NCBI RefSeq assembly: GCF_010672525.1
Contig: NZ_JAAHGH010000008.1
Coordinates: 135,607 to 199,606, forward strand
DNA: 64,000 nt
Direction: 5' to 3'
Source: Okeania sp. SIO2B3
GTDB taxonomy: Bacteria; Cyanobacteriota; Cyanobacteriia; Cyanobacteriales; Microcoleaceae
Below are positions 1 to 64,000 of the stretch, one piece after another (within the stretch, counting starts at the first letter, position 1; each line of letters opens with the position of its first letter). The position numbers were made by a program, and so were the translations under genes. The notes under the pieces were generated by a model. That model saw only the letters and a program-made list of their open reading frames with translations. It ran no database searches and was not told the origin of the DNA.

Positions 1-92
1 GTTTCGCGATCGCGAACCCTTTATGAGAATAATTATTATGAGAAAAACATTTAATTTTTTAAAGGGATTATATCTTTTAAACTCTTACCCCA

Positions 93-1274
93 CAATGCTT
101 TTGAGGCGCTTGTCACCCCGTGAGGTTCGTATGTTTAATTCTTTAGGTACTTTTTTTCCACAATTTGAGCAATCTTGGCTAGTATTTCTGGGGTTCACTG
201 CTATGGTTTTCACCTCCAGCATTTCCGGCTTTGACAGTTAAAATAGTTAGAAATTGTCTCCCCAAACGCATCATTAATTGACTTACTCAAACGAGTCAAT
301 GCTTGCCCTTTTATATTTAAGTTTGCCTCCGGCACGCTGCTCCGCGTCTACATGGGCGATAACTTCAGTTTTTGATAACAACTCATTTGCTGTTTTAAAG
401 TGGAAATCTTTACGTCGATCGGCTACCTTTTTATGTTGTTTAGCAACAACTAGAAGAGCTTTTAACCATCTTTTACTACCTTTTTTATTTCGAGATCAAC
501 GTTTTTGTAGAGTATTTAATCGTTTCTGAGATTAGCGATAGTATTGAGGGATGGGGATAGACTCTCCTTCACTTGTTACTAAGAATTTATTCAGCCCCAT
601 ATCAATTCCCAGAGTGTTTTTTAATGTAGGTTCAACTTTACTTGTTAAAGCTGGAACTGATTTTTCTTCTAGGGATAAAGTCATTTCAGTTATCAGTTAT
701 CAGTACCTCTGCCTGTTTGCGCAGCATTCCGCAGGAAAGCATACGTGAATTGAAATATTAAACTTTATTTTCTCTTGGTCAATTGGAGGACAGCGCAGGT
801 TTCCTAGCCATCCGGATACCGCTTTTTTCCTATTAAAAGGGGAGGCTTCAAGGCGCGAATTATTTAATTATTAATTATTAATTATTAATTATTAAGGTAA
901 CGTCCAATTCCATTAAACCTTGGTTTCCCTAATTTATGTCCATTTTTGTCTGCTTTAAACCATCTATCAAAGGCCAGTTGTACCCGTTTTACGCAGTCTT
1001 GCAAAACCTGAGAATGAATTAGCTTATACTCAGGAAACTTATCTTTGGTATTGACCAAATCTCGTTTTTGAGAGTAATAATCTGGATGATCTCTGAGTTG
1101 AGGAATAGGCATCACTAAGAGGCAAGCGTTAATTGGACAACGGTTTTCTGACCACCACGAGAACCGCTCGCTTAACCGATAGTTGTACTGCCGACGCAAC
1201 AATTCCAACCACATTTCTATTGTGGCTATTTGTTCTTTTTTGGACCTTAATTTATATTGGTAGGCAGTGCGCAT
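93..1274 (-). pseudogene. tnpB: Decayed TnpB (IS200/IS605-type) nuclease gene
   Basis: This is a remnant of the same TnpB family as the full-length gene at 21471-22718. The N-terminal 120 or so codons (1274 down to about 900) begin MRTAYQYKLRSKKEQ and match the intact protein almost residue for residue. The reading then breaks where an A/T-rich repeat with TTAATTA arms (about 741-895) is inserted. It resumes with the RuvC-I part (GIDMG, about 600-670), and ends with the first half of the zinc ribbon (QDCSNCG) near 150-190, read in shifted frames. A short GC-rich repeat has replaced the residues around the RuvC-II glutamate near 330-355. There are no open frames long enough for function. The DNA-guided nuclease role is known for the TnpB family; this copy is dead. 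Confidence 0.85.
741..895 (-). repeat. MITE-like dispersed repeat R1, copy inside the TnpB pseudogene
   Basis: It has a TTAATTATTAATT-type arm followed by the recurrent core 'cgccttgaagcctcccc' plus 'ttttctcttggtcaattgg'. The same parts, in the other orientation, occur at 12866-13052. Here it interrupts the TnpB remnant between the N-terminal part and the RuvC-I part. Confidence 0.6.
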
Positions 1275-1443
1275 TGTGGAAAATTTCCGGGGTTATTGCA
1301 ATATCATAATACAGGTTTTTTAACCAGGGCGAAAGCTTCTGCTGGGATGGTATGCAAATTGAATGGGCATCTGACTTATTCAATTTGCTGCCAATTTAGC
1401 TAAAAATATCTTAGATTTTAACAAAACTTTAGAGGTAAAAAAA

Positions 1444-2037
1444 ATGAAATTTACACCACCAATGACAATGATGGATTTTTTTCTCAAAAGTGAGGGAATA
1501 TGGTTTTCTCAACGTACTGTCCATCATTTTGATTCTGTTCAAGATGAGTCAGGAAAATCTAATTTTATCGTCAAAGTTTTAACAAAAGATGACCCGAAAA
1601 TTTTGGAAGTTTGTGAACAACAAAATGTCAATCCAGCTTTAGCAACAGGTGGTGCAAGTTTTAACTGGCAAGATAATTTAGATAATGATGAACCTAATCC
1701 AAATTATGCTGCTATTTTAGTAGATATTCCTGATTCGGAAACAGGCTTAACTGGAAAATTTTTGCGTAATCGTGGTTATGTTGAAGGTATTCCTGTAGTG
1801 GGTAGATATCATTTTGCTAAAGATGGAGTCTTGACAATTGATACAGAATATGAAAGAAATCAAGGACAAGAACGTTGTTGGTTTCTGACAGATGATTTTC
1901 GAGTCAGAGTTAGTACAGTGCGAATGATGAATGGTGTTAATTTGATGGCCTATTGTTCCGAACGTCGTTGTATTACTCGCAAACAATTAGAAGCAATGAG
2001 TCACCTTCTCCGCGCTAAAGCGACGGAGCTTGGGTAA
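1444..2037 (+). CDS. CpcS/CpeS-family phycobiliprotein bilin lyase, C-terminus altered by an insertion
   Basis: This 197-residue protein belongs to the CpcS/CpeS lyases, which attach phycoerythrobilin or phycocyanobilin to cysteines of phycobiliproteins. Visible family signatures are the start MxxxDFFxxSEGxWFSQRTVHHF (residues about 10-28), ESGKSN, the GGASFNWQ segment, the 'GKFLRNRGYVEG' segment near residue 104, and the closing SERRC. The start follows a purine-rich AGAGGTAAAAAAA. Residues after about 186 are encoded by sequence that folds into the hairpins of the adjacent IsrB element, so the natural C-terminus was probably replaced by about ten foreign residues. Which bilin and which subunit it serves cannot be read from sequence. 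A canonical CpeS is present separately at 17623-18165. Confidence 0.88.
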   Translation: MKFTPPMTMMDFFLKSEGIWFSQRTVHHFDSVQDESGKSNFIVKVLTKDDPKILEVCEQQNVNPALATGGASFNWQDNLDNDEPNPNYAAILVDIPDSETGLTGKFLRNRGYVEGIPVVGRYHFAKDGVLTIDTEYERNQGQERCWFLTDDFRVRVSTVRMMNGVNLMAYCSERRCITRKQLEAMSHLLRAKATELG

Positions 2038-2208
2038 CCCAATACCCAACGAAGAGGTGGTTAGACCAAGCCTAATACGCACACCTCCAGATATTTCCCT
2101 AGTCTGGATTACCTGTGGGCTTCTTTGGGTAGAGGCATCGCGTAGCTGCGAGACACAACGTATTAGGGGGTCATAGGGACATACAACTAATTTAGGATTA
2201 TCTCCAAA
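2001..2208 (+). ncRNA. Putative omega-RNA leader of the IsrB element
   Basis: About 200 nt directly upstream of the isrB start folds into an ordered set of helices visible by eye. CTCCGCGCT (2008-2016) pairs with AGCG-A-CGGAG (2019-2028). TTGGGT (2030-2035) pairs with ACCCAA (2044-2049). CACCT (2002-2006) pairs with AGGTG (2055-2059) around both. The nine-base CCTAATACG (2071-2079) pairs with CGTATTAGG (2159-2167) and encloses TCCAGA/TCTGGA (2086-2091/2103-2108) and TCGC/GCGA (2138-2141/2148-2151). IscB and IsrB omega-RNAs are known to be encoded upstream of the nuclease, with the guide at the 5' end taken from the flanking DNA. Here that would be the end of the bilin lyase gene just before 2001. 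Confidence 0.6.
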
Positions 2209-3387
2209 ATGACTAGAGTTCCTGTACAAAACCCAGACGGTACGCCAGCGATGTCCACCAAAGCATCACGGGCACGTCGTTGGGTAAGAGATGGCAAAGC
2301 CACAGGACACTGGAATGATGCTGGCATTTACTACGTCCGCTTAGTCGTTGAGCCATCAGGTCGCAAGGTTCAGAAGGTAACAATAGGGGTAGACCCAGGC
2401 AAGTCCTACACAAATATTGCCGTACAGTCGGCCAAAGCCACCCTTTATTTAGCTCACCTGGTTCTGCCGTTTCAGCGGGTAAAAGAACGGATAGGTGCAG
2501 CCACGATCAAGAACGGAAAAGTTATCAAAAATGCTCGTGGTCGTGCCCTTCATCGTCGAGTGAGGCGTGGCCAACGGATTAATCGGAAAATCCCTTTCGA
2601 GCAACGTGCCCACCGCCAGAAGCGGTTTGATAACCGTAGGCGTGATGGCAAGATAGCTCCATCAATTCGAGCTGCAAGGGAGATGGATCTCAGGATAGTG
2701 AGTGAGCTATCCAAAATCTATCCAGTAGGCAGCATCGTTTATGAGGTCATCAAAGCCGATGTAGATTTAACTAGCGGTAGGAGGGGAGCGCGTTCTGGCA
2801 AAGGGTTCTCTCCTGTGATGGTCGGGCAGAAATGGGCGATAAAGCAATTGCAGTCTATTGCAACAGTTAAGACCGTCTTAGGCTGGCAGAAAAATGGTAA
2901 TGGTACAAGTCAAATCCGCAAGCATTTGGAACTGACAAAAATCAAAGACAAGAAGGCTCAAACACCAGAGTCTCATGCAGTAGATGGGATAGCCCTAGCT
3001 GCTACAGAGTTCATTAGGTTTGGACTGGTACCCAAGATTGGCTACGACTTGCATACATGGATTGGGTCTGTCACCATTACCTCTGCACCATTCAGGACGA
3101 TCGCTAGACCTGAATACTTTCGTAGAGCATTGCATTTTGACAAGGCTGACAAGGGAGGAAAACGCAAGCGTAAGGGTGGAACCATTACCCCATTTGATGT
3201 GCGCTGTGGCGATCGAGTCATGGCTACCAAGTCTGGTGAAACAGTGATTGGCTGGGTAGGTGGTTATACCCAGACAGCCAAGTCCAAAAATATCAGTGTG
3301 TATGACCACAACTCGAAACGGTTAGGACAATACGCACCAAGTAAAGTAAGGCTCATTCGGAGGTCGAACAAGTTATGTGTAGCGTAA
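2209..3387 (+). CDS. isrB: IsrB-like RNA-guided nuclease (HNH-less IscB relative)
   Basis: The protein has 392 residues. It begins with the short N-terminal RRxRR-type module seen in IscB/IsrB (STKASRARRWVRDGKA, residues 16-31). RuvC-I is GVDPGKS with Asp62. An Arg-rich bridge helix follows (about 110-150, RALHRRVRRGQRINRK), then RuvC-II with Glu in VYEVIKADVD (about 178) and RuvC-III in ESHAVDGIALAA (about 253-263). Only about 70 residues separate RuvC-II from RuvC-III and none form an HNH motif, which separates IsrB from IscB. The C-terminal 120 residues (KRKRKGGTITPF, GDRVMA, KRLGQYAPSKVRLIRRSN) match the family's C-terminal target-recognition region. IsrB proteins are known as omega-RNA guided nickases. 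All RuvC acidic residues are present, so the gene looks intact. Confidence 0.85.
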   Translation: MTRVPVQNPDGTPAMSTKASRARRWVRDGKATGHWNDAGIYYVRLVVEPSGRKVQKVTIGVDPGKSYTNIAVQSAKATLYLAHLVLPFQRVKERIGAATIKNGKVIKNARGRALHRRVRRGQRINRKIPFEQRAHRQKRFDNRRRDGKIAPSIRAAREMDLRIVSELSKIYPVGSIVYEVIKADVDLTSGRRGARSGKGFSPVMVGQKWAIKQLQSIATVKTVLGWQKNGNGTSQIRKHLELTKIKDKKAQTPESHAVDGIALAATEFIRFGLVPKIGYDLHTWIGSVTITSAPFRTIARPEYFRRALHFDKADKGGKRKRKGGTITPFDVRCGDRVMATKSGETVIGWVGGYTQTAKSKNISVYDHNSKRLGQYAPSKVRLIRRSNKLCVA

Positions 3388-3431
3388 GGGCAACTCAAGC
3401 CACACCAGCTGCTTTTCGGACTTGCACTCAA

Positions 3432-3454
3432 GGGATAGGGATTCCCAGTATCCC
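3432..3454. other. Terminal hairpin of the IsrB element
   Basis: GGGATA at 3432-3437 is complementary to TATCCC at 3449-3454 around an 11-nt loop. A subterminal imperfect palindrome near the right end is usual for IS200/IS605-type elements. It could also terminate transcription, but no T-run follows. Confidence 0.45.
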
Positions 3455-3555
3455 GGATTGTTGACAAGAATGTTGCAAGAAATTTAAGTTAATATTCTGA
3501 AATAATCCAGTATATCCAATTAATATCGATCATCGTGTTATAACCTTAACCTTAC

Positions 3556-5544
3556 TTATTTCAAAGCTACTGATAACCAACTATTAAATAATTCTTGATG
3601 ATTGACAACCCATTCTTCAGCATGACGGCGAATATCTACAGGTTTATTCTCCCCATTTTTAACTTTTTCTTGTTGGAGGTTGACATCCTGAAGCGGAATT
3701 TGGATCTGTTCAAATAAACTTTTCGCAACTGGATTATCCTGCAAAAAATTCTTATTTGCTAATATCCCGACTCTATCGACTGGAACACCAAGATTTTTTC
3801 CATTCACTGAAGTATCTTTTTCAGTCAAGTCTCCCTGACTTTCTAATAAGGATGTAAAAGGAACACCCAACCATTCCACATCCTCCTCAACTTTTAAAAT
3901 TGAAGCTAACCAATGAGGAGTCCAAGTAAAATAAAGAATAGGTTTACCTTGCCGATAACGGGTCAAAGTATCTACCATTAAAGAAGAATAATCTCCTTCA
4001 ATCTGCTCAACAGTATCTTCAAGTCCGTAAACCTGTAGATGATGATTTATTACTCTTTCACATATCCAACCAGCAGTACAACCTATTAAATTTGCCTTAC
4101 CATCACCATCTGAATCAAAAAGTTTAGCAATTTTTGGATCTTTGAGTTGTGATAAATCAGTAATATTATATTTCTCAGCCGTTTGTTTATCTATCTGATA
4201 CCCCGCTTGACAATCAGAAATAAGTGTTCCAACCCGTTCTAACTTATCTTCCCCACCATTCTTGTCAAAAAATTCTTTGTGGGCAACTTGCCAATGGACA
4301 CCAGTAAAGTCCACATCATTATTACTAACAGCAATGTGCATTGCCGGAACATTCAATTGTTTTGGTCTTTTCACCTGATAGCCTAATTTCTCCAGCCCAA
4401 TATTCACAATCTCTGTCACAAATATACCGGATGTTTCCAGACCAGAAGTAGAACGGACAATTACTCCATTCCCTGGCAATGCTTCATTTTTTGAGTTTAT
4501 AGTAGTTTGGGACATTAATTGCCAGCTAGTAACACCAACCAGCAAAGCAACCAAAATACTTATCCCTAGAGTTGTGCCTTTTTTTTTGGAAAAGCCACGA
4601 GACCGGCACCATCCAATTAAACCTCGCTCTTGCCAAGAAAGAACATTTCCCTGACTAATAGCTTGAGTGATACGGTCGAGCATCACCGCAATTAAAACAA
4701 TACCCAAACCACCTACAGCAGCTAGTCCGACATTTAAACGACCGAGACCTTGCAATACCATTTGTCCTAATCCCTCTACCCCAATCATTGAGGTGACAAC
4801 TGACATTGATAAGGCCAACAAAATTGCTTGATTTGTGCCAGCCAAAATAGTAGGCAAAGCTAAAGGAATTTGTACTTCTAATAAAACTTGTTGGGGAGTT
4901 GAGCCAAAAGCTAAAGCTGCTTCTACTGCTTCTGGAGATACTTGCCTAATGCCCAGATTTGTCAGACGAATTAGAGGGGGGACTGCAAAAACAAATGTGG
5001 CAATAATGCCGGAAACTTCTCCAATCCCAAATAACATTACTACAGGTACTAGGTAGACGAAACTGGGAAGAGTTTGCATCGCATCTAGGAGGGGACGTAA
5101 TATTTTGTTGAAGCGATCGCTAATGGCACTAATAATACCTAAAGGAATACCTACCAGCATACAAAATATTACGGCTGTTAGAACCAGGGCCAGGGAAACC
5201 ATTGCTGCTTCCCAAGCACCACAAAAACCAATTATACAAAGAGCGATAATGCTGTAAATGGCTATTTTTCTTCCTGCTAGTTGCCAGACTAGAAGGGCAA
5301 TAATTATGAGAAAAATCAAGGGGGGAATAGCAATAAAACCAGATTTAACTATTTCCAGAGTATTTTTTATGGGTAAGCTGATAGTTTGAAAGAGGGGACG
5401 AAAGTTATCAACTATAAAATTAACAGTATTGTTAACCCATTCGTCTAGGGGTAAAGTGTAAAACTGGAAAGGATTTAATACTTTTTCTAAGTCTCCTTGA
5501 GTTTCAGCTATGAAGTAGTGAGGCAAATAATTCAAAATCAACAC
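3556..5544 (-). CDS. Glycine betaine/proline-type ABC transporter, permease fused to substrate-binding protein
   Basis: This 662-residue fusion has a GTG start. Residues about 1-305 form an OpuAB/ProW-type permease: several membrane segments and the EAA-type loop VEAALAFGSTPQQVLLEVQIPLALPTI, split above as AFGSTPQQVLLEVQIPLALP. Residues about 340-655 form an OpuAC/ProX-type binding domain, tethered by a membrane segment near residue 325. It shows GVHWQVAHKEFFD and GCTAGWICE, which supply aromatic side chains typical of quaternary-ammonium binding. The likely role is uptake of glycine betaine or a similar osmolyte at the plasma membrane, with the ATPase at 11182-12387. The two genes were probably adjacent originally, because a decayed copy of the ATPase gene's 3' end lies 30 bp upstream of this start. 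The exact substrate is inferred. Confidence 0.88.
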   Translation of the reverse strand: MLILNYLPHYFIAETQGDLEKVLNPFQFYTLPLDEWVNNTVNFIVDNFRPLFQTISLPIKNTLEIVKSGFIAIPPLIFLIIIALLVWQLAGRKIAIYSIIALCIIGFCGAWEAAMVSLALVLTAVIFCMLVGIPLGIISAISDRFNKILRPLLDAMQTLPSFVYLVPVVMLFGIGEVSGIIATFVFAVPPLIRLTNLGIRQVSPEAVEAALAFGSTPQQVLLEVQIPLALPTILAGTNQAILLALSMSVVTSMIGVEGLGQMVLQGLGRLNVGLAAVGGLGIVLIAVMLDRITQAISQGNVLSWQERGLIGWCRSRGFSKKKGTTLGISILVALLVGVTSWQLMSQTTINSKNEALPGNGVIVRSTSGLETSGIFVTEIVNIGLEKLGYQVKRPKQLNVPAMHIAVSNNDVDFTGVHWQVAHKEFFDKNGGEDKLERVGTLISDCQAGYQIDKQTAEKYNITDLSQLKDPKIAKLFDSDGDGKANLIGCTAGWICERVINHHLQVYGLEDTVEQIEGDYSSLMVDTLTRYRQGKPILYFTWTPHWLASILKVEEDVEWLGVPFTSLLESQGDLTEKDTSVNGKNLGVPVDRVGILANKNFLQDNPVAKSLFEQIQIPLQDVNLQQEKVKNGENKPVDIRRHAEEWVVNHQELFNSWLSVALK

Positions 5545-5574
5545 AATTGACTATGCTCCTAGTAATGTTTGGTT

Positions 5575-5710
5575 TAATCCAAATTTTGATTTGGTTGCCC
5601 CAAACTTGTAAGTACATCAACTGCTTCTACCATAACTTGAAATTCTTTTTTTTTGTGCTTAACCACTGCTAGGGGAAATTCTTGTTTGTCAAAGTAAAAA
5701 TATTTTCTAG
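5575..5710 (-). pseudogene. Remnant of the 3' end of the osmolyte ABC ATPase gene
   Basis: Translated on the minus strand this reads FDKQEFPLAVV, then KKKEFQVMVEAVDVLTSLG. It matches the last CBS domain of the intact ATPase at 11182-12387 (KQGFPVAVV, EKEFKGMVEASDVVTSLR), with one frameshift near its start and a stop after about 10 more codons. It lies immediately upstream of the permease/binding-protein gene, where the ATPase gene would be expected in an ordinary opuA operon. Confidence 0.85.
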
Positions 5711-5799
5711 GCAAGTATAAATAGGGTTTGCTGATTAATTCTAAAAGTATTTACTGATATTGGTTTTAGCGTTTTAGAGTTGAAAAAAGTGCGCCTGTT

Positions 5800-6025
5800 T
5801 TCGGTAGAAAAAGCTCAAAAAGCTAGTATCTTAGGATGATTATGGCAGAAAAATTGAGAGACAATTCTTAACTCCTACCTCTTCGCTCATTCCCATTTCT
5901 CCTGTCTTCCCCTCCCCTCCTGGGAGGGGTTAGGGGTGGGTTGGGAGGGGGAGGGGCGAGGGTGGGGTTGTCTCCTGTCTCCTACCCTCACCCATAAGAC
6001 TTTTTCAGCAAACCCTAAATATTTA
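5800..6025. repeat. Dispersed repeat R2, copy 1 (left arm of an inverted pair)
   Basis: It carries the string of blocks 'gctcaaaaagctagtatcttagg', 'ctcattcccatttctcctgtc', 'cccctcctgggaggggttag' and 'gactttttcagcaaaccc'. The same blocks appear inverted at 6525-6725 and in direct orientation at 31340-31715. The two arms here flank the zinc-ribbon gene at 6064-6492. Confidence 0.7.
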
Positions 6026-6063
6026 CTATTTGTTTCATCAGAATTTTTATGTGGAGATACTAG

Positions 6064-6492
6064 CTAAAATGACCACTTATCAAAAAAGTTTTTAATTACT
6101 TCTTGAGCTTTTGATACTGTTGTACTCAAGGCTTTTGCAATATCATAACTAATATTATGAACCCATTGCTGAAATGAATTTTGAGATTTAGAGGCAATAG
6201 TTCTTTCAAAACTATCCATTTCGTTTATTTTTTGTAGTAAGCGTTGTCTTAATAATTGAGTAGTTGAGAGAGCATCTTCTACTTCTGAGGCATAAAATTG
6301 ATACCCACAAGAACAGTAGAATTTACTATCAAGAATATGCCAGTTATCCCTGCAAGATTCACATTTAACTTGTCTTTTATAGGGTTCAACTAATAATTGA
6401 CCGTTAAAAGTACAACCTCTATGATAATTTTTACCCCATTGTTTACCACAACTAGGGCATTTAGGAAAGAGAAATGCTATCCATTCACTCAT
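6064..6492 (-). CDS. Small zinc-ribbon-like protein of unknown function
   Basis: The protein has 142 residues and is not recognised as a named family. The N-terminal half holds three cysteine pairs spaced like treble/zinc ribbons (CPSCG near residue 12, CESC near 44, CSCG near 60), then about 70 residues predicted helical and ending in an amphipathic KNFFDKWSF. The gene sits between two inverted copies of repeat R2, downstream of a truncated GTPase gene on the same strand. No membrane segment or signal peptide is visible. The metal-binding reading follows from the cysteine spacing only. Confidence 0.6.
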   Translation of the reverse strand: MSEWIAFLFPKCPSCGKQWGKNYHRGCTFNGQLLVEPYKRQVKCESCRDNWHILDSKFYCSCGYQFYASEVEDALSTTQLLRQRLLQKINEMDSFERTIASKSQNSFQQWVHNISYDIAKALSTTVSKAQEVIKNFFDKWSF

Positions 6493-6524
6493 AATTCTTG
6501 GTGTGAATAAAAATCAAAAACTTG

Positions 6525-6725
6525 ACCTCTACATAGGGTTTGCTGAAAAAGTCTTATGGGTGAGGGTAGGAGACAACCCACCCCTAACCCCTCCCAGGAG
6601 GGGAAGACAGGAGACAGGAGAAAAGGGAATGAGCGAGGAGGTTAGGAGTAAGAATTGTAAGAGTGATTTTTCTGCCCAACTATGCGCCTAAAATACTAAC
6701 TTTTTGAGCGTGAAGATCTGAAAAC
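6525..6725. repeat. Dispersed repeat R2, copy 2 (inverted)
   Basis: This is the reverse complement of the copy at 5800-6025 over most of its length. Its right end overlaps the last codons of the GTPase fragment (6688-7199). It retains an uninterrupted 'ctcaaaaagttagtattttagg' (minus strand), which is the empty site for the MITE inserted in the third copy at 31407-31533. Confidence 0.75.
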
Positions 6726-7199
6726 CAGGCACTGCAATTCGACCCCAAAGATGAATTTCCCTCAATTCTCTTTCTAAATATTGCTGCACAGAAGCGATCG
6801 CCCGATTTTGTGCGTCTAAAATCCACAAAGCAACATCGACATCTTTTAAGACTTTTTCGTAAAGTGCAATATGCTCTCTTTGTTTTAATTGACTCTCACC
6901 TAATCCCGGCATATCATAAGCTACTAAAGCTCCATTAACACCTTCAACTTCACTCAACGAGATTTCCACTCCTCTCGCCTCCTGAGTACAAGCTTCAGTA
7001 TGGCTAACATCAAAACCTGCATTAAAAAGTGCATTGAGGGTAGAGGATTTTCCTACTCCTGTTTCACCAATAAAAGCAAAACGAGGAGGTGGTTCATTAT
7101 CAACTTTTTCTTCAATGATATTGTAGATTTTCTCAAAATCCTCATCTGACATTTTCTGGTCGCCCAGAAGGTCTGTTGCTAAACTTTGAACTAAGCCTC
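6688..7199 (-). pseudogene. Truncated dynamin/Era-like P-loop GTPase
   Basis: The open frame spans 6688-7272, but codons before about 7199 derive from the right end of the neighbouring TnpB element, so the native start is lost. G1 is GETGVGKSS and G3 is DMPGLGES. The reading ends just after 'ALWILDAQNRA', before the G4 (N/T)KxD motif that a functional G domain needs, and the final codons lie in repeat R2. The gene therefore lost both ends, one to an IS insertion and the other to a repeat. Related full-length cyanobacterial GTPases act in membrane or stress functions, but nothing can be said for this remnant. Confidence 0.75.
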
Positions 7200-8531
7200 T
7201 TGACATCCTCTCCGGCCTGAAGGCGCGGAGATTCCTACTGAACCGTAGTTCTTCAGTGGGTTGACGTTTCACAGACTGCTGCTATCTTGACGCTAGTCTT
7301 ACGCTTGCCTCCACGTCCGTTTTTCGTCTCCGAATGCCCTCCGGCGACTAATATGTTTATCGCTGCGTTTTCGTCTCTATCGTGTTTGCTGCCACAGTTT
7401 AGACACTCCCATTCTCGCACCTGAAGGTCTAATTTTCCACCTTTAAAGCCACAATTTGAGCAAATTTGAGAAGTAGGCTCCCAACGACTAATTACTCTAA
7501 AATCACGACCATATTTTTCAGCAATTCCATCTAGGAATGTTCTGAATTGTCTCCATCCTAAATCTGAAATTGCCTTGGATAATTTACGGTTTTTCACCAT
7601 ACCAGAAACGTTTAAATCTTCTAAAACAATTGTTTGGTTTTCACGAATTATTTCAGTAGATAATTTATGTAGAAAATCTGTCAAGCGTATCTTTCAGCTT
7701 GGCATGGAATTTAGCTACTCTAACCCTTGCTTTTTCATACCTTTTAGAGCCTTTAGTTTTATGAGATAATGACTTACTTAACTTTCTTAACTTCTTAATT
7801 CGTTTCTTAAGTGGTTTAGGAGCATCAACCTTTGTACCGTCACTAAGTGTAGCAAAGGTTTTAATACCTAAATCTATACCTACTGAATTATCAGTTTTAG
7901 GTAAAATTTCTGGTTGTATTTCTACTACAAAACTCAAGAAGTATCTATGGGCTGAATCTTTAATTACTGTTACTGATGATGGAGGAGCAGGTAACTCTCA
8001 CAGGCGATACTATTTTCAGCTTTCCAATCTTAGCTAAATAAACTTTATGTTGACCAATTTTAAACCCTCACGAGTGTAAACCTAGCAGTTTGCTTTGATT
8101 TTTTACTTTTGAATATAGGAGGTTTAATAGGTCTACCTTTTCTCTGGCCTTTAGTTGATTTAAAAAAGTTTTGATAAGCCTGGTTTAAATCATTCAAAGA
8201 TTGCTGCAATGGTATAGCAGAAACCTCTGATAACCACTCTCTATTTTCAGTTTTTTTAGCAGATGTAATAAAAAGCTTTTGTAGCTCAGAATTAATGGGT
8301 TTCTTTTCTCCTGATTTATACTTTTCTCGGCAGCAAGTTAGACTATCATTCCAAACCACACGGACACAACCAAATAGCTTGGCTAATTGGTGTTTTTGTC
8401 CCGTTGTGGGATAAATACGATACCTAAATCTAGCTTTCATAATTCCGATCTAAACTAATAATATGATAGCATACTTGTTACTATTTTCATCTATAAAAAG
8501 TCGCCCTAGAAGGGCAAGACTTTAGACCCAC
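7200..8531 (-). mobile_element. IS200/IS605-type element carrying a broken tnpB
   Basis: The right end is near 7200 (minus-strand ...GATGTCAA), preceded by the imperfect hairpin CTCC...GGAG formed by 'ctccgcgccttcaggccggagag'. The left end lies near 8500-8531 and shows the hairpin GCCCT-AGA-AGGGC. It has no tnpA. It inserted into the 5' part of the GTPase gene at 6688-7199. Confidence 0.65.
7253..8440 (-). pseudogene. tnpB: TnpB nuclease gene broken by frameshifts
   Basis: Three consecutive minus-strand pieces belong to one TnpB. Residues from 8440 (MKARFRYRIYPTTGQ) to 8060 are the N-terminal part. 7937-7665 carries RuvC-I GIDLGIKTFATLSDG. 7684-7253 carries RuvC-II VLEDLNVSGM, the zinc ribbon CSNCG/CLNCG and RuvC-III HDRDENAAIN. 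The segment 7940-8059 also contains disrupted coding sequence. All catalytic motifs survive, so the inactivation looks recent: two frameshifts rather than wide decay. The family is phylogenetically distinct from the TnpB at 21471-22718. Confidence 0.85.
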
Positions 8532-8738
8532 TTTTTTGGTGAATCCATATTTTTTCTGCTTCTTAAAGTTGCATCTCTGTTAGAGGATAAGTCACCTTTT
8601 CTCAAGAATGCCAACTGAAAAAAACTGATTTTATGGAATTTTTGGTAACAAAATATTAATTCAAAACCTGAAAAACTCTGATTTTATTGCCTTACCCTAA
8701 AGTTATAATAATTAAGACTATTAGTTTATCTAAATTAT

Positions 8739-10100
8739 ATGATTATTACAGAAGTTTTACAATTAGTAGATAGATTAGTGGAGAAACAAACTGGAAAACA
8801 TCTGGATGACTTAGAAAAATCTGTCGTTAAAGGATTGTGGGAAGGTAAGACTTACAGTAAAATTGCGGAGGAATCTGGGTATAAAAATTCAAACTATATT
8901 GGAGATGTGAGTCGCAAATTATATAAAATTTTATCTGCACAATTAGAGGGAGAAAATGTTAATAAATATAATTTTTGTTGGACAATAGAAAGAGTTATAA
9001 GTTCTCCTCAGTTTGTTGGGTTAATAAACACTGAGATTACTTGGTGTTCAAATAATCGTCAATTAACTGAAGCTGAACCAGTAGATCACGAAGAAAAAAA
9101 GACCGAAAATACAACCTATCAAGATTTAACCCTAGCTCCTAAAATCATCAATTTTTATAGTCGCGAAACAGAAATTCAAACTCTATCTAATTGGTTAACT
9201 AATCAAAATATTCGTCTCATCTCAGTATTAGGAATAAGTGGAATAGGAAAAAGTACCCTAGTCAGACATTTTATCTATCTAAATCAACACCTATTTGATA
9301 TAATTCTCTGGAAAAGTATCAAAATTTCTCCATTTTTATATCAAGCGATCGCTGAGATTTTAACAAATATTAAGGTCTATCAAAGTATTACTATTAAAAC
9401 TGAAAATCAGTTAACTGAATTTTTTAATCTCTTACAGCAGAAAAGATGCTTAATTATCCTTGATGATGTACAAGAATTATTTATTAGAGGAGAATTTGCC
9501 GGACAGTACCAACAGCAATATCAAAACTATAAACATTTTTTCCAAAAGCTAGTAGAAATTGAACATCAAAGCAGCTTAATTTTAATTAGTCAAGAAAAAT
9601 GCCAAGAAATGCTGTGCTTAGACGAAGAATTATATCCTATTAAATGTTTAGAATTATCAGGAATAGAAAATATTAACCTCAAAAAGTATGGCTTGCAAAA
9701 TGAAGAATCATGGTCAAAGCTGATTAATTTATATGAGGGTAATCCGGTTTATTTAGAATCTATTGTTGGTGTAATCAAAGATATGTTTCGAGGTAATGTA
9801 TCTAATTTTTTAACTGAGGAAGGTTTACTTTTGATAGAAGAAATAAGGTTAAAAGTCGCCGAAAGATTCTCTAGATTATCACCTATTGAACAAGAGATTA
9901 TTCGAGAAATAAGCAAACATAATGAACCTGTATCAAGAGAATATTTAAAACAAAGTTTATCATTATCATCAATAGATTTAATTAATGGATTAAGATCCTT
10001 GGCAAGACGCTATTTACTCCAAAAAACTGAAACAAATGAAATTTTATTTAATTTATCTCCTATTGTTCGAGAATATGCCATAAAATTTTTGGTTAGTTAA
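8739..10100 (+). CDS. STAND-type NTPase with N-terminal HTH (vMAP-like), no sensor repeats
   Basis: The protein has 453 residues. Residues 1-85 match the cyanobacterial N-terminal helix-turn-helix found before NB-ARC ATPases (VVKGLWEGKTYSKIAEESGY). Residues about 145-370 form an NB-ARC-like NTPase with Walker A GISGIGKST (about 166-174) and Walker B CLIILDDVQEL (about 235-245). A winged-helix-like region follows (about 375-450, FSRLSPIEQEIIREI). Relatives usually continue into WD40 or other repeats that sense a ligand; this one stops after the winged helix. The stop is followed directly by a 125-bp tandem array. Function is unknown: STAND proteins act as signalling or defence switches, and a regulator or shortened sensor are both possible. 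Confidence 0.75.
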   Translation: MIITEVLQLVDRLVEKQTGKHLDDLEKSVVKGLWEGKTYSKIAEESGYKNSNYIGDVSRKLYKILSAQLEGENVNKYNFCWTIERVISSPQFVGLINTEITWCSNNRQLTEAEPVDHEEKKTENTTYQDLTLAPKIINFYSRETEIQTLSNWLTNQNIRLISVLGISGIGKSTLVRHFIYLNQHLFDIILWKSIKISPFLYQAIAEILTNIKVYQSITIKTENQLTEFFNLLQQKRCLIILDDVQELFIRGEFAGQYQQQYQNYKHFFQKLVEIEHQSSLILISQEKCQEMLCLDEELYPIKCLELSGIENINLKKYGLQNEESWSKLINLYEGNPVYLESIVGVIKDMFRGNVSNFLTEEGLLLIEEIRLKVAERFSRLSPIEQEIIREISKHNEPVSREYLKQSLSLSSIDLINGLRSLARRYLLQKTETNEILFNLSPIVREYAIKFLVS

Positions 10101-10185
10101 CAATAAAAAAATAGGCAGGGTTCTTGCGAGGGTGAGGACTCTCATCTATCTAGATAATGTTTGACGAGAAAAAAGACATTACAGT

Positions 10186-10898
10186 ACATATATAAGACGT
10201 TATAGTTTTTATTTACTAGATATAGTGTTTTTGCCTAATTTCTCCATTTACTTTGGATCGTATTTTGGCATCAGTTCTGAAAACAGATGATTTTTTGAGT
10301 TTTCAACGCTACATATATAAGACGTTATAGTTTTTATTTACTAGATATAGTGTTTTTCCCTAATTTCTCCATTTACTTTGGATCGTATTTTGGCATCAGT
10401 TCTGAAAACAGATGATTTTTTGAGTTCTCAACGCTACATATATAAGACGTTATAGTTTTTATTTACTAGATATAGTGTTTTTCCCTAATTTCTCCATTTA
10501 CTTTGGATCGTATTTTGGCATCAGTTCTGAAAACAGATGATTTTTTGAGTTCTCAACGCTACATATATAAGACGTTATAGTTTTTATTTACTAGATATAG
10601 TGTTTTTCCCTAATTTCTCCATATTACTTTGGATAGTATTTTGGCATCAGTTCTGAAAACAGATGATTTTTTGAGTTCTCAACGCTACATATATAAAACG
10701 TTATAGTTTTTATTTACTAGATATAGTGTTTTTGCCTAATTTCTCCATTTACTTTGGATAGTATTTTGGCATCAGTTCTGAAAACAGATGATTTTTTGAG
10801 TTCTCAACGCTACATATATAAAACGTTATAGTTTTTATTTACTAGATATAGTGTTTTTGCCTAATTTCTCAATTTACTTTGGATAGTATTTTGGCATC
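10186..10898. repeat. Tandem array of a 125-bp unit, nearly six copies
   Basis: Units start with ACATATATAAGACG at 10186, 10311, 10436, 10561, 10687 and 10812. All are 125 bp except one of 126 bp, and the last is cut after 'ggcatca'. Copies differ at few positions (GACG versus AACG, CATTT versus CATATT). Each holds an AT-rich segment and CAGTTCTGAAAACAGATG. No ORF, spacer diversity or CRISPR-like architecture is present. Confidence 0.95.
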
Positions 10899-10957
10899 AT
10901 ATCAAATCCGTTGGCTTCGGAGTAATATAATTGCATCGATCATCATACAATGCATCA

Positions 10958-10977
10958 GGGCGAATGGCCATTCGCCC
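10958..10977. repeat. Palindromic short repeat GGGCGAAT...ATTCGCCC
   Basis: A perfect 20-bp palindrome. Near-identical copies occur at 37660-37678 and 42000-42018, always in gene-free DNA or at gene ends. Confidence 0.8.
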
Positions 10978-11181
10978 CTACAATATTCTTTAATACTCTT
11001 TTGTGGTTGTACATAGTAATAGTAAAAGTTAGGGAGAGCTATAATTTTTTCACGACTTACTCTCAAAAAACTGTTGAATATCTGGGAGAAGAAATATTTG
11101 GATAAATACCAAATTTTGTTCTTCAACATTACGGATGCAAGACTACCCTTTCTTTTTCTTGAAGAGCTTTCAAGAAATTTG

Positions 11182-12387
11182 TTAAGGAGTAGTTGATTTT
11201 TCTAGAGTAATTTTTCTCCTCAAACTTGTAACTACATCAGAAGCTTCTACCATACCTTTAAACTCTTTTTCTTCATCAACTACCGCTACAGGAAATCCTT
11301 GTTTGTAAAGGTGAAAAATATTTTCTAGATGAACAGAAGCATCGATTATAGGAAAATCAGTTTCTATAATTGCCATAATATCTTCCTTTTCCTGCTTGAG
11401 ACTCGTTTCTAAATGTTCTTTTTTGACCAAACCAACAGGTTTATTCTGTCTATCGACCACATACATAACTTGGAGATTATGGTCTAACATTTTTTTCAGC
11501 CCAGAACCAACAGAATCTTGGCCAATACTCAGAGAAACAGTTTTATTAATAATAGAACCCACTGTAATAAATTGGGCAGGATTTACCTCTTGGATAAAAG
11601 CAGTAATATAATCATTTTTTGGTTGAGTGAGTAATTCTTCTGGTGTCCCCAACTGAACAATTGCCCCTGCTTTCATTACAGCAATTCGATCGCCCAGTTT
11701 CAAAGCCTCTTGAATATCGTGACTAATAAACACAATAGTTTTGTGTAATTCTTTCTGGAGTCGCAATAACTCATCCTGCATCTCTCCTCTAGTCAATGGG
11801 TCAAGGGCACTAAAAGCTTCGTCCATTAATAAAATTTCTGCATCAGTAGCTAAAGCACGGGCCAAACCCACTCGTTGCTGCATTCCCCCACTCAAAGAGG
11901 TTGGTTTATAATCTGCCCATTTAGCTAAACCCACAACCTCTAATGTTTCTAGTGCTTTCTGGCGGCGATTAATTCGTTCAGCTCCCCGCACCTTTAGTCC
12001 ATACTCTACATTTTCCGCGACTGTTTTATGAGGAAACAACCCAAAGCGTTGAAACACCATTGAGACTTTATTGAGTCGTATGTCTCGCATTCGTGTCTCA
12101 TCAGCATGAGCAACATCTTCATCATCAATATAAATATGTCCGCTAGTGGGATGAATCAAACGATTAATACATCGAGCCAGGGTAGATTTTCCTGAACCGG
12201 ATAACCCCATTAGCACAAATATTTCCCCTTGATTAATCTCAAGAGATATATCGGCCAATCCTAATACATTACCTGTAGATTGCAGTATATAATCTCTTGT
12301 TTTACCTTCTCGAAACAATTTAAGAGCAGCAAGATGTTTTTTGCCATAAATTTTGATTAGATTTTTTATAATTATTTTGGGTTGCAT
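11182..12387 (-). CDS. Glycine betaine/proline-type ABC transporter ATPase with CBS domains
   Basis: This 401-residue protein is of the OpuAA/ProV type. It shows Walker A GLSGSGKST (about 61-69), Q-loop MVFQRFGLFPH, signature LSGGMQQR (about 165-172), Walker B ILLMDEAFSALDP (about 184-196) and H-loop VFISHD. Residues about 275-395 form two CBS domains, which in OpuA-type transporters sense ionic strength. It energises osmolyte uptake together with the permease/binding fusion at 3556-5544. The 5.6 kb now separating the two genes is filled with mobile and repeated DNA plus a second, decayed copy of this gene's last codons. Expression of the distant permease gene must therefore rely on a different promoter or a very long transcript. 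Confidence 0.9.
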   Translation of the reverse strand: MQPKIIIKNLIKIYGKKHLAALKLFREGKTRDYILQSTGNVLGLADISLEINQGEIFVLMGLSGSGKSTLARCINRLIHPTSGHIYIDDEDVAHADETRMRDIRLNKVSMVFQRFGLFPHKTVAENVEYGLKVRGAERINRRQKALETLEVVGLAKWADYKPTSLSGGMQQRVGLARALATDAEILLMDEAFSALDPLTRGEMQDELLRLQKELHKTIVFISHDIQEALKLGDRIAVMKAGAIVQLGTPEELLTQPKNDYITAFIQEVNPAQFITVGSIINKTVSLSIGQDSVGSGLKKMLDHNLQVMYVVDRQNKPVGLVKKEHLETSLKQEKEDIMAIIETDFPIIDASVHLENIFHLYKQGFPVAVVDEEKEFKGMVEASDVVTSLRRKITLEKSTTP

Positions 12388-12860
12388 ATTTTTATGTAAT
12401 CATTGATTCTAAGTTAACATAAATTAATTAGTTATATTTTAGTACTTTCCAATGGTTTTGTAGATCAAAAAGCAATTCAAAATAATTTTTGTATATTTGC
12501 TACTTTAAAAAAAATAACTTTACTAAAATAATATTCAAAAACGAAAGTCAATATTTCTGTCCATAGATGATTTAGGCATCTAGATAATTAGTTGAGCAAA
12601 CTTTATCTAATATTAGATATATAGTTTGATACCTTTTTTTCATTTTAAATATTTCACTATTTTATATAAGTCGAAGCAAAGGACGCAGACATATCAAAAG
12701 CTTAAAACTCAGACAAAGCAAAATTTTTACTTCTCTCCTAGATAATACCAATTACAAATGCATTAATGCTTAACTTAGATAGCACTTCAATTATTAATTA
12801 ATTAACACTAGCCTTATCAGCTTTTTGATAATTAGTACTCTAGGAGTGCATTAATTATTA
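12388..12860. other. Gene-free AT-rich stretch upstream of the ABC ATPase
   Basis: No coding frame or RNA gene is recognised. It is very A/T rich and should hold the promoter of the minus-strand ATPase gene, but no promoter element can be assigned with confidence. Confidence 0.4.
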
Positions 12861-12865
12861 TTATT

Positions 12866-13052
12866 TTTACCGAATGAATAATTAATAATTAATAATTAAT
12901 AATTAAATAATTCGCGCCTTGAAGCCTCCCCTTTTAAGGGGAAAAAAGCGGTTGAGGGATGGCGAGGTCCCCTCGCCATATCCAATCAACCAAGAGAAGA
13001 AATAATATCTCCTGATATTCAATTCCGTAACGGTTAAAACCCGAGGTAATTA
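12866..13052 (+). repeat. MITE-like dispersed repeat R1, longest copy
   Basis: It starts with TTACCGAA, continues with repeated TTAATAA, the core 'cgccttgaagcctcccc' and a palindromic 'gatggcgaggtcccctcgccat', and ends in GAGGTAATTATC. The ends AATTACC and GGTAATT are inverted, which suggests short terminal inverted repeats. Partial relatives are at 741-895, 15905-16050, 17241-17351, 43293-43425, 49370-49490 and 63385-63470. Confidence 0.65.
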
Positions 13053-13105
13053 TCAATTATCAATTATCCATTATCCATTAATGAATTATCCCTTTATCCC
13101 TGTAC

Positions 13106-13125
13106 GGACGTTGCATGCAACGTCC
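13106..13125. repeat. Perfect 20-bp palindrome GGACGTTGCATGCAACGTCC
   Basis: A complete inverted repeat in gene-free DNA. No second copy is seen in this window. The rest of 13130-13696 holds simple C/T-rich repeats (ccccctctt) and no gene. Confidence 0.75.
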
Positions 13126-13696
13126 CTACCTACTCCCCCTCCTGGGACTATGCTTTATAAACATCTTTCTTAACATAAAACTTGACAAAACAGACAAGTT
13201 ATGGGTTAGTCTGGAAGCGGCTTTTTCGGGAGAAAATTGTATTGAAAAATACACGCAAGTGTGAGGACTGTAGACAAAATTCTTACTCCCCCCTCTTCCC
13301 CCTCTTCCCCCTCTTCCCCACCCTCCTACAAGGGTTTCAGGAGTTCCTTATCAGGGATAGCTCCTGGGAGGGGTTGGGGATGGGTCTCCTGCTCAATAAA
13401 ATGTAGAAAAATTTTTGAGAAATGGTATAACTAATCGCCTAGATAACTAAAATATTTCTCCTTTTGCACCAGATATTTATAAACCATTATGGATGCGACT
13501 TAGGTTCTCTCCGCTCTTTCTTGTAGAATATTAAAGATTTAATCTCTACATTCATCAATTACAATTAATAATTGGCGGAGAGTATTTGTCGCTTGGGAAA
13601 TAAATAATTACCTTCTTCTCCCTGATTTATTCTTAATTTTCCCAACTTAAAATTTCAAATTTTGGAGTCGATCAAAAGAATAATATTTCTTTGATA

Positions 13697-15151
13697 TTAT
13701 CTAGAAAAAGTACGATTTTGCCATCTATTAAGGATGTGATTTTCTGCCATCATAGATGTAGTTTGTAACTCATAAATTTGCTTTCTTGAAGCCTGTATTG
13801 TCTCTACTTGATCGTGAAATTCTTGTTGCAATTTAGTCAGTTTATTTTGGTAATCTGCAATTATTTCTTTTTGCAATTCTGACTGTTTTTCTAAGGCTTC
13901 ATAAGTTTCCTGTGATACCATTGAACCAACTATAGATTCAAGATATTGCAACTTATTGAGTTGCTCCTTTAACTGGTGCTGCAAAGCTTCATAATTTTCT
14001 TTTGACACCATTAAATCAGTCTGTTCTTCAAAACTTTGCAACTTATTTTGCTGTTCTTGTGACTGATTTTGCAAAGTCTCATAAGCTTCTCTAGAAACCA
14101 TTGTGGTAATTTGTGCTTCTAGATGTTGCAACTTATTTTGCTGTTCTTGTGACTGATTTTGCAGGGTTTCATAACTTTCCAGCAAGACCATTGAAGCTAT
14201 TTGAGATTCTAGTTTTTGAAGTTGAGTTTGCTGCTCTTGTGACTCTTGCTGGATAGTATCATAAACTTCCTTTGACACCATGGAGGCTATCTGAGATTCT
14301 AGTTGCCCAAGACGATCTATTTGCTCCTGTGATTGGTCTTGCAAAGAATCATATACTTCCCTAGATACCATCAAAGCTATTTGCTCTTTTAATTGAGCAA
14401 TTTGCTCTTGTGACTCTTGCTGAAGATTCCCATAAACTTCCTGAGATACCATGGAGGCTATCTGAGATTCTAGTTTCCCAAGACGATCTATTTGCTCCTG
14501 TGATTGGTCTTGCAAAGAATCATATACTTCCCTAGATACCATCAAAGCTATTTGCTCTTCTAGTTGTTTTAGTTGAGCTAGTTGTGCTTGAGATTCTTGC
14601 TGGATACTTTGATAACTTTCCTGAGATACCATCAAAGCTACTTGCTCTTCTAGTTGCTTGAGTTGAGCTAGTTGTGCTTGAGACTCTAAGATTGCTTTTT
14701 TGTCTTCTTCTAATTGTTTGTGCAAAGTTTCATAACTTTCTCTTGACACCATAGTAGTCATTTGGTCTTCCAAATGTTTAACCTGTGCCATCTGAGATGC
14801 CAACTCTTGTTGTAAAGCTTGATAACTTTCCGATAACTGATTTTGTGTTTCTACAGACTCAACTAATGGTTCTGGAACTGTCACTATATCCAATTTTTCA
14901 TCAGATACTTCATTTGTCTTCAGAGCATTATTTACTGTCTCCGATTGATTATCCAGATTTCCTTGGATCTGTGCCGCCTCTCTCAAAATTGCAAGGTCTC
15001 CTCTAGCAATGCGCTCAATTAACTCAGACCTGGATAAACCAAGCCCAGTTGCTACCTCCTTTAGCCTCTCAGCGCTAGTAGGAGTCAGAGACACACCGAC
15101 TTTAACCTTGCTTTCTGAATATGAGGTGGCACCACTACGTTTTCTTGCCAT
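13697..15151 (-). CDS. Ribbon-helix-helix protein with long repeated coiled coil
   Basis: The protein has 484 residues. Residues about 15-60 (KVKVGVSLTPTSAERLKEVATGLG, then LSRSELIERIARGD) read as a ribbon-helix-helix DNA-binding domain. From about residue 125 to 430 there are ten copies of a roughly 30-residue unit with the core (Q)IxxMVSxExYexLQxQSqEQ and a heptad-like Q/L/E spacing. This predicts a long parallel coiled coil; one unit is only 27 residues. The last 50 residues are a further helix. The architecture recalls KfrA-type nucleoid or plasmid proteins (DNA-binding head plus coiled-coil tail) by layout only, and no homology is claimed. The near-identical units imply recent expansion or gene conversion. 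It stands alone, flanked by repeats. Confidence 0.8.
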   Translation of the reverse strand: MARKRSGATSYSESKVKVGVSLTPTSAERLKEVATGLGLSRSELIERIARGDLAILREAAQIQGNLDNQSETVNNALKTNEVSDEKLDIVTVPEPLVESVETQNQLSESYQALQQELASQMAQVKHLEDQMTTMVSRESYETLHKQLEEDKKAILESQAQLAQLKQLEEQVALMVSQESYQSIQQESQAQLAQLKQLEEQIALMVSREVYDSLQDQSQEQIDRLGKLESQIASMVSQEVYGNLQQESQEQIAQLKEQIALMVSREVYDSLQDQSQEQIDRLGQLESQIASMVSKEVYDTIQQESQEQQTQLQKLESQIASMVLLESYETLQNQSQEQQNKLQHLEAQITTMVSREAYETLQNQSQEQQNKLQSFEEQTDLMVSKENYEALQHQLKEQLNKLQYLESIVGSMVSQETYEALEKQSELQKEIIADYQNKLTKLQQEFHDQVETIQASRKQIYELQTTSMMAENHILNRWQNRTFSR

Positions 15152-15281
15152 TATAAATCTCCTTGGCCACCATACTTTTTCTAGTATACCGTTGAATGGT
15201 ATTCCCTTAACGAAGTCATAAGTCAGAAAGCAGAAGTCATAAGTCAGAAAGCAGAAGGCAGAAGGAAAAATTGCTTATGGA

Positions 15282-15400
15282 TAGTCAATGAGAGGATAAA
15301 AAGCGGTCGTTTTGCTAGGGCAAAGTTCCGCTAATGGAAGTCGCCGTCATTTTTGCGCAGTATTCCGTAGGAAAAGGCAGAGCTTCCCGTAGGGTGGGTT
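15282..15400. repeat. 120-bp direct repeat R3, copy 1
   Basis: It runs from 'gagaggataaaaagcggtcg' through 'cgctaatggaagtcgccgtc' to 'agagcttcccgtagggtggg'. The second copy at 15665-15785 is almost identical but is cut by a MITE. Short flanking direct repeats (aacgaagtcataa with cagaaggcagaagg) surround it. Confidence 0.8.
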
Positions 15401-15664
15401 GAATGGTATTCCCTTAACGAAGTCATAACTCATAAAGCAGAAGGCAGAAGTCATAAAGCAGAAGGCAGAAGGAAAAATTGCTTATTGGTACTTAAACATT
15501 TTCTGGTCGAAAAAATGCGTCAAAGCCACTCTAGACAAGGGAATTACGTCGATGCTCTAAAAATGGCTAGAACCCGTGCTTATTCAGGATTTATACCTTT
15601 TTGACGTAAAAGCCTTTGCCCGTCTATATTTGAGCCTGTTTTCTGGCTCTATTTTGTTTAAGTC

Positions 15665-15785
15665 CCATTATGGATCGTCAACGAGAGGATAAAAAGCGAT
15701 CGTTTTGCTAGGGCAAAGTTCCGCTAATGGAAGTCGCCGTCATTTTTGCGCAGTATTCCGTAAGAAAAGGCAGAGCTTCCCGTAG
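15665..15785. repeat. 120-bp direct repeat R3, copy 2, interrupted at its end
   Basis: Matches 15282-15400 up to 'cttcccgtag', where the small element at 15786-15891 intervenes. The continuation 'gtagggtggg' is found right after that element. Confidence 0.8.
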
Positions 15786-15891
15786 TGGCGTGTCAAGCTG
15801 AAAATGGTGTATTAAATTTTTGAGTATAATTCTTGCTATGACTAAGGTTTGGAGAATTTTCCTAAAACACTATTTCAAGCTTGACGCGCTA
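15786..15891. mobile_element. MITE of 106 bp with terminal inverted repeats, possible GTAG target duplication
   Basis: The left end TGGCGTGTCAAGCTGAAA and the inverted right end TAGCGCGTCAAGCTTGAAA match at all but a few positions. It is flanked by GTAG on both sides (15782-15785 and 15892-15895). The uninterrupted repeat at 15282-15400 has only one GTAG at that point. It has no ORF. Its ends share GGCGTGTCA with the MITE at 31407-31533. Confidence 0.75.
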
Positions 15892-15904
15892 GTAGGGTGG
15901 GATG

Positions 15905-16049
15905 GCTCCGAAACCTGCGCTGGCCGACCATCGACCAAGAAAAGAAAAATTTTCCTTTGAGTTAATCCTATCTGTTTTAAAAGAAAGGTAATTGTTAATT
16001 GTTAATAATTAATTATTAATTATTAATTATTAATTATTAATTGTTGAAT
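15905..16049. repeat. R1-related repeat with TTAATTA arm
   Basis: 'gaccaagaaaagaaaaattttcc' is followed by 'taattgttaattgttaataa' and five ATTAATT units, like the arm of R1 elsewhere in the window. It abuts the 3' end of the cpeR-like gene. Confidence 0.5.
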
Positions 16050-16355
16050 CTAACCCCGTTCATCAAACCTTGTATAAAAACCGCCGTTCTTGACCCAGTA
16101 TTGTTTCAAATCGTGGTGGGGTGTATGGAGACTTGCTTTTGCTTGATAAAGAACTACTTTTCTATGATTACCAATCCAAATTTTCTTAATAGGTTTGACA
16201 GATATCAAACTTCCGCCCAATGTTTGAACACATTCTGCGAACCTATCAACTGTAGAATATTCTACTGTCTCAAACAAGAAAAAGTTTCCTGAACAGATTA
16301 AATGTCTGCTTCTAATCCAGCTTTGCATTTTTTTTTCTGCTACTGGTGGCAACAT
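16050..16355 (-). CDS. cpeR: CpeR-like phycoerythrin regulator
   Basis: The protein has 101 residues and reads MLPPVAEKKMQSWIRSRHLI near the start, then SGNFFLFETVEYSTVDRF, KIWIGNHRKVVLYQAKASLH and HHDLKQYWVKNGGFYTRFDE. I recognise this as the CpeR family, small proteins needed for transcription of phycoerythrin genes in chromatically adapting cyanobacteria. Position supports it: it is the last gene after cpeS and cpeT in the order cpeC-E-S-T-R, as in the described cpeCDESTR operon. It lies 44 bp downstream of cpeT on the same strand. No classical DNA-binding motif is visible. The name rests on recall of the family and on gene order. Confidence 0.8.
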   Translation of the reverse strand: MLPPVAEKKMQSWIRSRHLICSGNFFLFETVEYSTVDRFAECVQTLGGSLISVKPIKKIWIGNHRKVVLYQAKASLHTPHHDLKQYWVKNGGFYTRFDERG

Positions 16356-16399
16356 TTTTTATTAGTCCTCCCTCAAGACTGTTTCATAATTTGTTGCCT

Positions 16400-17020
16400 T
16401 CAATTTTTTATGGGTAATTCATCAGCAAAACTTATTTTTTTTTCAAACTTTAACTTTCCTGCTTTAGACCCCCAAACCTGTTTGTGTTTATTAACATCCA
16501 TCCCTTTATCTAAACTTTCCCATGTTTGCTCAGTTAATTCTACTTCACTAACTAGATAAGTCTCACATCCTCTCTTATTAATTAAACATTTATTTCCAGG
16601 TTCAACACTCCCTAAAAATTTTTCTCCATCTCGTTTAAAAACCATTGAGCAATGATAACGACGTTCTATATTTTCTGGAGTAATAGTATGTAAAATCTCC
16701 AGCTCTCTTGCTGCACCTGCATAGAGAATAGGGTCTTTGAGGCGATAATTTTCTATATAAATATGGTCGCCTTTATCTATAAGTTTATGAACTCCTTGAC
16801 GATATGGACTCCAAAGGTCATAATCATAAACTTGCTCTGAATAAAAACCTATGCCAGAAAAAAATTGATATGGCAAAGGTCGGAAATAAACATGAATATG
16901 AGCATAAAGAACTCGATTTGTAGAAGCTTGTTTTTGATTACTAAAGCCTCCTGCCATCCAACTAGCTAGAGTAATAATATTGTTTGATTTTGTCTGATTT
17001 TCTGTATGGGAAATAATCAT
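16400..17020 (-). CDS. cpeT: CpeT/CpcT-family phycobiliprotein lyase or chaperone
   Basis: The protein has 206 residues. Family marks are LASWMAGGFSNQKQA near residue 18, the HVYFRPLP segment, EQVYDYDLWSPYRQGVHKLI, 'IYIENYRLKDP' with the AGAARE that follows, and a late RGCETYLVSEV. CpcT attaches phycocyanobilin to Cys-153 of the phycocyanin beta subunit. CpeT homologues in cpe operons assist phycoerythrin maturation, so the exact activity here is inferred. It lies between cpeS (upstream, separated by 600 bp of repeats) and cpeR (44 bp downstream). Confidence 0.9.
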   Translation of the reverse strand: MIISHTENQTKSNNIITLASWMAGGFSNQKQASTNRVLYAHIHVYFRPLPYQFFSGIGFYSEQVYDYDLWSPYRQGVHKLIDKGDHIYIENYRLKDPILYAGAARELEILHTITPENIERRYHCSMVFKRDGEKFLGSVEPGNKCLINKRGCETYLVSEVELTEQTWESLDKGMDVNKHKQVWGSKAGKLKFEKKISFADELPIKN

Positions 17021-17240
17021 ATTTTACCTTCCCTTTTTTTCTTCATAATTCTTTTTTTATTCGACCGCCAATTCTGGCTAACTGAGTAAAATTATATTTT
17101 TTTAAAGTATGTATAATCTAGGCTAGGTTAGGTAAATGATGAAATTTTTAGACTACCTGTTCTATATAATTTCATATTTTGTACCTTATCTGAACAAAAT
17201 AAGATTATAGATATTAAATATTAAGTATCTGGGCAAATTT

Positions 17241-17351
17241 AATTACCGAATAATTAAATAATTCTGGTTTAAATCCTCCCCTTTTAAGGGAAAAAAAGAA
17301 ATAATATTTCCTTATATTCAATTCCGTAACGGTTTTAACCAGAGGTAATTA
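17241..17351. repeat. Short copy of repeat R1 inside the cpe operon
   Basis: Bounded by AATTACCGAA and GAGGTAATTA, with the core 'aaatcctccccttttaaggg' and 'attccgtaacggttttaacc'. It is a deleted version of the copy at 12866-13052, and lies between cpeS and cpeT. Confidence 0.7.
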
Positions 17352-17460
17352 TCAATTATCAATTAATGAAAAATGACTTTTGGGAAAACCTTAAAAACTT
17401 AGGTGAATTTTGGTTAAATCTATTTTGCTAACCTACCTTATTCTGGTTTTTAGCCACTTA

Positions 17461-17602
17461 TATCATGTCCGGATAAGAGTGTGATAGAACTCCGTTCCGC
17501 TTACACGACCAAAAAACTTTCTCCTTTTCCGACTCTTGTTTCTTCCCTCCTGACTACTGACTCCTCAGTCGTTTATTTATAAGTATTCAACCGGATATGA
17601 TA
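17461..17602. mobile_element. MITE-like element, 142 bp, in the cpeS-cpeT spacer
   Basis: The ends TATCATGTCCGG (17461-17472) and CCGGATATGATA (17591-17602) are inverted repeats with one mismatch. A related but more decayed copy is at 45454-45559 (TATCATTTCCGG ... CATGATA, sharing the internal AAAAAACTTTCTCC). No ORF is present. Confidence 0.65.
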
Positions 17603-17622
17603 TTAACCGTGATAGACAAGAC

Positions 17623-18165
17623 TCATGATTTTTCCTGAGTTGACAAAGAACGAATTTCTGATGAAAAAGAGGCAGTTAACACACCATTACCATCACTCGT
17701 TTTAATCAAAGATACTCGAAACCTGAGATTGGGAGTACCAAACCAAATTTTTTCTTCTGCAGCAGCACGGTCATATTCTGTATGTAGAATAAAAGTACCA
17801 TCTTCAGTAATTTGATATTCTCCCACCGCAGCAATAGTTTCTGCATAACCTTGAGAACGTAATAACTTTCCTTTTTTGAGATTATCCAGCTCGGGTATTG
17901 GCACTAATACACAACTACCTTCAATAACTTCATCATCATCCCAGTCAGATTCTCCTTGCCAACTCATCTGAAAAGGAGAAACAGCTTGAGCAATATCTAC
18001 TTCACTAGACTTACACAATTCTATAACTTCTGGAGCCGTTTTTGGTAAAGAGACAATATCTATCGTGGACCGGACTTCCTCAAAATGACTAAATGCTAAA
18101 TTATGGCCACTACGTTGCGATCGCCAGCATCCTATAGAGCGTTCAACAAATTCTACAACATCCAT
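17623..18165 (-). CDS. cpeS: CpeS phycoerythrobilin lyase
   Basis: The protein has 180 residues of the CpcS/CpeS fold, a lipocalin-like beta barrel. Visible motifs are VEFVERSIGCWRSQRSGHNL (residues about 4-23), the SWQGESDWDDDE segment, 'CVLVPIPE', 'KGKLLRSQGYAETIAAVGEY' and EKIWFGTPNLRFRVSLIKTSDG, the last typical of CpeS rather than the lyase at 1444-2037. CpeS attaches phycoerythrobilin to Cys-82 of phycoerythrin subunits. It follows the linker genes cpeC and cpeE on the same strand, and its own 3' side carries two repeat insertions before cpeT. Confidence 0.92.
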   Translation of the reverse strand: MDVVEFVERSIGCWRSQRSGHNLAFSHFEEVRSTIDIVSLPKTAPEVIELCKSSEVDIAQAVSPFQMSWQGESDWDDDEVIEGSCVLVPIPELDNLKKGKLLRSQGYAETIAAVGEYQITEDGTFILHTEYDRAAAEEKIWFGTPNLRFRVSLIKTSDGNGVLTASFSSEIRSLSTQEKS

Positions 18166-18406
18166 TCTTCCTATCTTGAATAATATTTAATCAGGAACCT
18201 GTTAGTTTAAAACAGGTCCCTCTGAAAATAGCAGTTAGCAGTCAGCGGTCAGCGGTCAGCTCTCAAGGCGTATTATGGGATATACTTAAGAGTAGACGCT
18301 CCGCGTCTACAAACCACCAGAAAACGAACACCACGCGCTTTTTCAAATAAGTGTGGGGGACGCCTAACCTGCCGATTTTAGCTGATAGCTGATAGCTGAT
18401 AGCTTG

Positions 18407-19168
18407 TTAACCAACTTCAGTAATTTTCAGGATTTTACCACCTGTTCTCTGAATACTGTTGATTTTTGAAGTTAGCTGCTCGTAAGATACTGTATAAGTT
18501 GTTTTACTCAGTTTTACAGTAGGACCAATACCATTTTTAGTAACTAAGATTTGGAAACGTTTGATTCTGTTGTTATAAGGTCCACTTAAATATGAAGGTG
18601 GAACAATTTCCGTAGCAAGGTTAGTCGCTAAATCTGAAGTTAGTCGGGAAGATTTGTTTCTGTCACTTGTAGCATATCCTCTTTCCAGAGCAAATGTCCG
18701 ATTGAATGTGACATTTTTCATGCCAACTATAGTGCTATTACCCCGTGGGTATGGAACAATGTTTTCCCCAAAGTTTTCAGCATACTCTTCGCTGTCTATA
18801 TAAGAATCAATTTCTGCCTCATATCCTTGTTCATTGTATATAAGGATATGTTCAGAAATTTCTGCTTGGTCTTGGGGAGCACGACCTAATAAATGCTTAA
18901 AGTTTAGTTCTATGAATCCATAAGGAGAAGATGATTCAAAAAACAAGGAGAAATATAGGTCTGACTTAGCAACCATACTAACAAATTGGCGGACAGAAAT
19001 ATCTCCATTTCGGAGTGATGATTCCCCGCTAGTTAGACGTTGACTCTCCATTACATGGATATTTCCCAGAACTTGCTTATAAACAGCTCGAATCACTGCT
19101 TGTATTTCATCTTCTGTAGCATTAGAACGTAGTTCTATTGGATCTACTGTGTCTACCCAAAGTGACAT
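18407..19168 (-). CDS. cpeE: Phycoerythrin-associated rod linker, CpeE type
   Basis: The protein has 253 residues. Residues about 8-140 form the phycobilisome linker domain (VIRAVYKQVLGNIHVMESQR, VRQFVSMVAKSDLY, IELNFKHLLGRAP, EAEIDSYIDSEEYAENFGEN). Residues about 195-250 form a CpcD-like capping domain. The start MSLWVDTVDPIELR resembles CpeE more than CpeD, so the symbol is the better guess. It joins phycoerythrin hexamers in the phycobilisome rod. It lies 269 bp downstream of cpeC and 241 bp upstream of cpeS; no cpeD is present between them. Confidence 0.9.
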   Translation of the reverse strand: MSLWVDTVDPIELRSNATEDEIQAVIRAVYKQVLGNIHVMESQRLTSGESSLRNGDISVRQFVSMVAKSDLYFSLFFESSSPYGFIELNFKHLLGRAPQDQAEISEHILIYNEQGYEAEIDSYIDSEEYAENFGENIVPYPRGNSTIVGMKNVTFNRTFALERGYATSDRNKSSRLTSDLATNLATEIVPPSYLSGPYNNRIKRFQILVTKNGIGPTVKLSKTTYTVSYEQLTSKINSIQRTGGKILKITEVG

Positions 19169-19437
19169 TCTTAACTCCTCTAATTAAAAGATTTTGATTT
19201 TTTCTATTGATTATGATTGCAGTTTTCATGGTTAATAGCCATTAATTTAACAAGTATAAACATCATAGCCATTAACCATGAATCACTGCAAAATTCTTGA
19301 AAAATTTTACCCTTGACTTATCCTTAATATTGCTAAATTATCACAACTTTAATTGTGTTAATTTAACTTTTAGTTATTAGGAATCTAGCAACTAAGATAT
19401 TCATGGAAAAGAGTAAATAATTTTCTAATTTTAAGCC

Positions 19438-20307
19438 CTAGCTAACAGGAGTAATACTGGAAATTACACCACCCTGCTGATGAATCCTTTGGTACTCTTT
19501 AGAAAGTTGATCGAAAGGCACCAAAAATACTTGGTTACTACGGCGGAATTTGGAAACACGATTTACTACTTTTGAGCGGTAAGCTGTTACTTCAACGCGG
19601 TAAACTTTACCACTAGAACTAGCTCCTACTCCATGTCTACTTCTAGCACCTAAAGGTGTATCTTGGAATGACCAACCATCTGAACCACCAGAAGGAGGAA
19701 CCACTGCCAAAGGTGTTTCTTGAATCACATATTTATTCAAAGCAGGGCTTTTTCCAGACAAACTTCCTTTTAAGTCGCTGCTGGAAGCACCTCGTAATAG
19801 TTGGAACATATGAGTAAAACCAACCATTTTTTTGCCGGTTTGGGTTTTATAGCCTCGATAATAAGGAACTATATTTTCCCCATAAGCACTATCATATTCC
19901 TCACTATCAATGTAGGAATCAATATCAGCTTCAAAACTTCCTTCGTCAAGGATATTGCTGTGAAACTTCATATCATCGTAGCCATCGGGAGCTCGACCTA
20001 AAAAGTGCTTGAAGTTTAATTCAATTGCACGATAGCGGGGGCAACTTTCAAAGAACCGAGAACGATACAAGTCAGAACGTCCAACTTCACGTACAAATTC
20101 ACGGACAGTAATTTCGCCTTCTTTAAGTTTGGACTCTGGTACAGAGAGTCTTTCACTATCCATGACGTAAGCATTACCCAGAACTTGTCTATAGACAGCT
20201 CGAATCACAGTTTCTTTTTCTTCTGATGAGCTTCCGGGTAACAGTTCCACGGGTTCTGTATCTTCAAAAAGGCCAACCCCTAATTGAGATGCTGGTCCAA
20301 AAACCAT
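19438..20307 (-). CDS. cpeC: Phycoerythrin-associated rod linker CpeC
   Basis: The protein has 289 residues. It starts MVFGPASQLGVGLFEDTEPV, which is characteristic of CpeC. The linker domain spans about 20-155 (VIRAVYRQVLGNAYVMDSER, VREFVREVGRSDLY, ELNFKHFLGRAP, EADIDSYIDSEEY). A Pro/Gly/Ser-rich spacer leads to a C-terminal CpcD domain (about 230-288, KVYRVEVTAYRSK then SNQVFLVPFDQLSKEYQRIH). It is the first gene of the minus-strand operon that continues with cpeE, cpeS, cpeT and cpeR. A purine-rich AGGAGATAG precedes the start. Confidence 0.93.
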   Translation of the reverse strand: MVFGPASQLGVGLFEDTEPVELLPGSSSEEKETVIRAVYRQVLGNAYVMDSERLSVPESKLKEGEITVREFVREVGRSDLYRSRFFESCPRYRAIELNFKHFLGRAPDGYDDMKFHSNILDEGSFEADIDSYIDSEEYDSAYGENIVPYYRGYKTQTGKKMVGFTHMFQLLRGASSSDLKGSLSGKSPALNKYVIQETPLAVVPPSGGSDGWSFQDTPLGARSRHGVGASSSGKVYRVEVTAYRSKVVNRVSKFRRSNQVFLVPFDQLSKEYQRIHQQGGVISSITPVS

Positions 20308-20757
20308 TTGAACTATCTCCTAGGTAAAATCTGGTTTGCTGAAAAAATGTATTTTTTAGTTACAAAACTGAAAAATTTTGGCTCATTCCTACAATCTATT
20401 CCTGGTTCAGGAACTTAGATTGTATAAATTTATGAGCTTATTTCTTTAAGTTTTCTACTTTTTTGGAATATACACTGCTAGCAAGCTCTTATTTATAAAG
20501 AATTATAAAGTTTTGTAAATATACAGAAATATATACTAGATTTCTTCTCATTAAAGTTAAGCTAGCAATTACAGAAGTTATCGAGTTAATGAGGTACAAA
20601 GTTTATCTAGGGAACAGGGAACAGGAAATACAGAAATAATATAGTCTTATCACTGTACTTCATACTTCCTCAAAAATGCTGTAACATGAAAAAAAATTGT
20701 TCAGAAAAAAAAAATAGATCAAAACTTTTTAAGTATTAGCTAAATCGTCGAGAAGTC
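20308..20757. other. Upstream region of the cpe operon
   Basis: 450 bp of gene-free DNA that should hold the cpeC promoter on the minus strand. No direct repeat or box that I can assign to CpeR or light regulation is evident by eye. Confidence 0.4.
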
Positions 20758-20831
20758 TCGCGCCATAATCTCTGATTTGGCGCGATATAAATCGGCGGTA
20801 AATTAATGGGGCATTGAACCCCATTAATTTA
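20758..20831. other. Two adjacent perfect hairpins
   Basis: TCGCGCCA (20758-20765) pairs with TGGCGCGA (20778-20785). TAAATTAATGGGG (20799-20811) pairs with CCCCATTAATTTA (20819-20831), a 13-bp perfect stem. Neither is followed by a clear T-run on the plus strand. They could be a bidirectional terminator, a small RNA, or the outer end of an insertion element next to the TnpB fragment. Confidence 0.6.
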
Positions 20832-20884
20832 CAAATATTGCTTTTTGCTCAAGACTCAAAAGTTGATGTTATCATAACAATGCT

Positions 20885-21314
20885 CGAACTAATTTTTGCT
20901 GAAGTTATTGCCCACGTAGACGCGGAGCGGCGTGCCGGAGGCAAACTTAAACATTAAAGGGCAAGCATTGACCCGTTTGAGTAAATCAATTAATGATGTG
21001 ATTTGGGGGACAATTTCTAACTATTTTGACTGTCAAAGCTGTTAGCGCAGCTCCTCCGCAGGAGGCAAATGCTGGAGGTGAAAACCATAGCAGTGAATCC
21101 TCAAAATACCAGCCAAGATTGCTCGAATTGCGGTGAAAAAGTTCCGAAAGAATTATCTCAAAGAACTCATTCTTGCCTACGCTGCGGTATCATCATAGAC
21201 CGCGACTTGAATGTGGCAATAAATATAAAAAATAGGGCGGCGGGGCATCCCGTCCTTAAAGCACGCGCTTGTCCGATGCAGTGGCAGGACTGCGAAACGA
21301 GAAGCCTACACTAA
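20885..21314 (+). pseudogene. tnpB: C-terminal TnpB fragment with small in-frame repeat insertions
   Basis: The plus strand encodes the last third of the same TnpB family as 21471-22718: '[10 protein letters not shown]'-like residues with a short GC-rich repeat at the RuvC-II site, ILTVKAV, then from 21069 the zinc ribbon QDCSNCGEKVPKEL and CLRCG, and RuvC-III DRDLNVAIN. A second small repeat (cgcagctcctccgcaggagg) is inserted before the zinc ribbon. The N-terminal two thirds are missing. Its right end 'gtgggagtatgt' is the same as that of the full-length copy. Confidence 0.8.
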
Positions 21315-21470
21315 GCTGACACTATAGTGTGGGAGTATGTCACATTTTTGGCGATGCAATATTTAAAAAACTTGTGAAAAATATAGATTATTGTAGAAAT
21401 TTTTTGAAATTATCAAAAAGTTGAAAAACTTGTATCATTATGTTTCTATCAACCCCGGAAAATTTCCACC

Positions 21471-22718
21471 ATGCGCACTGCTTACCAATATAAATTAAGG
21501 CCGAACAAAGAACAAATAGCCACCATAGAAATGTGGTTAGAATTGTTGCGTCGGCAGTACAACTATCGGTTAGGCGAGCGGTTCTCGTGGTGGTCAGAAA
21601 ACCGTTGTCCAATTAACGCTTGCCCCTTAGTCATGCCCATTCCTCAACTAAGAGAAAATCCAAACTATTACTCTCAAAAACGAAATTTGGTCAATACCAA
21701 AGACAAGTTTTCTGGGTACAAGCTAATTCATTCTCAAGTTTTACAGGATTGCATAAAACGGGTAAAACTTGCCTTTGATAGATGGTTTAAGGTCGACAAA
21801 AATGGACATAAATTAGGGAAACCAAGGTTTAAGGGAAAAGAGCGTTATCGCAGTTTTACTTATCCTCAAATCAAACAAAACTGTATTGAAGAAAATCAAA
21901 TTAATTTGCCCAAAATTGGAAAGGTAAAGTTAATTCAGCATCGTCCAATACCAGAAGGGTTTATAATAAAAACAGTGACGATTAGTCGTAAAGCTGATGG
22001 TTATTATGTGACTTTATCCCTAGAAGACAAATCAGTTCCAGATTTAACAACTGAAGTGGAACCTACATTAAAAAACACTCTGGGAATTGATATGGGAGAG
22101 AAGGAATTCTTAGTAAAAAGTGAAGGAGAATCTGTCCCCATACCTCAATACTATCGAAAATCTCAGCAACGATTAAAGACTCGACAAAAACGTTTATATC
22201 GAAAGAAAAAAGGTAGCAAAAGGTGGTTAAAAGCTATTCTAGCTGTAGCAAAACGACATAAAAAAGTTGCCGATAAACGTAAAGATTTTCATTTAAAAAC
22301 AGCCAATAAATTGTTATCAAAAGCGGATGTTATTGCCCAAGAAAACTTAAACATAAAAGGGTTAGCAAAGACTCGTTTGAGTAAATCAATGAACGATGCT
22401 GGATGGAGTCAATTCCTGTCTATTTTAACTGTCAAAGCCGGAAATGCTGGACAGAAAACTATAGCAGTAAACCACAAAAATACCAGCCAAGATTGCTCAA
22501 ATTGTGGTGAAAAAGTCCCCAAAGAATTAAACATACGAACTCATTCTTGTCGGCATTGCGGTACTGTAATAGACCGCGACTTTGCGCAGCATGACCTAGG
22601 AAATGCAGCGATAAATATCAAAAATAGGACGGTAGGGCATTCCGTCCTTAAAGCTCGTGGATCCCGATGCAATGGCAGGGCTACGAAACGAGAAGCCCGC
22701 ACTATAGTGCTAGCTTAG
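21471..22718 (+). CDS. tnpB: TnpB, RNA-guided nuclease of an IS200/IS605-type element
   Basis: The protein has 415 residues and the open frame is full length. It shows RuvC-I GIDMGEKEF (Asp about 207), RuvC-II with Glu in VIAQENLNIKGLA (about 292), zinc ribbon CSNCG and CRHCG (about 343-363), and RuvC-III IDRDFAQHDLGNAAIN (about 367-382). Six to seven extra residues (FAQHDLG in place of L) sit in RuvC-III. They are spelled by a 23-nt repeat that is scattered through the window, so activity is uncertain. No tnpA is adjacent. The start ATG follows CACC with no strong ribosome site. The 3' end is 9 bp from the next gene's start. Confidence 0.88.
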   Translation: MRTAYQYKLRPNKEQIATIEMWLELLRRQYNYRLGERFSWWSENRCPINACPLVMPIPQLRENPNYYSQKRNLVNTKDKFSGYKLIHSQVLQDCIKRVKLAFDRWFKVDKNGHKLGKPRFKGKERYRSFTYPQIKQNCIEENQINLPKIGKVKLIQHRPIPEGFIIKTVTISRKADGYYVTLSLEDKSVPDLTTEVEPTLKNTLGIDMGEKEFLVKSEGESVPIPQYYRKSQQRLKTRQKRLYRKKKGSKRWLKAILAVAKRHKKVADKRKDFHLKTANKLLSKADVIAQENLNIKGLAKTRLSKSMNDAGWSQFLSILTVKAGNAGQKTIAVNHKNTSQDCSNCGEKVPKELNIRTHSCRHCGTVIDRDFAQHDLGNAAINIKNRTVGHSVLKARGSRCNGRATKREARTIVLA

Positions 22719-22727
22719 TGTGGGAGT

Positions 22728-24329
22728 ATGTTACAATGTTTAGCTTACAGTGTAGGTCATGGAGATGATGGAATATGTCTGCTGGCTAGGATAGGTCCAC
22801 ACCGGATTTTATTAGATTGTGGTATTACAGATATTTCATTATTGACTAATGAAAATAAACAACTGGTCCCAGCAGATATTGTCCTATGTACTCACGCACA
22901 TTCAGACCATGCTCAAGGACTACTTGCACTTCATCAAGCTTTTCCACAGTTACCAATATATGCTAGTGAAGCAACAACTAAACTTTTGCCCCTCAATTGG
23001 TCAAAATTTGCTGTTTCTGAAATCCCTGACTTCTGTCAACCTTTACCTTGGCACTCACCAATAGAACTTTGTAGTGGTCTAACTGTAGAGCTTTTTCCTG
23101 CTGGTCATTTACCTGGAGCAACAGCTTTTCTTCTAACTTATATAGCTGAAGATAATCGAACCTATAAGCTTTTATACACAGGAGATTTATTTTTATCCAA
23201 TAGTCGTTTAGTCGAAGGTTTGCCTCTAGGAGATTTACGAGGACTAAAACCAGATGTGTTAATAATTGAGGGTAGTTATGGTACAGCTCGTTATCCACAT
23301 CGCCGACAGTTAGAAAATCATCTTGCAGAAAGAATATATCAAGCTATTACTTCTGGAAAATCGGTTATTTTGCCCACTCCTGCTTTAGGATTAGCACAAG
23401 AATTATTAATGCTCCTGCGCAGCCATCATTATTTCACAGGTCGCGATCTGGACATTTGGGTAGAGGAACAAGTTGCCCAAGTTTGTGACCTTTATTTGCA
23501 ACTATTATCCGAATTTCCTCCAGCAGTTAAAAATTTTGCTCAACATCAACCTTTATTTTGGGACGAAAAGGTAAGACCGCGTGTGCTGAGGCAGTTGCCA
23601 GGAAAAATTCCTTCTGGAGAAAAGCCTTATATTCTCATTGCTGCTCAGGATACAGATTTAAGTCAATATGTTATGAATCAAGATAATTCTTTTGTTGTAT
23701 TAATACCTGAAACACCAGGAAAAATTTCACAAGAGTTGAATTTTGTTCATACTGAAACATATCTTCTGACCGATCATTGCGATGGACTGGGAACCACACA
23801 GTTAATTCACAACCTACGTCCTCAACATATAGTTTTTGTTCATGGCAGTCCTAGTTATTTAGCTGACCTTACTAATCTCGAAGAGTTACACAACCGTTAT
23901 CAACTCCACTCTCCAGGTAATGGTGTTTTGGTAGAGTTACCAATTGGTGATACATTTATAGTACCTACATTAACTGAAACTAATTATGAGGGAGAATTAA
24001 CTGAGTTGGACACAGAGGTAATAGTTTCTTTACCTCAGAGCATTACAAATGATAGTCGTTGGCCAATTTTTGCGGATACAGGTATTGTGGAAGTTCGTTG
24101 GCAAGGAGAAGAGCTAGTTATGAGAGGAATTTCTCAACGACAACTTCTTTATCAGACTGGCGATCGCTTTATTTCTCCTGAGTTAGATTGTTGCGGTAAT
24201 TGTTTATATTATCGAGGACAACGTTGCTCAAATCCTACTTCAGCTCTATATGGATTTAGGGTAACATTTGATGGGTACTGTCCTATGTTTAAGTCCCTTC
24301 ATTTTCCTTCTACTGAAGAAATAGAATGA
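22728..24329 (+). CDS. Beta-CASP type metallo-beta-lactamase-fold hydrolase with C-terminal cysteine cluster
   Basis: The protein has 533 residues. MBL motifs are THAHSDHAQG (about 56-65), GHLPGA (about 125-130) and LYTGD (about 146-150). Beta-CASP motif A is IEGSYGTARYP (about 184-194), motif B PTPALGLAQE (about 218-227) and motif C FVHGSPSYL. Such proteins are metal-dependent RNA nucleases of the CPSF/Ysh1-related kind. The C-terminal 60 residues hold CCGNC near 488, a single Cys near 500 and a last Cys near 515, a possible zinc or Fe-S site common in cyanobacterial members. The substrate is unknown. The start codon lies in or at the right end of the TnpB element, so the native promoter was separated from the gene by that insertion. 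Confidence 0.82.
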   Translation: MLQCLAYSVGHGDDGICLLARIGPHRILLDCGITDISLLTNENKQLVPADIVLCTHAHSDHAQGLLALHQAFPQLPIYASEATTKLLPLNWSKFAVSEIPDFCQPLPWHSPIELCSGLTVELFPAGHLPGATAFLLTYIAEDNRTYKLLYTGDLFLSNSRLVEGLPLGDLRGLKPDVLIIEGSYGTARYPHRRQLENHLAERIYQAITSGKSVILPTPALGLAQELLMLLRSHHYFTGRDLDIWVEEQVAQVCDLYLQLLSEFPPAVKNFAQHQPLFWDEKVRPRVLRQLPGKIPSGEKPYILIAAQDTDLSQYVMNQDNSFVVLIPETPGKISQELNFVHTETYLLTDHCDGLGTTQLIHNLRPQHIVFVHGSPSYLADLTNLEELHNRYQLHSPGNGVLVELPIGDTFIVPTLTETNYEGELTELDTEVIVSLPQSITNDSRWPIFADTGIVEVRWQGEELVMRGISQRQLLYQTGDRFISPELDCCGNCLYYRGQRCSNPTSALYGFRVTFDGYCPMFKSLHFPSTEEIE

Positions 24330-24443
24330 AATGATTAATTCATCAAGCTTCATTACATGAAAAAACCTGTTTAAGATATGGTTTTGTATTTGACCATAAT
24401 AAACCAGTTAAAGACATATTATATTAATATCATATCTTAAATA

Positions 24444-24758
24444 TTATTCTTGCTGATTTGATTCTGGTTTGCGATCGCGAATTCGTTCAGCTTCTGGACA
24501 ATCTTCAGATACTAGAGGGTCAATATTATTCCTTGGGACAGATGCTAATTTTTGGGTAATCGCCCCTATACTTTCTAAACGTACCATTTCTTCCCAGGAA
24601 CAGATTTCATCATCTTCATCTGTTTCATAGCGTATAGTTACTAAATCTCCCTCTATATCTAATATCTTTGCTTTTTCAATCCAACGCTGCTGATCTCGCA
24701 AAAAAATACAGACTTCACGACCATCACAACAAAGTTGATATATCTTGCGTTGTAGCAT
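24444..24758 (-). CDS. Small conserved cyanobacterial protein (DUF6679-like)
   Basis: The protein has 104 residues and reads MLQRKIYQLCCDGREVCIFL, then QRWIEKAKILDIEGDLVTIR and DEDDEICSWEEMVRLESIGA. I recall this as a cyanobacteria-specific family without assigned function (DUF6679). It is acidic, soluble, with a beta-rich core of about 70 residues that looks SH3- or Tudor-like, and a disordered charged tail. It is convergent with the metallo-hydrolase gene and transcribed alone. Confidence 0.75.
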   Translation of the reverse strand: MLQRKIYQLCCDGREVCIFLRDQQRWIEKAKILDIEGDLVTIRYETDEDDEICSWEEMVRLESIGAITQKLASVPRNNIDPLVSEDCPEAERIRDRKPESNQQE

Positions 24759-25720
24759 TGGCTTTCTATACTCCCAGTCAATAAGTTTGCTCGAATATAC
24801 TTACAGAAGATTATTTACTGAAAATGTTGACAAAGACAAATTTTTTCTCTAGACTTGTTAAGTTTAGTGGACACTCAAAACTATATTAAGTTCTATGACT
24901 AGCATCACTACCATCAACACATAACTCCCACCCAGGAATTATTAGAGGAGAAATTAATTTTTTAACTTGCAACATTAAAAGGTAATAGGAAGTGCTGTTA
25001 GTTTGTAATACTACATTAAACATTCACTCCTAGATATATTGTAGCTTAAATCTAAGTTTTTAGAACAATTTGTTGCCTTTATCTACAATATTAAGAATAT
25101 TTACTATATTGTTATACTTGATTTTCATTATTTTTAATTCTACTATACAACAGTAATTGATAATTTAAAGTAAAACTATCCACTTCTATTTTAGTATTAT
25201 TAAAGCTTTTAGCTGATTAACTCAATTAACTTTAGATAATTTTTGAATTTTTTTTAGTAGTCATACTTTACAATACGAGGACAACATCGAAATATTTGCG
25301 TTACTTATGGTCATCATTGTCCATACGAGCGCTAATTCCTAATTTATTCATATCTTAAATAGATCAACTTAAAATTCATGGGCTACTATAAAACTTAAAA
25401 TTTCATCAGGCATAATTCCCCAATCATCAAAGCTTAAATTTATAAATTTAAGCTATATATATTTATATTATTTATATCTTTAAGTATCTTCCTGATTTAA
25501 TTCTTTAAATATTTTTTTATTTCCATACTAAACTACAGATAATTTTTGTCATACATATTGAAATTGTTGTGTAACGTATGTCAATTTTACTTATAAAGAC
25601 TTAGACAAAACTTATGATCGGAGTCAGCATGACATACTTGTTTAGACAATATTATAGTATTGTTGATTTATTCAAACTTCTGTACCTACTACCTGAAAGC
25701 TTTAACTATTAGGTTAAGAT
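24759..25720. other. 960-bp gene-free region
   Basis: Very A/T rich with stops in all frames. No tRNA, hairpin terminator or repeat shared with the rest of the window is seen. It lies between two divergently read genes and probably contains both promoters. Confidence 0.4.
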
Positions 25721-27478
25721 ATGACTTACACACCTACTTTAACTCCACCATCTCTTTTGGAATTAGCACGTTCCGGTGATTTTAAGGCGATTAGTTCCTG
25801 GATAAATAAAGAATTAAAACCTCAAGGGATATCAGCTAGTTTAGCTAAAGAAACCACTGGATATTTACAAGTTTTAGTAGAGTTTCAGCAAGAACCTCCA
25901 ACAGATAGATTAATCAAGTTTATTTGTCACCAACTTTATCAACTAAATTCTCCTTTGCTAGAAAGAGTAAACATTATAGGACGTTTTCGTGGTTCACCCA
26001 ATATCCTCTGGAAACAATCTGTTAGAATCAAACCAAAAAGAACATTAAATAATCAATCTAATATTCCCACCAAAAGTAATAATTTAAAATTTCAAATATT
26101 CCGCTCGTTAATATTAATAGGTTCAGTGGTGGCTACCTTTATATTGGGTTGTTGGATAAGTTATTATGAAGTGTTGGTGCGAAATTCAATTTCATCGGTG
26201 GAAACTGCTGCTGGAAAAGTACGAGTGATTAATGATATAAGGGTCACAAACCCAAACGACCCTACAGTTACTGTAATGTTTGGTGGAGATGTAAATTTAT
26301 CTCATCCAGTTTCTGATGTAGTAAAAGGGGATTATAAGTTACCTTTTGCCAAAATGGATGAGTATAGAAAAGCCGATCTGGCAATGGTGAATCTTGAAAA
26401 TCCTCTGACTCGTTCTACTATCAGCAGTACAAACAGTGATAATAAACTAGCAGTAGATTCTAACTATGTCAATGTCTTAACTTCTGGAGGAGTGGATATA
26501 GTCAATTTGGCCAACGATCAAAATATGACTAATGACCAAAAAAGCTTAGTTGAAACAATAGATATTCTAGAGCAGGCAAATATTCACTCTGTAGGAGCGG
26601 GCAAAACAAAAGATGAGGCTAGAAAACCAAAGATTATTGAGGTTAAAGGCCAAAAGATTGCCTACCTGAGCTATGATGATACAGATATTCAACCAAATAC
26701 TGGAATAGTAGGAGTTAACAGTCGCAATAAAGACCAGATAGCTACAGATATTCAAATTCTGAGAAAGCAGGTAGACTGGATTATTGTTAACTATCACTGG
26801 GGAGTAAAATTATCAGAATATCCTGGAGACTGGCAGATGGATATAGCTAGGTCAACAATAGATCAAGGTGCTGACTTAGTGGTAGGACATCACCCCAAGG
26901 TATTGCAGGGGGCAGAAATTTATAAGGGGCAACCTATTATATATTCTTTGGGTAATTTGATTTCTGGAGATACTTCTAACAAAGAGAATGACTATGAGAC
27001 AGCAATCTTGAAAGTCTCTTTAAAACCAGGCAAAATGAAGATTGAGTTTTTGCCGATAGTGGTTAGCAAATTCCAACCTCAGGTTGTTACAGGTAAAAAA
27101 GGAGAGGAAATTCTCAGTCACATTGCTCAAATTTCTAGTGTTTTTCATCAACCCATGAGAACCCCTCTCAAGATAGATACGATCAATTCTTCTGTAAAGT
27201 TTGCTGGTAGTAATTCTAATCCAAGTAGATCAAACTCTAATATTTTATCAACACCAACTTTACCTGAGTTGCCACCTGAAACGACAGAAAATGAGCAAAA
27301 TTCCACAGATGATCCTCAGAATTTGTCTGGAGGAGAAGCTGGTGTAGATCGTCAGAATAGCTTTTCTCTACCACCAATATTGAATCCTGAAGCAACTGCT
27401 AAAGAAGAAAGAGAGTCTTTTATCAAAGAACCTTTTATCAAAGAACCTTTTATTGAATTACCACGTTTAAGAATTTAA
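25721..27478 (+). CDS. CapA-family (poly-gamma-glutamate capsule type) metallophosphatase-like protein, membrane anchored
   Basis: The protein has 585 residues. Residues 1-105 are a small domain seen at the start of several cyanobacterial proteins (LLELARSGDFKAISSWINKE). A single membrane segment lies at about 127-148. Residues about 180-460 are a CapA domain with FGGDVNLSH, MVNLENPLT, GAGKTKDEARKPKI, YHWGVKLSEYP and VVGHHPKVLQGAEI, followed by IYSLGNLI. The usual SLANNHxxD segment reads NLANDQNMTND here, so the conserved His is absent. The C-terminal 100 residues are Ser/Asn/Glu rich and end with FIKEP repeats. The domain is expected on the outer side of the plasma membrane. A role in capsule or envelope polymer export is inferred from the family. 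Confidence 0.8.
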   Translation: MTYTPTLTPPSLLELARSGDFKAISSWINKELKPQGISASLAKETTGYLQVLVEFQQEPPTDRLIKFICHQLYQLNSPLLERVNIIGRFRGSPNILWKQSVRIKPKRTLNNQSNIPTKSNNLKFQIFRSLILIGSVVATFILGCWISYYEVLVRNSISSVETAAGKVRVINDIRVTNPNDPTVTVMFGGDVNLSHPVSDVVKGDYKLPFAKMDEYRKADLAMVNLENPLTRSTISSTNSDNKLAVDSNYVNVLTSGGVDIVNLANDQNMTNDQKSLVETIDILEQANIHSVGAGKTKDEARKPKIIEVKGQKIAYLSYDDTDIQPNTGIVGVNSRNKDQIATDIQILRKQVDWIIVNYHWGVKLSEYPGDWQMDIARSTIDQGADLVVGHHPKVLQGAEIYKGQPIIYSLGNLISGDTSNKENDYETAILKVSLKPGKMKIEFLPIVVSKFQPQVVTGKKGEEILSHIAQISSVFHQPMRTPLKIDTINSSVKFAGSNSNPSRSNSNILSTPTLPELPPETTENEQNSTDDPQNLSGGEAGVDRQNSFSLPPILNPEATAKEERESFIKEPFIKEPFIELPRLRI

Positions 27479-27779
27479 TTAAAATCATACAAACATTAAT
27501 AACTATAATAACTATGGCTATATACTATATTTTTTCTATTCAATTATTCCTGCTCAATTATTCTGAAAATATGAGGTATCGAATGACGTAGAACAAAGTG
27601 CAAAATGAACATACTATCTAAAAAAAATTGATGGTTTTTCGGAAATTACTATACTGTAATCATATAAAAACTAGAGGTCTAAATAATTATTGGGCAAATC
27701 ACCAAAAAAGTTGATTTTTATTTCTAGTTATCATCACCCAATGCCCAATATTAAATAATCAATTCCTGAATTAAAAACT

Positions 27780-28652
27780 GTGTTTGCCATCGCACTTCAA
27801 CAAAAACAATACAAGACTTATACTCTCTCTGATTTAGGATTTAATTCTAGTATAAATGTCATTCCAGAGAGAGGAGGAATAATTACAAGTTGGTGTATTA
27901 ATAATCAGGAGCTACTTTACTTTGATTCCAAAAGGCTGGAAAATCAAGAATTAATAGTAAGAGGTGGTATACCTATCCTGTTTCCCATTTGTGGCAACTT
28001 GCCGAATAATATATATAAATATAATGGTAATAATTACTTTCTCAAAAAAAATGGATTTGCACGAGAACTACCTTGGGAAGTCATAGAAAAGTCAACTAAA
28101 GACCGGGCTTCAATAACTCTAGTTTTAACCAGTAATAGATTAACAAAAACTGTTTATCCCTTCGATTTTAAGTTAACTTTTACTTATCGAGTAAAAGGTA
28201 ATTCTCTAGAAATATTCCAAGTTTACACTAATTTGAGCAATACAGAAAGGATGCAATTTTCGACAGGGCTACATCCTTATTTTTTTGCTCCAAATAAGCA
28301 TCAGCTTCGCTTTGATATTCCTTCAATGCAATATGTTGAAACAAAAACAGGAACGGTCCACGATAATAATGGTAAATTTGACCTTAATCAAGGTGAAGTG
28401 AATGCACTATTTGAAAAATTAACAGGCTTGGCCACTACCGTTTACGATCAAAGTCGTGGTCTAAAGATTATTCTGAGTTATACATCTCCTTATTCTACTA
28501 TGGCTTTCTGGACAGTTAAAAATCAAGAATTTTATTGTTTAGAACCATGGACAGCTCCTCCAAATTCTCTAAATACGGGTTATCGCTTGATTGATTTAGA
28601 GCCTGGATCTTCCTGTGAAATGATAGTTAGACTCACTGCACTATTTTTGTGA
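27780..28652 (+). CDS. Aldose 1-epimerase family (glucose-6-phosphate 1-epimerase-like) protein
   Basis: The protein has 290 residues and starts with GTG. It has the galactose-mutarotase fold: GGIPILFPICGNLPN near residue 62, KNGFARELPWEV near 90, a catalytic His in STGLHPYFF (about 164) and a catalytic Glu in YCLEPWTAPPN (about 258). These enzymes interconvert anomers of hexoses or hexose phosphates in the cytoplasm. Start choice rests on the absence of an in-frame ATG before the conserved region. It lies 300 bp after the CapA-like gene in the same direction, across gene-free DNA. Confidence 0.85.
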   Translation: MFAIALQQKQYKTYTLSDLGFNSSINVIPERGGIITSWCINNQELLYFDSKRLENQELIVRGGIPILFPICGNLPNNIYKYNGNNYFLKKNGFARELPWEVIEKSTKDRASITLVLTSNRLTKTVYPFDFKLTFTYRVKGNSLEIFQVYTNLSNTERMQFSTGLHPYFFAPNKHQLRFDIPSMQYVETKTGTVHDNNGKFDLNQGEVNALFEKLTGLATTVYDQSRGLKIILSYTSPYSTMAFWTVKNQEFYCLEPWTAPPNSLNTGYRLIDLEPGSSCEMIVRLTALFL

Positions 28653-28876
28653 TACTTGCATATTATATGTATATCTATGAGAAGGATTGACTAATCAATA
28701 TCGTTATCCTTACATATTTAGTTTAGTGTTGATTTGTCCCTTAGCTATATAGAGACAGAACTAAATTGTCCATCAAGTTTTCACGATATTTAAAATTTTT
28801 TTTCTGAAAGCTATTGCAATATTAATTATGACTATGCTATATTTAGTATAAGTGTGGAATAAGAAATAACTAGGAA

Positions 28877-28948
<72 letters not shown>

Positions 28949-29008
28949 TTAATTAAAAACTTAAAAATGATTAATTTAGAGCTTAACCACTGCTCTATAA
29001 GCTTTTGA

Positions 29009-29571
29009 TCTCAACGTTGGTTGAAGACCCGCTCTCTCCTGAAGGGGAGCGTCGCATGGGAAAACCAATCAATTTTGCAGCGCATGCCAATAGTGTCTTA
29101 GTCTTAAAGAAGGCTGCTGGGCTAGCAATGTCAGCGCCAGTCGCTCATGGGGGAAACCCCCAAGACCGCGCTGACTTGTCTGTGGAGCGCGCCTTTAGAC
29201 CAGAAAGAGGTTTGGCCTTGGAGGCAGGTGCGGAGCGAAGCAGAAAGTCCAGCAACCGCGAGGTTTAGGAATCCCGCGCTGTCTCGTGAGAGCAGCGTCG
29301 GAAGGATGTTAACTTCAATATAATATATAAGCCATTTGGAATATTAGCCTGGGTAAAAATTTTTGAGCTACGAGTAGGAACTGGAGTAGAGGCAATACAG
29401 GAAAAGGGAGTAAGGGAATAGGGAGGTAGGAGAGTGTGGTAGAAGTAAAGATAAGAGTAATTAACACGCTCCTAGCTCGTAATTGTCAAATTGGTTTTTC
29501 CTGGGTCATGCTACGCAAACATCCCGACGCTCCCCTGAGCAGAGAGCGCGGGCCTTCAACCAACGTTGAGA
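29009..29571. mobile_element. Insertion remnant bounded by 46-bp inverted repeats, with a TnpB 3'-end relic
   Basis: TCTCAACGTTGGTTGAAG through GAGCGTCG (29009-29054) recurs inverted at 29525-29571 with few differences. The interior is much richer in GC than its surroundings. On the plus strand it spells 'LKKAAGLAMSAPVAHGGNP' and ARG-rich residues ending SSNREV, which resembles the C-terminal tail seen after TnpB genes of IS607/IS605-type elements in cyanobacteria. The open frame at 29005-29268 is part of this relic and is not considered a gene. Confidence 0.55.
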
Positions 29572-30104
29572 TAAACGTTGTACATAAATATAGTCATATG
29601 TAGTTAAATATAGTTTTTTGTCTCCATAAATTTGGGCGACGACCTTCGATAATTTAACAATGTCTGTGATAATAGAAAATCAAATAGCCTCAAGAGTCAA
29701 CGATCTGATTTCAATAGGGTGAAATTCCACCGACTGACACGCTACCTCTAGATACATAAGAACCTACGTCCAAGCCTCTGTATTATGACCAAGTAGAAAT
29801 TGAATCAGGGAGATAATCGAAAAAGAGGAAAAGAAAAAGCAGCTCTCTTATGTCTTTGACTATAGGAAGCGAGGTTGTTGTAGTGCCTCCTTTCCTAGGT
29901 CATGCTGCGCAAACGGAGGAGCTACGCTAACACGAGCGTCAGGGTAACACCTGCGCTCCGAAGGATATATCTTATGTGACTATATTTTTATGAACTAATA
30001 GATAGACATAATCTTCAATATGTCTTAATATTGTCGTAAGATTTAAGCTTAAGTAAATCAAATTTACCGATCGGCTAATAACAAAAAATATAGGAGGACA
30101 AGGT
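29572..30104. other. Gene-free region upstream of the aldolase gene
   Basis: There is no coding frame. It includes 'tagggtgaaattccaccgac' (a small hairpin, GGTG/CACC), a 23-nt small repeat at about 29901-29926 followed by an imperfect hairpin between CGGAG and CTCCG (29926-29961), and the aldolase promoter region with AGGAGGACAAGGT as ribosome site. A structured RNA or an intron relic is possible, but none is identified. Confidence 0.4.
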
Positions 30105-31184
30105 ATGGCTATCGTACCAATGCGGTTATTATTAGACCACGCAGCAGAAAACGGTTATGGAATTCCTGCATATAATGTCAACAACATGGAGCAAATTCAG
30201 TCCATTATGCAGGCGGCTGATGAAACAAACAGTCCTGTAATTCTTCAAGCTTCTCGTGGAGCGCGTAAATATGCGGGTGAAATTTTTCTACGTCACTTAA
30301 TTATAGCCGCCGTAGAGACATATCCTCATATTCCCATCGCCATGCACCAAGACCATGGTAATGCACCCTCTACTTGCTATTCCGCTATGCGCCATGGTTT
30401 CACTAGCGTGATGATGGACGGTTCTCTAGAGGCAGATGCTAAGACTCCTGCTAGCTTCGACTATAACGTTAATGTTACTGCTGAAGTAGTTAAAGTTGCT
30501 CACTCCATTGGTGTAAGTGTAGAAGGAGAACTAGGTTGTTTAGGTTCTCTAGAAACTGGTATGGGCGATAAAGAAGATGGTCATGGTGCAGAAGGCGTCC
30601 TTTCTCGCGAACAACTTTTGACAGACCCAGATGAAGCAGTAGAATTTGTAGAACGTACCCAAGTAGATGCTCTAGCAGTTGCTATTGGTACTAGCCATGG
30701 TGCTTACAAGTTTACCCGTAAGCCTACAGGAGAAATTCTAGCCATTAGCCGTATTGAAGAAATTCACCGTCGCCTACCCAATACTCACTTGGTTATGCAT
30801 GGTTCTTCTTCTGTCCCTCAAGACTTGTTGGAAATGATCAACAAATATGGTGGTTCAATTCCAGAAACTTATGGTGTACCAGTAGAAGAAATTCAAAAAG
30901 GAATTAAGAGTGGTGTTCGTAAGGTAAACATCGATACGGATAACCGTTTGGCCATTACCGCTGCTATTCGTGAAGCTGCGGCTAAAGATCCTTCTAACTT
31001 TGACCCTCGTCACTTTATGAAGCCTTCTATCAAGTACATGAAACAGGTTTGTGCCGATCGCTATCAACAATTTGGCACTGCTGGTAATGCTAGCAAAATT
31101 AAGGTTCAGACTTTGGATGAGTTTGCTGCTAAATATGCTAGTGGAGAATTAGCTGCGACTACTAAAAAAGCAGTAGCAGTCTAA
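30105..31184 (+). CDS. fbaA: Fructose-bisphosphate aldolase, class II, Calvin-cycle subtype
   Basis: The protein has 359 residues. Class II marks are [34 protein letters not shown], the zinc ligands in AMHQDHGN (His about 80-83) and in GTSHGAYKF and MHGSSSVP, and SVMMDGS. '[19 protein letters not shown]' and a long C-terminal region ([20 protein letters not shown]) fit the Calvin-cycle subtype of cyanobacteria. The enzyme forms fructose-1,6- and sedoheptulose-1,7-bisphosphate from triose phosphates and erythrose-4-phosphate in the cytoplasm. A strong ribosome site AGGAGGACAAGGT precedes the ATG. It is monocistronic, with a terminator 30 bp downstream. Confidence 0.96.
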
Positions 31185-31214
31185 TTTCTGAAATATCTAA
31201 TTAGTTTAGTTAAT

Positions 31215-31254
31215 GAGAAGCCCTGAAAATAATTAGGGTTTCTCATTTTTTTTT
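31215..31254 (+). terminator. Rho-independent terminator of the aldolase gene
   Basis: GAGAAGCCCT pairs with AGGGTTTCTC (10 bp including one G-T pair) around a 10-nt loop and is followed by ATTTTTTTTT. Confidence 0.93.
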
Positions 31255-31339
31255 AACATTCTTAACTGCTCAATCAAGAAAGCCACTACTTTAATTTAAT
31301 TATTGCTCTGCTGATTAAATCTAAAAGCATTGACATATA

Positions 31340-31715
31340 AAGAAAAGTGCCTTTTTGGGGTCGAATTGCAGTGCAAATTTTTCAGCTATTGATGCTCAAA
31401 AAGTTAGGGCGTGTCATCAATTAGCTCTAGGTGCCATGCTATGACTGAATTTCATGCCGTGAGTGACTCGGCAGTCACAACCGCTCAAAACCTATCCGTG
31501 ACAGGGGTCTGGGATTTAAATGATGACACGCCCTAGTATTTTAGGCTCATAGTTGGGCAGAAAAATCCCAAATTGACAATTGTTACTCCTACCTCCTCGG
31601 TCATTCCCATTTCTCCTGTCTTCCCCTCCCCTCCTGGGAGGGGCGAGGGGTGGGTTTTCTCCTGTCTCCTGTCTCCTGTCTCTTATCTCCTGTCTCCTAT
31701 CTCCCACAAACCCTA
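31340..31715. repeat. Dispersed repeat R2, copy 3
   Basis: It contains the same ordered blocks as the copies at 5800-6025 and 6525-6725. It also contains 'ggggtcgaattgcagtgc', which in the 6.7-kb copy belongs to the last codons of the GTPase fragment. So either the repeat captured the end of that gene family, or the end of that gene is repeat sequence. It is interrupted by the MITE at 31407-31533. Confidence 0.75.
31407..31533. mobile_element. MITE of 127 bp with 13-bp perfect inverted repeats and TA target duplication
   Basis: GGGCGTGTCATCA at the left end is the exact reverse complement of TGATGACACGCCC at the right end, with TA on each side (31405-31406 and 31534-31535). The uninterrupted repeat at 6525-6725 has a single TA at the same point. 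TA duplication and this size fit MITEs mobilised by IS630/Tc1-type transposases, none of which is in the window. Confidence 0.9.
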
Positions 31716-33863
31716 ATTATTCGTACATTGCTCGTGAATTCCCCCCTGTTTACAGATGTAATTAATTTGATTAGGTTCTAGGTTTTTGGCAAAATTAAAA
31801 TTAACTCCCCTTAAATGATCGGATTTGAATGTATCAAGTGGACTAGCCAAAAATTGATCTAATTGAGCCGGTTTTGGAGTTACTAATTTCGCTCCTTTTA
31901 AATCAGTTCCACTCAAATTTGCTCCTCGTAAATCTGCTAAACTCAAATCTGCATTTCGTAAATTAGCATTCTGTAGTTGAGCATTCCGAAAATTAACATT
32001 AGTAAGTTGGGCTAAACTCAAATCTGCTTTTCTCAAATTAGTTTTACTGAAATTTGCCCCTGATAAATTTGCTCCTTGCCAATTAGACTCCATTAAATTA
32101 GATGATTGAAAGTTAGCTCCTTCAGCCTTAACTTTACTTAAATTAGCTCTGCGTAAATTAGCTTCTGATAAATTAGCACTTCCTAAATCTGCACCAGTCA
32201 AACTTGCTGCTGTTAAATTTGCTCGCTGTAAATCAGTTTCAATTAACTTGGCACTGCTTAAGTTGGCCTCCGTCAGAATCGAATCAGGCATTTTTGCTTT
32301 ATTTAGAATTGCCCTAAATAAATCTGCACGCTTCATCACTACTGGGCCAAATACCGCTCCCGTTAAATTGGTTTCTATCAGATTTGCTCCACTCAAATCA
32401 GCAATTAAATCGTCAAAAGTTCCTAAGCGATTATCTTTTCCTGGTCCATAAAAGCGACTATTCTTAAAACTAGCCTGATTAAGAATAGCGCCTCTAAATT
32501 TCACTCCAGACAAATCAGTATTTTCTAATATCAAGGTAAAGCTAGCCGGGCCAGAAGTTATCTGACCTAAATCAACTCCACTTAAGTCAGCCTCTTTAAC
32601 CGACCCACTATAAACTTTGAGAACTTTAGCGATCGCCTTTTGAGCAGCTCGTAGTCGCAGAGATACCAAAAGCTGTTCTTGAGAGTTGCCTCCATAACTT
32701 AGAGAATCTAGATCATTTTTGAGGGCTTGATTTAAGTGACGTAGTTCCGGTATTACCGTTGGTCCAGCACTAACTAAAGATTGTTGAATCCCATCAAGTA
32801 TACTTGGTTCATTTTCTTGCCCCAACAAATCTACTAACAATGGTATGGCACGAGGATCTTTAGTAGAACCCAAAGCTAAAACTGCCACTCGTCGTTGCTG
32901 AGGTTTAGTAGAAGTCAGAGACAACTTATTCACAAGAGCCAGAAACATATCATTATCTTGTTGTTTAAACTCTCGCCAATTTGCTTGATTTTGAATATAA
33001 ACATGAGTGCCAAAAATTGTCCCCAAAACCGAGACCATACCTAAAGCAGTTATCATCAGTAAAGTCATACCTGGATTTTTTCGCATCCAAGGCCAAAGAT
33101 GAAAACCTTCTGATTTTTTGTGAGTAGTAACAATTGCTGCTGTAGAAGCTTGTGTCTGAGGATCGATAAAATTAAAAGGATTAGAATCTAATTGGCCAGA
33201 ACGGGCATCTACAACAAAAGTGTTTCCTAATTGATCGTGTCCTGTGCGACGTAGCTTATTGAAACGAAAAAAATAAATATCACCTAGTAATGCTAATCCC
33301 GACAATGCTAAAAGAATTACCAAAGAAGGAAATGCCCCAGTTAGATACCAAACCAAGTAGGCAGTTCCCATAGGTAGTCCCCACTTCCCAAAGCCTTCAC
33401 GGACAAGGGTTTTTCTCCAGCCTGGAGAAGTTCCTAAAGCTGTCACAACTCTGATTTCAAACCAACGCTTAGGCAATGTTTGACCTGTTCTAGCTAACAA
33501 AAATAACTGCCAACCTACAATTGTGACAGGAGCCAATAATGCTCCAGACCAAAATAAATTAGCCAGAGGCGTTACTTTCTGATAACGGTTTCGTAAAGGA
33601 ATTCCTAAAGTATTGGCAATTACTTCTGTGGTTGTTGCTACTACTGGGTTAAGAGGAACAGATTTGTTGCCTATATTATTAGCCAATTGACCAAGGCCAA
33701 ATGGAATTATTCCACTAAGCACAACCAGGGATACTTCTGTAGTCCAAGCACCACATCTACGGACCCAGATAGGTAATTGCTTGGATTTTGGCTGCCACGA
33801 TGCCTCTGGGTTATTACTATTATTGATATCTGAGATATCTGAACCAAAAGTTGGGCTTGTCAT
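31713..33863 (-). CDS. RDD membrane protein with HEAT-like and pentapeptide-repeat domains
   Basis: The protein has 716 residues. Residues about 30-230 are an RDD-type membrane domain (WVRRCGAWTTEV, RTGQTLPKRWFEIRVVTA, LRRTGHDQLGNTFVVDARSG) with four or five membrane segments. Another membrane segment lies near 268-292. Residues about 315-400 look like HEAT/armadillo-type helices (RRVAVLALGSTKDPRAIPLL). Residues about 425-700 are pentapeptide repeats of A(D/N)Lxx type (ADLSGVDLGQ, ANLRRANLSK), which fold as a right-handed beta helix. The role is unknown. The layout suggests a membrane anchor presenting a protein-binding helix. It is convergent with the aldolase gene. Confidence 0.85.
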   Translation of the reverse strand: MTSPTFGSDISDINNSNNPEASWQPKSKQLPIWVRRCGAWTTEVSLVVLSGIIPFGLGQLANNIGNKSVPLNPVVATTTEVIANTLGIPLRNRYQKVTPLANLFWSGALLAPVTIVGWQLFLLARTGQTLPKRWFEIRVVTALGTSPGWRKTLVREGFGKWGLPMGTAYLVWYLTGAFPSLVILLALSGLALLGDIYFFRFNKLRRTGHDQLGNTFVVDARSGQLDSNPFNFIDPQTQASTAAIVTTHKKSEGFHLWPWMRKNPGMTLLMITALGMVSVLGTIFGTHVYIQNQANWREFKQQDNDMFLALVNKLSLTSTKPQQRRVAVLALGSTKDPRAIPLLVDLLGQENEPSILDGIQQSLVSAGPTVIPELRHLNQALKNDLDSLSYGGNSQEQLLVSLRLRAAQKAIAKVLKVYSGSVKEADLSGVDLGQITSGPASFTLILENTDLSGVKFRGAILNQASFKNSRFYGPGKDNRLGTFDDLIADLSGANLIETNLTGAVFGPVVMKRADLFRAILNKAKMPDSILTEANLSSAKLIETDLQRANLTAASLTGADLGSANLSEANLRRANLSKVKAEGANFQSSNLMESNWQGANLSGANFSKTNLRKADLSLAQLTNVNFRNAQLQNANLRNADLSLADLRGANLSGTDLKGAKLVTPKPAQLDQFLASPLDTFKSDHLRGVNFNFAKNLEPNQINYICKQGGIHEQCTNN

Positions 33864-34471
33864 ATTGATGTGCTTACTCTATTATTCTCAACTTTTAGAC
33901 TAATTATTGTGCACCGTAAGTATGGTATTACTGTTAAGGCTACCTGTTTTTACCCTTTTTTTTACTTTCCTAACTAGGAACATATAAGGAGCTAATATCA
34001 CATTTAAACTGGTTCTATATCTATTTTCCCATACTTTCCAAACTTGTCTGTTATGTCTAAAATCTTGTTAACAGATAAAACCTGTAATCAATTCATACAG
34101 TGTTGGAAACCGATCGCAGAAATACTATATACTATTATTGTTTTGTGGTCAAACTAATTTTCACACTTTCTTTAACACTATAGCAATCCTATTTCAGTTG
34201 TAAAAAAATATCTTTTAATTTAGAGAACATCGACTCTGGGAACATTGAATAGAGGTAAAAGTTTCAGAGTTTTTATATATCCTGATATTTTTGACAAATC
34301 ATTTGGGACTGCTATAGACAAATACTAGAACTAATCTAATTGAGCAAATTTTACTCAAATTAATACTGCCAATAAATCTAGTATTAATCTTTTTTTATAT
34401 ATTTATTAATATCTCAATTTATCTATATTTTAGAGCATTTATTATTAACAAATAACAGCAATAATCATAAT
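33864..34471. other. 600-bp gene-free region
   Basis: A/T-rich DNA with stops in every frame, upstream of the RDD protein gene. No repeat, RNA gene or terminator is recognised. Confidence 0.4.
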
Positions 34472-34810
34472 TTATTTCTGTTTTTCACTTTCATCTGTAC
34501 CTGTTTCTGAATAATTAGGTAAGAATAAAAATTTATATCCTATATAAATTACTCCTCCAAACACAGCTATAGTAATTAACAAAGAAACTAAACTTATAAT
34601 CGCCTCTAATATCTTGATTATGAATAGAGGAATAATAATTAAACTTATGATTTTTGCCCATTGAGGAAGTTCCTGAAACCATTTTAAAAATTGGGAATAA
34701 AAACCTTGAAGTGATTTTAAAATATTAGATAGAGGGTTCAATAAGTTTGGTACATATCCTTCGTCTACTTCAGAATTTTTTTGGAAGTTATTATTGTTGT
34801 AATGATTCAT
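34472..34810 (-). CDS. Small membrane protein of unknown function
   Basis: The protein has 112 residues. The N-terminal 50 residues are polar with an amphipathic SQFLKWFQELPQWA. Residues about 52-96 contain two closely spaced hydrophobic segments (IISLIIIPLFIIKILEAIIS and LLITIAVFGGVIYIGYKFLF) predicted to form a hairpin in the membrane. The tail is short and charged. Not assigned to a family. Low complexity at the start (MNHYNNNNFQ) is typical of real but fast-evolving cyanobacterial proteins. Confidence 0.55.
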   Translation of the reverse strand: MNHYNNNNFQKNSEVDEGYVPNLLNPLSNILKSLQGFYSQFLKWFQELPQWAKIISLIIIPLFIIKILEAIISLVSLLITIAVFGGVIYIGYKFLFLPNYSETGTDESEKQK

Positions 34811-35841
34811 CGGAAAAAAGTTTTACTTTAACTAATCAACTCATCAAATTATAGATAATATTTGCTCAGGAATAATTATAAATTATCAACAAAGCCGATT
34901 TCATTCTCTACAATCTAAAATATCTAGATGATTGACCAAGTATAAAGGAAAAGGAAATAACAAAAAATCAAATTTCCCATTTTTGGCAGGGCTGTTTTAT
35001 TAAAGATGAAACGTTTTTGGGGAGTGAGTTTGGGAGGTATAGGTTGGTGGGGGATATAGCAAAGATCGAACCCCCAAATAGTTAATTCAACCATAAGGGT
35101 TGTAGTTTTTTTCTACACTCCCCACATTCCCCTCCTGGGAGAGGTTAGGAGTAGGTCCCCAAACCTCTCACACTCTCCACATTCAGGTGATTATCAATGC
35201 CCTGAATTTTTGGACTCCTCCTTACTTCATCAAACTTAACGGCTCCTCTACCTTGCTATCCTGCTTTCAGTTCAATTGGATTTTTTTGATTTGGAAGCTT
35301 AAGTTAAGTATTTCACCATTCTTGCTCTTGCCGTACTACTTTATAGTATTAAAATTTGACCAAAAAAGAGGGTCTCAAGCCTCCCCTTTTAAGGAGATAA
35401 AAAAAGTAAACTTCATTATTTCAAGCCTCATGCTTTCCTAGATCATGCTGCGCAAACAGCGGTCGGTACTGATAGCTGATAACTGAAATGGCGTACAGAA
35501 TATAAAGTTAGGATAAAATTCCATGCAATTCTATCCGAATTACTTAAAGATTCCATAAAGAAGCAACCTAAAAGTTGCCATCGTTAATCAACTTATGCCA
35601 GAATAAAAAAAATTGGCTAAGGGTATAGTAAAAAAAATTACCCTCTCATAGTTAAAAACCCACTTATTGCAGCGCTTTATCAAGCTTTGAGGGTCAAGCA
35701 AAACAACTATAATGTGACTAAAGTTACATTATAATAGGTGTATGACTCAGGATAAATAATCTAAAGTAAAATCCTAAGTCAAATCCAGATAACTAAATAA
35801 TATCTGAATAAATAAAATGAGCCAATACTTCTCCTATTCTA
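34811..35841. other. 1-kb gene-free region upstream of the acyl-activation cluster
   Basis: It holds a CCCCTCCTGGGAG-type short repeat (about 35127), an R1-like fragment (aagcctccccttttaaggag, about 35379) and a small repeat 'tttcctagatcatgctgcgcaaac' (about 35431). An A/T-rich stretch should include the promoter for 35842 onward. The open frame at 35187-35441 is considered chance. Confidence 0.5.
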
Positions 35842-37659
35842 ATGAGTGAGACAGTGAAATATTCTACCCTAATAGACCTACTTCAGACTTTATCAGCAGA
35901 ACAACCGGAAAAACTAGCATACACTTTTTTGGTTGACGGTAAAAAAGAAGGGGAAAACTTTACCTATGCTTCACTAGAGCATCGAGTACGAGCTATTGCA
36001 GCATTGCTACAAAAACATGAAGTCAAAGGAGAGCGAGGTTTACTACTCTATCCACAAGGACTAGAAGCAATAGCAGCTTTTTGTGGCTGTCTATACTCTG
36101 GAGTTATCGCAATTCCAGTACCTCCTCCAGAAGCAGGTCGTCTCAAACGAACTTTGCCTAGACTCAGAGCGATAGTTCAAGATGCTCAAGCTTCCATAGT
36201 TCTGACAACGGCCACAATTATTTCCCTTGTAGAAGAAGTGGCTGATGAATTTCCTGAGTTCGAGACAATGCGCTGGATAGATACTGAATCTGTCGATCTA
36301 GAAATAGCTCAGGAATGGAAAGATCCAGGTATTACTGGTGATACACTGGCTTATTTGCAGTATACCTCTGGTTCTACTTCTACTCCAAAAGGGGTAATGC
36401 TGACCCACAAAAACTTGATTCACCACTTAAGCTATTTACAGAGAGCTTGTGGGTACACGCCAGAAAGCAAAACTATTACCTGGATGCCTTTCTTCCACGA
36501 TTATGGGTTAGTGGAAGGAATGATGGAACCCCTATACAATGGAACTCCATGCTACATAATGTCCCCATTCTCATTTGTGAAGCAACCCCTGAGATGGCTG
36601 CAAGCTCTGTCAAATTACAAGGCGACCCACTCTCAAGCACCTAACTTTGCTTATGACCTTTGTGTTCGACGAGTTAAGCCAAAACAACTATCTACTTTAG
36701 ACCTAAGTAATTGGGAAGCAGCAGGTAATGCGGCGGAACCTATTAACCCAAAAGTTATGGAGAGTTTCTACGGGACTTTCTCAGCTTGTGGTTTTCGTTG
36801 GAATGCTTTTGCTCCATGTTATGGACTAGCAGAAGATACTTTATTGGTTTCAGCCAAATCTAAACTCACAGATCCGGTACTTTGCACCATAGATGCAACA
36901 GCTCTAGTAGAAAAAAATAAAATTGTAGAAGTGTCTCCTGATGCAACAGGGGTAAGAGCTTATCCATCTTGTGGTCGCTTAGTTTGTGAAACTCAGGTAG
37001 CTATTGTTAATCCAGAAACTTTAGCAAAATGTGCTACTGATGAAGTGGGAGAGATTTGGGTATCAGACCCCAGTGTAGCTCAGGGCTACTGGGAACGTCA
37101 GGAAGCTACCAAAGAAACATTTCAAGCTTACATCAAAGATAGTGGAGAAGGTCCGTTTTTGCGGACTGGAGACCTGGGATTTATGAAAGATGGGGAGTTG
37201 TATATTACAGGTAGGATTAAAGATTTAATTATTATCCGAGGTACAAATCACTATCCCCAAGATATTGAGTGGACAGTACAACAGGTTCACCCGGCACTTC
37301 GTCCAGATTATGGTGCTGCTTTTTCAGTCGAAGTTAGGGGTGATGAACATTTAGTTATTGTTCAAGAGGTAGAGCGTCGTACTCAAGATTTGGATACGGA
37401 GAAAGTAATCAATGATATCCGCCAAGCTGTTTCAGAAGACCATGAATTACAAGCTTATGCTGTAATTTTGGCTAAACCAGGAAATATTCTCAAGACTGCT
37501 AGTGGCAAGATTCAACGTCGTGCTTGTCGTTCCAATTTTTTGGCCGGAACCCTAGACGTGATATCTGACTGGAGTGAAAATCCTCAACTAACCTCCAAGT
37601 ATCGAAAGTTACAAGAAGAAGTTGAGTCATTAGCATCCCAAATGAAAAATAGCCCGTAG
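35842..37659 (+). CDS. Fatty acyl-AMP ligase (FAAL)
   Basis: The protein has 605 residues of the ANL superfamily. It shows P-loop YTSGSTSTPKGVMLTH (about 173-188), WMPFFHDYGLVEGMMEPLY, NAAEPINPKVMESF (usually NGAEP), APCYGLAEDTL, LRTGDLGFM, GRIKDLIIIRGTNHYPQDIE and the catalytic-lysine segment KTASGKIQRRACR (about 555). The RGxNHYPQDIE form and the HDYGLV motif are characteristic of FAALs. These activate fatty acids as adenylates and load them on an acyl carrier protein rather than CoA. The carrier at 39478-39885 is the obvious partner. The stop codon abuts a 19-bp palindrome, and the next gene starts 44 bp on, so co-transcription is likely. Confidence 0.93.
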   Translation: MSETVKYSTLIDLLQTLSAEQPEKLAYTFLVDGKKEGENFTYASLEHRVRAIAALLQKHEVKGERGLLLYPQGLEAIAAFCGCLYSGVIAIPVPPPEAGRLKRTLPRLRAIVQDAQASIVLTTATIISLVEEVADEFPEFETMRWIDTESVDLEIAQEWKDPGITGDTLAYLQYTSGSTSTPKGVMLTHKNLIHHLSYLQRACGYTPESKTITWMPFFHDYGLVEGMMEPLYNGTPCYIMSPFSFVKQPLRWLQALSNYKATHSQAPNFAYDLCVRRVKPKQLSTLDLSNWEAAGNAAEPINPKVMESFYGTFSACGFRWNAFAPCYGLAEDTLLVSAKSKLTDPVLCTIDATALVEKNKIVEVSPDATGVRAYPSCGRLVCETQVAIVNPETLAKCATDEVGEIWVSDPSVAQGYWERQEATKETFQAYIKDSGEGPFLRTGDLGFMKDGELYITGRIKDLIIIRGTNHYPQDIEWTVQQVHPALRPDYGAAFSVEVRGDEHLVIVQEVERRTQDLDTEKVINDIRQAVSEDHELQAYAVILAKPGNILKTASGKIQRRACRSNFLAGTLDVISDWSENPQLTSKYRKLQEEVESLASQMKNSP

Positions 37660-37678
37660 GGGCGAATGGCATTCGCCC
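37660..37678. repeat. Palindromic short repeat between FAAL and ACAD genes
   Basis: GGGCGAATGGCATTCGCCC, one base shorter at the centre than the copy at 10958-10977. It begins right after the FAAL stop codon. Confidence 0.75.
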
Positions 37679-37703
37679 ATACAAAAAATTTAGGAGATTT
37701 AGC

Positions 37704-39506
37704 ATGGATAAACTCAAGCAATATTGGGTAGCTGAAGAGTTAGAGCGTGCTCTTGGCGATCCAGAAAATCCAGACAGTACAATGTCTTTTAAGAGAGTAA
37801 TTGAAATTGATGAGAGTGAAGAATTTCCACATCAGGAAATTGAATGGCTCTATAATTGGAAGCTACAACATCACTATATCCCTGTTAATTGTGGGGGGGA
37901 GTTTACTTCTTTTGAAGAGTTTGTGGCCTTCGTTAGAGTTTTGTGTAGACGCGACCAAACAATTGGAATTGCTTTTACTACCATGTTTTGGTCTTTTATT
38001 ACCTGGATGGCAGGTACAGAGGAACAAAAGCAAAAGTTAGCAACTTATATTAAAGATGAACACGGGACAATGTGCCTTGGTTATTCAGAGAAGGAACATG
38101 GTGCTGACCTAATTGGTGGAGATTTGACCGCAACAAAGGTTCCTGGAGGTTATCTACTTAATGGGGAAAAGTGGCCGATAAATCGCGCAACTATTTCTGG
38201 AGTATCTTATATATTAGCAAAGACTGACCAAGAGGATGGAGGAGCTAGAGGTCTGTCTTTATTTATGGTAGAAAAAAGCCGACTCGATCCAGCAAATTAC
38301 TACAATTTACCAAAAATTCTTACCCACGGAATTCGAGCTTCTGATATGAGTGGCATAGGTTTTAAGGATTGCTTTGTTCCCGAAGATATGTTGATCAAAG
38401 GGGAAGGAGCAGGTCTAGAAGTAGCTCTGAAAGGATTTCAAATTACTCGAACTTTATGTGCAGCTTTTTCTCATGGTGCGGCTGATACAGCTTTAAGAAC
38501 TACACTAAAATTTGCTATTAATCGGGTCATTTACAATAAAACAGTTTTTGACATTCCTCAACCTAGGAAAATTCTGGTAGATGCTTTTTTAGACCTATTA
38601 ATTTGTGATTGTGAAACTATTGGAGCAGCAAGAGGATTTCATGTTATTCCTGGACAATTTAGTGTTTGGGCAGCAGTGGTGAAATATTTTGTTACTGTTC
38701 AGTTAGAAACAATGATTAATAATATTTCATCAGTGTTAGGTTCTCGCTTTTATATGCGAGAAGAACATGACTGGGGAATATTCCAAAAAGTGCTGAGAGA
38801 TAATTCAATTATTAGTGTATTTGATGGCAGTACAACTGTTAATTTGCACGCTCTAATTTTACAGTTTCGTCAGTTAACAAAACATCGTTCTCGACGTAAT
38901 TCTGCTAAGATGGAAGGAATTAAATCTCGTCTAGAAATCATCTTTTCCTTGGAGAAACAACTGCCTACTTTTGAACCAGAAAAACTGGAAATTACAGGGC
39001 GGGGTGCTGATGATGCTTTACAAGGATTAGAAATTGCGTTAGAACAGTTAAAAGATTTAAAAACTGATAATTTAAACACTAAAGTTTTAGAGCAAATTAC
39101 TGCACTGACTGAGTGTGTTATTGCGGAAGTAAACGCTCACGATGAACAAATTGCTAATTCAGCATTTGAGTTTGGTCACAACCAGTCACCAGAATTATTT
39201 GAAATAGCGAAAAATTACTGTGCTTTACACGCTGCTGCTGCGTGTGTGCATATGTGGATTTATAATCGCGAAATATTGGGTGAGTTTTTTGCAGGTGGTG
39301 AATGGTTGGTACTGTGTTTAAATCGTTTACTGCAACCTTTTGGGCATTCACAAAAAGTAGACCAATTATATTGGGAAAAAGTTACTCAAGAAATGCTCAA
39401 ACTTTATAACGAAAATAAAGTATTTTCTATTGTTCCTTTTCAACTAGCACAAACTCAAAAACAGGAGAATAAAACAAATGCAAGTTCAGAACTCCAGCAC
39501 GCTTAA
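37704..39506 (+). CDS. Acyl-CoA dehydrogenase-like flavoprotein, probably acting on acyl-ACP
   Basis: The protein has 600 residues, about 200 longer than usual acyl-CoA dehydrogenases owing to a C-terminal helical extension (about 420-600). Recognisable parts are CLGYSEKEHGADLIGGDLTA (flavin/substrate region), 'GEKWPINRA', a middle beta domain and 'VFDGSTTVNLHALILQF' near 372. The last is where acyl-CoA dehydrogenases carry (Y/F)EGT with the catalytic Glu in the MCAD subgroup; Asp stands there instead. The ribosome site TAGGAGATTTAGC precedes ATG. Its start lies 44 bp after FAAL and its end overlaps the ACP start by 29 bp, indicating translational coupling. In FAAL pathways such enzymes introduce a 2,3 double bond in the carrier-bound acyl chain; that role is inferred here. 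Confidence 0.88.
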   Translation: MDKLKQYWVAEELERALGDPENPDSTMSFKRVIEIDESEEFPHQEIEWLYNWKLQHHYIPVNCGGEFTSFEEFVAFVRVLCRRDQTIGIAFTTMFWSFITWMAGTEEQKQKLATYIKDEHGTMCLGYSEKEHGADLIGGDLTATKVPGGYLLNGEKWPINRATISGVSYILAKTDQEDGGARGLSLFMVEKSRLDPANYYNLPKILTHGIRASDMSGIGFKDCFVPEDMLIKGEGAGLEVALKGFQITRTLCAAFSHGAADTALRTTLKFAINRVIYNKTVFDIPQPRKILVDAFLDLLICDCETIGAARGFHVIPGQFSVWAAVVKYFVTVQLETMINNISSVLGSRFYMREEHDWGIFQKVLRDNSIISVFDGSTTVNLHALILQFRQLTKHRSRRNSAKMEGIKSRLEIIFSLEKQLPTFEPEKLEITGRGADDALQGLEIALEQLKDLKTDNLNTKVLEQITALTECVIAEVNAHDEQIANSAFEFGHNQSPELFEIAKNYCALHAAAACVHMWIYNREILGEFFAGGEWLVLCLNRLLQPFGHSQKVDQLYWEKVTQEMLKLYNENKVFSIVPFQLAQTQKQENKTNASSELQHA

Positions 39507-39885
39507 TACTGAAGCAAAAACAGAAAGTTCCCCTTTAGAAATCTTACAAAAGTGGATTGCTGAAAAGTTAGCAGAACAATTGAATGTTGATAAAAGTACT
39601 ATCGAATTTACCGAACCTTTAACTCGTTATGGTTTAGACTCAATTGATGCCGTAACTCTAGTTGGTGAGCTGGAAGATGAACTAGAATTAGAATTACCTT
39701 CTACTTTATTTTGGGATTATCCAACTATAGAAAAATCTGCTGAATATTTAGTTTCTGAGTTTGATATTTCTGAGGCATTAGAAAACTTGGAAAGCTCTGA
39801 AGAAACAACAGAAGAAGCTGAAAAAACTGCTGAAAAATCTGGTAAAGGTTGGGGTGGTTTTTGGAAGGGAGTAAGTGGTTCATAA
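39478..39885 (+). CDS. Acyl carrier protein with C-terminal extension
   Basis: The protein has 135 residues. The carrier domain spans about 18-100 with the phosphopantetheine serine in YGLDSIDAVTLV (about Ser60). EDELELELPSTLFWDYPTIE is typical of carriers that follow FAALs. After the domain comes a Glu/Thr-rich linker and a short Gly/Trp-rich end (KGWGGFWKGVSG). It overlaps the dehydrogenase gene by 29 bp in another frame, and an AGGAGAATAAAAC site inside that gene serves as ribosome binding site. It presumably carries the acyl chain from FAAL through the dehydrogenase to the acyltransferase. Confidence 0.92.
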   Translation: MQVQNSSTLNTEAKTESSPLEILQKWIAEKLAEQLNVDKSTIEFTEPLTRYGLDSIDAVTLVGELEDELELELPSTLFWDYPTIEKSAEYLVSEFDISEALENLESSEETTEEAEKTAEKSGKGWGGFWKGVSGS

Positions 39886-39916
39886 AAGAACTGAAGAAAC
39901 CTAGGAGAAAAGTCTT

Positions 39917-40256
39917 AGTTATGTAAGCATTTCCTGCGGACTGCTACGCAAACAGCTATTAGCAGTCAGCACTTCCCTGGGGGATGCGCTCGCATTCAGC
40001 AATATAGCAGAAGGCAGAAGGCAGAAGGCAGAAAGCAGAAGGAAAAATCTTACCTGGTCTAAGTTAATGACTCTTGAACTGTTCTAACCTTTGCTTCAAC
40101 TGGTATAATATTCTGCTTTTGAGGGCAGGGTTGAAATTAAAATAGACTTGACAACTTTTGTTGTAAGATTTAATCTGGGCTGAATTAATACAGCTTTGAA
40201 CGTTTACCAAAAGGAATAGCTAATAGCTGATAGCTGATGGCTCACGGCTGAATTTT
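39917..40256. repeat. Dispersed repeat R4, long copy, between ACP and MBOAT genes
   Basis: It begins GTAAGCATTTCCTGCGG and contains 'aaaatagacttgacaacttt' and 'acagctttgaacg', close to the element at 45103-45310, and ends near 'ggctgaatttttac'. It includes simple cagaaggcagaagg repeats and recurrent tagctgatagctgat. It separates the ACP gene from the MBOAT gene. Confidence 0.55.
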
Positions 40257-40447
40257 TACTTATTTATACTAATGATTTTTAGTATAGATTAAGACTTGAT
40301 CTTCAGAAAATTAAAAATCTTAGTTACCAATAAAAAATTGCTTTTGGTAACTAAAAAATATTTCAATATTTCAGAGATTGACAAATACCTCATACCATAA
40401 TTTATTGGGATAGGTCGCTATCAAGAATAAGAGGAGGAAATAGTTAA

Positions 40448-41908
40448 TTGAATTTTTCTGATTTTTCCTTCTGGTGGGTGCTGCTGATTTTTAGCTTGCC
40501 TTTCTTCACCATCCGCGCTCTAGGAAAAAGGTTAAATTTCTGGCAAGATAATTTTGATACCATCGGCTTGATGGTATTATCACTAACATTATTTTTAAAT
40601 GCTAATTTAAAAAGTTTTGCCGTCTTTATATTCGAGGTGATTTTCAACTACATAATAGTGCGACTAATGTTGCAAAGACGTGGTTGGGAGTCAAGGGCGA
40701 TCGCTACATTTTTAATAGTATTTGATGTAGCGGTATTAGCATACTTTAAATATCTTACCTTTTTTGTAGAAGATGTAGTAGGTTTAGTAGTCGGGGGAAT
40801 GCCTCCAAATTGGGAACAAAGTTTTCCTTTACCAGTATTTAATAGAATTCCTCCAGGGATTTCTTTTTATACTTTTCAGATGGTGGCATTTGTTGTAGAT
40901 TCTTTTACAGCTAAAAAGAAAAAGCCAATTAATTTTATAGATTACGTAAACTTTATTGCATTTTTCCCCCAAATTGTAGCAGGTCCAATCGAAAGACGTA
41001 AACAATTATTACCCCAGTTAGAATCTTTTAAATTTAAATTTACTGTAGAAAACTTTGAATTAGGTTTGCGATGGTTATCTCTAGGTTTATTTATGAAATT
41101 TGTTCTAGCAGATAACATTACTCCATATATAGACCTACAACAAGCAACAAATGCTTTATTAGTTTGGTTTCATGCCTTTTTGTTTACTTTAAGAATATAT
41201 TTTGACTTTGCTGGATACAGCTTTATGGCTGTTGGTATCGCTAGAATTTTAGGAGTTAAACTAGAATTAAATTTTCTGGCACCCTATACTTCTGTCAGTA
41301 TTCAAGAATTTTGGCGACGTTGGCACATTACTCTGAGTAACTGGTTTAGGGACTATGTCTTTATCCCACTAATGGGTGCAAATAAAAAGTGGGCACCATT
41401 CTATTTATTTATAACTTTTACTCTTTCAGGCTTTTGGCACGGGGCAGCCTGGAATTTTATTTTATGGGGAGCTTACCATGGGGCATTATTATTGGTACTC
41501 AGATATGCCGGGAGACCTTTTCAAAGATTTGTGGGTAGATGGACTTCTAAAACTGAGTTAGTTTCCTGGGCCTTGACGTTTATGGCCGTGACTCTAGGCT
41601 GTTTATTTTTTATGGAAACTAATATTAGTAGGTTGGGTACTAAGTTAGTAACTTTAGTGACACCAGGAGCTTATTCAATTTCTGGGGCGATCGATGCTTT
41701 TAGCTCTTATAGCATAAATGAGGGTTGGGCTCTAGTTTTTACTTTAGCTGTGGCGATAGGGACATTATTTTTAGAACATTTGGCAGTTTGGCAGCAGCGA
41801 GATGAGTATGAATTTTTGTTATCTCCTTGGATATCAAGAGGTCTGCTAGGTTTAACTATTTTGCTGGGGGCAACTATTCCTTCTGCATTTATTTACTTTG
41901 AGTTTTAA
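40448..41908 (+). CDS. MBOAT-family O-acyltransferase (AlgI/DltB-like)
   Basis: The protein has 486 residues with a TTG start behind a strong GAGGAGGAAATAG ribosome site. It has about eleven membrane segments. MBOAT marks are PPGISFYTFQMVAFVVD (about 137), FFPQIVAGPIER (about 174), SIQEFWRRWHITLSNWFRDY (about 290) and the catalytic His in SGFWHGAAWNFILWGAYHG (about 337). AlgI/DltB-type MBOATs transfer acyl groups from a donor, in DltB from a carrier protein, to extracellular polymers or alcohols. Placed after FAAL, dehydrogenase and ACP, it is the best candidate to use the acyl-ACP as donor. The acceptor is unknown. Confidence 0.9.
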   Translation: MNFSDFSFWWVLLIFSLPFFTIRALGKRLNFWQDNFDTIGLMVLSLTLFLNANLKSFAVFIFEVIFNYIIVRLMLQRRGWESRAIATFLIVFDVAVLAYFKYLTFFVEDVVGLVVGGMPPNWEQSFPLPVFNRIPPGISFYTFQMVAFVVDSFTAKKKKPINFIDYVNFIAFFPQIVAGPIERRKQLLPQLESFKFKFTVENFELGLRWLSLGLFMKFVLADNITPYIDLQQATNALLVWFHAFLFTLRIYFDFAGYSFMAVGIARILGVKLELNFLAPYTSVSIQEFWRRWHITLSNWFRDYVFIPLMGANKKWAPFYLFITFTLSGFWHGAAWNFILWGAYHGALLLVLRYAGRPFQRFVGRWTSKTELVSWALTFMAVTLGCLFFMETNISRLGTKLVTLVTPGAYSISGAIDAFSSYSINEGWALVFTLAVAIGTLFLEHLAVWQQRDEYEFLLSPWISRGLLGLTILLGATIPSAFIYFEF

Positions 41909-41999
41909 TTATGAAGTTCTAGAGTACTACGCAAATAGAGCGCGGACATTTATAAATACTCAAAGTTAGTCAGGGATAAATTCTGACTTCCATAAGTAA

Positions 42000-42018
42000 G
42001 GGCGAATGCTATTCGCCC
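42000..42018. repeat. Palindromic short repeat upstream of the sulfotransferase gene
   Basis: GGGCGAATGCTATTCGCCC. An ATG inside it (42006) opens a longer frame into the sulfotransferase, but that start is rejected in favour of 42078. Confidence 0.75.
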
Positions 42019-42077
42019 CTACTGACTTGTGCGTAGCGCTATGGAGTTTATTTGTTCAAAGTTTTCAAGTTTGGCCT

Positions 42078-43001
42078 ATGAATTTACCAAGTTTCCTTGT
42101 TATAGGTGCAGCAAAATCAGGTACTACCTCTGTTTGGTCATACTTGAAGCAACATCCTCAAGTTTTTATGTCCAAACCAAAAGAACCAAACTTCTTCATT
42201 TTTGAAGGGGTAAAGTTACCATATTATTCAGGACCTGATGATGAAGAGGCGTTGATCCGAAAGCTATATCAAGGTACTATTACTGACTTTGAGACTTATC
42301 AAAAACTTTTTCAAGATGTGGGAGAAGTGAAAGCTATTGGTGAAGCTTCGGTGCGCTACTTATATTTTCCTCAAGCTGCGGAAAGGATTAAAAAGTATAT
42401 CCCTGATGCCAAGATGATTATTATGCTACGCAACCCAGTAAATAGATTATATTCTCAGTATGTGATGAATGTTCGCGACTTACTGGAACCTTTGCCACTA
42501 AGTGAAGCCATTACTGCAGAAGATGAGAGAATTAGTAAAAACTGGGACTGTGCTTGGCACTATACTAAGCTAAGTAGTTATTACAATCAGGTAAAGCTAT
42601 ACTTAGATTTATTTTCTCCAGAGCAAATTAAGGTAATTATTTATGACGATTTTTGTCGAGATACTATAGGCATTATGCAGGAATTATATCGCTTTATTGA
42701 TGTAGATGATAGCTTTATACCAAACTGCTCTAAACGTAAATTGTCAGGATATTGGCCTAAAAGTTTGGTTCTCCATCGTTTGCTTAAGGAGCCGAATGTT
42801 ATTAAATTAACTTTAGAAAAGGCTTTACCTAAAAAGACATACAATAAAGCTTTAAAGTTTTTTCAGAAATCGAATAAAGGTGTTATACCGCCTATTCCGA
42901 CTACTGTTAAAGATGATTTAAAACAGTTATTTCGGAAGGATATTTTAAATTTGCAAGAACTGTTGGGGCGTGACATACCATGGTTAACAGATGAGGTTTG
43001 A
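42078..43001 (+). CDS. PAPS-dependent sulfotransferase
   Basis: The protein has 307 residues from the ATG at 42078 (MNLPSFLVIGAAKSGTTSVW). The 5'-phosphosulfate loop is GAAKSGTTSVWSYLKQHP at the very N-terminus, and the 3'-phosphate motif is MIIMLRNPVNRLYSQY (about 113-128). KPKEPNFF and GEASVRYLYFP are typical of bacterial relatives of heparan/NDST-type sulfotransferases. It would move sulfate from PAPS to a hydroxyl or amine of a small molecule, lipid or glycan in the cytoplasm. The longer frame from 42006 starts inside a palindromic repeat and adds no conserved residues. It is 170 bp downstream of the MBOAT gene on the same strand. Confidence 0.88.
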   Translation: MNLPSFLVIGAAKSGTTSVWSYLKQHPQVFMSKPKEPNFFIFEGVKLPYYSGPDDEEALIRKLYQGTITDFETYQKLFQDVGEVKAIGEASVRYLYFPQAAERIKKYIPDAKMIIMLRNPVNRLYSQYVMNVRDLLEPLPLSEAITAEDERISKNWDCAWHYTKLSSYYNQVKLYLDLFSPEQIKVIIYDDFCRDTIGIMQELYRFIDVDDSFIPNCSKRKLSGYWPKSLVLHRLLKEPNVIKLTLEKALPKKTYNKALKFFQKSNKGVIPPIPTTVKDDLKQLFRKDILNLQELLGRDIPWLTDEV

Positions 43002-43292
43002 TTGTATTACATTTTAGTTTAGGGGTGCTGATGTATAGCTATCAGCTATCAGCATTCAGCATTCAGCATTTCCTATCTAATGCTCCGCAAACAGCCAGAT
43101 TCAAAACTATTACTTGTAAGATAAGTGAAGTTTTAGAGGTAGCCTAATATTTGCTTCGACTGCTATCTGTAGGATAATATTGAATAGTAAAATTGGTTAG
43201 ATACTAATATATTTTGCTCTAACAAAAAAGTTGTATTTAACTTGATTCAAAAGTTTAATTGCTTGTAAAACGTTTGAAGTTAATTTGGAATA

Positions 43293-43425
43293 AATTACCG
43301 AATAATTAAGGTTTAAAACCTCTCTTTTAAAGGAGAAACAAGAAAGATTTTTTCTTTGAGTCAATCCTCTTATTTTCAAGGACAGTTAATTATTAATAAT
43401 TAATAATTAATAATTAATTGTTGAA
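43293..43425. repeat. R1-related repeat
   Basis: AATTACCGAATAATTAAGG, then 'aaacctctcttttaaaggag', then 'ttaataattaataattaat'. It matches the ends and arm of R1. Confidence 0.6.
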
Positions 43426-43516
43426 GACTGCTTCCTGAAAAATTTCATATCGGGATTTGTCAGGAGTAATTTTTATAGAATAGGTAAAAAATCAATAATT
43501 ATCAATATTAAAAGCT

Positions 43517-44761
43517 GTGGAAACTGGAAAAATATCTGAAACAGTAAAAGGAAGTAATGTGCCTACAAAAATTTGTATTTTAGGCGGTGGCTTCGGCGGT
43601 CTTTATACAGCATTGTATTTACAAAGCTTTCGGGGATTTAAACAGAAAAACTGTCAAATAACTTTAATAGATATACAGGATCATATTGCATTTACTCCTT
43701 TACTTTATGAGGTGATTACAGATGAACTGAAAACTTGGGAAATAGCTCCATCTTTTGATAAATTACTCAAAAATAAAGATATTCAGTTTTGCCAAGATGA
43801 AGCGAAAGATATTGATTTTCAAGCTCGCGAAGTTAAACTTTTAGAGGGAGGAAGTTTACCTTATGATTATTTAGTTATTGCTGTGGGTGTCACTAATGGA
43901 AAAATGCCAAATGGTGCAGAAAATGTTTTGACATTCAGAACTTTAGCTGATATTCAACGCCTCGAACAAAAGTTACAAAGTTTGGAAAATTCTAGCCAAG
44001 AAAAAATTCGGGTAAGTATTGTTGGTGGGGGTCCGAGTGGGGTAGAGTTAGCAGGAAAAATAGCAGATAGATTAGGGAAAAGGGGAGAAATACGCCTGAT
44101 AGAAAGAGGAAAAGAAATTCTGAAAACTTTTACTCCTGCTACTCGGAAAAATGCTCAACGTGCTCTAGATAAAAGAAATGTTTTAATCAGTTTACAGACG
44201 GGTGTGAATGCTATTGAAGCTGACAAAGTTACTATTTTACAAGCTGGAGAAACTGCTGTTATTCCCACTGATTTAATATTATGGACTGCGGGAGTTCAAA
44301 TGAGAGAGTGGGTGAAAAATTTGGATTGTTCTCATAATTCTAGAGGTCAACTTATTTGTGAGCCAACTTTACAGTTAGTTGACTATCCAGAAGTATTTGC
44401 ATTGGGAGATATTGCAGAGATTTCATACCCCAATAATAAACAACTTCCAGCAACAGCTCAAGTTGCTTATCAACAAGCAAGTCAAGCAGCAAAAAATCTG
44501 TGGAAAAGTTTAAATAATAAACGCCCAAGACCGTTTCATTATTTACATTTGGGAGAAATGATTACTTTAGGGATGAATACGGCAGCTATTTCTAGTTTTG
44601 GTATTAGTTTATCTGGCTCTTTGGCTGCTTTTTTTAGGTTAGGAGTTTATATTCAAAGATTACCTACTTTATCTCATAAAATTCAAGTTATTCGCCATAG
44701 ATTAAAAGTTTGGTGGAAAAATTTATTTGGCAAATCAGCTAGTCACAAAAAATTGAAATAA
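43517..44761 (+). CDS. Type II NAD(P)H dehydrogenase (NDH-2 family)
   Basis: The protein has 414 residues with a GTG start. The FAD-binding motif is ICILGGGFGGLYTALYLQ (about 18-35), the NAD-binding motif is VSIVGGGPSGVELAGKIADR (about 160-179), and the second FAD segment is FALGDIAEIS (about 294-303). 'VAYQQASQAAKNLW' and a basic C-terminal helix are also present. Such flavoproteins oxidise NADH or NADPH and reduce quinone at the membrane surface. It lies in the middle of the acylation/sulfation cluster, but nothing in the sequence ties it to that pathway. Supplying or removing electrons for the dehydrogenase is only a possibility. Confidence 0.88.
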   Translation: METGKISETVKGSNVPTKICILGGGFGGLYTALYLQSFRGFKQKNCQITLIDIQDHIAFTPLLYEVITDELKTWEIAPSFDKLLKNKDIQFCQDEAKDIDFQAREVKLLEGGSLPYDYLVIAVGVTNGKMPNGAENVLTFRTLADIQRLEQKLQSLENSSQEKIRVSIVGGGPSGVELAGKIADRLGKRGEIRLIERGKEILKTFTPATRKNAQRALDKRNVLISLQTGVNAIEADKVTILQAGETAVIPTDLILWTAGVQMREWVKNLDCSHNSRGQLICEPTLQLVDYPEVFALGDIAEISYPNNKQLPATAQVAYQQASQAAKNLWKSLNNKRPRPFHYLHLGEMITLGMNTAAISSFGISLSGSLAAFFRLGVYIQRLPTLSHKIQVIRHRLKVWWKNLFGKSASHKKLK

Positions 44762-44953
44762 GTAGATAATTTATAATTTTAATAAAGTCAATAACTATAG
44801 CGTTTTCAGATGATATGTCAAACAATAGTTAGTTATTTACTAACAGTAAAAAGTGTGGCAAACCTTCTTACCTGTTGCCTGCTGCCTAAAAGCTACCATG
44901 TTTTTTACCCAACTCAAATGAAATTACTATCAATAATTAAAATGACAGTAAGT

Positions 44954-45385
44954 ATGGAAAAGGAAAAAAATAACTTAAGTGCCAAACTGGAAAAATTGTT
45001 TGGTTTAGATTTGCGATCGCTTGCCGTATTTAGAGTGGGTTTGGCATTAGTAATTCTTGTATAATTAATTATCAGTGTTGGAGATTTAACATCTCATTAT
45101 AGGTAAGCATTTCCTGCGGAATACTGCGCAAACATCAACAAGATTCTCTCCTTCAAGACAGTGTTTGAATTAATATAGACTTTAATGGCAAAGGAGCAAA
45201 CTTTTGTAGCAAGAGAATTAATAAAGCTTTGATCTTAAACTAAAAGCAATAGCTGTTAACGCAGTTCCGACCATAGGAGGCTAACTGATTGCTGACCGCT
45301 GAATGCTTACCATTATAGTGATGCCTCGGACATTACTCAAGGAAATTTCAAATCCTTTTAATTGGTCAATAAATTCAATATTATA
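44954..45385 (+). pseudogene. HTTM gene fragment, interrupted by a MITE
   Basis: From ATG at 44954 it reads MEKEKNNLSAKLEKLFGLDL then SLAVFRVGLALVILV, matching the start of the intact HTTM-DCC protein at 47415. A stop (45062) replaces Asp, but homology continues (LIISVGDLTSHYSD), jumps over a 208-bp insertion, and resumes with RTLLKEISNPF and WSINSI up to about 45385. Only about the first 80 codons are left. It is a partial tandem duplicate of the downstream gene. Confidence 0.9.
45103..45310. mobile_element. MITE of 208 bp (R4 family) with 8-bp target duplication
   Basis: The ends GTAAGCATT and AATGCTTAC are inverted repeats. CATTATAG is present directly before (45095-45102) and after (45311-45318). 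Removing the element restores the HTTM reading TSHYSDA, which aligns with RSLYSDA of the intact gene. The interior matches the repeat at 39917-40256. No ORF is present. Confidence 0.9.
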
Positions 45386-45453
45386 CTTTTACTAAGATAG
45401 CTTATTTAGTAGATGCTTATCATGGGGAAACAAGAGAGACTAATTAGGATTTA

Positions 45454-45559
45454 TATCATTTCCGGATCATCAGTTATCAAAAAACTTTCTCCCTTAAGTG
45501 CCTTTTCTTTCCTTCTGCCTCTAGCCACTATAAGTGTAAGTATTCAAGCAAACATGATA
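45454..45559. repeat. Decayed relative of the 142-bp MITE at 17461-17602
   Basis: TATCATTTCCGG at the left, AACATGATAT at the right, and a shared internal AAAAAACTTTCTCC and 'taagtattcaa'. The right end is degenerate. Confidence 0.5.
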
Positions 45560-45727
45560 TGACTTATAGTTTATTTAGTTGTATATTCAACTATTTATTT
45601 GAAACTACATTAATTAATATATTAACATATTTTTATTGGTTAAAGATGATTATTTGCTATTAATTTAAGCTTGTGATTTATGTTAGTATTATTGGTGAAG
45701 TATAGTTATAAAAATGGTAAAAACTCA

Positions 45728-47023
45728 ATGAGTCAAAAAACAAATTCTCCATCTCCCCTTCTGATCATTTATTGGATTTCCTCCATAGTTTTTTTAAGCT
45801 TTATTTTAGGAACACTATTTTATGAGTTTAAAATATGGCCGTATGGTTCATTGAGAAAAGCCTACGCTGCTGCTAGAGCGTGGAAAGAAAAATTAGAGCC
45901 AGTAGATCGTTATCAAACAGGTTTTTTTGGTCCATCTCCTCGCCAAGGCAGTGGGGTATTGGAATTTAATCAACAAAAAGCTTACAAAGGTTATACTGTG
46001 TTCACTTCTAGTCATGAACAAAAAGCATTTCTCCTGTCAATGGAGGGTCAGATAGTACATGAATGGGAAATCCCTTTCTCAAAAGTTTGGTCATCATCTC
46101 CACCGCATATCAAAGTTCCTAACTCCGATGATTTCGTTGTTTTAGCAAAGGCTCATATCTATCCTAATGGAGATCTTTTAGTTATTCATCAAAGTATGAA
46201 TGATACTCCTTATGGATATGGACTAGCTAGAGTAGACAAGAATTCTCAGGTCATCTGGAAATATCCTTACTATGTCCATCACGATGTTACTGTTGGTAAC
46301 GATGGAAAAATTTATACCCTTACACAAGAATTAGTTAGAGATAACATTGATTGGTATGACGATTTTATAATTGTTCTATCACCTGATGGGAAAGAACTTA
46401 AGAAACTTTCAGTGGCAAAAGCCTTTCGAAATTCAGAGTATTCAGGGACTATTGAAAACATTCGCAATTGGGATCCTCTTCATACTAATGCAGTGGAAGT
46501 TCTCAATGAAAATATAGCTGACAAGTTTCCTTTATTTAAGAAAGGTCAGGTGTTAATTTCTCCGAGAAATCTTAACGCAATTGCTGTGGTTGATCTAGAG
46601 GAGGAAAAAGTTGTATGGGCAACTACAGGAGCATGGCGACAGCAACATGATCCTGATTTTTTGCCAAACGGAAATATCCTTTTATTTGATAATAAGGGTC
46701 ATATTGGAGAGGGTGGAAAATCAAGGGTGATGGAAATTAACCCCAAAACGATGGAAATTTCTTGGCAATACACAGGGGATCAAGATAATATTTTTGATAG
46801 CCCATTTGGTTCGTCGCAGCAGCGATTACCAAATGGCAATACTCTCATTACTCAAACCCAGTTTGGACGAATTTTTGAAGTTACATCCGATCAAAAAATC
46901 GTCTGGGAATTTATGAGTCCATTTAGGTCTCCAAATGATGAGCAAATTGTAGGAACTGTCTATCAAGCACAGCGTTTCAAACCAGAGTTTTTTAAGTTTA
47001 AATTTAATTTAGTCAACGAGTAA
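45728..47023 (+). CDS. Arylsulfotransferase (ASST) family protein, membrane anchored
   Basis: The protein has 431 residues from the ATG at 45728; an ATG at 45680 would add 16 residues. A single N-terminal membrane segment (about 10-32, LLIIYWISSIVFLSFILG) is followed by a six-bladed propeller-like region. Its conserved features include HIYPNGDLLVIHQ, VHHDVTVGNDGKIYTL, DPLHTNAVEVLNE, RQQHDPDFLPNGNILLFDN and RLPNGNTLITQ, the pattern of the ASST family. Members of this family transfer sulfate between phenolic esters in the periplasm, or act as binding proteins. The His residues are present, but the eukaryote/cyanobacterial branch is not biochemically defined. It lies between a decayed and an intact HTTM gene. 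Confidence 0.82.
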   Translation: MSQKTNSPSPLLIIYWISSIVFLSFILGTLFYEFKIWPYGSLRKAYAAARAWKEKLEPVDRYQTGFFGPSPRQGSGVLEFNQQKAYKGYTVFTSSHEQKAFLLSMEGQIVHEWEIPFSKVWSSSPPHIKVPNSDDFVVLAKAHIYPNGDLLVIHQSMNDTPYGYGLARVDKNSQVIWKYPYYVHHDVTVGNDGKIYTLTQELVRDNIDWYDDFIIVLSPDGKELKKLSVAKAFRNSEYSGTIENIRNWDPLHTNAVEVLNENIADKFPLFKKGQVLISPRNLNAIAVVDLEEEKVVWATTGAWRQQHDPDFLPNGNILLFDNKGHIGEGGKSRVMEINPKTMEISWQYTGDQDNIFDSPFGSSQQRLPNGNTLITQTQFGRIFEVTSDQKIVWEFMSPFRSPNDEQIVGTVYQAQRFKPEFFKFKFNLVNE

Positions 47024-47414
47024 TATATCTGAACTTCACTCTTAAAGCTATCTTGTCCGTGCCTTTCAATGGTCTTTTTTCTCTTTTGATAGCTTTAATA
47101 ATTAACTATAATTTATCATTGTTCTTCAACTGTTTGTAATAACTCCTATCTCTGTCTCTGATTTTTTTTCAGCTATCTCATACCATTTATCCATGAAGTA
47201 GAAACGAATTCAATTTTATTAACTTTGATATCCAGAAAAATGAAACAGCGATTAACCTTAATAATTAACACTCTACTAGCTAGTAGTTATCAAAAAGATT
47301 ATTTTGACTGTGTTAATTACTTAAAAAATTTAAGTGTTACCTAAATGTAGCATTAAAGCATAGTAATTGATATAACTTGATGTTTAATTTAGCTAAAAAA
47401 TAAAAGCTAGTACA
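47024..47414. other. 390-bp gene-free region
   Basis: A/T-rich spacer between the ASST and HTTM genes, with a weak 'cttgtccgtg' region and no recognisable repeat or RNA. Confidence 0.35.
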
Positions 47415-49301
47415 ATGATAGTAAATGATTTAAAGAAGGAAAAAAAATTAAACACTAAACTAGAGGAATTATTTGGTTTAGATTTGCGATCGCTTGCTCT
47501 ATTTAGAGTGGGTTTAGCATTAGTAATTATTGTAGATTTAATTATCCGTGCTGGAGATTTAAGGTCTCTTTATAGTGATGCTGGAGTTATACCTCGGACA
47601 TTACTTAAGGAAATTGCAAATCCCTTTTATTGGTCAATAAATTCAATTAGTGGGGAACCTTTTGTACAGGGCTTAATTTTCTTAATTGTTGGATTAATTG
47701 CTATAGCTTTGTTGGTAGGATATCGAACTAGATTAGCAACTATTGCTATGTGGGCATTTGTTATTTCTATTCAGAATCGAAATCCAGCTTTAAGTTTTGC
47801 TGGGGATGCTGTACTGCGTGCTTTGCTTTTTTGGGCAATGTTTTTACCATTGGGAGCAAGTTATTCAATAGATAGCGCTCTTAATTCTTCAACAGAAAAA
47901 TTACCTAAACGAATTGCTTCTGCTGCTACTGTGGCACTGATGATTCAAATAGTGCTGATTTATGCAGGTTCGGCAGCTTATAAGACTAAGAGTGAGATTT
48001 GGTGGCCTGATGGAGATGCGGTTTATTATGCTTTGAATTTTGATGGCTATGCTACGCCATTTGGGCAATTTTTACTAAGTTTTCCTGAACCTATATTAAA
48101 GTTACTAACTTGGGCAGCTCTTTGGTTTGAATGGTTAGGACCTTTGATGATTTTTATTCCTGTTGGAATTACATTTTTCCGCTGCGTTTCTGTGGTTTTG
48201 TTTATTCTTTTACATATTAGTTTTGCTTTATCTTTTGAACTAGGGGTATTTCCTTATTTATGTGTGGTTATTTGGTTGGTTTTTATTCCTACAGCACTTT
48301 GGGATAATTGGCAGGAAAAAATCCAGAGTAATGAACGTCAAGGATTGAGGATTTATTATGATGCAGACTGTGGATTTTGTAAGAAAGTTGTTTATCTGTT
48401 ACGCACTTTTTTGATATTACCAGGAACACCATTAACTACTGCTCAAACTGATGAATCTATCTACGCTGATATGCAGGATAAAAATTCTTGGGTTGTTGTA
48501 GACTGGCAAGGAAATCGACATTTCAAATGGGAAGCTTTGGTTTATGTATTTAGTTTGTCTCCTATTTTTAAACCTTTGGCTTTCTTAATGGGATTATCAG
48601 CAATAATGCCTCTAGGAACGAAATTTTATGAATCTATTGCTAATAATAGAAAATTTGCTGGAAATTTTACTAAACCATTGCAATTTCGTCCTCTAAATGT
48701 AGGTCCTAATTTAGGATTAAATATTGTTGTATCTTTACTACTTATCTATACTTTGATTTGGAATTTTAAAGTTTTTGTCCAACAAACTTATAACAGAAGA
48801 GAAGAAAAGAAACAGGATTTTATTACTAAAGCTGACCAATTATTTAAACGTAAGACTGTACAAAGGCTAGATGTATTGAGTAGGGTGACAAGATTAGACC
48901 AATCTTGGAGTATTTTTGCACCTGCTCCACCCAGAGATGATGGTTGGCACGTTATTCAGGGTAATTTAAAAAATGGGAAAGAGGTTGATGTTTTATATGA
49001 AAAAGGGGAGTCTATAAGTTGGGATAAACCAACGATGAAACAATTTAATAAGCTGTATAAGAATATGCAGTGGCGGAGTTATTTGATTACTCTAAACCGA
49101 GCTATGGGTCGAAAGCTTTATCCTTATTATGCAGAGTATCTTTGTCGTGAATGGAATAATAATCATGAGGGTTCTGAAAAATTAGAAAGTTTGGATGTTT
49201 TTTATATGGATGAGAGAACTGTTCCGCCAGGAGAAACACAAACTGTGGAAAAGAAAAATATTATGCAAAAATCTTGTTCGGATGAGCAAAAAGAAAATTA
49301 G
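47415..49301 (+). CDS. HTTM (vitamin K-dependent carboxylase-like) membrane protein fused to a DCC thioredoxin-like domain
   Basis: The protein has 628 residues. Residues 1-300 are an HTTM domain: at least six membrane segments, DLRSLALFRVGLALVIIVDL near 23-42, SIQNRNPALSFAGDAVLR, then YAGSAAYKTKSEIWWPDGDA. Residues about 309-420 are a DCC/DUF393 domain with YYDADCGFCKKVVYLLR (CxxC about 318-321). Two more membrane segments and a soluble C-terminal part (WSIFAPAPPRDDGWHVIQGN) follow. HTTM proteins relate to gamma-glutamyl carboxylase, and DCC domains are predicted thiol oxidoreductases, so a membrane redox or carboxylation reaction is suggested but not shown. A truncated duplicate lies upstream at 44954-45385. 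Confidence 0.85.
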   Translation: MIVNDLKKEKKLNTKLEELFGLDLRSLALFRVGLALVIIVDLIIRAGDLRSLYSDAGVIPRTLLKEIANPFYWSINSISGEPFVQGLIFLIVGLIAIALLVGYRTRLATIAMWAFVISIQNRNPALSFAGDAVLRALLFWAMFLPLGASYSIDSALNSSTEKLPKRIASAATVALMIQIVLIYAGSAAYKTKSEIWWPDGDAVYYALNFDGYATPFGQFLLSFPEPILKLLTWAALWFEWLGPLMIFIPVGITFFRCVSVVLFILLHISFALSFELGVFPYLCVVIWLVFIPTALWDNWQEKIQSNERQGLRIYYDADCGFCKKVVYLLRTFLILPGTPLTTAQTDESIYADMQDKNSWVVVDWQGNRHFKWEALVYVFSLSPIFKPLAFLMGLSAIMPLGTKFYESIANNRKFAGNFTKPLQFRPLNVGPNLGLNIVVSLLLIYTLIWNFKVFVQQTYNRREEKKQDFITKADQLFKRKTVQRLDVLSRVTRLDQSWSIFAPAPPRDDGWHVIQGNLKNGKEVDVLYEKGESISWDKPTMKQFNKLYKNMQWRSYLITLNRAMGRKLYPYYAEYLCREWNNNHEGSEKLESLDVFYMDERTVPPGETQTVEKKNIMQKSCSDEQKEN

Positions 49302-49708
49302 GAGGATGGTATTTCAGTTATCAGTTATCAGTTTTTAGTACTTCTGCAATAAGGAGACTTGAAAATACGGAATATTCTTTTTCTCTTGGTCTATTAGAGA
49401 TGGTGAGGTCTCCTCGCCATCTCTCGACTGTTTTTTATCCTCTTAAAACAGGAGACGTAACTACCCAATTTTTCGGTTACTAGGTATGTTATACCAATTT
49501 GAAAAAAGAATGTTACGAATAGTAAGATCGATAAAAATAATTTATAGTAGATGTTCCTTTGAAAGAAAAAGATAATTTAAGCCCTAAAAAATGGTATTAA
49601 AGCTATTTCCATACGACTCCTGACTCCTGACTTCCCCTCCTGGGAGGGGCTAGGGGTGGGTTGACTCCTAAGAAATACCCTATATATTTGTAGCAAAAAT
49701 TTATCAAT
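49302..49708. other. Gene-free region with several short repeats
   Basis: It contains a 'tcagttatcagttatcag' repeat, an R1-like block (about 49370-49490, including the palindromic gatggtgaggtctcctcgccatc) and the CCCCTCCTGGGAGGGG block near 49626. No gene is seen. Confidence 0.6.
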
Positions 49709-50473
49709 TTGGTATTATTTAATTCTTACGTTTTTATCTTTTGTTTTTTACCTTTAACTCTGATTATATTCTTTGGTTTAACGAGATTTGGTTTAATCAA
49801 GGCTGCAAAAGTTTGGTTGACAGCTAGTTCATTTGCTTTTTACGGTTATTGGAATGTTGCTTATTTGCCTTTGCTAATAATTTCAATTTTGTGGAATTAT
49901 CGAATGGGGAAATTTATTGCTCAGGCTAAACCTGAAAGTAAGCAAGCAAATGTTTTACTTTGGGTAGGTATAGCTGTTAATTTAGCCATAATTTCTTACT
50001 ATAAATATGCGAATTTTTTCTTGGATACTTTTAATTCAATAGTTTCTACAAATTTGAATGCTGGGCAAATTATTTTGCCTTTGGCTATTTCTTTTTATAC
50101 TTTTGGTTAGAGCGCAAAATTTTCAGGATGGTCTAGATATTTTACAGACAATGCCAGGCTTGAATGGAGTAGCTATACCAGGGGAAACTCAAGGTAAATT
50201 ATCTGTGTTAACTAATTTTGGTTTTCAGCTTTTGGTTTTCAGCTTAAATCTTGGAAAGATATGAGTTATCTACCGGAATTTTTTGGTAGTAAAATTTTCT
50301 CAATTTTGACTTTGATAGGCTTAACTTTTTCTGTAAGTTTCCTACCTAATACTCAGGAAATTTTGGCAAAGTTGAAACCTACTTGGTGGTGGGCAGTTTG
50401 GATTGGTGTTTTGAAAAGTGTAGCTTTATTATCGCTGAATCGTGTGTTTGAGTTTCTTTATTTCCAATTTTAA
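49709..50473 (+). pseudogene. MBOAT acyltransferase gene with a large internal deletion
   Basis: Residues 1-133 (from TTG at 49709) are a standard AlgI-type start: NSYVFIFCFLPLTLIIFFGL, WLTASSFAFYGYWNVAYLPL and ILPLAISFYTFG. The reading then runs into stops, and from 50261 shows only the extreme C-terminal part (MSYLPEFFGSK, TWWWAVWIGVLKSVALLSLN, FEFLYFQF). The central part, including the catalytic His motif (about 300 codons), is gone. It is a second MBOAT, of the longer AlgI type, different from the intact one at 40448-41908. Confidence 0.85.
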
Positions 50474-50499
50474 AATTTTAGATAAATGTTGAGGTAAAT

Positions 50500-51289
50500 A
50501 TGAGTATAAATAATCAACTTAGTTCTACTTACTCCCAAGCTTCATCTACCCCAAAATCAGAAAAATCTGTATTAAATTAAGAGAAGATACCGCAGATATA
50601 ATTGGCTGTTTTTATTGTCGGCTCTACTACCTGTAGTAGCAGTAGGAAGATTCAATATTGTTGCAGATCCTTATGATGTATTTAATACTCCAAATTTCTT
50701 AGGAATAAATCATTCAAAACCTCGGAAAGATAATAGCGATCGCCTCTTTAAAGCAATTGATATTATTCGCATTAAACCTGTAACAGTTTTGATGGGTTCA
50801 TCGAGAACGAAACGCGCTATAGATCCTAACTATCCAGCTTTAAAAAATCATCAACCAGCTTATAATGATGAATTAAAGAAAATAGTAGATTTGTGTCAAG
50901 AAAATAACATCAAGTTAATACTATTTATTTCTCCTTCTCATGCAACTCAATGGTAAGTTATTAGAGCAACAGGTGAGTGGTCAACTTTTGAAGAATGAAA
51001 ACGTGAAGTGGTAAAAATTACTCCTGTATTTGATTTTTCTGGGTACAACAGTATCACAACTGAACCTATCCATAATGATATGGAAAACTATAGAGATAAT
51101 TCTCATTACACAAAAAAAGTGGGCGATTTAATTCTCAACCGGATTTTATTTTATCAGCAGGAAGAAGTTCCAGAATATTTTGGAATTTTAATTAATTCAG
51201 AAAATATTGAATCTCATCTCACAAAAATTCGTCAAGACCGTGAAGTTTGGGCTAAAAATCATCCTGATGAAGTGAAGTTAGTAAAATAA
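50500..51289 (+). pseudogene. SGNH/AlgJ-DltD-like gene with stops and an internal deletion
   Basis: A start at 50500 reads MSINNQLSSTYSQASS and soon stops. From 50615 the frame shows a membrane-near LLPVVAVGRFNIVADPYDVF and the nucleophile motif VLMGSSRTKRAIDP (Ser in GSS). About 100 residues are then missing before DELKKIVDLCQENNIKLILF and ISPSHATQW. The last piece (51008-51289) carries WDFSGYNS-like FDFSGYNSITTE and NYRDNSHYTKKVGDLILNRI, with the Asp/His pair of the SGNH triad. Proteins of this kind are obligate partners of AlgI/DltB-type MBOATs, and this one directly follows the decayed MBOAT. Confidence 0.8.
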
Positions 51290-51386
51290 ACTAAACAAAA
51301 GTTTGATGAAAAAATAAGTAAAAAAAAATCAATAAAAGATAGCTTTAATTACTAAAATAAATTTTTATTTGCAAGTACATATTACC

Positions 51387-53102
51387 ATGAATAATCGACT
51401 ATCTATTAACCCATTGTTAAGGGAAGTTTTGATATCTTTTGTACTCTTATTAGGGTGCTCTATAATCATTACTGAATATATGTTTCGTAACGGAATTATT
51501 TTTGAATCCCATGATATTGGGCCTCACCTTCAATGGTTAACTCATTTTTCAAGACATCTTGCAGAAGGAATTTGGTATCCTAGGTGGCTTGCTGATACTA
51601 ACTATGGATACGGTAGTCCTGATTTTGTATTTTATCCTCCTGGAGTTTACTACATTGGCTCCCTGATCAAACTAACTGGAATAGATATTCAGAAAACAGT
51701 TGCTTTGCTATTTTTATTAGCATCTTTATTGGCCGGTTTTAGTTGTTATGTTTATGGTCGAAATAAATGGGGTAAGAAAGTTGCTTTATTAGCTGCATTA
51801 GCTTATATGACATCTCCTTATGTAGTCCTAAATATATATCAAAGAGCTGCTTTACCAGAGACATTTGCTGTAGCATTATTTCCTTTGGGATTATTTTTGA
51901 CAGACCAAGCTTTTGGCAAACCAAAATGGAGAATAGGTCTTGCTTTGTTTTTCACAGTTTTATCTTTGACACATGCACCTAGTCTACTTCTTTACACTAT
52001 TTTTTGGTTTTTATATGTAATTTGCTTCTTACTAAAATATTCTTGGAAAGCTATTGTAATGACCATTGGTTCTGGAATGGTAGGTTTAGGAATAGCATCC
52101 TTCTACTTATTACCAGCTGTTCTGGAAAAGAATTTAGTAAATGTAAATAGTATGAGAAAAGTTGCTGGAGGATTTCAAGGCAATTTGATTTGGACTCCTG
52201 TCAGCTGGGCTAATGGATTTATGAGGAATCAAATAACAGATATTTTTACATATCAACTATTAATTATTATTGTTTTGATAATAATAATATTTTTCTGCTG
52301 TCGGCAGGAACCTAAAAAAATGAAAGAAGCTATTCTTTGGCTGATTTTTTTAGGGACTTTATCATTTCTGATGACTTATCCCTCTGTAAAGATTTGGCAA
52401 AGCAGCAGAACATTGCAAATGGTTCAATTTCCTTGGAGACTCATGGGAATGTTTTCGTTTGGAGTAGTTGCTATGCTGGCAATTGCTATTAATAGAGTTT
52501 TGAATAGTAAATCACAACTCAAGTTAATTTTATCTTTAATTTTAGCAGTGATTTTTCTAGCTAATGCTGGTTATTCCTATAATTTATCTAGAACTTTATC
52601 AGGTTTTAATAACCCTGGCAATCTACAGAAAGCTGCACTTAACCCTAAATATAAGTCAGAAGATTTCTTTAATGTCATCAAGCTTGCTCTTGATGAAAAA
52701 GAAATAAGTAAATTACAAGGTAGAGTTGAGTACCTACTATTAACACCAGAGGGAGTAGCTGCCAAACCTTTACTCGATCAACCCCCTGTCTCTATTGTTC
52801 AAGGAAAAGGATTAATAGAAGTCGATCAATGGAGTAGTTACAATAGAATTTTTAGTGTCTCAGCCACAGAAGATACTAATTTAAAAATAGGAACTTTCTA
52901 CTATCCAGCTTGGCGTTTATATGTAAATAATCTACCCTATCCAATGATTGTATCTAATGATGGAACAATTGAACTCAAGCTAAATCCGGGTGACTATACA
53001 GTTAGACTTTTTTATTCTTGGACTTATCCATTTTTAGTAGGTATGATTACCAGTATTATTAGTATTATTATACTTGGGATCTACTGGTATAAATTTACTT
53101 GA
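51387..53102 (+). CDS. GT-C type polytopic membrane protein (PTPS-related family)
   Basis: The protein has 571 residues from the ATG at 51387; a TTG at 51369 is rejected. About eleven membrane segments fill residues 10-415. The first extracytoplasmic loop has ESHDIGPHLQWLTHFSRHLA and GIWYPRWLADTNYGYGSPDF, then FYPPGVYY, which is the pattern of the '6-pyruvoyl-tetrahydropterin synthase-related' membrane family with GT-C glycosyltransferase topology. The Asp in SHDIG would be the catalytic-loop acid. Residues about 420-545 are a soluble domain before a last membrane helix. It likely transfers a sugar from a polyprenyl-phosphate donor, as an inference from fold and from the GT2 genes downstream. 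Confidence 0.75.
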   Translation: MNNRLSINPLLREVLISFVLLLGCSIIITEYMFRNGIIFESHDIGPHLQWLTHFSRHLAEGIWYPRWLADTNYGYGSPDFVFYPPGVYYIGSLIKLTGIDIQKTVALLFLLASLLAGFSCYVYGRNKWGKKVALLAALAYMTSPYVVLNIYQRAALPETFAVALFPLGLFLTDQAFGKPKWRIGLALFFTVLSLTHAPSLLLYTIFWFLYVICFLLKYSWKAIVMTIGSGMVGLGIASFYLLPAVLEKNLVNVNSMRKVAGGFQGNLIWTPVSWANGFMRNQITDIFTYQLLIIIVLIIIIFFCCRQEPKKMKEAILWLIFLGTLSFLMTYPSVKIWQSSRTLQMVQFPWRLMGMFSFGVVAMLAIAINRVLNSKSQLKLILSLILAVIFLANAGYSYNLSRTLSGFNNPGNLQKAALNPKYKSEDFFNVIKLALDEKEISKLQGRVEYLLLTPEGVAAKPLLDQPPVSIVQGKGLIEVDQWSSYNRIFSVSATEDTNLKIGTFYYPAWRLYVNNLPYPMIVSNDGTIELKLNPGDYTVRLFYSWTYPFLVGMITSIISIIILGIYWYKFT

Positions 53103-53439
53103 AGTAATAATAAGAATTCTTAAAAAGTATCTGTAAAATAAATCTTAATAGATGCTCAAAAGTCTACGTTTTACTGGGTTACGGTGAATCACAAAGCTAA
53201 CTATTAACTTTAACCATGTAATCTGCGCAAACCACCCTACACCATGATTTGATATATTATTTACAGATACTCTCTTAGTATATAAAATCATATATTTCAG
53301 TAGATACCCTTATTTGTTTCTGCTAATAATTTGAATTTTGTTTAATTATCCAGTTGTTAGATTTACTGCCGAAGCTCAATTAGAAACTAAAAGAATGTTT
53401 GCATAAACATTTTGAGAAGTTAAGTAGTTTGGTAAGCTT

Positions 53440-53817
53440 ATGAAACAAGAAACAAGTTTAAAAAGGTTTTTATCCAGACAATCTAAATTTATCTCTAAAT
53501 TCTCTCTTCCACCCTACTTAATAGAAGGAGGGATAGTTTGTCTTATATTTTTAGCGACTGTAATTATAAATTGGAGAATGATTAGGGATGGACTTAATAT
53601 TAATCATGAAGTCGATCTCAAATGGCATCTTACATGGATTCAGCATTTCTCTAAACAACTTTCTGAAGGAATTTTGTACCCTAGATGGCTTGCTGGGACT
53701 AACTACGGCTATGGTAATCCCACTTTTGTTTTCTACCCGCCTCTTGTTTACTATCTTGGCTCATTTCTCCAATTAATACGACACCTATTTTTTGCAGTGA
53801 TCGACTTAATTATCTAG
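53440..53817 (+). pseudogene. Truncated paralogue of the GT-C gene
   Basis: The 125-residue open frame repeats the N-terminal region of the gene at 51387: NHEVDLKWHLTWIQHFSKQL, GILYPRWLAGTNYGYGNPTF and YPPLVYYLGSFLQLI. It then breaks off in unrelated residues. The remaining 450 residues are absent. It may be expressed, but cannot form the polytopic enzyme. Confidence 0.8.
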
Positions 53818-53857
53818 CTTTGCCAATGTTCTGAATATTTGCAAGGTAAACTTTATT

Positions 53858-55459
53858 ATGAAAAATCCGCTGAAACATACAACCGTAATTCTATCAGATA
53901 AGTGGCTTTTATTCGGATCAATATTATTGTTTCTATCTCTAATCTTTGGTTTATTCATTAGGATTGTTGGTGTTGTTCAATTTTCTATTCTATCTGGCGA
54001 TCAAATACGAGATGCTTACGCAACTATGGAAATTTGGCAAGGGAAATTTCCTACTCTCGGACCTCACTCAGCTTGGAAATTTATTTGGGGAGATTTTGTT
54101 TACCTACCTCCCCTCTATTTCTATTTAGTCTTCCCCTTCACTATTTTAAGCAGTCAATTATCAATTCAAGCTTTTCCTGACGCGCTTTTCACTTTTCTAA
54201 GTATTCCTTTACTTGTTGCAGTAATCTACCAATTATTAGAAGGAATAGAGACTTCAAAAAGATTTTTTATCGCTAGTTTAATTGGCTTTTGGTATAGTGT
54301 TTTGGTCAGAAATATGGGTATGAATTCTGGCGGTAGTCTAGCAGGTAATCCTGGTTCTATTCCATTTTTTCTTCTTCTCTTTATTTGGCTATATAACTAT
54401 CAGCTAAGTCAGCCTAAAAATTATATTAATTCTGTTTTATCTTGGATAGGATACGGTATAGTCTTAGCTATTCTAGTAAATTTACATTTCTCTGCTCTTT
54501 TTGTAATGCCAGTAGTTTTTATAATTAGCTGTATCTATTGGTTTTTCAAAAATAATAGGAACCCGAAATGCTTAGTATTATGTTTATATGCTGTGCTGTC
54601 TTCTATTATAACCTTATTACCATATTGGATAGGTGAAGTACAACGTAACTGGATAAATACGATTGGAATTATTTCCCTTGTTAGGAATGTAAGTAGCGAT
54701 GAAGAATATTCGTTAAATTTGTGGGAAAGAGTAATAGTTATCATCAAATCCTACTTCAGTCTGGGGAACGATATTTACTTTATGGCTGATTCTAGAAGAC
54801 TATTAATGTTTTCTATTTTGTCAGTTACTTTTCTGAGTCTTATTTTGTTAGTTGGATTACTTAAATTTAGAGGTAATAAGAATATTTACCTGATTGTATT
54901 GGCAACTTCAATTCTATTTTTTTTCGCCTATTCATCCGCTGATCAAGAGAAAACCTATAACCCTGTATTTTACAAATTATTAATATATTGTTTGCCTTTA
55001 TTTTTGACCGCAGTGAGTATAGCTTATTTGAATATATCTAAACCATTAGAAAAAATAATTTTAATTATCATCGTATTTGCATTGTGTTTTTCTATCTTCA
55101 ATAATCTGAGACTAAGTATTAACTACATTAACAGCCACATCGGTAAGAATCAACTACTAGCAACTAATACTATCGCAGAAGTTCTTAATACTCTTCCAGA
55201 AAGGTCAACAATTTGCGCTCCAAAAGGATTATCTAAAAATTTACGAGTCTATGAATATACCGATCAGTATGTAACAGCAAAAAACTTAAAATTCTCAGAT
55301 AATTGCACTGCTGGTGATTATTATATGTCTAGTAAATTTGGCTTAAATCCAAGTACTTTTAAGGTTTACTCTTCTAAGAAAATGAAGAAGACTGTGAATG
55401 ACAAAACCATGACAATAATCAAAGAGGGTAGCACTTACTATCTCTATCAAATTAATTAA
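53858..55459 (+). CDS. GT-C family membrane glycosyltransferase-like protein
   Basis: The protein has 533 residues with ten or more membrane segments. After the first helix the loop has LSGDQIRDAYATMEIWQGKF, where Asp in GDQIRD matches the catalytic acid of ArnT/PMT-like (GT39/GT83) enzymes, and then GPHSAWKFIWGDFVYLPPLY. A C-terminal soluble tail of about 90 residues (NTLPERSTICAPKGLSKNLR) follows. The expected role is transfer of a sugar from a polyprenyl carrier to a lipid or protein outside the plasma membrane. It starts 40 bp after the truncated GT-C copy. Confidence 0.75.
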   Translation: MKNPLKHTTVILSDKWLLFGSILLFLSLIFGLFIRIVGVVQFSILSGDQIRDAYATMEIWQGKFPTLGPHSAWKFIWGDFVYLPPLYFYLVFPFTILSSQLSIQAFPDALFTFLSIPLLVAVIYQLLEGIETSKRFFIASLIGFWYSVLVRNMGMNSGGSLAGNPGSIPFFLLLFIWLYNYQLSQPKNYINSVLSWIGYGIVLAILVNLHFSALFVMPVVFIISCIYWFFKNNRNPKCLVLCLYAVLSSIITLLPYWIGEVQRNWINTIGIISLVRNVSSDEEYSLNLWERVIVIIKSYFSLGNDIYFMADSRRLLMFSILSVTFLSLILLVGLLKFRGNKNIYLIVLATSILFFFAYSSADQEKTYNPVFYKLLIYCLPLFLTAVSIAYLNISKPLEKIILIIIVFALCFSIFNNLRLSINYINSHIGKNQLLATNTIAEVLNTLPERSTICAPKGLSKNLRVYEYTDQYVTAKNLKFSDNCTAGDYYMSSKFGLNPSTFKVYSSKKMKKTVNDKTMTIIKEGSTYYLYQIN

Positions 55460-55720
55460 ATAAATTATGACTATTGAAAGGGGGATGGACGATGGCACAA
55501 AAGAAAAAATGAAATCTCGTGCCCTAGGTAGTTTTCTATAAAAATCATCCTATTCCTAGTAGAATATGAATATATTTGACAAAGGTAAATTTTTAGGAGA
55601 TATAAGCTTTTTCTGTGGCGATGGGTAATTATTATTTATGGAAAAGTTAATGGTCTTAACTAATAACCAATAAAATTTATTCGGGGTGCTACTGTTAACT
55701 CTATATTGCTTGGGTTTAAT

Positions 55721-56689
55721 ATGCTTATGAAAGAAGAAAAAGTACAACTTTCCATAGTGGTTCCTTGTTACAACGAAGAACCAAATATTAACTATTTATT
55801 TGAAAGACTCATATCAGTATTAGAACCTCTAGAAATAACTTATGAAATAGTCTGTGTTAATGATGGTAGTAAGGATAATACTCTCAAGTTATTAGTAGAA
55901 TATCATAAACGTAATCCTGCAATTAAAGTAGTTAATTTTTCTCGTAATTTTGGTAAAGAAATTGCGCTAACAGCAGGTATTGACTATACAATAGGAGATG
56001 CAATTATACCCATAGATGCAGATTTACAAGACCCACCAGAATTAATTGGAGAACTTATAGCTAAGTGGCAAGAGGGATATGATGTGGTCTACGCAACTAG
56101 GCGATCGCGACAAGGGGAGAGTTGGGTCAAAAAATTTACAGCTCAAAGTTTCTACAGGGTAATTCAGGGGCTAACTTCTGTAAAAATTCCACCGGATACT
56201 GGGGACTTTAGATTAATGGATCGAAAAGTTGTAGAAGCTCTCAAACAATTGCCAGAAACTAACCGTTTTATGAAAGGTTTATTTTCTTGGGTAGGTTATC
56301 AACAAACTTCCATATCATATGACCGAGATCCTCGTTTCAAAGGTCAAACAAAATGGAATTATTGGAAGCTCTGGAATTTTGCAATTGAAGGTATTACTGC
56401 TTTTAGTTCTCAACCTCTAAAAATTTGGAGTTATATTGGGGTATTAATTTCTTTAATTTCATTTATTTATGCTAGCTTTTTAGTGATTCGGACTTTGATA
56501 TTTGGAATTGATGTTCCTGGTTATGCTTCATTAATAGTAGCGATATTATTTTTAGGTGGAATGCAGTTATTATCTCTCGGAATTTTGGGTGAATATTTAG
56601 GTCGCGTTCACGAAGAAGTTAAGAGAAGACCTCTTTATTTAGTTAGGGAAAGTTATGGGTTTAAAAATCAGATTACTAGGAGTGAGTAA
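55721..56689 (+). CDS. Polyprenyl-phosphate glycosyltransferase (GT2, GtrB/DPM1-like)
   Basis: The protein has 322 residues from the ATG at 55721. The GT2 domain shows LSIVVPCYNEEPNINYLFER (about 8-27), CVNDGSKDNTLKLL (about 52-65), INFSRNFGKE-like VNFSRNFGKEIALTAGIDYT and the metal-binding DADLQDPPELI (about 101-111). Two C-terminal membrane helices (about 232-258 and 265-290) end in EYLGRVHEEVKRRPLYLVRE. Such enzymes make undecaprenyl- or dolichyl-phosphate-linked sugars on the cytoplasmic face, used by GT-C transferases outside. That fits the two GT-C-like genes just upstream. Confidence 0.92.
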   Translation: MLMKEEKVQLSIVVPCYNEEPNINYLFERLISVLEPLEITYEIVCVNDGSKDNTLKLLVEYHKRNPAIKVVNFSRNFGKEIALTAGIDYTIGDAIIPIDADLQDPPELIGELIAKWQEGYDVVYATRRSRQGESWVKKFTAQSFYRVIQGLTSVKIPPDTGDFRLMDRKVVEALKQLPETNRFMKGLFSWVGYQQTSISYDRDPRFKGQTKWNYWKLWNFAIEGITAFSSQPLKIWSYIGVLISLISFIYASFLVIRTLIFGIDVPGYASLIVAILFLGGMQLLSLGILGEYLGRVHEEVKRRPLYLVRESYGFKNQITRSE

Positions 56690-56755
56690 TCTCACAATTT
56701 TTGTCATTAAATAAAAAATACTAAAGCAGTAGTTTTGGGTCGGAGTAGAGATTTA

Positions 56756-57457
56756 ATGTTCAATTTTAAAACTGGTATTTTTATCCTGACAATTATTTGT
56801 ATAGTTGCGACTGGAATAGCAGCTTATTTATTAGGAGGTTTGGCTCCAGAACAAGTTCAAACTTGGCTAGAACGAGCAGGTATTTGGGCACCAATAATCT
56901 ATATAGTTATTTATACAATAGCAACTATCTTAGTGTTGCCTTCCACAGCACTTAATCTGGCTGGAGGTGCAATTTTTGGACCGTGGATAGGTACATTATG
57001 GACAAGTGTAGCAGCTATAATTGCGGCAATTATCGCATTTTATTATTCTCGTACTATAGGTAGAGAATGGATTTCTCAAAAGTTAGCTGGACGATGGCAG
57101 GCAATGGATGCTGAAATGTGTCAGGGAGGATTATTTTATATGTTTGCCATTCGCTTATTGCCAATTATTCCTTATGGTTTAGTAAATTTTGCTGCTGGTT
57201 TAACATCTGTTAGTTTTAAAGATTATCTATTAGGTACTACCTTGGGAACTGTACCTGGTGTTTTGCCTTTTGTAATGTTAGGAAGTTCTGGTTTAACAGC
57301 ATTAAAAACAGGTGACGTTTTACCTTTAATTGGAGCATTAAGTCTCATCGCAATGTTAGTAGGAGGCGCAACTTGGTATCGTCGCCGTCGCAGTCTACCA
57401 AAGAAAGTTATAGAAGAAATTAATAAGTCATCTTCATCAGATTTGTCTAATGATTAA
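56756..57457 (+). CDS. TVP38/TMEM64 (DedA superfamily) membrane protein
   Basis: The protein has 233 residues from ATG 56756, with a GGAGTAGAG ribosome site; the TTG at 56735 is upstream of that site. The VTT domain shows APIIYIVIYTIATILVLPST, AGGAIFGPWIGTLWTSVAA, RLLPIIPYGLVNFAAGLTSV and GTTLGTVPGVLPFVMLGSS. Members are implicated in lipid handling, and the DedA superfamily includes undecaprenyl-phosphate flippases. A role in recycling the polyprenyl carrier for the neighbouring GT2/GT-C enzymes is a reasonable inference. Confidence 0.9.
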   Translation: MFNFKTGIFILTIICIVATGIAAYLLGGLAPEQVQTWLERAGIWAPIIYIVIYTIATILVLPSTALNLAGGAIFGPWIGTLWTSVAAIIAAIIAFYYSRTIGREWISQKLAGRWQAMDAEMCQGGLFYMFAIRLLPIIPYGLVNFAAGLTSVSFKDYLLGTTLGTVPGVLPFVMLGSSGLTALKTGDVLPLIGALSLIAMLVGGATWYRRRRSLPKKVIEEINKSSSSDLSND

Positions 57458-57671
57458 ATTACTGTTTGTTAATATCCAAAAATAACCAAATAACAAAAAA
57501 TAAAAATTATTCATCAGGAAAATCAGGTGAAAAAAATTAATTAATAAAATCAATCAAATGCTCGAGTTAAAGTAATAAATAAAAATTAAAATAGATAAAC
57601 TCCAAGTTTTAATCCCAGACCGTGATAAACTTATACTAAGTTTTTTGATCAAAAAGTTTAGGTACATAAAA

Positions 57672-58673
57672 ATGAGTGACTATCTATCAACTCAAGAAAT
57701 GGCGTTGCAGACAAACTCTCCGACTAAAACAGATTTATCTATAGTTACACCTATTTATAATGAAGTCGATAGTATTCCCCAATTACTAGAAACAATTTCT
57801 ACTACTTTAATAGAAAATCAACTTACTTACGAAATTATCTGTGTAGATGATGGTTCTCAGGATGGTTCGACAAAACTACTAACAGAATTAGCTCAAAAAC
57901 GTACAGATTTAAAAGCAGTAATTCTCCGCCGAAATTATGGACAAACTGCAGCTATGGCGGCAGGGTTTAAGCATGCTACAGGCAAAGTAATTGTCACTTT
58001 AGATGGAGATTTACAAAATGATCCGGCTGATATTCCACTATTATTATCTAAGCTAGATGAGGGTTATGATTTAGTGAGTGGGTGGCGAAAAAATAGGCAG
58101 GATGATGCTGTTACACGACTACTTCCTTCTAAAATTGCTAATTGGATAATTGGTAAAGTTACAGGGGTAAATTTACATGATTATGGTTGTTCTTTAAAAG
58201 CTTATCGTTTGGAATTAATTGCTGATATGAATCTCTATGGTGAATTACATAGATTTTTACCAGCTTTAGCTTTTATTGAAGGGGCAAGAATTACAGAAAT
58301 ACCTGTAAAACATTATGCTCGTCGCTATGGTCAAAGTAAGTATGGTCTAGGGCGAACTTTTCGAGTTGTGATGGATTTATTAACAGTATTTTTTATGAAA
58401 AAATTCCTCACTAGACCGATGCACGTTTTTGGAATGTTGGGTTTGGTTTCTGGGGCATTTGGTACATTTTTTGGGATTTATTTAACTATCCTAAAATTTG
58501 GCTTTAACGAACGGATTGGCGATCGCCCTCTACTAATTTTAGTTGTTGTCTTATTACTTGCAGGTTTACAATTATTTAGTTTTGGTTTATTGGCAGAATT
58601 ACTGATGCGAACTTATCACGAATCTCAAGAACGACCTATTTATCGAGTTAGAGAAATTGTTGGTAGAAATTAA
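57672..58673 (+). CDS. Polyprenyl-phosphate glycosyltransferase (GT2, DPM1-like), second copy
   Basis: The protein has 333 residues from the ATG at 57672. The GT2 domain shows LSIVTPIYNEVDSIPQLLET (about 23-42), CVDDGSQDGSTKLL, ILRRNYGQTAAMAAGFKHAT and LDGDLQNDPADI (about 116-127). RLLPSKIANWIIGKVTGVNL and GCSLKAYR follow. Two C-terminal membrane helices end in LLAELLMRTYHESQERPIYR. It is only distantly related to the GT2 at 55721-56689, so the two probably make different polyprenyl-phosphate sugars. Confidence 0.92.
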   Translation: MSDYLSTQEMALQTNSPTKTDLSIVTPIYNEVDSIPQLLETISTTLIENQLTYEIICVDDGSQDGSTKLLTELAQKRTDLKAVILRRNYGQTAAMAAGFKHATGKVIVTLDGDLQNDPADIPLLLSKLDEGYDLVSGWRKNRQDDAVTRLLPSKIANWIIGKVTGVNLHDYGCSLKAYRLELIADMNLYGELHRFLPALAFIEGARITEIPVKHYARRYGQSKYGLGRTFRVVMDLLTVFFMKKFLTRPMHVFGMLGLVSGAFGTFFGIYLTILKFGFNERIGDRPLLILVVVLLLAGLQLFSFGLLAELLMRTYHESQERPIYRVREIVGRN

Positions 58674-59171
58674 CAGAAGAAGGAAGAAGGGATAAGGAAG
58701 AAGGAAGAAGTAAGAAGGGATAAGGAAGAAGGAAGAAGTAAGAAGGTATTTAGGTGTTTCTGAATAAATGTATAAAATTAAATTCTACCAAATTGAAATG
58801 AAGCTGCATAGAATAATATTTCAAGCATAATTGACCGCAGGTAAGCTTAGATAAAGTATAGATAGATTTAATGAATTTCATCATTCTATGCAACCTCATA
58901 TCAAACTGGTATTAGTGATAAATTTTCGCCCAAAACAATAGTGGGGACTATACTTCAATACAGTTTCCTAGGTCATGCTGCGCAAACAGATAAGACCAAA
59001 ACTCATAAGGTATGGAACTATTAGATGAGGTTTTCAGATGACAGAACAGCCAAAAAAAATCCTTAACTGAACCGTATTGGACTATGCCTATTTCTGACTC
59101 TAAAGTCACTGAAAAATTCTTTTCTACCTCCTGACTCCTGACTCCTGACTCCTTATCTAAGTTACAGAGGA
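58674..59171. other. Gene-free region with simple and small repeats
   Basis: It begins with gaaggaagaagggataag repeats (58676-58745) and carries a small repeat 'tttcctaggtcatgctgcgcaaac' near 58966. 'ctcctgactcctgactcctg' lies near the OYE gene's 3' end. No gene is seen. Confidence 0.55.
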
Positions 59172-60272
59172 TTATTGATAAGTGGGAAAATCAATATATC
59201 CTTCTTTGTTAAATGAATACCAAATTTTCACATCTGCAGGTGGATTAAGGGGCCAATTATTAGCAAAACGTTCTACTAAATCTGGATTACTAATAAAAGG
59301 TCGCCCAAAAGCAATTAAGTCGGCATTTCCAGCTTTAATTGCTGTTTCAGCAGTTTCTTGAGTATATCCACAATTTCCTATAAGAGTGCTGGTGAAAACC
59401 TCTCTAAATTCAGCCAAAGTCATCGGTTCACCTAATTCGTGAGAACCAAAAGCTAAACCATCCATAACGTGAAGATAAGCTAACCCATAATTGTTTAACT
59501 GTTGCGCAACATAAATAAAAGTTTCCCGAAAATCTGGCGAACCCATATCGTTAAAATTACCATTAGGAGCAATTCTTACCCCAACTCTATTATCAGGCCA
59601 AACAGTTAAAATAGACTCTACAATTTCTTTGAGAAACTGAAATCTGTTTTTCAGACTGCCACCATAGCGATCGCTCCGATGATTAGTTTTTGACTGTAGA
59701 AATTCGTCAATCAAATAGCCATTTGCTCCATGAATTTCTACTCCATCAAAACCAGCAGACTTTGCACGTTCGGCAGCTAAACGATAATTTTCTACAATTG
59801 CTGGAATTTCTTCTGTTTCTAGAGCGCGAGGAGTTTCTAATGGTTGTTTGCCAATGGGAGTATGAACGTATTCTTGATTCAATCTAATAGCAGAGGGAGC
59901 TACTGGCAATTGACCATTTTCGTGAAAGCTACTATGAGAAGCTCGTCCACAGTGCCAAAGTTGAAGGAATATAGGAGTACCTTTGCTATGGACAGCATCT
60001 ACAACTTGTTTCCAAGCTTCTGTCTGTTCGTCTGAGTAAATGCCTGGAGAATTGACCCAGCCATTAGCCTGTTTGGAAATGACAGTTGCTTCTGAAATGA
60101 TTAAACCTGCCCCAGTTCGTTGAGCATAATATTCGGCCATCATAGTATTGGGCATTCGTTCTGTACCTGCTCGCGATCTAGTCATTGGAGCCATGACAAC
60201 TCGGTTTTTTAGTGTTAAATCTCCCATCATTAAGGGAGTTAGTAGAGTTTGTGAATTTGTTTGAGTAGTCAT
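59172..60272 (-). CDS. Old yellow enzyme family FMN-dependent ene-reductase
   Basis: The protein has 366 residues. The barrel start is TPLMMGDLTLKNRVVMAPMT, followed by QLWHCGRASHSSFHENGQLP. The substrate-anchoring His/Asn pair is in FDGVEIHGANGYLIDEFLQS, the proton-donor Tyr region is RSDRYGGSLKNR, and the phosphate-binding end is IAFGRPFISNPDLVER. Enzymes of this type (NemA/XenB-like) reduce activated alkenes or nitro compounds with NAD(P)H. The physiological substrate is unknown. It stands alone between repeats, with a start just after a TTTTTTAATTG spacer. Confidence 0.92.
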   Translation of the reverse strand: MTTQTNSQTLLTPLMMGDLTLKNRVVMAPMTRSRAGTERMPNTMMAEYYAQRTGAGLIISEATVISKQANGWVNSPGIYSDEQTEAWKQVVDAVHSKGTPIFLQLWHCGRASHSSFHENGQLPVAPSAIRLNQEYVHTPIGKQPLETPRALETEEIPAIVENYRLAAERAKSAGFDGVEIHGANGYLIDEFLQSKTNHRSDRYGGSLKNRFQFLKEIVESILTVWPDNRVGVRIAPNGNFNDMGSPDFRETFIYVAQQLNNYGLAYLHVMDGLAFGSHELGEPMTLAEFREVFTSTLIGNCGYTQETAETAIKAGNADLIAFGRPFISNPDLVERFANNWPLNPPADVKIWYSFNKEGYIDFPTYQ

Positions 60273-60513
60273 TTTTTAATTGCTCAGTTTCTAGGATGAG
60301 AATTTGATATTCATTGGTTTATTTTACATGGAATTAATAATAGATTTAATTTCTCAAAAAATCAGAATTTTGAGTGACATTTAACTATCTATAGCTATAG
60401 GTTTAGAATTAAATATTTTTGCTTAGTCAAGAGCAAGATTATGTAAGCATTCAGCATTCAGCAGTCAGGTCTCAGTTTAATTAGAGCTTGAATTAGTATG
60501 AGTTAAAAAGTCA

Positions 60514-61440
60514 AAAAGGAAAGGTTCCGAAATATCAAAAGTTGAAAATTTAGACAATGTAAGATTTTCTTCTTTTTTAGATAACTAAAGCCTTCTTGTT
60601 CCTTCTTCCTTCTGAAAGGAAAGTTGCCGAAATACCAAAAGTTGAAAATTTAGACAATGTAAAATTTTCTTCTTTTTTAGATAACTAAAGCCTTCTTGTT
60701 CCTTCTTCCTTATGAAAGGAAAGGTTCCGAAATATCAAAATCTTAAAATTCAGGCAATGTCAGATTTTCTTATTTTTTAGATAACTAAAGCCTTCTTGTT
60801 CCTTCTTCCTTCTGAAAGGAAAGGTTCCGAAATATCAAAATCTTAAAATTCAGGCAATGTCAGATTTTCTTATTTTTTAGATAACTAAAGCCTTCTTGTT
60901 CCTTCTTCCTTCTGAAAGGAAAGGTTCCGAAATATCAAAATCTTAAAATTCAGGCAATGTCAGATTTTCTTATTTTTTAGATAACTAAAGCCTTCTTGTT
61001 CCTTCTTCCTTCTGAAAGGAAAGTTGCCGAAATACCAAAAGCTGAAAATTTAGGCAATTTAAGATTTTCCTCTTTCCTAGATAACTAAAGCCTTCTTCTT
61101 CCTTTTTCCTTCTGAAAGGAAAGTTGCCGAAATACCAAAAGCTGAAAATTTAGGCAATTTAAGATTTTCCTCTTTCCTAGATAACTAAAGCCTTCTTCTT
61201 CCTTTTTCCTTCTGAAAGGAAAGTTGTCGAAATACCAAAAGCTGAAAATTTAGGCAATTTAAGATTTTCCTCTTTCCTAGATAACTAAAGCCTTCTTCTT
61301 CCTTTTTCCTTCTGAAAGGAAAGTTGCCGAAATATCAAAAGCTGAAAATTTAGGCAATTTAAGATTTTCCTCTTTCCTAGATAACTAAAGCCTTCTTCCT
61401 TCTTCCTTCTTCCTTCTTCCTTCTTCCTTCTTCCTTCTGA
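60514..61440. repeat. Tandem array of a 100-bp unit, nine copies
   Basis: Units begin GAAAGGAAAG(G/T)T at about 60514, 60614, 60714, 60814, 60914, 61014, 61114, 61214 and 61314, exactly 100 bp apart. There are two sub-types: 'ttcttgttccttcttccttc' with 'cagattttcttatttttt', and 'ttcttcttcctttttccttc' with 'aagattttcctctttcct'. Each unit contains a small hairpin TTCCTT-CTGA-AAGGAA. The last unit has expanded CCTTCTT triplets, and its reverse strand encodes the C-terminal tail of MenE. Confidence 0.95.
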
Positions 61441-62870
61441 ATTGCTATTTTCTTTAACAATTCCCGATTAATTTTACCCTGAGAATTACGAGGTAAATTT
61501 TCAACTTTAACCCAATATTTAGGTTGTTTAAATTTACTCAATTTTCCATCAATAGCAGCCAGAAACTTTTCTACAGAAACTTCTAAGTAATCAGCAACAT
61601 AAACAGCAGTAACAATTTCACCCCAATATTTATCGGGTAAACCTATTACACAAACATCAATAACTAATCCAGTTGCTAAAATAGCTGCTTCTACTTCTGC
61701 CGGAAAAACATTTTCCCCACCAGTAATAATTTTTTGACTACGACGACCTACTATATTTAAGCAACCTTGATTATCCAAAAATCCTAAATCATCCGTCACA
61801 AAAGTTTCAGAAGAATTAAATAAGTTGGGATAATACCCTAATGCTAAAGAATGAGCTTTGATGTTAATAATTCCCTTTTTCTTTTTGCCTAAAATATCGC
61901 CATTTTCACTTTTAATCATAATTTCTGCGTGGGGTAAAATTTGACCGTTGCTATTATTTCCTGTCAAAAAATCTTCCGGTTTAAGAGTAGCAATTTGAGC
62001 AGCAGTTTCAGTCATTCCGTAAGTAGGTGCTAATTTAATCTGATATTTTCTGGCTACATCAAATAATTCTTGCCAAGCAGGTGCGCCACCTAAAAGAACT
62101 GTCTGAAAATTAGATAACCACTTGGCTGTTTCTGAATTTTGTATCAGCTTTTGTAACTGAGTTGGTACTAGAGAAATAAAGAATTTATTGGGATTAATAT
62201 TCCATTCTTTTTTGTCGAAAATTTCTTTATACGATGGCAAAATTACTAAATTTCCTCCAGTAGTAAAGGAGCGCATAAACTGCATTAAACCACTGACGTG
62301 ATATAAGGGTAAAACACAAAATGAGTTAATTTGTTGTACTTGAAAATATTTTTGGAAACCTTCTACTGATGCTATTAATGTTTCCCATGTGTGAATGGTA
62401 AATTTAACTTTTCCAGATGAGCCACCAGTAGGAATCATAATCAAATTTTCTGGAAAAATTTCCTTGGTTTTATTATTAGTATGTATTGATTTTAGAGAGA
62501 TGCTATTTTCAGGAGATACATCATTGTTATCTATATATGACCCTAGAAAATTTTCGTCGGGAGTATTTCCAAAAATTATGTCTGGTTGTACTAATTCTAA
62601 TACTTGTTCCCATTCATGTTTCCCCCAATTTGGATTACATAGAAAGACTTGAAAACCAGTAGCAACAGCAGCAATGAAACTTGTAATAAATTCTGTTGAT
62701 TTTGATTCTGATATAAATATCTTTGGTGCAGATTCTGAATGAAATTTTTCGCTCAAGTAATCAAACTTTTTTTGACTAATGGAATAGAGGACGCTACTTT
62801 CATTACTAATCAGTAAATCACTATTTGTACTCAGATAGTTAAAAATTTGGTTCATAAATTGTCTTGTCAT
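61377..62870 (-). CDS. menE: O-succinylbenzoate-CoA ligase MenE
   Basis: The protein has 497 residues of the ANL superfamily. It shows MIPTGGSSGKVKFTIHTW (about 143-160), PLYHVSGLMQF, APTYGMTETAAQIA (about 288-301), VTDDLGFLDNQG, GRRSQKIITGGENVFPAEVE and NLPRNSQGKINRELLKK with the catalytic Lys (about 474). The enzyme makes o-succinylbenzoyl-CoA in phylloquinone synthesis. The last 20 or so residues (EEGRRKKEEGRRKK type) come from the tandem array downstream, not from the family. The start overlaps the position where menC ends in an intact arrangement, and menC lies upstream on the same strand, now 645 bp away. Confidence 0.92.
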   Translation of the reverse strand: MTRQFMNQIFNYLSTNSDLLISNESSVLYSISQKKFDYLSEKFHSESAPKIFISESKSTEFITSFIAAVATGFQVFLCNPNWGKHEWEQVLELVQPDIIFGNTPDENFLGSYIDNNDVSPENSISLKSIHTNNKTKEIFPENLIMIPTGGSSGKVKFTIHTWETLIASVEGFQKYFQVQQINSFCVLPLYHVSGLMQFMRSFTTGGNLVILPSYKEIFDKKEWNINPNKFFISLVPTQLQKLIQNSETAKWLSNFQTVLLGGAPAWQELFDVARKYQIKLAPTYGMTETAAQIATLKPEDFLTGNNSNGQILPHAEIMIKSENGDILGKKKKGIINIKAHSLALGYYPNLFNSSETFVTDDLGFLDNQGCLNIVGRRSQKIITGGENVFPAEVEAAILATGLVIDVCVIGLPDKYWGEIVTAVYVADYLEVSVEKFLAAIDGKLSKFKQPKYWVKVENLPRNSQGKINRELLKKIAIQKEEGRRKKEEGRRKKALVI

Positions 62871-63000
62871 ATTTATTCTTGTTCATCAAAGCAATAGGTA
62901 ATTCAAAGCAAAAGGTGGAATTTTTGAGTAGATTTAGTTGTAATTCTGCGCGAGTCATAGTGCTTTTTTTCTACTAACTTTTGTTTCAAATACTAAATGG
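62871..63000 (-). pseudogene. menC: Remnant of the 3' end of menC next to menE
   Basis: 'tattcttgttcatcaaagcaa' through 'actaacttttgtttcaaatac' repeats the last 40 codons of the intact menC at 63516-63650 with several changes (about 85 percent identity by eye). It sits directly before menE, where the real menC end would be expected. Confidence 0.85.
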
Positions 63001-63257
63001 AATAAAGAGGGCAGGTTTTGAGAACTAGAAGCTCTTACTTCAAGTCTTTCGCTTAAACCCGCCCCTACAATTTTTTTAACGTTTAATTATACCTACCTAC
63101 TTATACTAATTTAATCAAATTAGGCTACATTAATTATCTTATACTGAAATGTGAAATAATTTCCTGAAATTACTGAGTGCATCAAAGTTTTGATCCTATA
63201 AAATCTAACTTTTAACTTTTAATTTTTGACTTCCATGAAACGGTATTATTACCAATT

Positions 63258-63348
63258 ATTCGATTGCTATTTGCACTCAGATAGTTAAAAATTTGGTTCA
63301 TCAATTGTCTTGCCATATTTCCTCTTGTTCATCAAACCAATGGGTAAT
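63258..63348 (-). pseudogene. Third copy of the menC-menE junction
   Basis: It contains 'cactcagatagttaaaaatt' (menE codons near 10) followed by 'catatttcctcttgttcatc' and 'aaaccaatgggtaattt' (menC end). The same junction is at 62820-62890 and at 63474-63545. It ends where a tcagttatcagttatcag repeat and an R1-type block begin. Confidence 0.85.
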
Positions 63349-63384
63349 TTCAGTTATCAGTTATCAGTTATCAATACCTCTGTA

Positions 63385-63470
63385 ATAAGGAGGCTTGACC
63401 TTGGCAAATATTCTCTTTTTTTATCCCCTTAAAAAGGGAGGCTCATACCCACAATTTTTCGGTAAATTAC
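63385..63470. repeat. R1-related repeat between junction copies
   Basis: 'ataaggaggcttgaccttgg', 'ccccttaaaaagggaggctc' and 'tttttcggtaaatta' match the core and end of R1. Confidence 0.55.
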
Positions 63471-63515
63471 TACTTGCACTCAGATAGTTAAAAATTTGAT
63501 TCATAAATTATCTTG

Positions 63516-64000
63516 TCATATTTCTTCTTGTTCATCAAACCAATGGGTAATTCCAAAACCAAAAGCACGATTTTTGAGTAGATTTGGTTGTAATTCTATC
63601 GCCAGTCGTAGTGCTGATTTTCTACCAACTTTTGTTTCAAATACTGAAGAAAAAACTACATCAATAGTATGATTTTTACAAAAATTACGGAGTTGCGAAG
63701 GTGAACCAAAAATAGCAGGTTTTATCGAAAATATTCCTCGCCAACCCTGTTGATAATATTGTTGCATTTTACTGAAGTTGGCAACAGATTCATCTAAAGC
63801 AATAGGAGTCGAGTGTTGATGACTTAATTTCAACATTTCCTCAAATTTATCAGCAGGTAAAGGCTGTTCTATAAATTCAATTAAATTGAAATTTTCAGAT
63901 ATTTCTAACCATTGTTTTGCCTCCTCGAAAGTTAATCCACCATTAGCATCTAATCTGAGATTTGCTTCTGTAGGAAGTGCTTTAACTAACTGCTGAAAAA
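63516..64000 (-). CDS. menC: O-succinylbenzoate synthase MenC, partial (runs off the window)
   Basis: The minus strand is open from the window edge to the stop at 63516. It encodes the C-terminal 161 residues: LRLDANGGLTFEEAKQWLEI (metal-binding Asp), LIEFIEQPLPADKFEE (metal-binding Glu), IALDESVAN (metal-binding Asp), IFSIKPAIFGSPSQLRNF (catalytic Lys) and VVFSSVFETKVGRKSALRLA. These are enolase-superfamily MenC signatures. The enzyme dehydrates SHCHC to o-succinylbenzoate for phylloquinone synthesis. The N-terminal half lies beyond position 64000. Confidence 0.93.
   Translation of the reverse strand, partial: FQQLVKALPTEANLRLDANGGLTFEEAKQWLEISENFNLIEFIEQPLPADKFEEMLKLSHQHSTPIALDESVANFSKMQQYYQQGWRGIFSIKPAIFGSPSQLRNFCKNHTIDVVFSSVFETKVGRKSALRLAIELQPNLLKNRAFGFGITHWFDEQEEI

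Follow-up and report, generated by a model that had tools for sequence, protein, structure and literature searches.

Acyl transfer from a carrier protein through the membrane is known from D-alanine transfer in Gram-positive bacteria, in which the Dlt system (DltA-DltC-DltB-DltX-DltD) joins an ANL-family ligase, a stand-alone carrier, an MBOAT, an SGNH partner and an FXYXXF tyrosine motif. As a difference from Dlt, the cyanobacterial envelope is not known to contain teichoic acids. A second group, the PatA-PatB pair of peptidoglycan O-acetylation and AlgI/WssH/CcsH-type pairs, has FXYXXF at the C-terminus of the MBOAT and a membrane-anchored SGNH protein; the available excerpts of one study describe these as carrier-less users of acyl-CoA, and FXYXXF as the "acyl-shuttle" motif of DltX and PatA (PMC12148441). 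In a third group, starter modules such as rotihibin RthH-RthI/J-RthK, a fatty acyl-AMP ligase (FAAL), an acyl-CoA-dehydrogenase-like flavoprotein (ACAD) and an acyl carrier protein (ACP) yield an acyl-ACP that primes an NRPS or PKS; rotihibin-type starter ACADs are held, in the accessible part of the source, to desaturate the acyl chain (PMC8552735).

We analyzed a 64,000-nucleotide stretch of the genome of Okeania sp. SIO2B3 (the window), and its FAAL-ACAD-ACP-MBOAT locus shares features with all three groups. Each Dlt component type named above recurs, whereas a FAAL stands in for DltA, an ACAD is added, the MBOAT carries the motif as part of its own chain, and an NDH and an HTTM protein are extra. 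A motif-bearing MBOAT and an anchored SGNH protein are shared with the PatA-PatB and AlgI types, but here a dedicated ligase and an ACP precede the MBOAT, and the three-part front end is that of the starter modules but leads to an MBOAT-SGNH pair. The locus is not Dlt; it is probably a carrier-fed variant of MBOAT-SGNH acylation, belonging to a dedicated transmembrane fatty-acyl relay from FAAL to ACP, MBOAT1, SGNH1 and an extracytoplasmic acceptor. Our literature search, covering titles and the beginnings of abstracts of open-licence PMC papers, retrieved no report of a FAAL or fatty acyl carrier feeding an MBOAT, and no open-licence PMC article joined "MBOAT" with "fatty acyl-AMP ligase."

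Four intact core genes

A preliminary description of this DNA had proposed four plus-strand genes, with a 29-base overlap between the ACAD and ACP genes. As summarized in Table 1, the four open reading frames are intact, their coordinates and the overlap were confirmed, and the Pfam families agree. Comparison with three relatives gave omega values of 0.05 to 0.22 (FAAL, 0.05 to 0.07; ACAD, 0.11 to 0.16; ACP, 0.15 to 0.22; MBOAT1, 0.08 to 0.14). The four core genes are thus real and under purifying selection, and since the order FAAL-ACAD-ACP-MBOAT1 is also kept in other families, the cluster is beyond chance. The module exceeds these four genes, as it also includes SGNH1, NDH and HTTM.

Table 1. 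Features of the locus and its surroundings in the window
Feature	Positions	Strand	Basis or remark
FAAL, fatty acyl-AMP ligase, 605 aa	35842-37659	+	Pfam AMP-binding and AMP-dom_DIP2-like C-domain
ACAD-like flavoprotein, 600 aa	37704-39506	+	Pfam Acyl-CoA_dh M/1/N
ACP, 135 aa	39478-39885	+	Pfam PP-binding; putative phosphopantetheine site Ser55 in GLDSI
MBOAT1, 486 aa, TTG start after AGGAGG	40448-41908	+	Pfam MBOAT (PF03062)
FIYFEF codons, MBOAT1 residues 481-486, Tyr483	41888-41905	+	FXYXXF acyl-shuttle motif
Sulfotransferase-family gene, in SGNH1's usual place	42006-43001	+	Pfam Sulfotransfer_3
NDH, pyridine nucleotide-disulfide oxidoreductase	43517-44761	+	Pfam Pyr_redox_2; recurrent neighbour
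Second HTTM relic	44942-45380	+	tblastn
Second MBOAT2 relic	45373-45600	+	tblastn
HTTM + DCC1-like membrane protein, 628 aa	47415-49301	+	Pfam HTTM, DCC1-like
Broken MBOAT2, residues ~132-362 missing, frame changes	49709-50473	+	
Broken SGNH2, residues ~123-232 missing, frame change near start, internal stops	50500-51325	+	
Membrane protein	51369-53102	+	Pfam PTPS_related, weak PMT_2
Membrane protein	53858-55459	+	No Pfam match
GT2 genes	55706-56689, 57645-58673		

Assignment of the ligase and the dehydrogenase

In a PDB sequence search, the solved structures nearest to the ligase were FAALs, with 7r7e at the top (E value, 2.7e-164), and the match was near full length to 7r7e, 3kxw, FadD32 and 3pbk. 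The DltA model PRK04813 scored 103.6 bits against a cut-off of 476, which places the protein outside the DltA-type D-alanine ligases; FAAL models and structures fit it far better, with no FAAL model attaining its own cut-off. Judged by its sequence, the window ligase is a FAAL and not an acyl-CoA ligase.

The ACAD retains the family domains and has a C-terminal extension of ~200 aa. Alignment to MCAD and other ACADs put Asp374 in the place of the catalytic Glu, presumably the MCAD Glu376 position that serves as the usual catalytic base of ACADs. Asp was found there in 68 of 71 relatives. The protein does not have the catalytic Glu expected of an ACAD, a point against the relay proposed below. 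No ETF alpha was found in the window's genome.

Conserved synteny and co-inheritance

The genome scan used the best 80 of 305 candidate loci (79 distinct), and neighbourhoods were compared without L108 to L111, generic ACADs of 26 to 28% identity. Anchored on ACAD, the MBOAT1 loci numbered 50 after exclusion of one AlgI-type MBOAT (L096; 51 before), and one genome contributes two of them, on separate contigs (L036 and L037). Two loci titled Gracilibacteria (L041) and Chloroflexaceae (L103) look like mis-binned cyanobacterial contigs. ACAD and ACP lie upstream of MBOAT1 in all 50 loci (48 by ORF call and 2 by tblastn), joined by FAAL in 37, and the FAAL-ACAD-ACP-MBOAT synteny that the preliminary description had proposed to search for is therefore conserved.

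Among 291 genomes from the phylum, orthologues of MBOAT1, SGNH1, FAAL and HTTM each occurred in an identical set of 14, and the ACAD orthologue in these 14 plus one 48% outlier, with thresholds set by identity gaps (two partial FAAL matches at 58% lie between) and counts that ignore kinship. All 14 genomes have an extra NDH paralogue. FAAL, ACAD, MBOAT1 and SGNH1 are split over at least two places in nine of them, five of the nine being from one genus; with HTTM included, 10 of the 14 genomes have scattered genes. Species either have the system or clearly do not, and strains for comparison thus exist.

The ACAD tree was built without the 10 of 81 ORFs shorter than 560 aa, and a second tree without two long-branch rows. 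In the ACAD tree, the 49 sequences linked to MBOAT1 fell into one 61-row clade, and the ten rows outside were all without MBOAT1 linkage. The label test for this linkage gave 6 changes, owing to eight Microcystis rows, whose genes are split, and to L035, L051, L066 and L072 inside the clade, where the stretch examined does not include MBOAT1. Of 136 plasmid records, all were below 60% identity (ten listed matches, 31 to 38%), and the 72 pattern matches in viral contigs included no relative.

It is very improbable that FAAL-ACAD-ACP, as a starter module, primes a polyketide or lipopeptide assembled at another place in the genome, with MBOAT1 and SGNH1 as an unrelated adjacent acetylation pair. 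Distant relatives do feed a PKS (Tumebacillus L100) or an NRPS (Acinetobacter L102), and an in-clade FAAL-ACAD-ACP set (G049), where no SGNH1 was found, feeds an NRPS condensation-PCP protein, an arrangement indicating that the front end is not tied to one kind of back end. However, MBOAT1 and SGNH1 accompany FAAL and ACAD in all 14 genomes, also where the genes are unlinked, and the clustering of the MBOAT1-linked ACADs in one clade also argues against a starter role. The preliminary description had noted no PKS or NRPS gene, and Pfam indeed gave no KS, AT or condensation domain in the window's 26 ORFs of at least 250 aa. Likewise, KS, AT and two condensation queries, which matched 7 of 7 positive controls, revealed no PKS/NRPS in the 50 MBOAT1 loci; the single match, a KS in L071, is named a stand-alone beta-ketoacyl-ACP synthase by NCBIfam. 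Of 20 ORFs larger than 650 aa outside named families, 15 were scanned with Pfam, as was the window's own, and four are its orthologues (cluster c16); that of L048 had no Pfam match. Homologous clusters thus do not always lead into PKS/NRPS genes, a pattern that would have spoken against the preliminary reading, and G049 is the one in-clade exception.

MBOAT1 and its shuttle motif

All 50 MBOAT1 copies end in FIYF[E/D/S]F, and FXYXXF with an invariant Tyr is the C-terminus of these and of 14 of 14 intact MBOAT2 copies. Since the motif sits on the MBOAT itself, a separate DltX would not be needed. His331 and His293 are invariant in a 30-row alignment. The PDB sequence search gave two matches only, both DltB (6bug and 8jem), and DltB was also the best fold match among solved structures for the AF2 model, a mediocre one (pLDDT 76, motif region mostly below 50). 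The DltB model TIGR04091 gave the window MBOAT1 192 bits against a cut-off of 375, which does not qualify it as a DltB; the model also scores ordinary AlgI-type MBOATs (140 to 159 bits versus 187 to 192), and we discarded this score as evidence because other MBOATs score as well. For the same reason, the nearness of MBOAT1 to DltB is weak evidence of carrier use.

We considered whether MBOAT1 uses acyl-CoA or acetyl-CoA as PatA and AlgI do, with acyl-ACP used by another member, for example HTTM, and the two halves co-regulated rather than forming one relay. Those characterized MBOATs to which the shuttle motif is fused are said to use acyl-CoA (PMC12148441), ends resembling FXYXXF are likewise found on MBOATs presumed to use it (YIYFDF on the genome's other MBOAT and FIYFQF on that of L096), and the TIGR04091 score does not discriminate. 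Yet the ACP precedes MBOAT1 in every ACAD-anchored locus, DltB, which uses a carrier, is the closest MBOAT of solved structure, and FAALs supply carrier proteins, not CoA, according to the accessible text of PMC8460268. We judge this alternative improbable.

SGNH1 as the probable partner

SGNH1 is the next gene after MBOAT1 in 29 of 50 loci and is missing at that place in the window; the sulfotransferase gene found there instead has the same position in L033. An intact SGNH1 lies on another contig of the window's genome (G000:C46), and we therefore rejected the idea that the system is dead for want of an adjacent copy. Likewise, 17 of the 21 genomes searched whose MBOAT1 locus is without SGNH1 have it elsewhere.

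GSG-H and FADTHYHL are invariant in SGNH1 (29 rows), with Ser61 of the L057 copy as the putative active-site Ser by motif. For its AF2 model (pLDDT 90), the best PDB matches by Foldseek were SGNH esterases, with OatA at rank 18; TM-scores were low (0.28 to 0.40 of query for SGNH matches), some non-SGNH entries rank among these, and DltD and PatB were absent among the 50 matches listed. By sequence, neither HTTM nor SGNH1 nor SGNH2 had a match in the PDB. SGNH1 is predicted from sequence and model to be an SGNH-fold protein with an active-site Ser and His, the triad being assigned by motif only.

The proposed relay and its acceptor

From family and gene order, FAAL would convert a free fatty acid to acyl-AMP and load the acyl group onto the Ser55-phosphopantetheine of ACP, where the ACAD would act on the bound chain, most simply to give a 2,3-enoyl thioester. 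As motif and fold suggest, MBOAT1 may then take the acyl group over from the carrier and bring it through the membrane to Tyr483 in its own FIYFEF, and the SGNH1 active-site Ser, supplied in the window's case from the other contig, would hand it on to an extracytoplasmic alcohol, for which a glycan or glycolipid of the envelope is the likeliest candidate. We presume the NDH to be type II NDH-like; since the genome has no ETF alpha, this protein and HTTM-DCC1, which are co-inherited, might conceivably re-oxidize the ACAD flavin via quinone. The dlt-like relay of the preliminary description is strengthened by conserved synteny, the shuttle motif, an SGNH partner and matching presence and absence in 291 genomes, but the partner is probably SGNH1 and not the pseudogene.

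MBOAT acyl acceptors include lipids, and the same relay could instead acylate a small acceptor, whether lipid or metabolite (an alcohol, a glycolipid or a carotenoid glycoside), the product being released or becoming a membrane lipid. No glycan polymerase was seen in the conserved core, and FAALs work in small-molecule pathways, as stated in the available part of PMC11837247. Against such an acceptor, which we regard as unlikely, a membrane-anchored, co-inherited SGNH protein and a C-terminal FXYXXF are characteristic of the acylation of envelope polymers (PMC12148441), and the window, L076, L082 and L120 have glycosyltransferase or nucleotide-sugar genes close by.

In the accessible text of a review, cyanobacterial exopolysaccharides often bear small amounts of fatty acids and act as hydrophobic adhesives (PMC4500136), and the titles and abstract beginnings of the open-licence PMC papers that we searched named no enzyme for this acylation. 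The gene set, which has both the shuttle motif and an SGNH partner, is a concrete candidate for it and would extend FAALs, familiar from lipopeptides and polyketides, into the chemistry of the envelope. A bolder and rather doubtful extension of the relay is a second carrier-dependent MBOAT-SGNH system beside Dlt and the first to handle fatty acids, in the form of a cyanobacterial machine of seven proteins (FAAL, ACAD, ACP, MBOAT1, SGNH1, NDH and HTTM) that might make 2,3-enoyl-ACP without ETF, pass electrons to quinone via the NDH/HTTM pair, and send the enoyl group via an acyl-tyrosine shuttle to an envelope glycan, rendering the sheath coat reactive or hydrophobic.

Remnants of a possible second arm

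The MBOAT and SGNH pseudogenes reported 8 kb downstream are indeed remnants (MBOAT2 and SGNH2), with deletions and frame changes. The SGNH pseudogene stands with the broken MBOAT2 and is probably not the partner of MBOAT1; we rejected it in that role, as SGNH1 belongs to a different family by clustering. The membrane proteins at 51369-55459 and the GT2 genes possibly provide a glycan context. MBOAT2 and SGNH2 may represent a second arm, broken in the window; MBOAT2 is intact in 14 of the loci compared, where it ends in FLYFQF.

Conserved cluster in cyanobacterial and related loci

The four genes of the preliminary description, encoding a fatty acyl-AMP ligase (FAAL), an acyl-CoA-dehydrogenase-like flavoprotein (ACAD), an acyl carrier protein (ACP) and an MBOAT (MBOAT1), are all intact at the positions assigned to them, in a genome of 10.0 Mb; among named relatives, Okeania is nearest. 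A PDB search matched FAAL over nearly its full length to FAAL structures (7r7e best), the ACP carries a GLDSI motif with Ser55, and DltB is the nearest solved structure to MBOAT1, both by sequence and by predicted fold. Comparison of the window with three relatives gave omega values of 0.05 to 0.22 for the four genes, indicating that they are maintained. MBOAT1 has a conserved weak start codon, TTG in 40 of 50 copies (ATG in 9, GTG in 1).

Features of the cluster and related loci
Feature	Location	Strand
FAAL	window 35842-37659	+
ACAD	window 37704-39506	+
ACP	window 39478-39885	+
MBOAT1	window 40448-41908	+
Sulfotransferase	window 42006-43001	
NDH, pyridine nucleotide-disulfide oxidoreductase	window 43517-44761	+
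Relics of second HTTM and MBOAT2	window 44942-45600	
Arylsulfotransferase (ASST)-like gene	window 45680-47023	
HTTM, HTTM + DCC1-like membrane protein	window 47415-49301	+
MBOAT2/SGNH2 pseudogenes	window 49709-51325	
AMP-binding ligase-family gene (497 aa)	window 61377-62870	-
Intact SGNH1, window's genome	G000:C46:103055-103975 (L114:9041-9976)	
FAAL-ACAD-ACP and condensation-PCP, genome G049	L134:1274-6986 (G049:C53)	
NDH-HTTM pair, genome G250	G250:C62:11022-13341	

We searched genome_contigs (84,980 species) with ACAD as the anchor, took the best 80 of 305 candidate loci (79 distinct) and compared 76 neighbourhoods, window included. Orthologous MBOAT1 was present in 50 of the 76, and ACAD and ACP lie upstream of it in all 50; ORF calling detected them in 48 and tblastn in the other two, L082 and L087. 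FAAL was found in 37 of these loci, some of the other 13 being cut by contig ends, and the next gene after MBOAT1 in 29 was SGNH1, a putative partner of about 310 aa. Many loci continue with NDH, the HTTM-DCC1 protein, a second SGNH-like protein and a second MBOAT (MBOAT2), of which 14 loci have an intact copy and the window a broken one. The downstream pseudogenes reported previously are real remnants and make up this second arm of the cluster. The relics between NDH and HTTM may come from a duplication of that arm that later collapsed. Cyanobacterial cluster versions also occur on two MAG contigs titled Gracilibacteria and Chloroflexaceae (L041, L103), which are probably mis-binned.

Co-occurrence of the genes

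Of 291 genomes sampled from the phylum, 14 carry MBOAT1, and exactly these 14 carry SGNH1 (10 genera; counts uncorrected for relatedness). ACAD occurred in the same genomes plus G042 (a 48% relative), and orthologues of FAAL (at least 63%; next by score 55%, with 58% for two partial matches) and of HTTM (at least 54%; next 46%) were again found in these 14. FAAL, ACAD, MBOAT1 and SGNH1 are split over at least two places in 9 of the 14 genomes (10 counting HTTM), and five of the nine belong to a single genus, g46, with loci matching those of Microcystis. Layouts include FAAL alone, ACAD-ACP and MBOAT1-SGNH1-NDH (G138), and FAAL alone, ACAD-ACP-MBOAT1-NDH and SGNH1-HTTM (G147, G183). Given this scatter, linkage does not explain the shared presence and absence.

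SGNH1 was also present in 17 of 21 further genomes chosen for their loci, the other four being G011 (83% complete), G049, and G010 and G016, in which ACAD survives only as relics. G016 and G010, two genomes of one family, have these relics at G016:C280 (L135) and G010:C46 (L136), with an MBOAT1 relic too in G016; the system seems to have been lost as a whole in both.

SGNH1 and the shuttle motif

One representative SGNH1 sequence matched no Pfam or NCBIfam family. An alignment of 29 rows revealed an invariant GSG-H by the N-terminal helix and an invariant FADTHYHL toward the end, and the AlphaFold2 model (pLDDT 90) had SGNH esterases as top solved folds (rhamnogalacturonan acetylesterase, E 3.7e-4; OatA at rank 18). 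The predicted fold supports a placement at the level of the SGNH superfamily, since DltD and PatB were absent among the 50 fold matches listed and TM-scores were low. In the window, a sulfotransferase gene takes the place of SGNH1, as it also does in L033, with a partial counterpart in G016 (L135); an ASST-like gene lies between NDH and HTTM. The intact SGNH1 of this genome, on another contig, adjoins an FkbM-type methyltransferase, a family also found near MBOAT1 or SGNH1 in L049, L058, L068 and L120.

All 50 MBOAT1 copies end in FIYF[E/D/S]F and all 14 intact MBOAT2 copies in FLYFQF. These ends are the FXYXXF acyl-shuttle motif; according to PMC12148441, its tyrosine is the acyl carrier in DltX and also in PatA, where the motif is part of the MBOAT itself. 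The MBOAT1 model places extra late helices (423-448, 460-473) ahead of the motif, which agrees with the two additional helices described in that paper, although most of the motif is modelled at pLDDT <50.

The cluster, initially proposed as a dlt-like system for fatty acyl groups, probably works in the manner of Dlt but is not a Dlt system: the DltA and DltB tests were negative, and the motif is carried by the MBOAT. It resembles Dlt in its ligase-carrier head and PatA in its MBOAT-fused motif, and is best classed with the MBOAT-SGNH acylation systems, as a carrier-fed variant. MBOAT-SGNH pathways besides Dlt are without such a carrier according to PMC12148441, and no exception was found in the literature searched. 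Glycosyltransferase genes downstream of the cluster in the window, and glycosyltransferase or nucleotide-sugar genes near some other copies, hint at a glycan acceptor.

Front end and ACAD chemistry

As claimed before, the window holds no PKS or NRPS gene (none among 26 of 26 ORFs of at least 250 aa scanned with Pfam). KS, AT and condensation queries (positive controls 7/7) matched 1 of the 50 MBOAT1 loci, L071, and this match is a stand-alone beta-ketoacyl-ACP synthase; homologous clusters thus do not always lead into PKS/NRPS. In G049, FAAL-ACAD-ACP from within the MBOAT1 clade is re-coupled to a free-standing condensation-PCP protein in place of the MBOAT, and outlying relatives feed a PKS in Tumebacillus and an NRPS in Acinetobacter. 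These data indicated that the front end is modular. The minus-strand ligase-family gene of the window, with an AMP-binding_C domain, appears unrelated to the FAAL cluster.

ACAD has Asp in the position of the usual Glu base, as seen in 68 of 71 relatives; NRPS-linked Acinetobacter rows also have Asp, and PKS-linked L100 has Glu. By analogy with rotihibin (PMC8552735), ACAD likely desaturates the acyl chain. ETF alpha gave no match in the window's genome, the same model being positive in 10 of 14 control genomes, so ACAD is probably unable to pass electrons on by the usual route. A second NDH copy (E <= 1e-80) was present in 14 of 14 system-bearing genomes versus 8 of 277 others, and we conjecture that this co-inherited paralogue and the HTTM-DCC1 protein could link ACAD to quinone. 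NDH and HTTM may also form a separate module of their own; G250, which has no FAAL, MBOAT1 or SGNH1 orthologue at the thresholds used, carries both side by side (49% and 44%).
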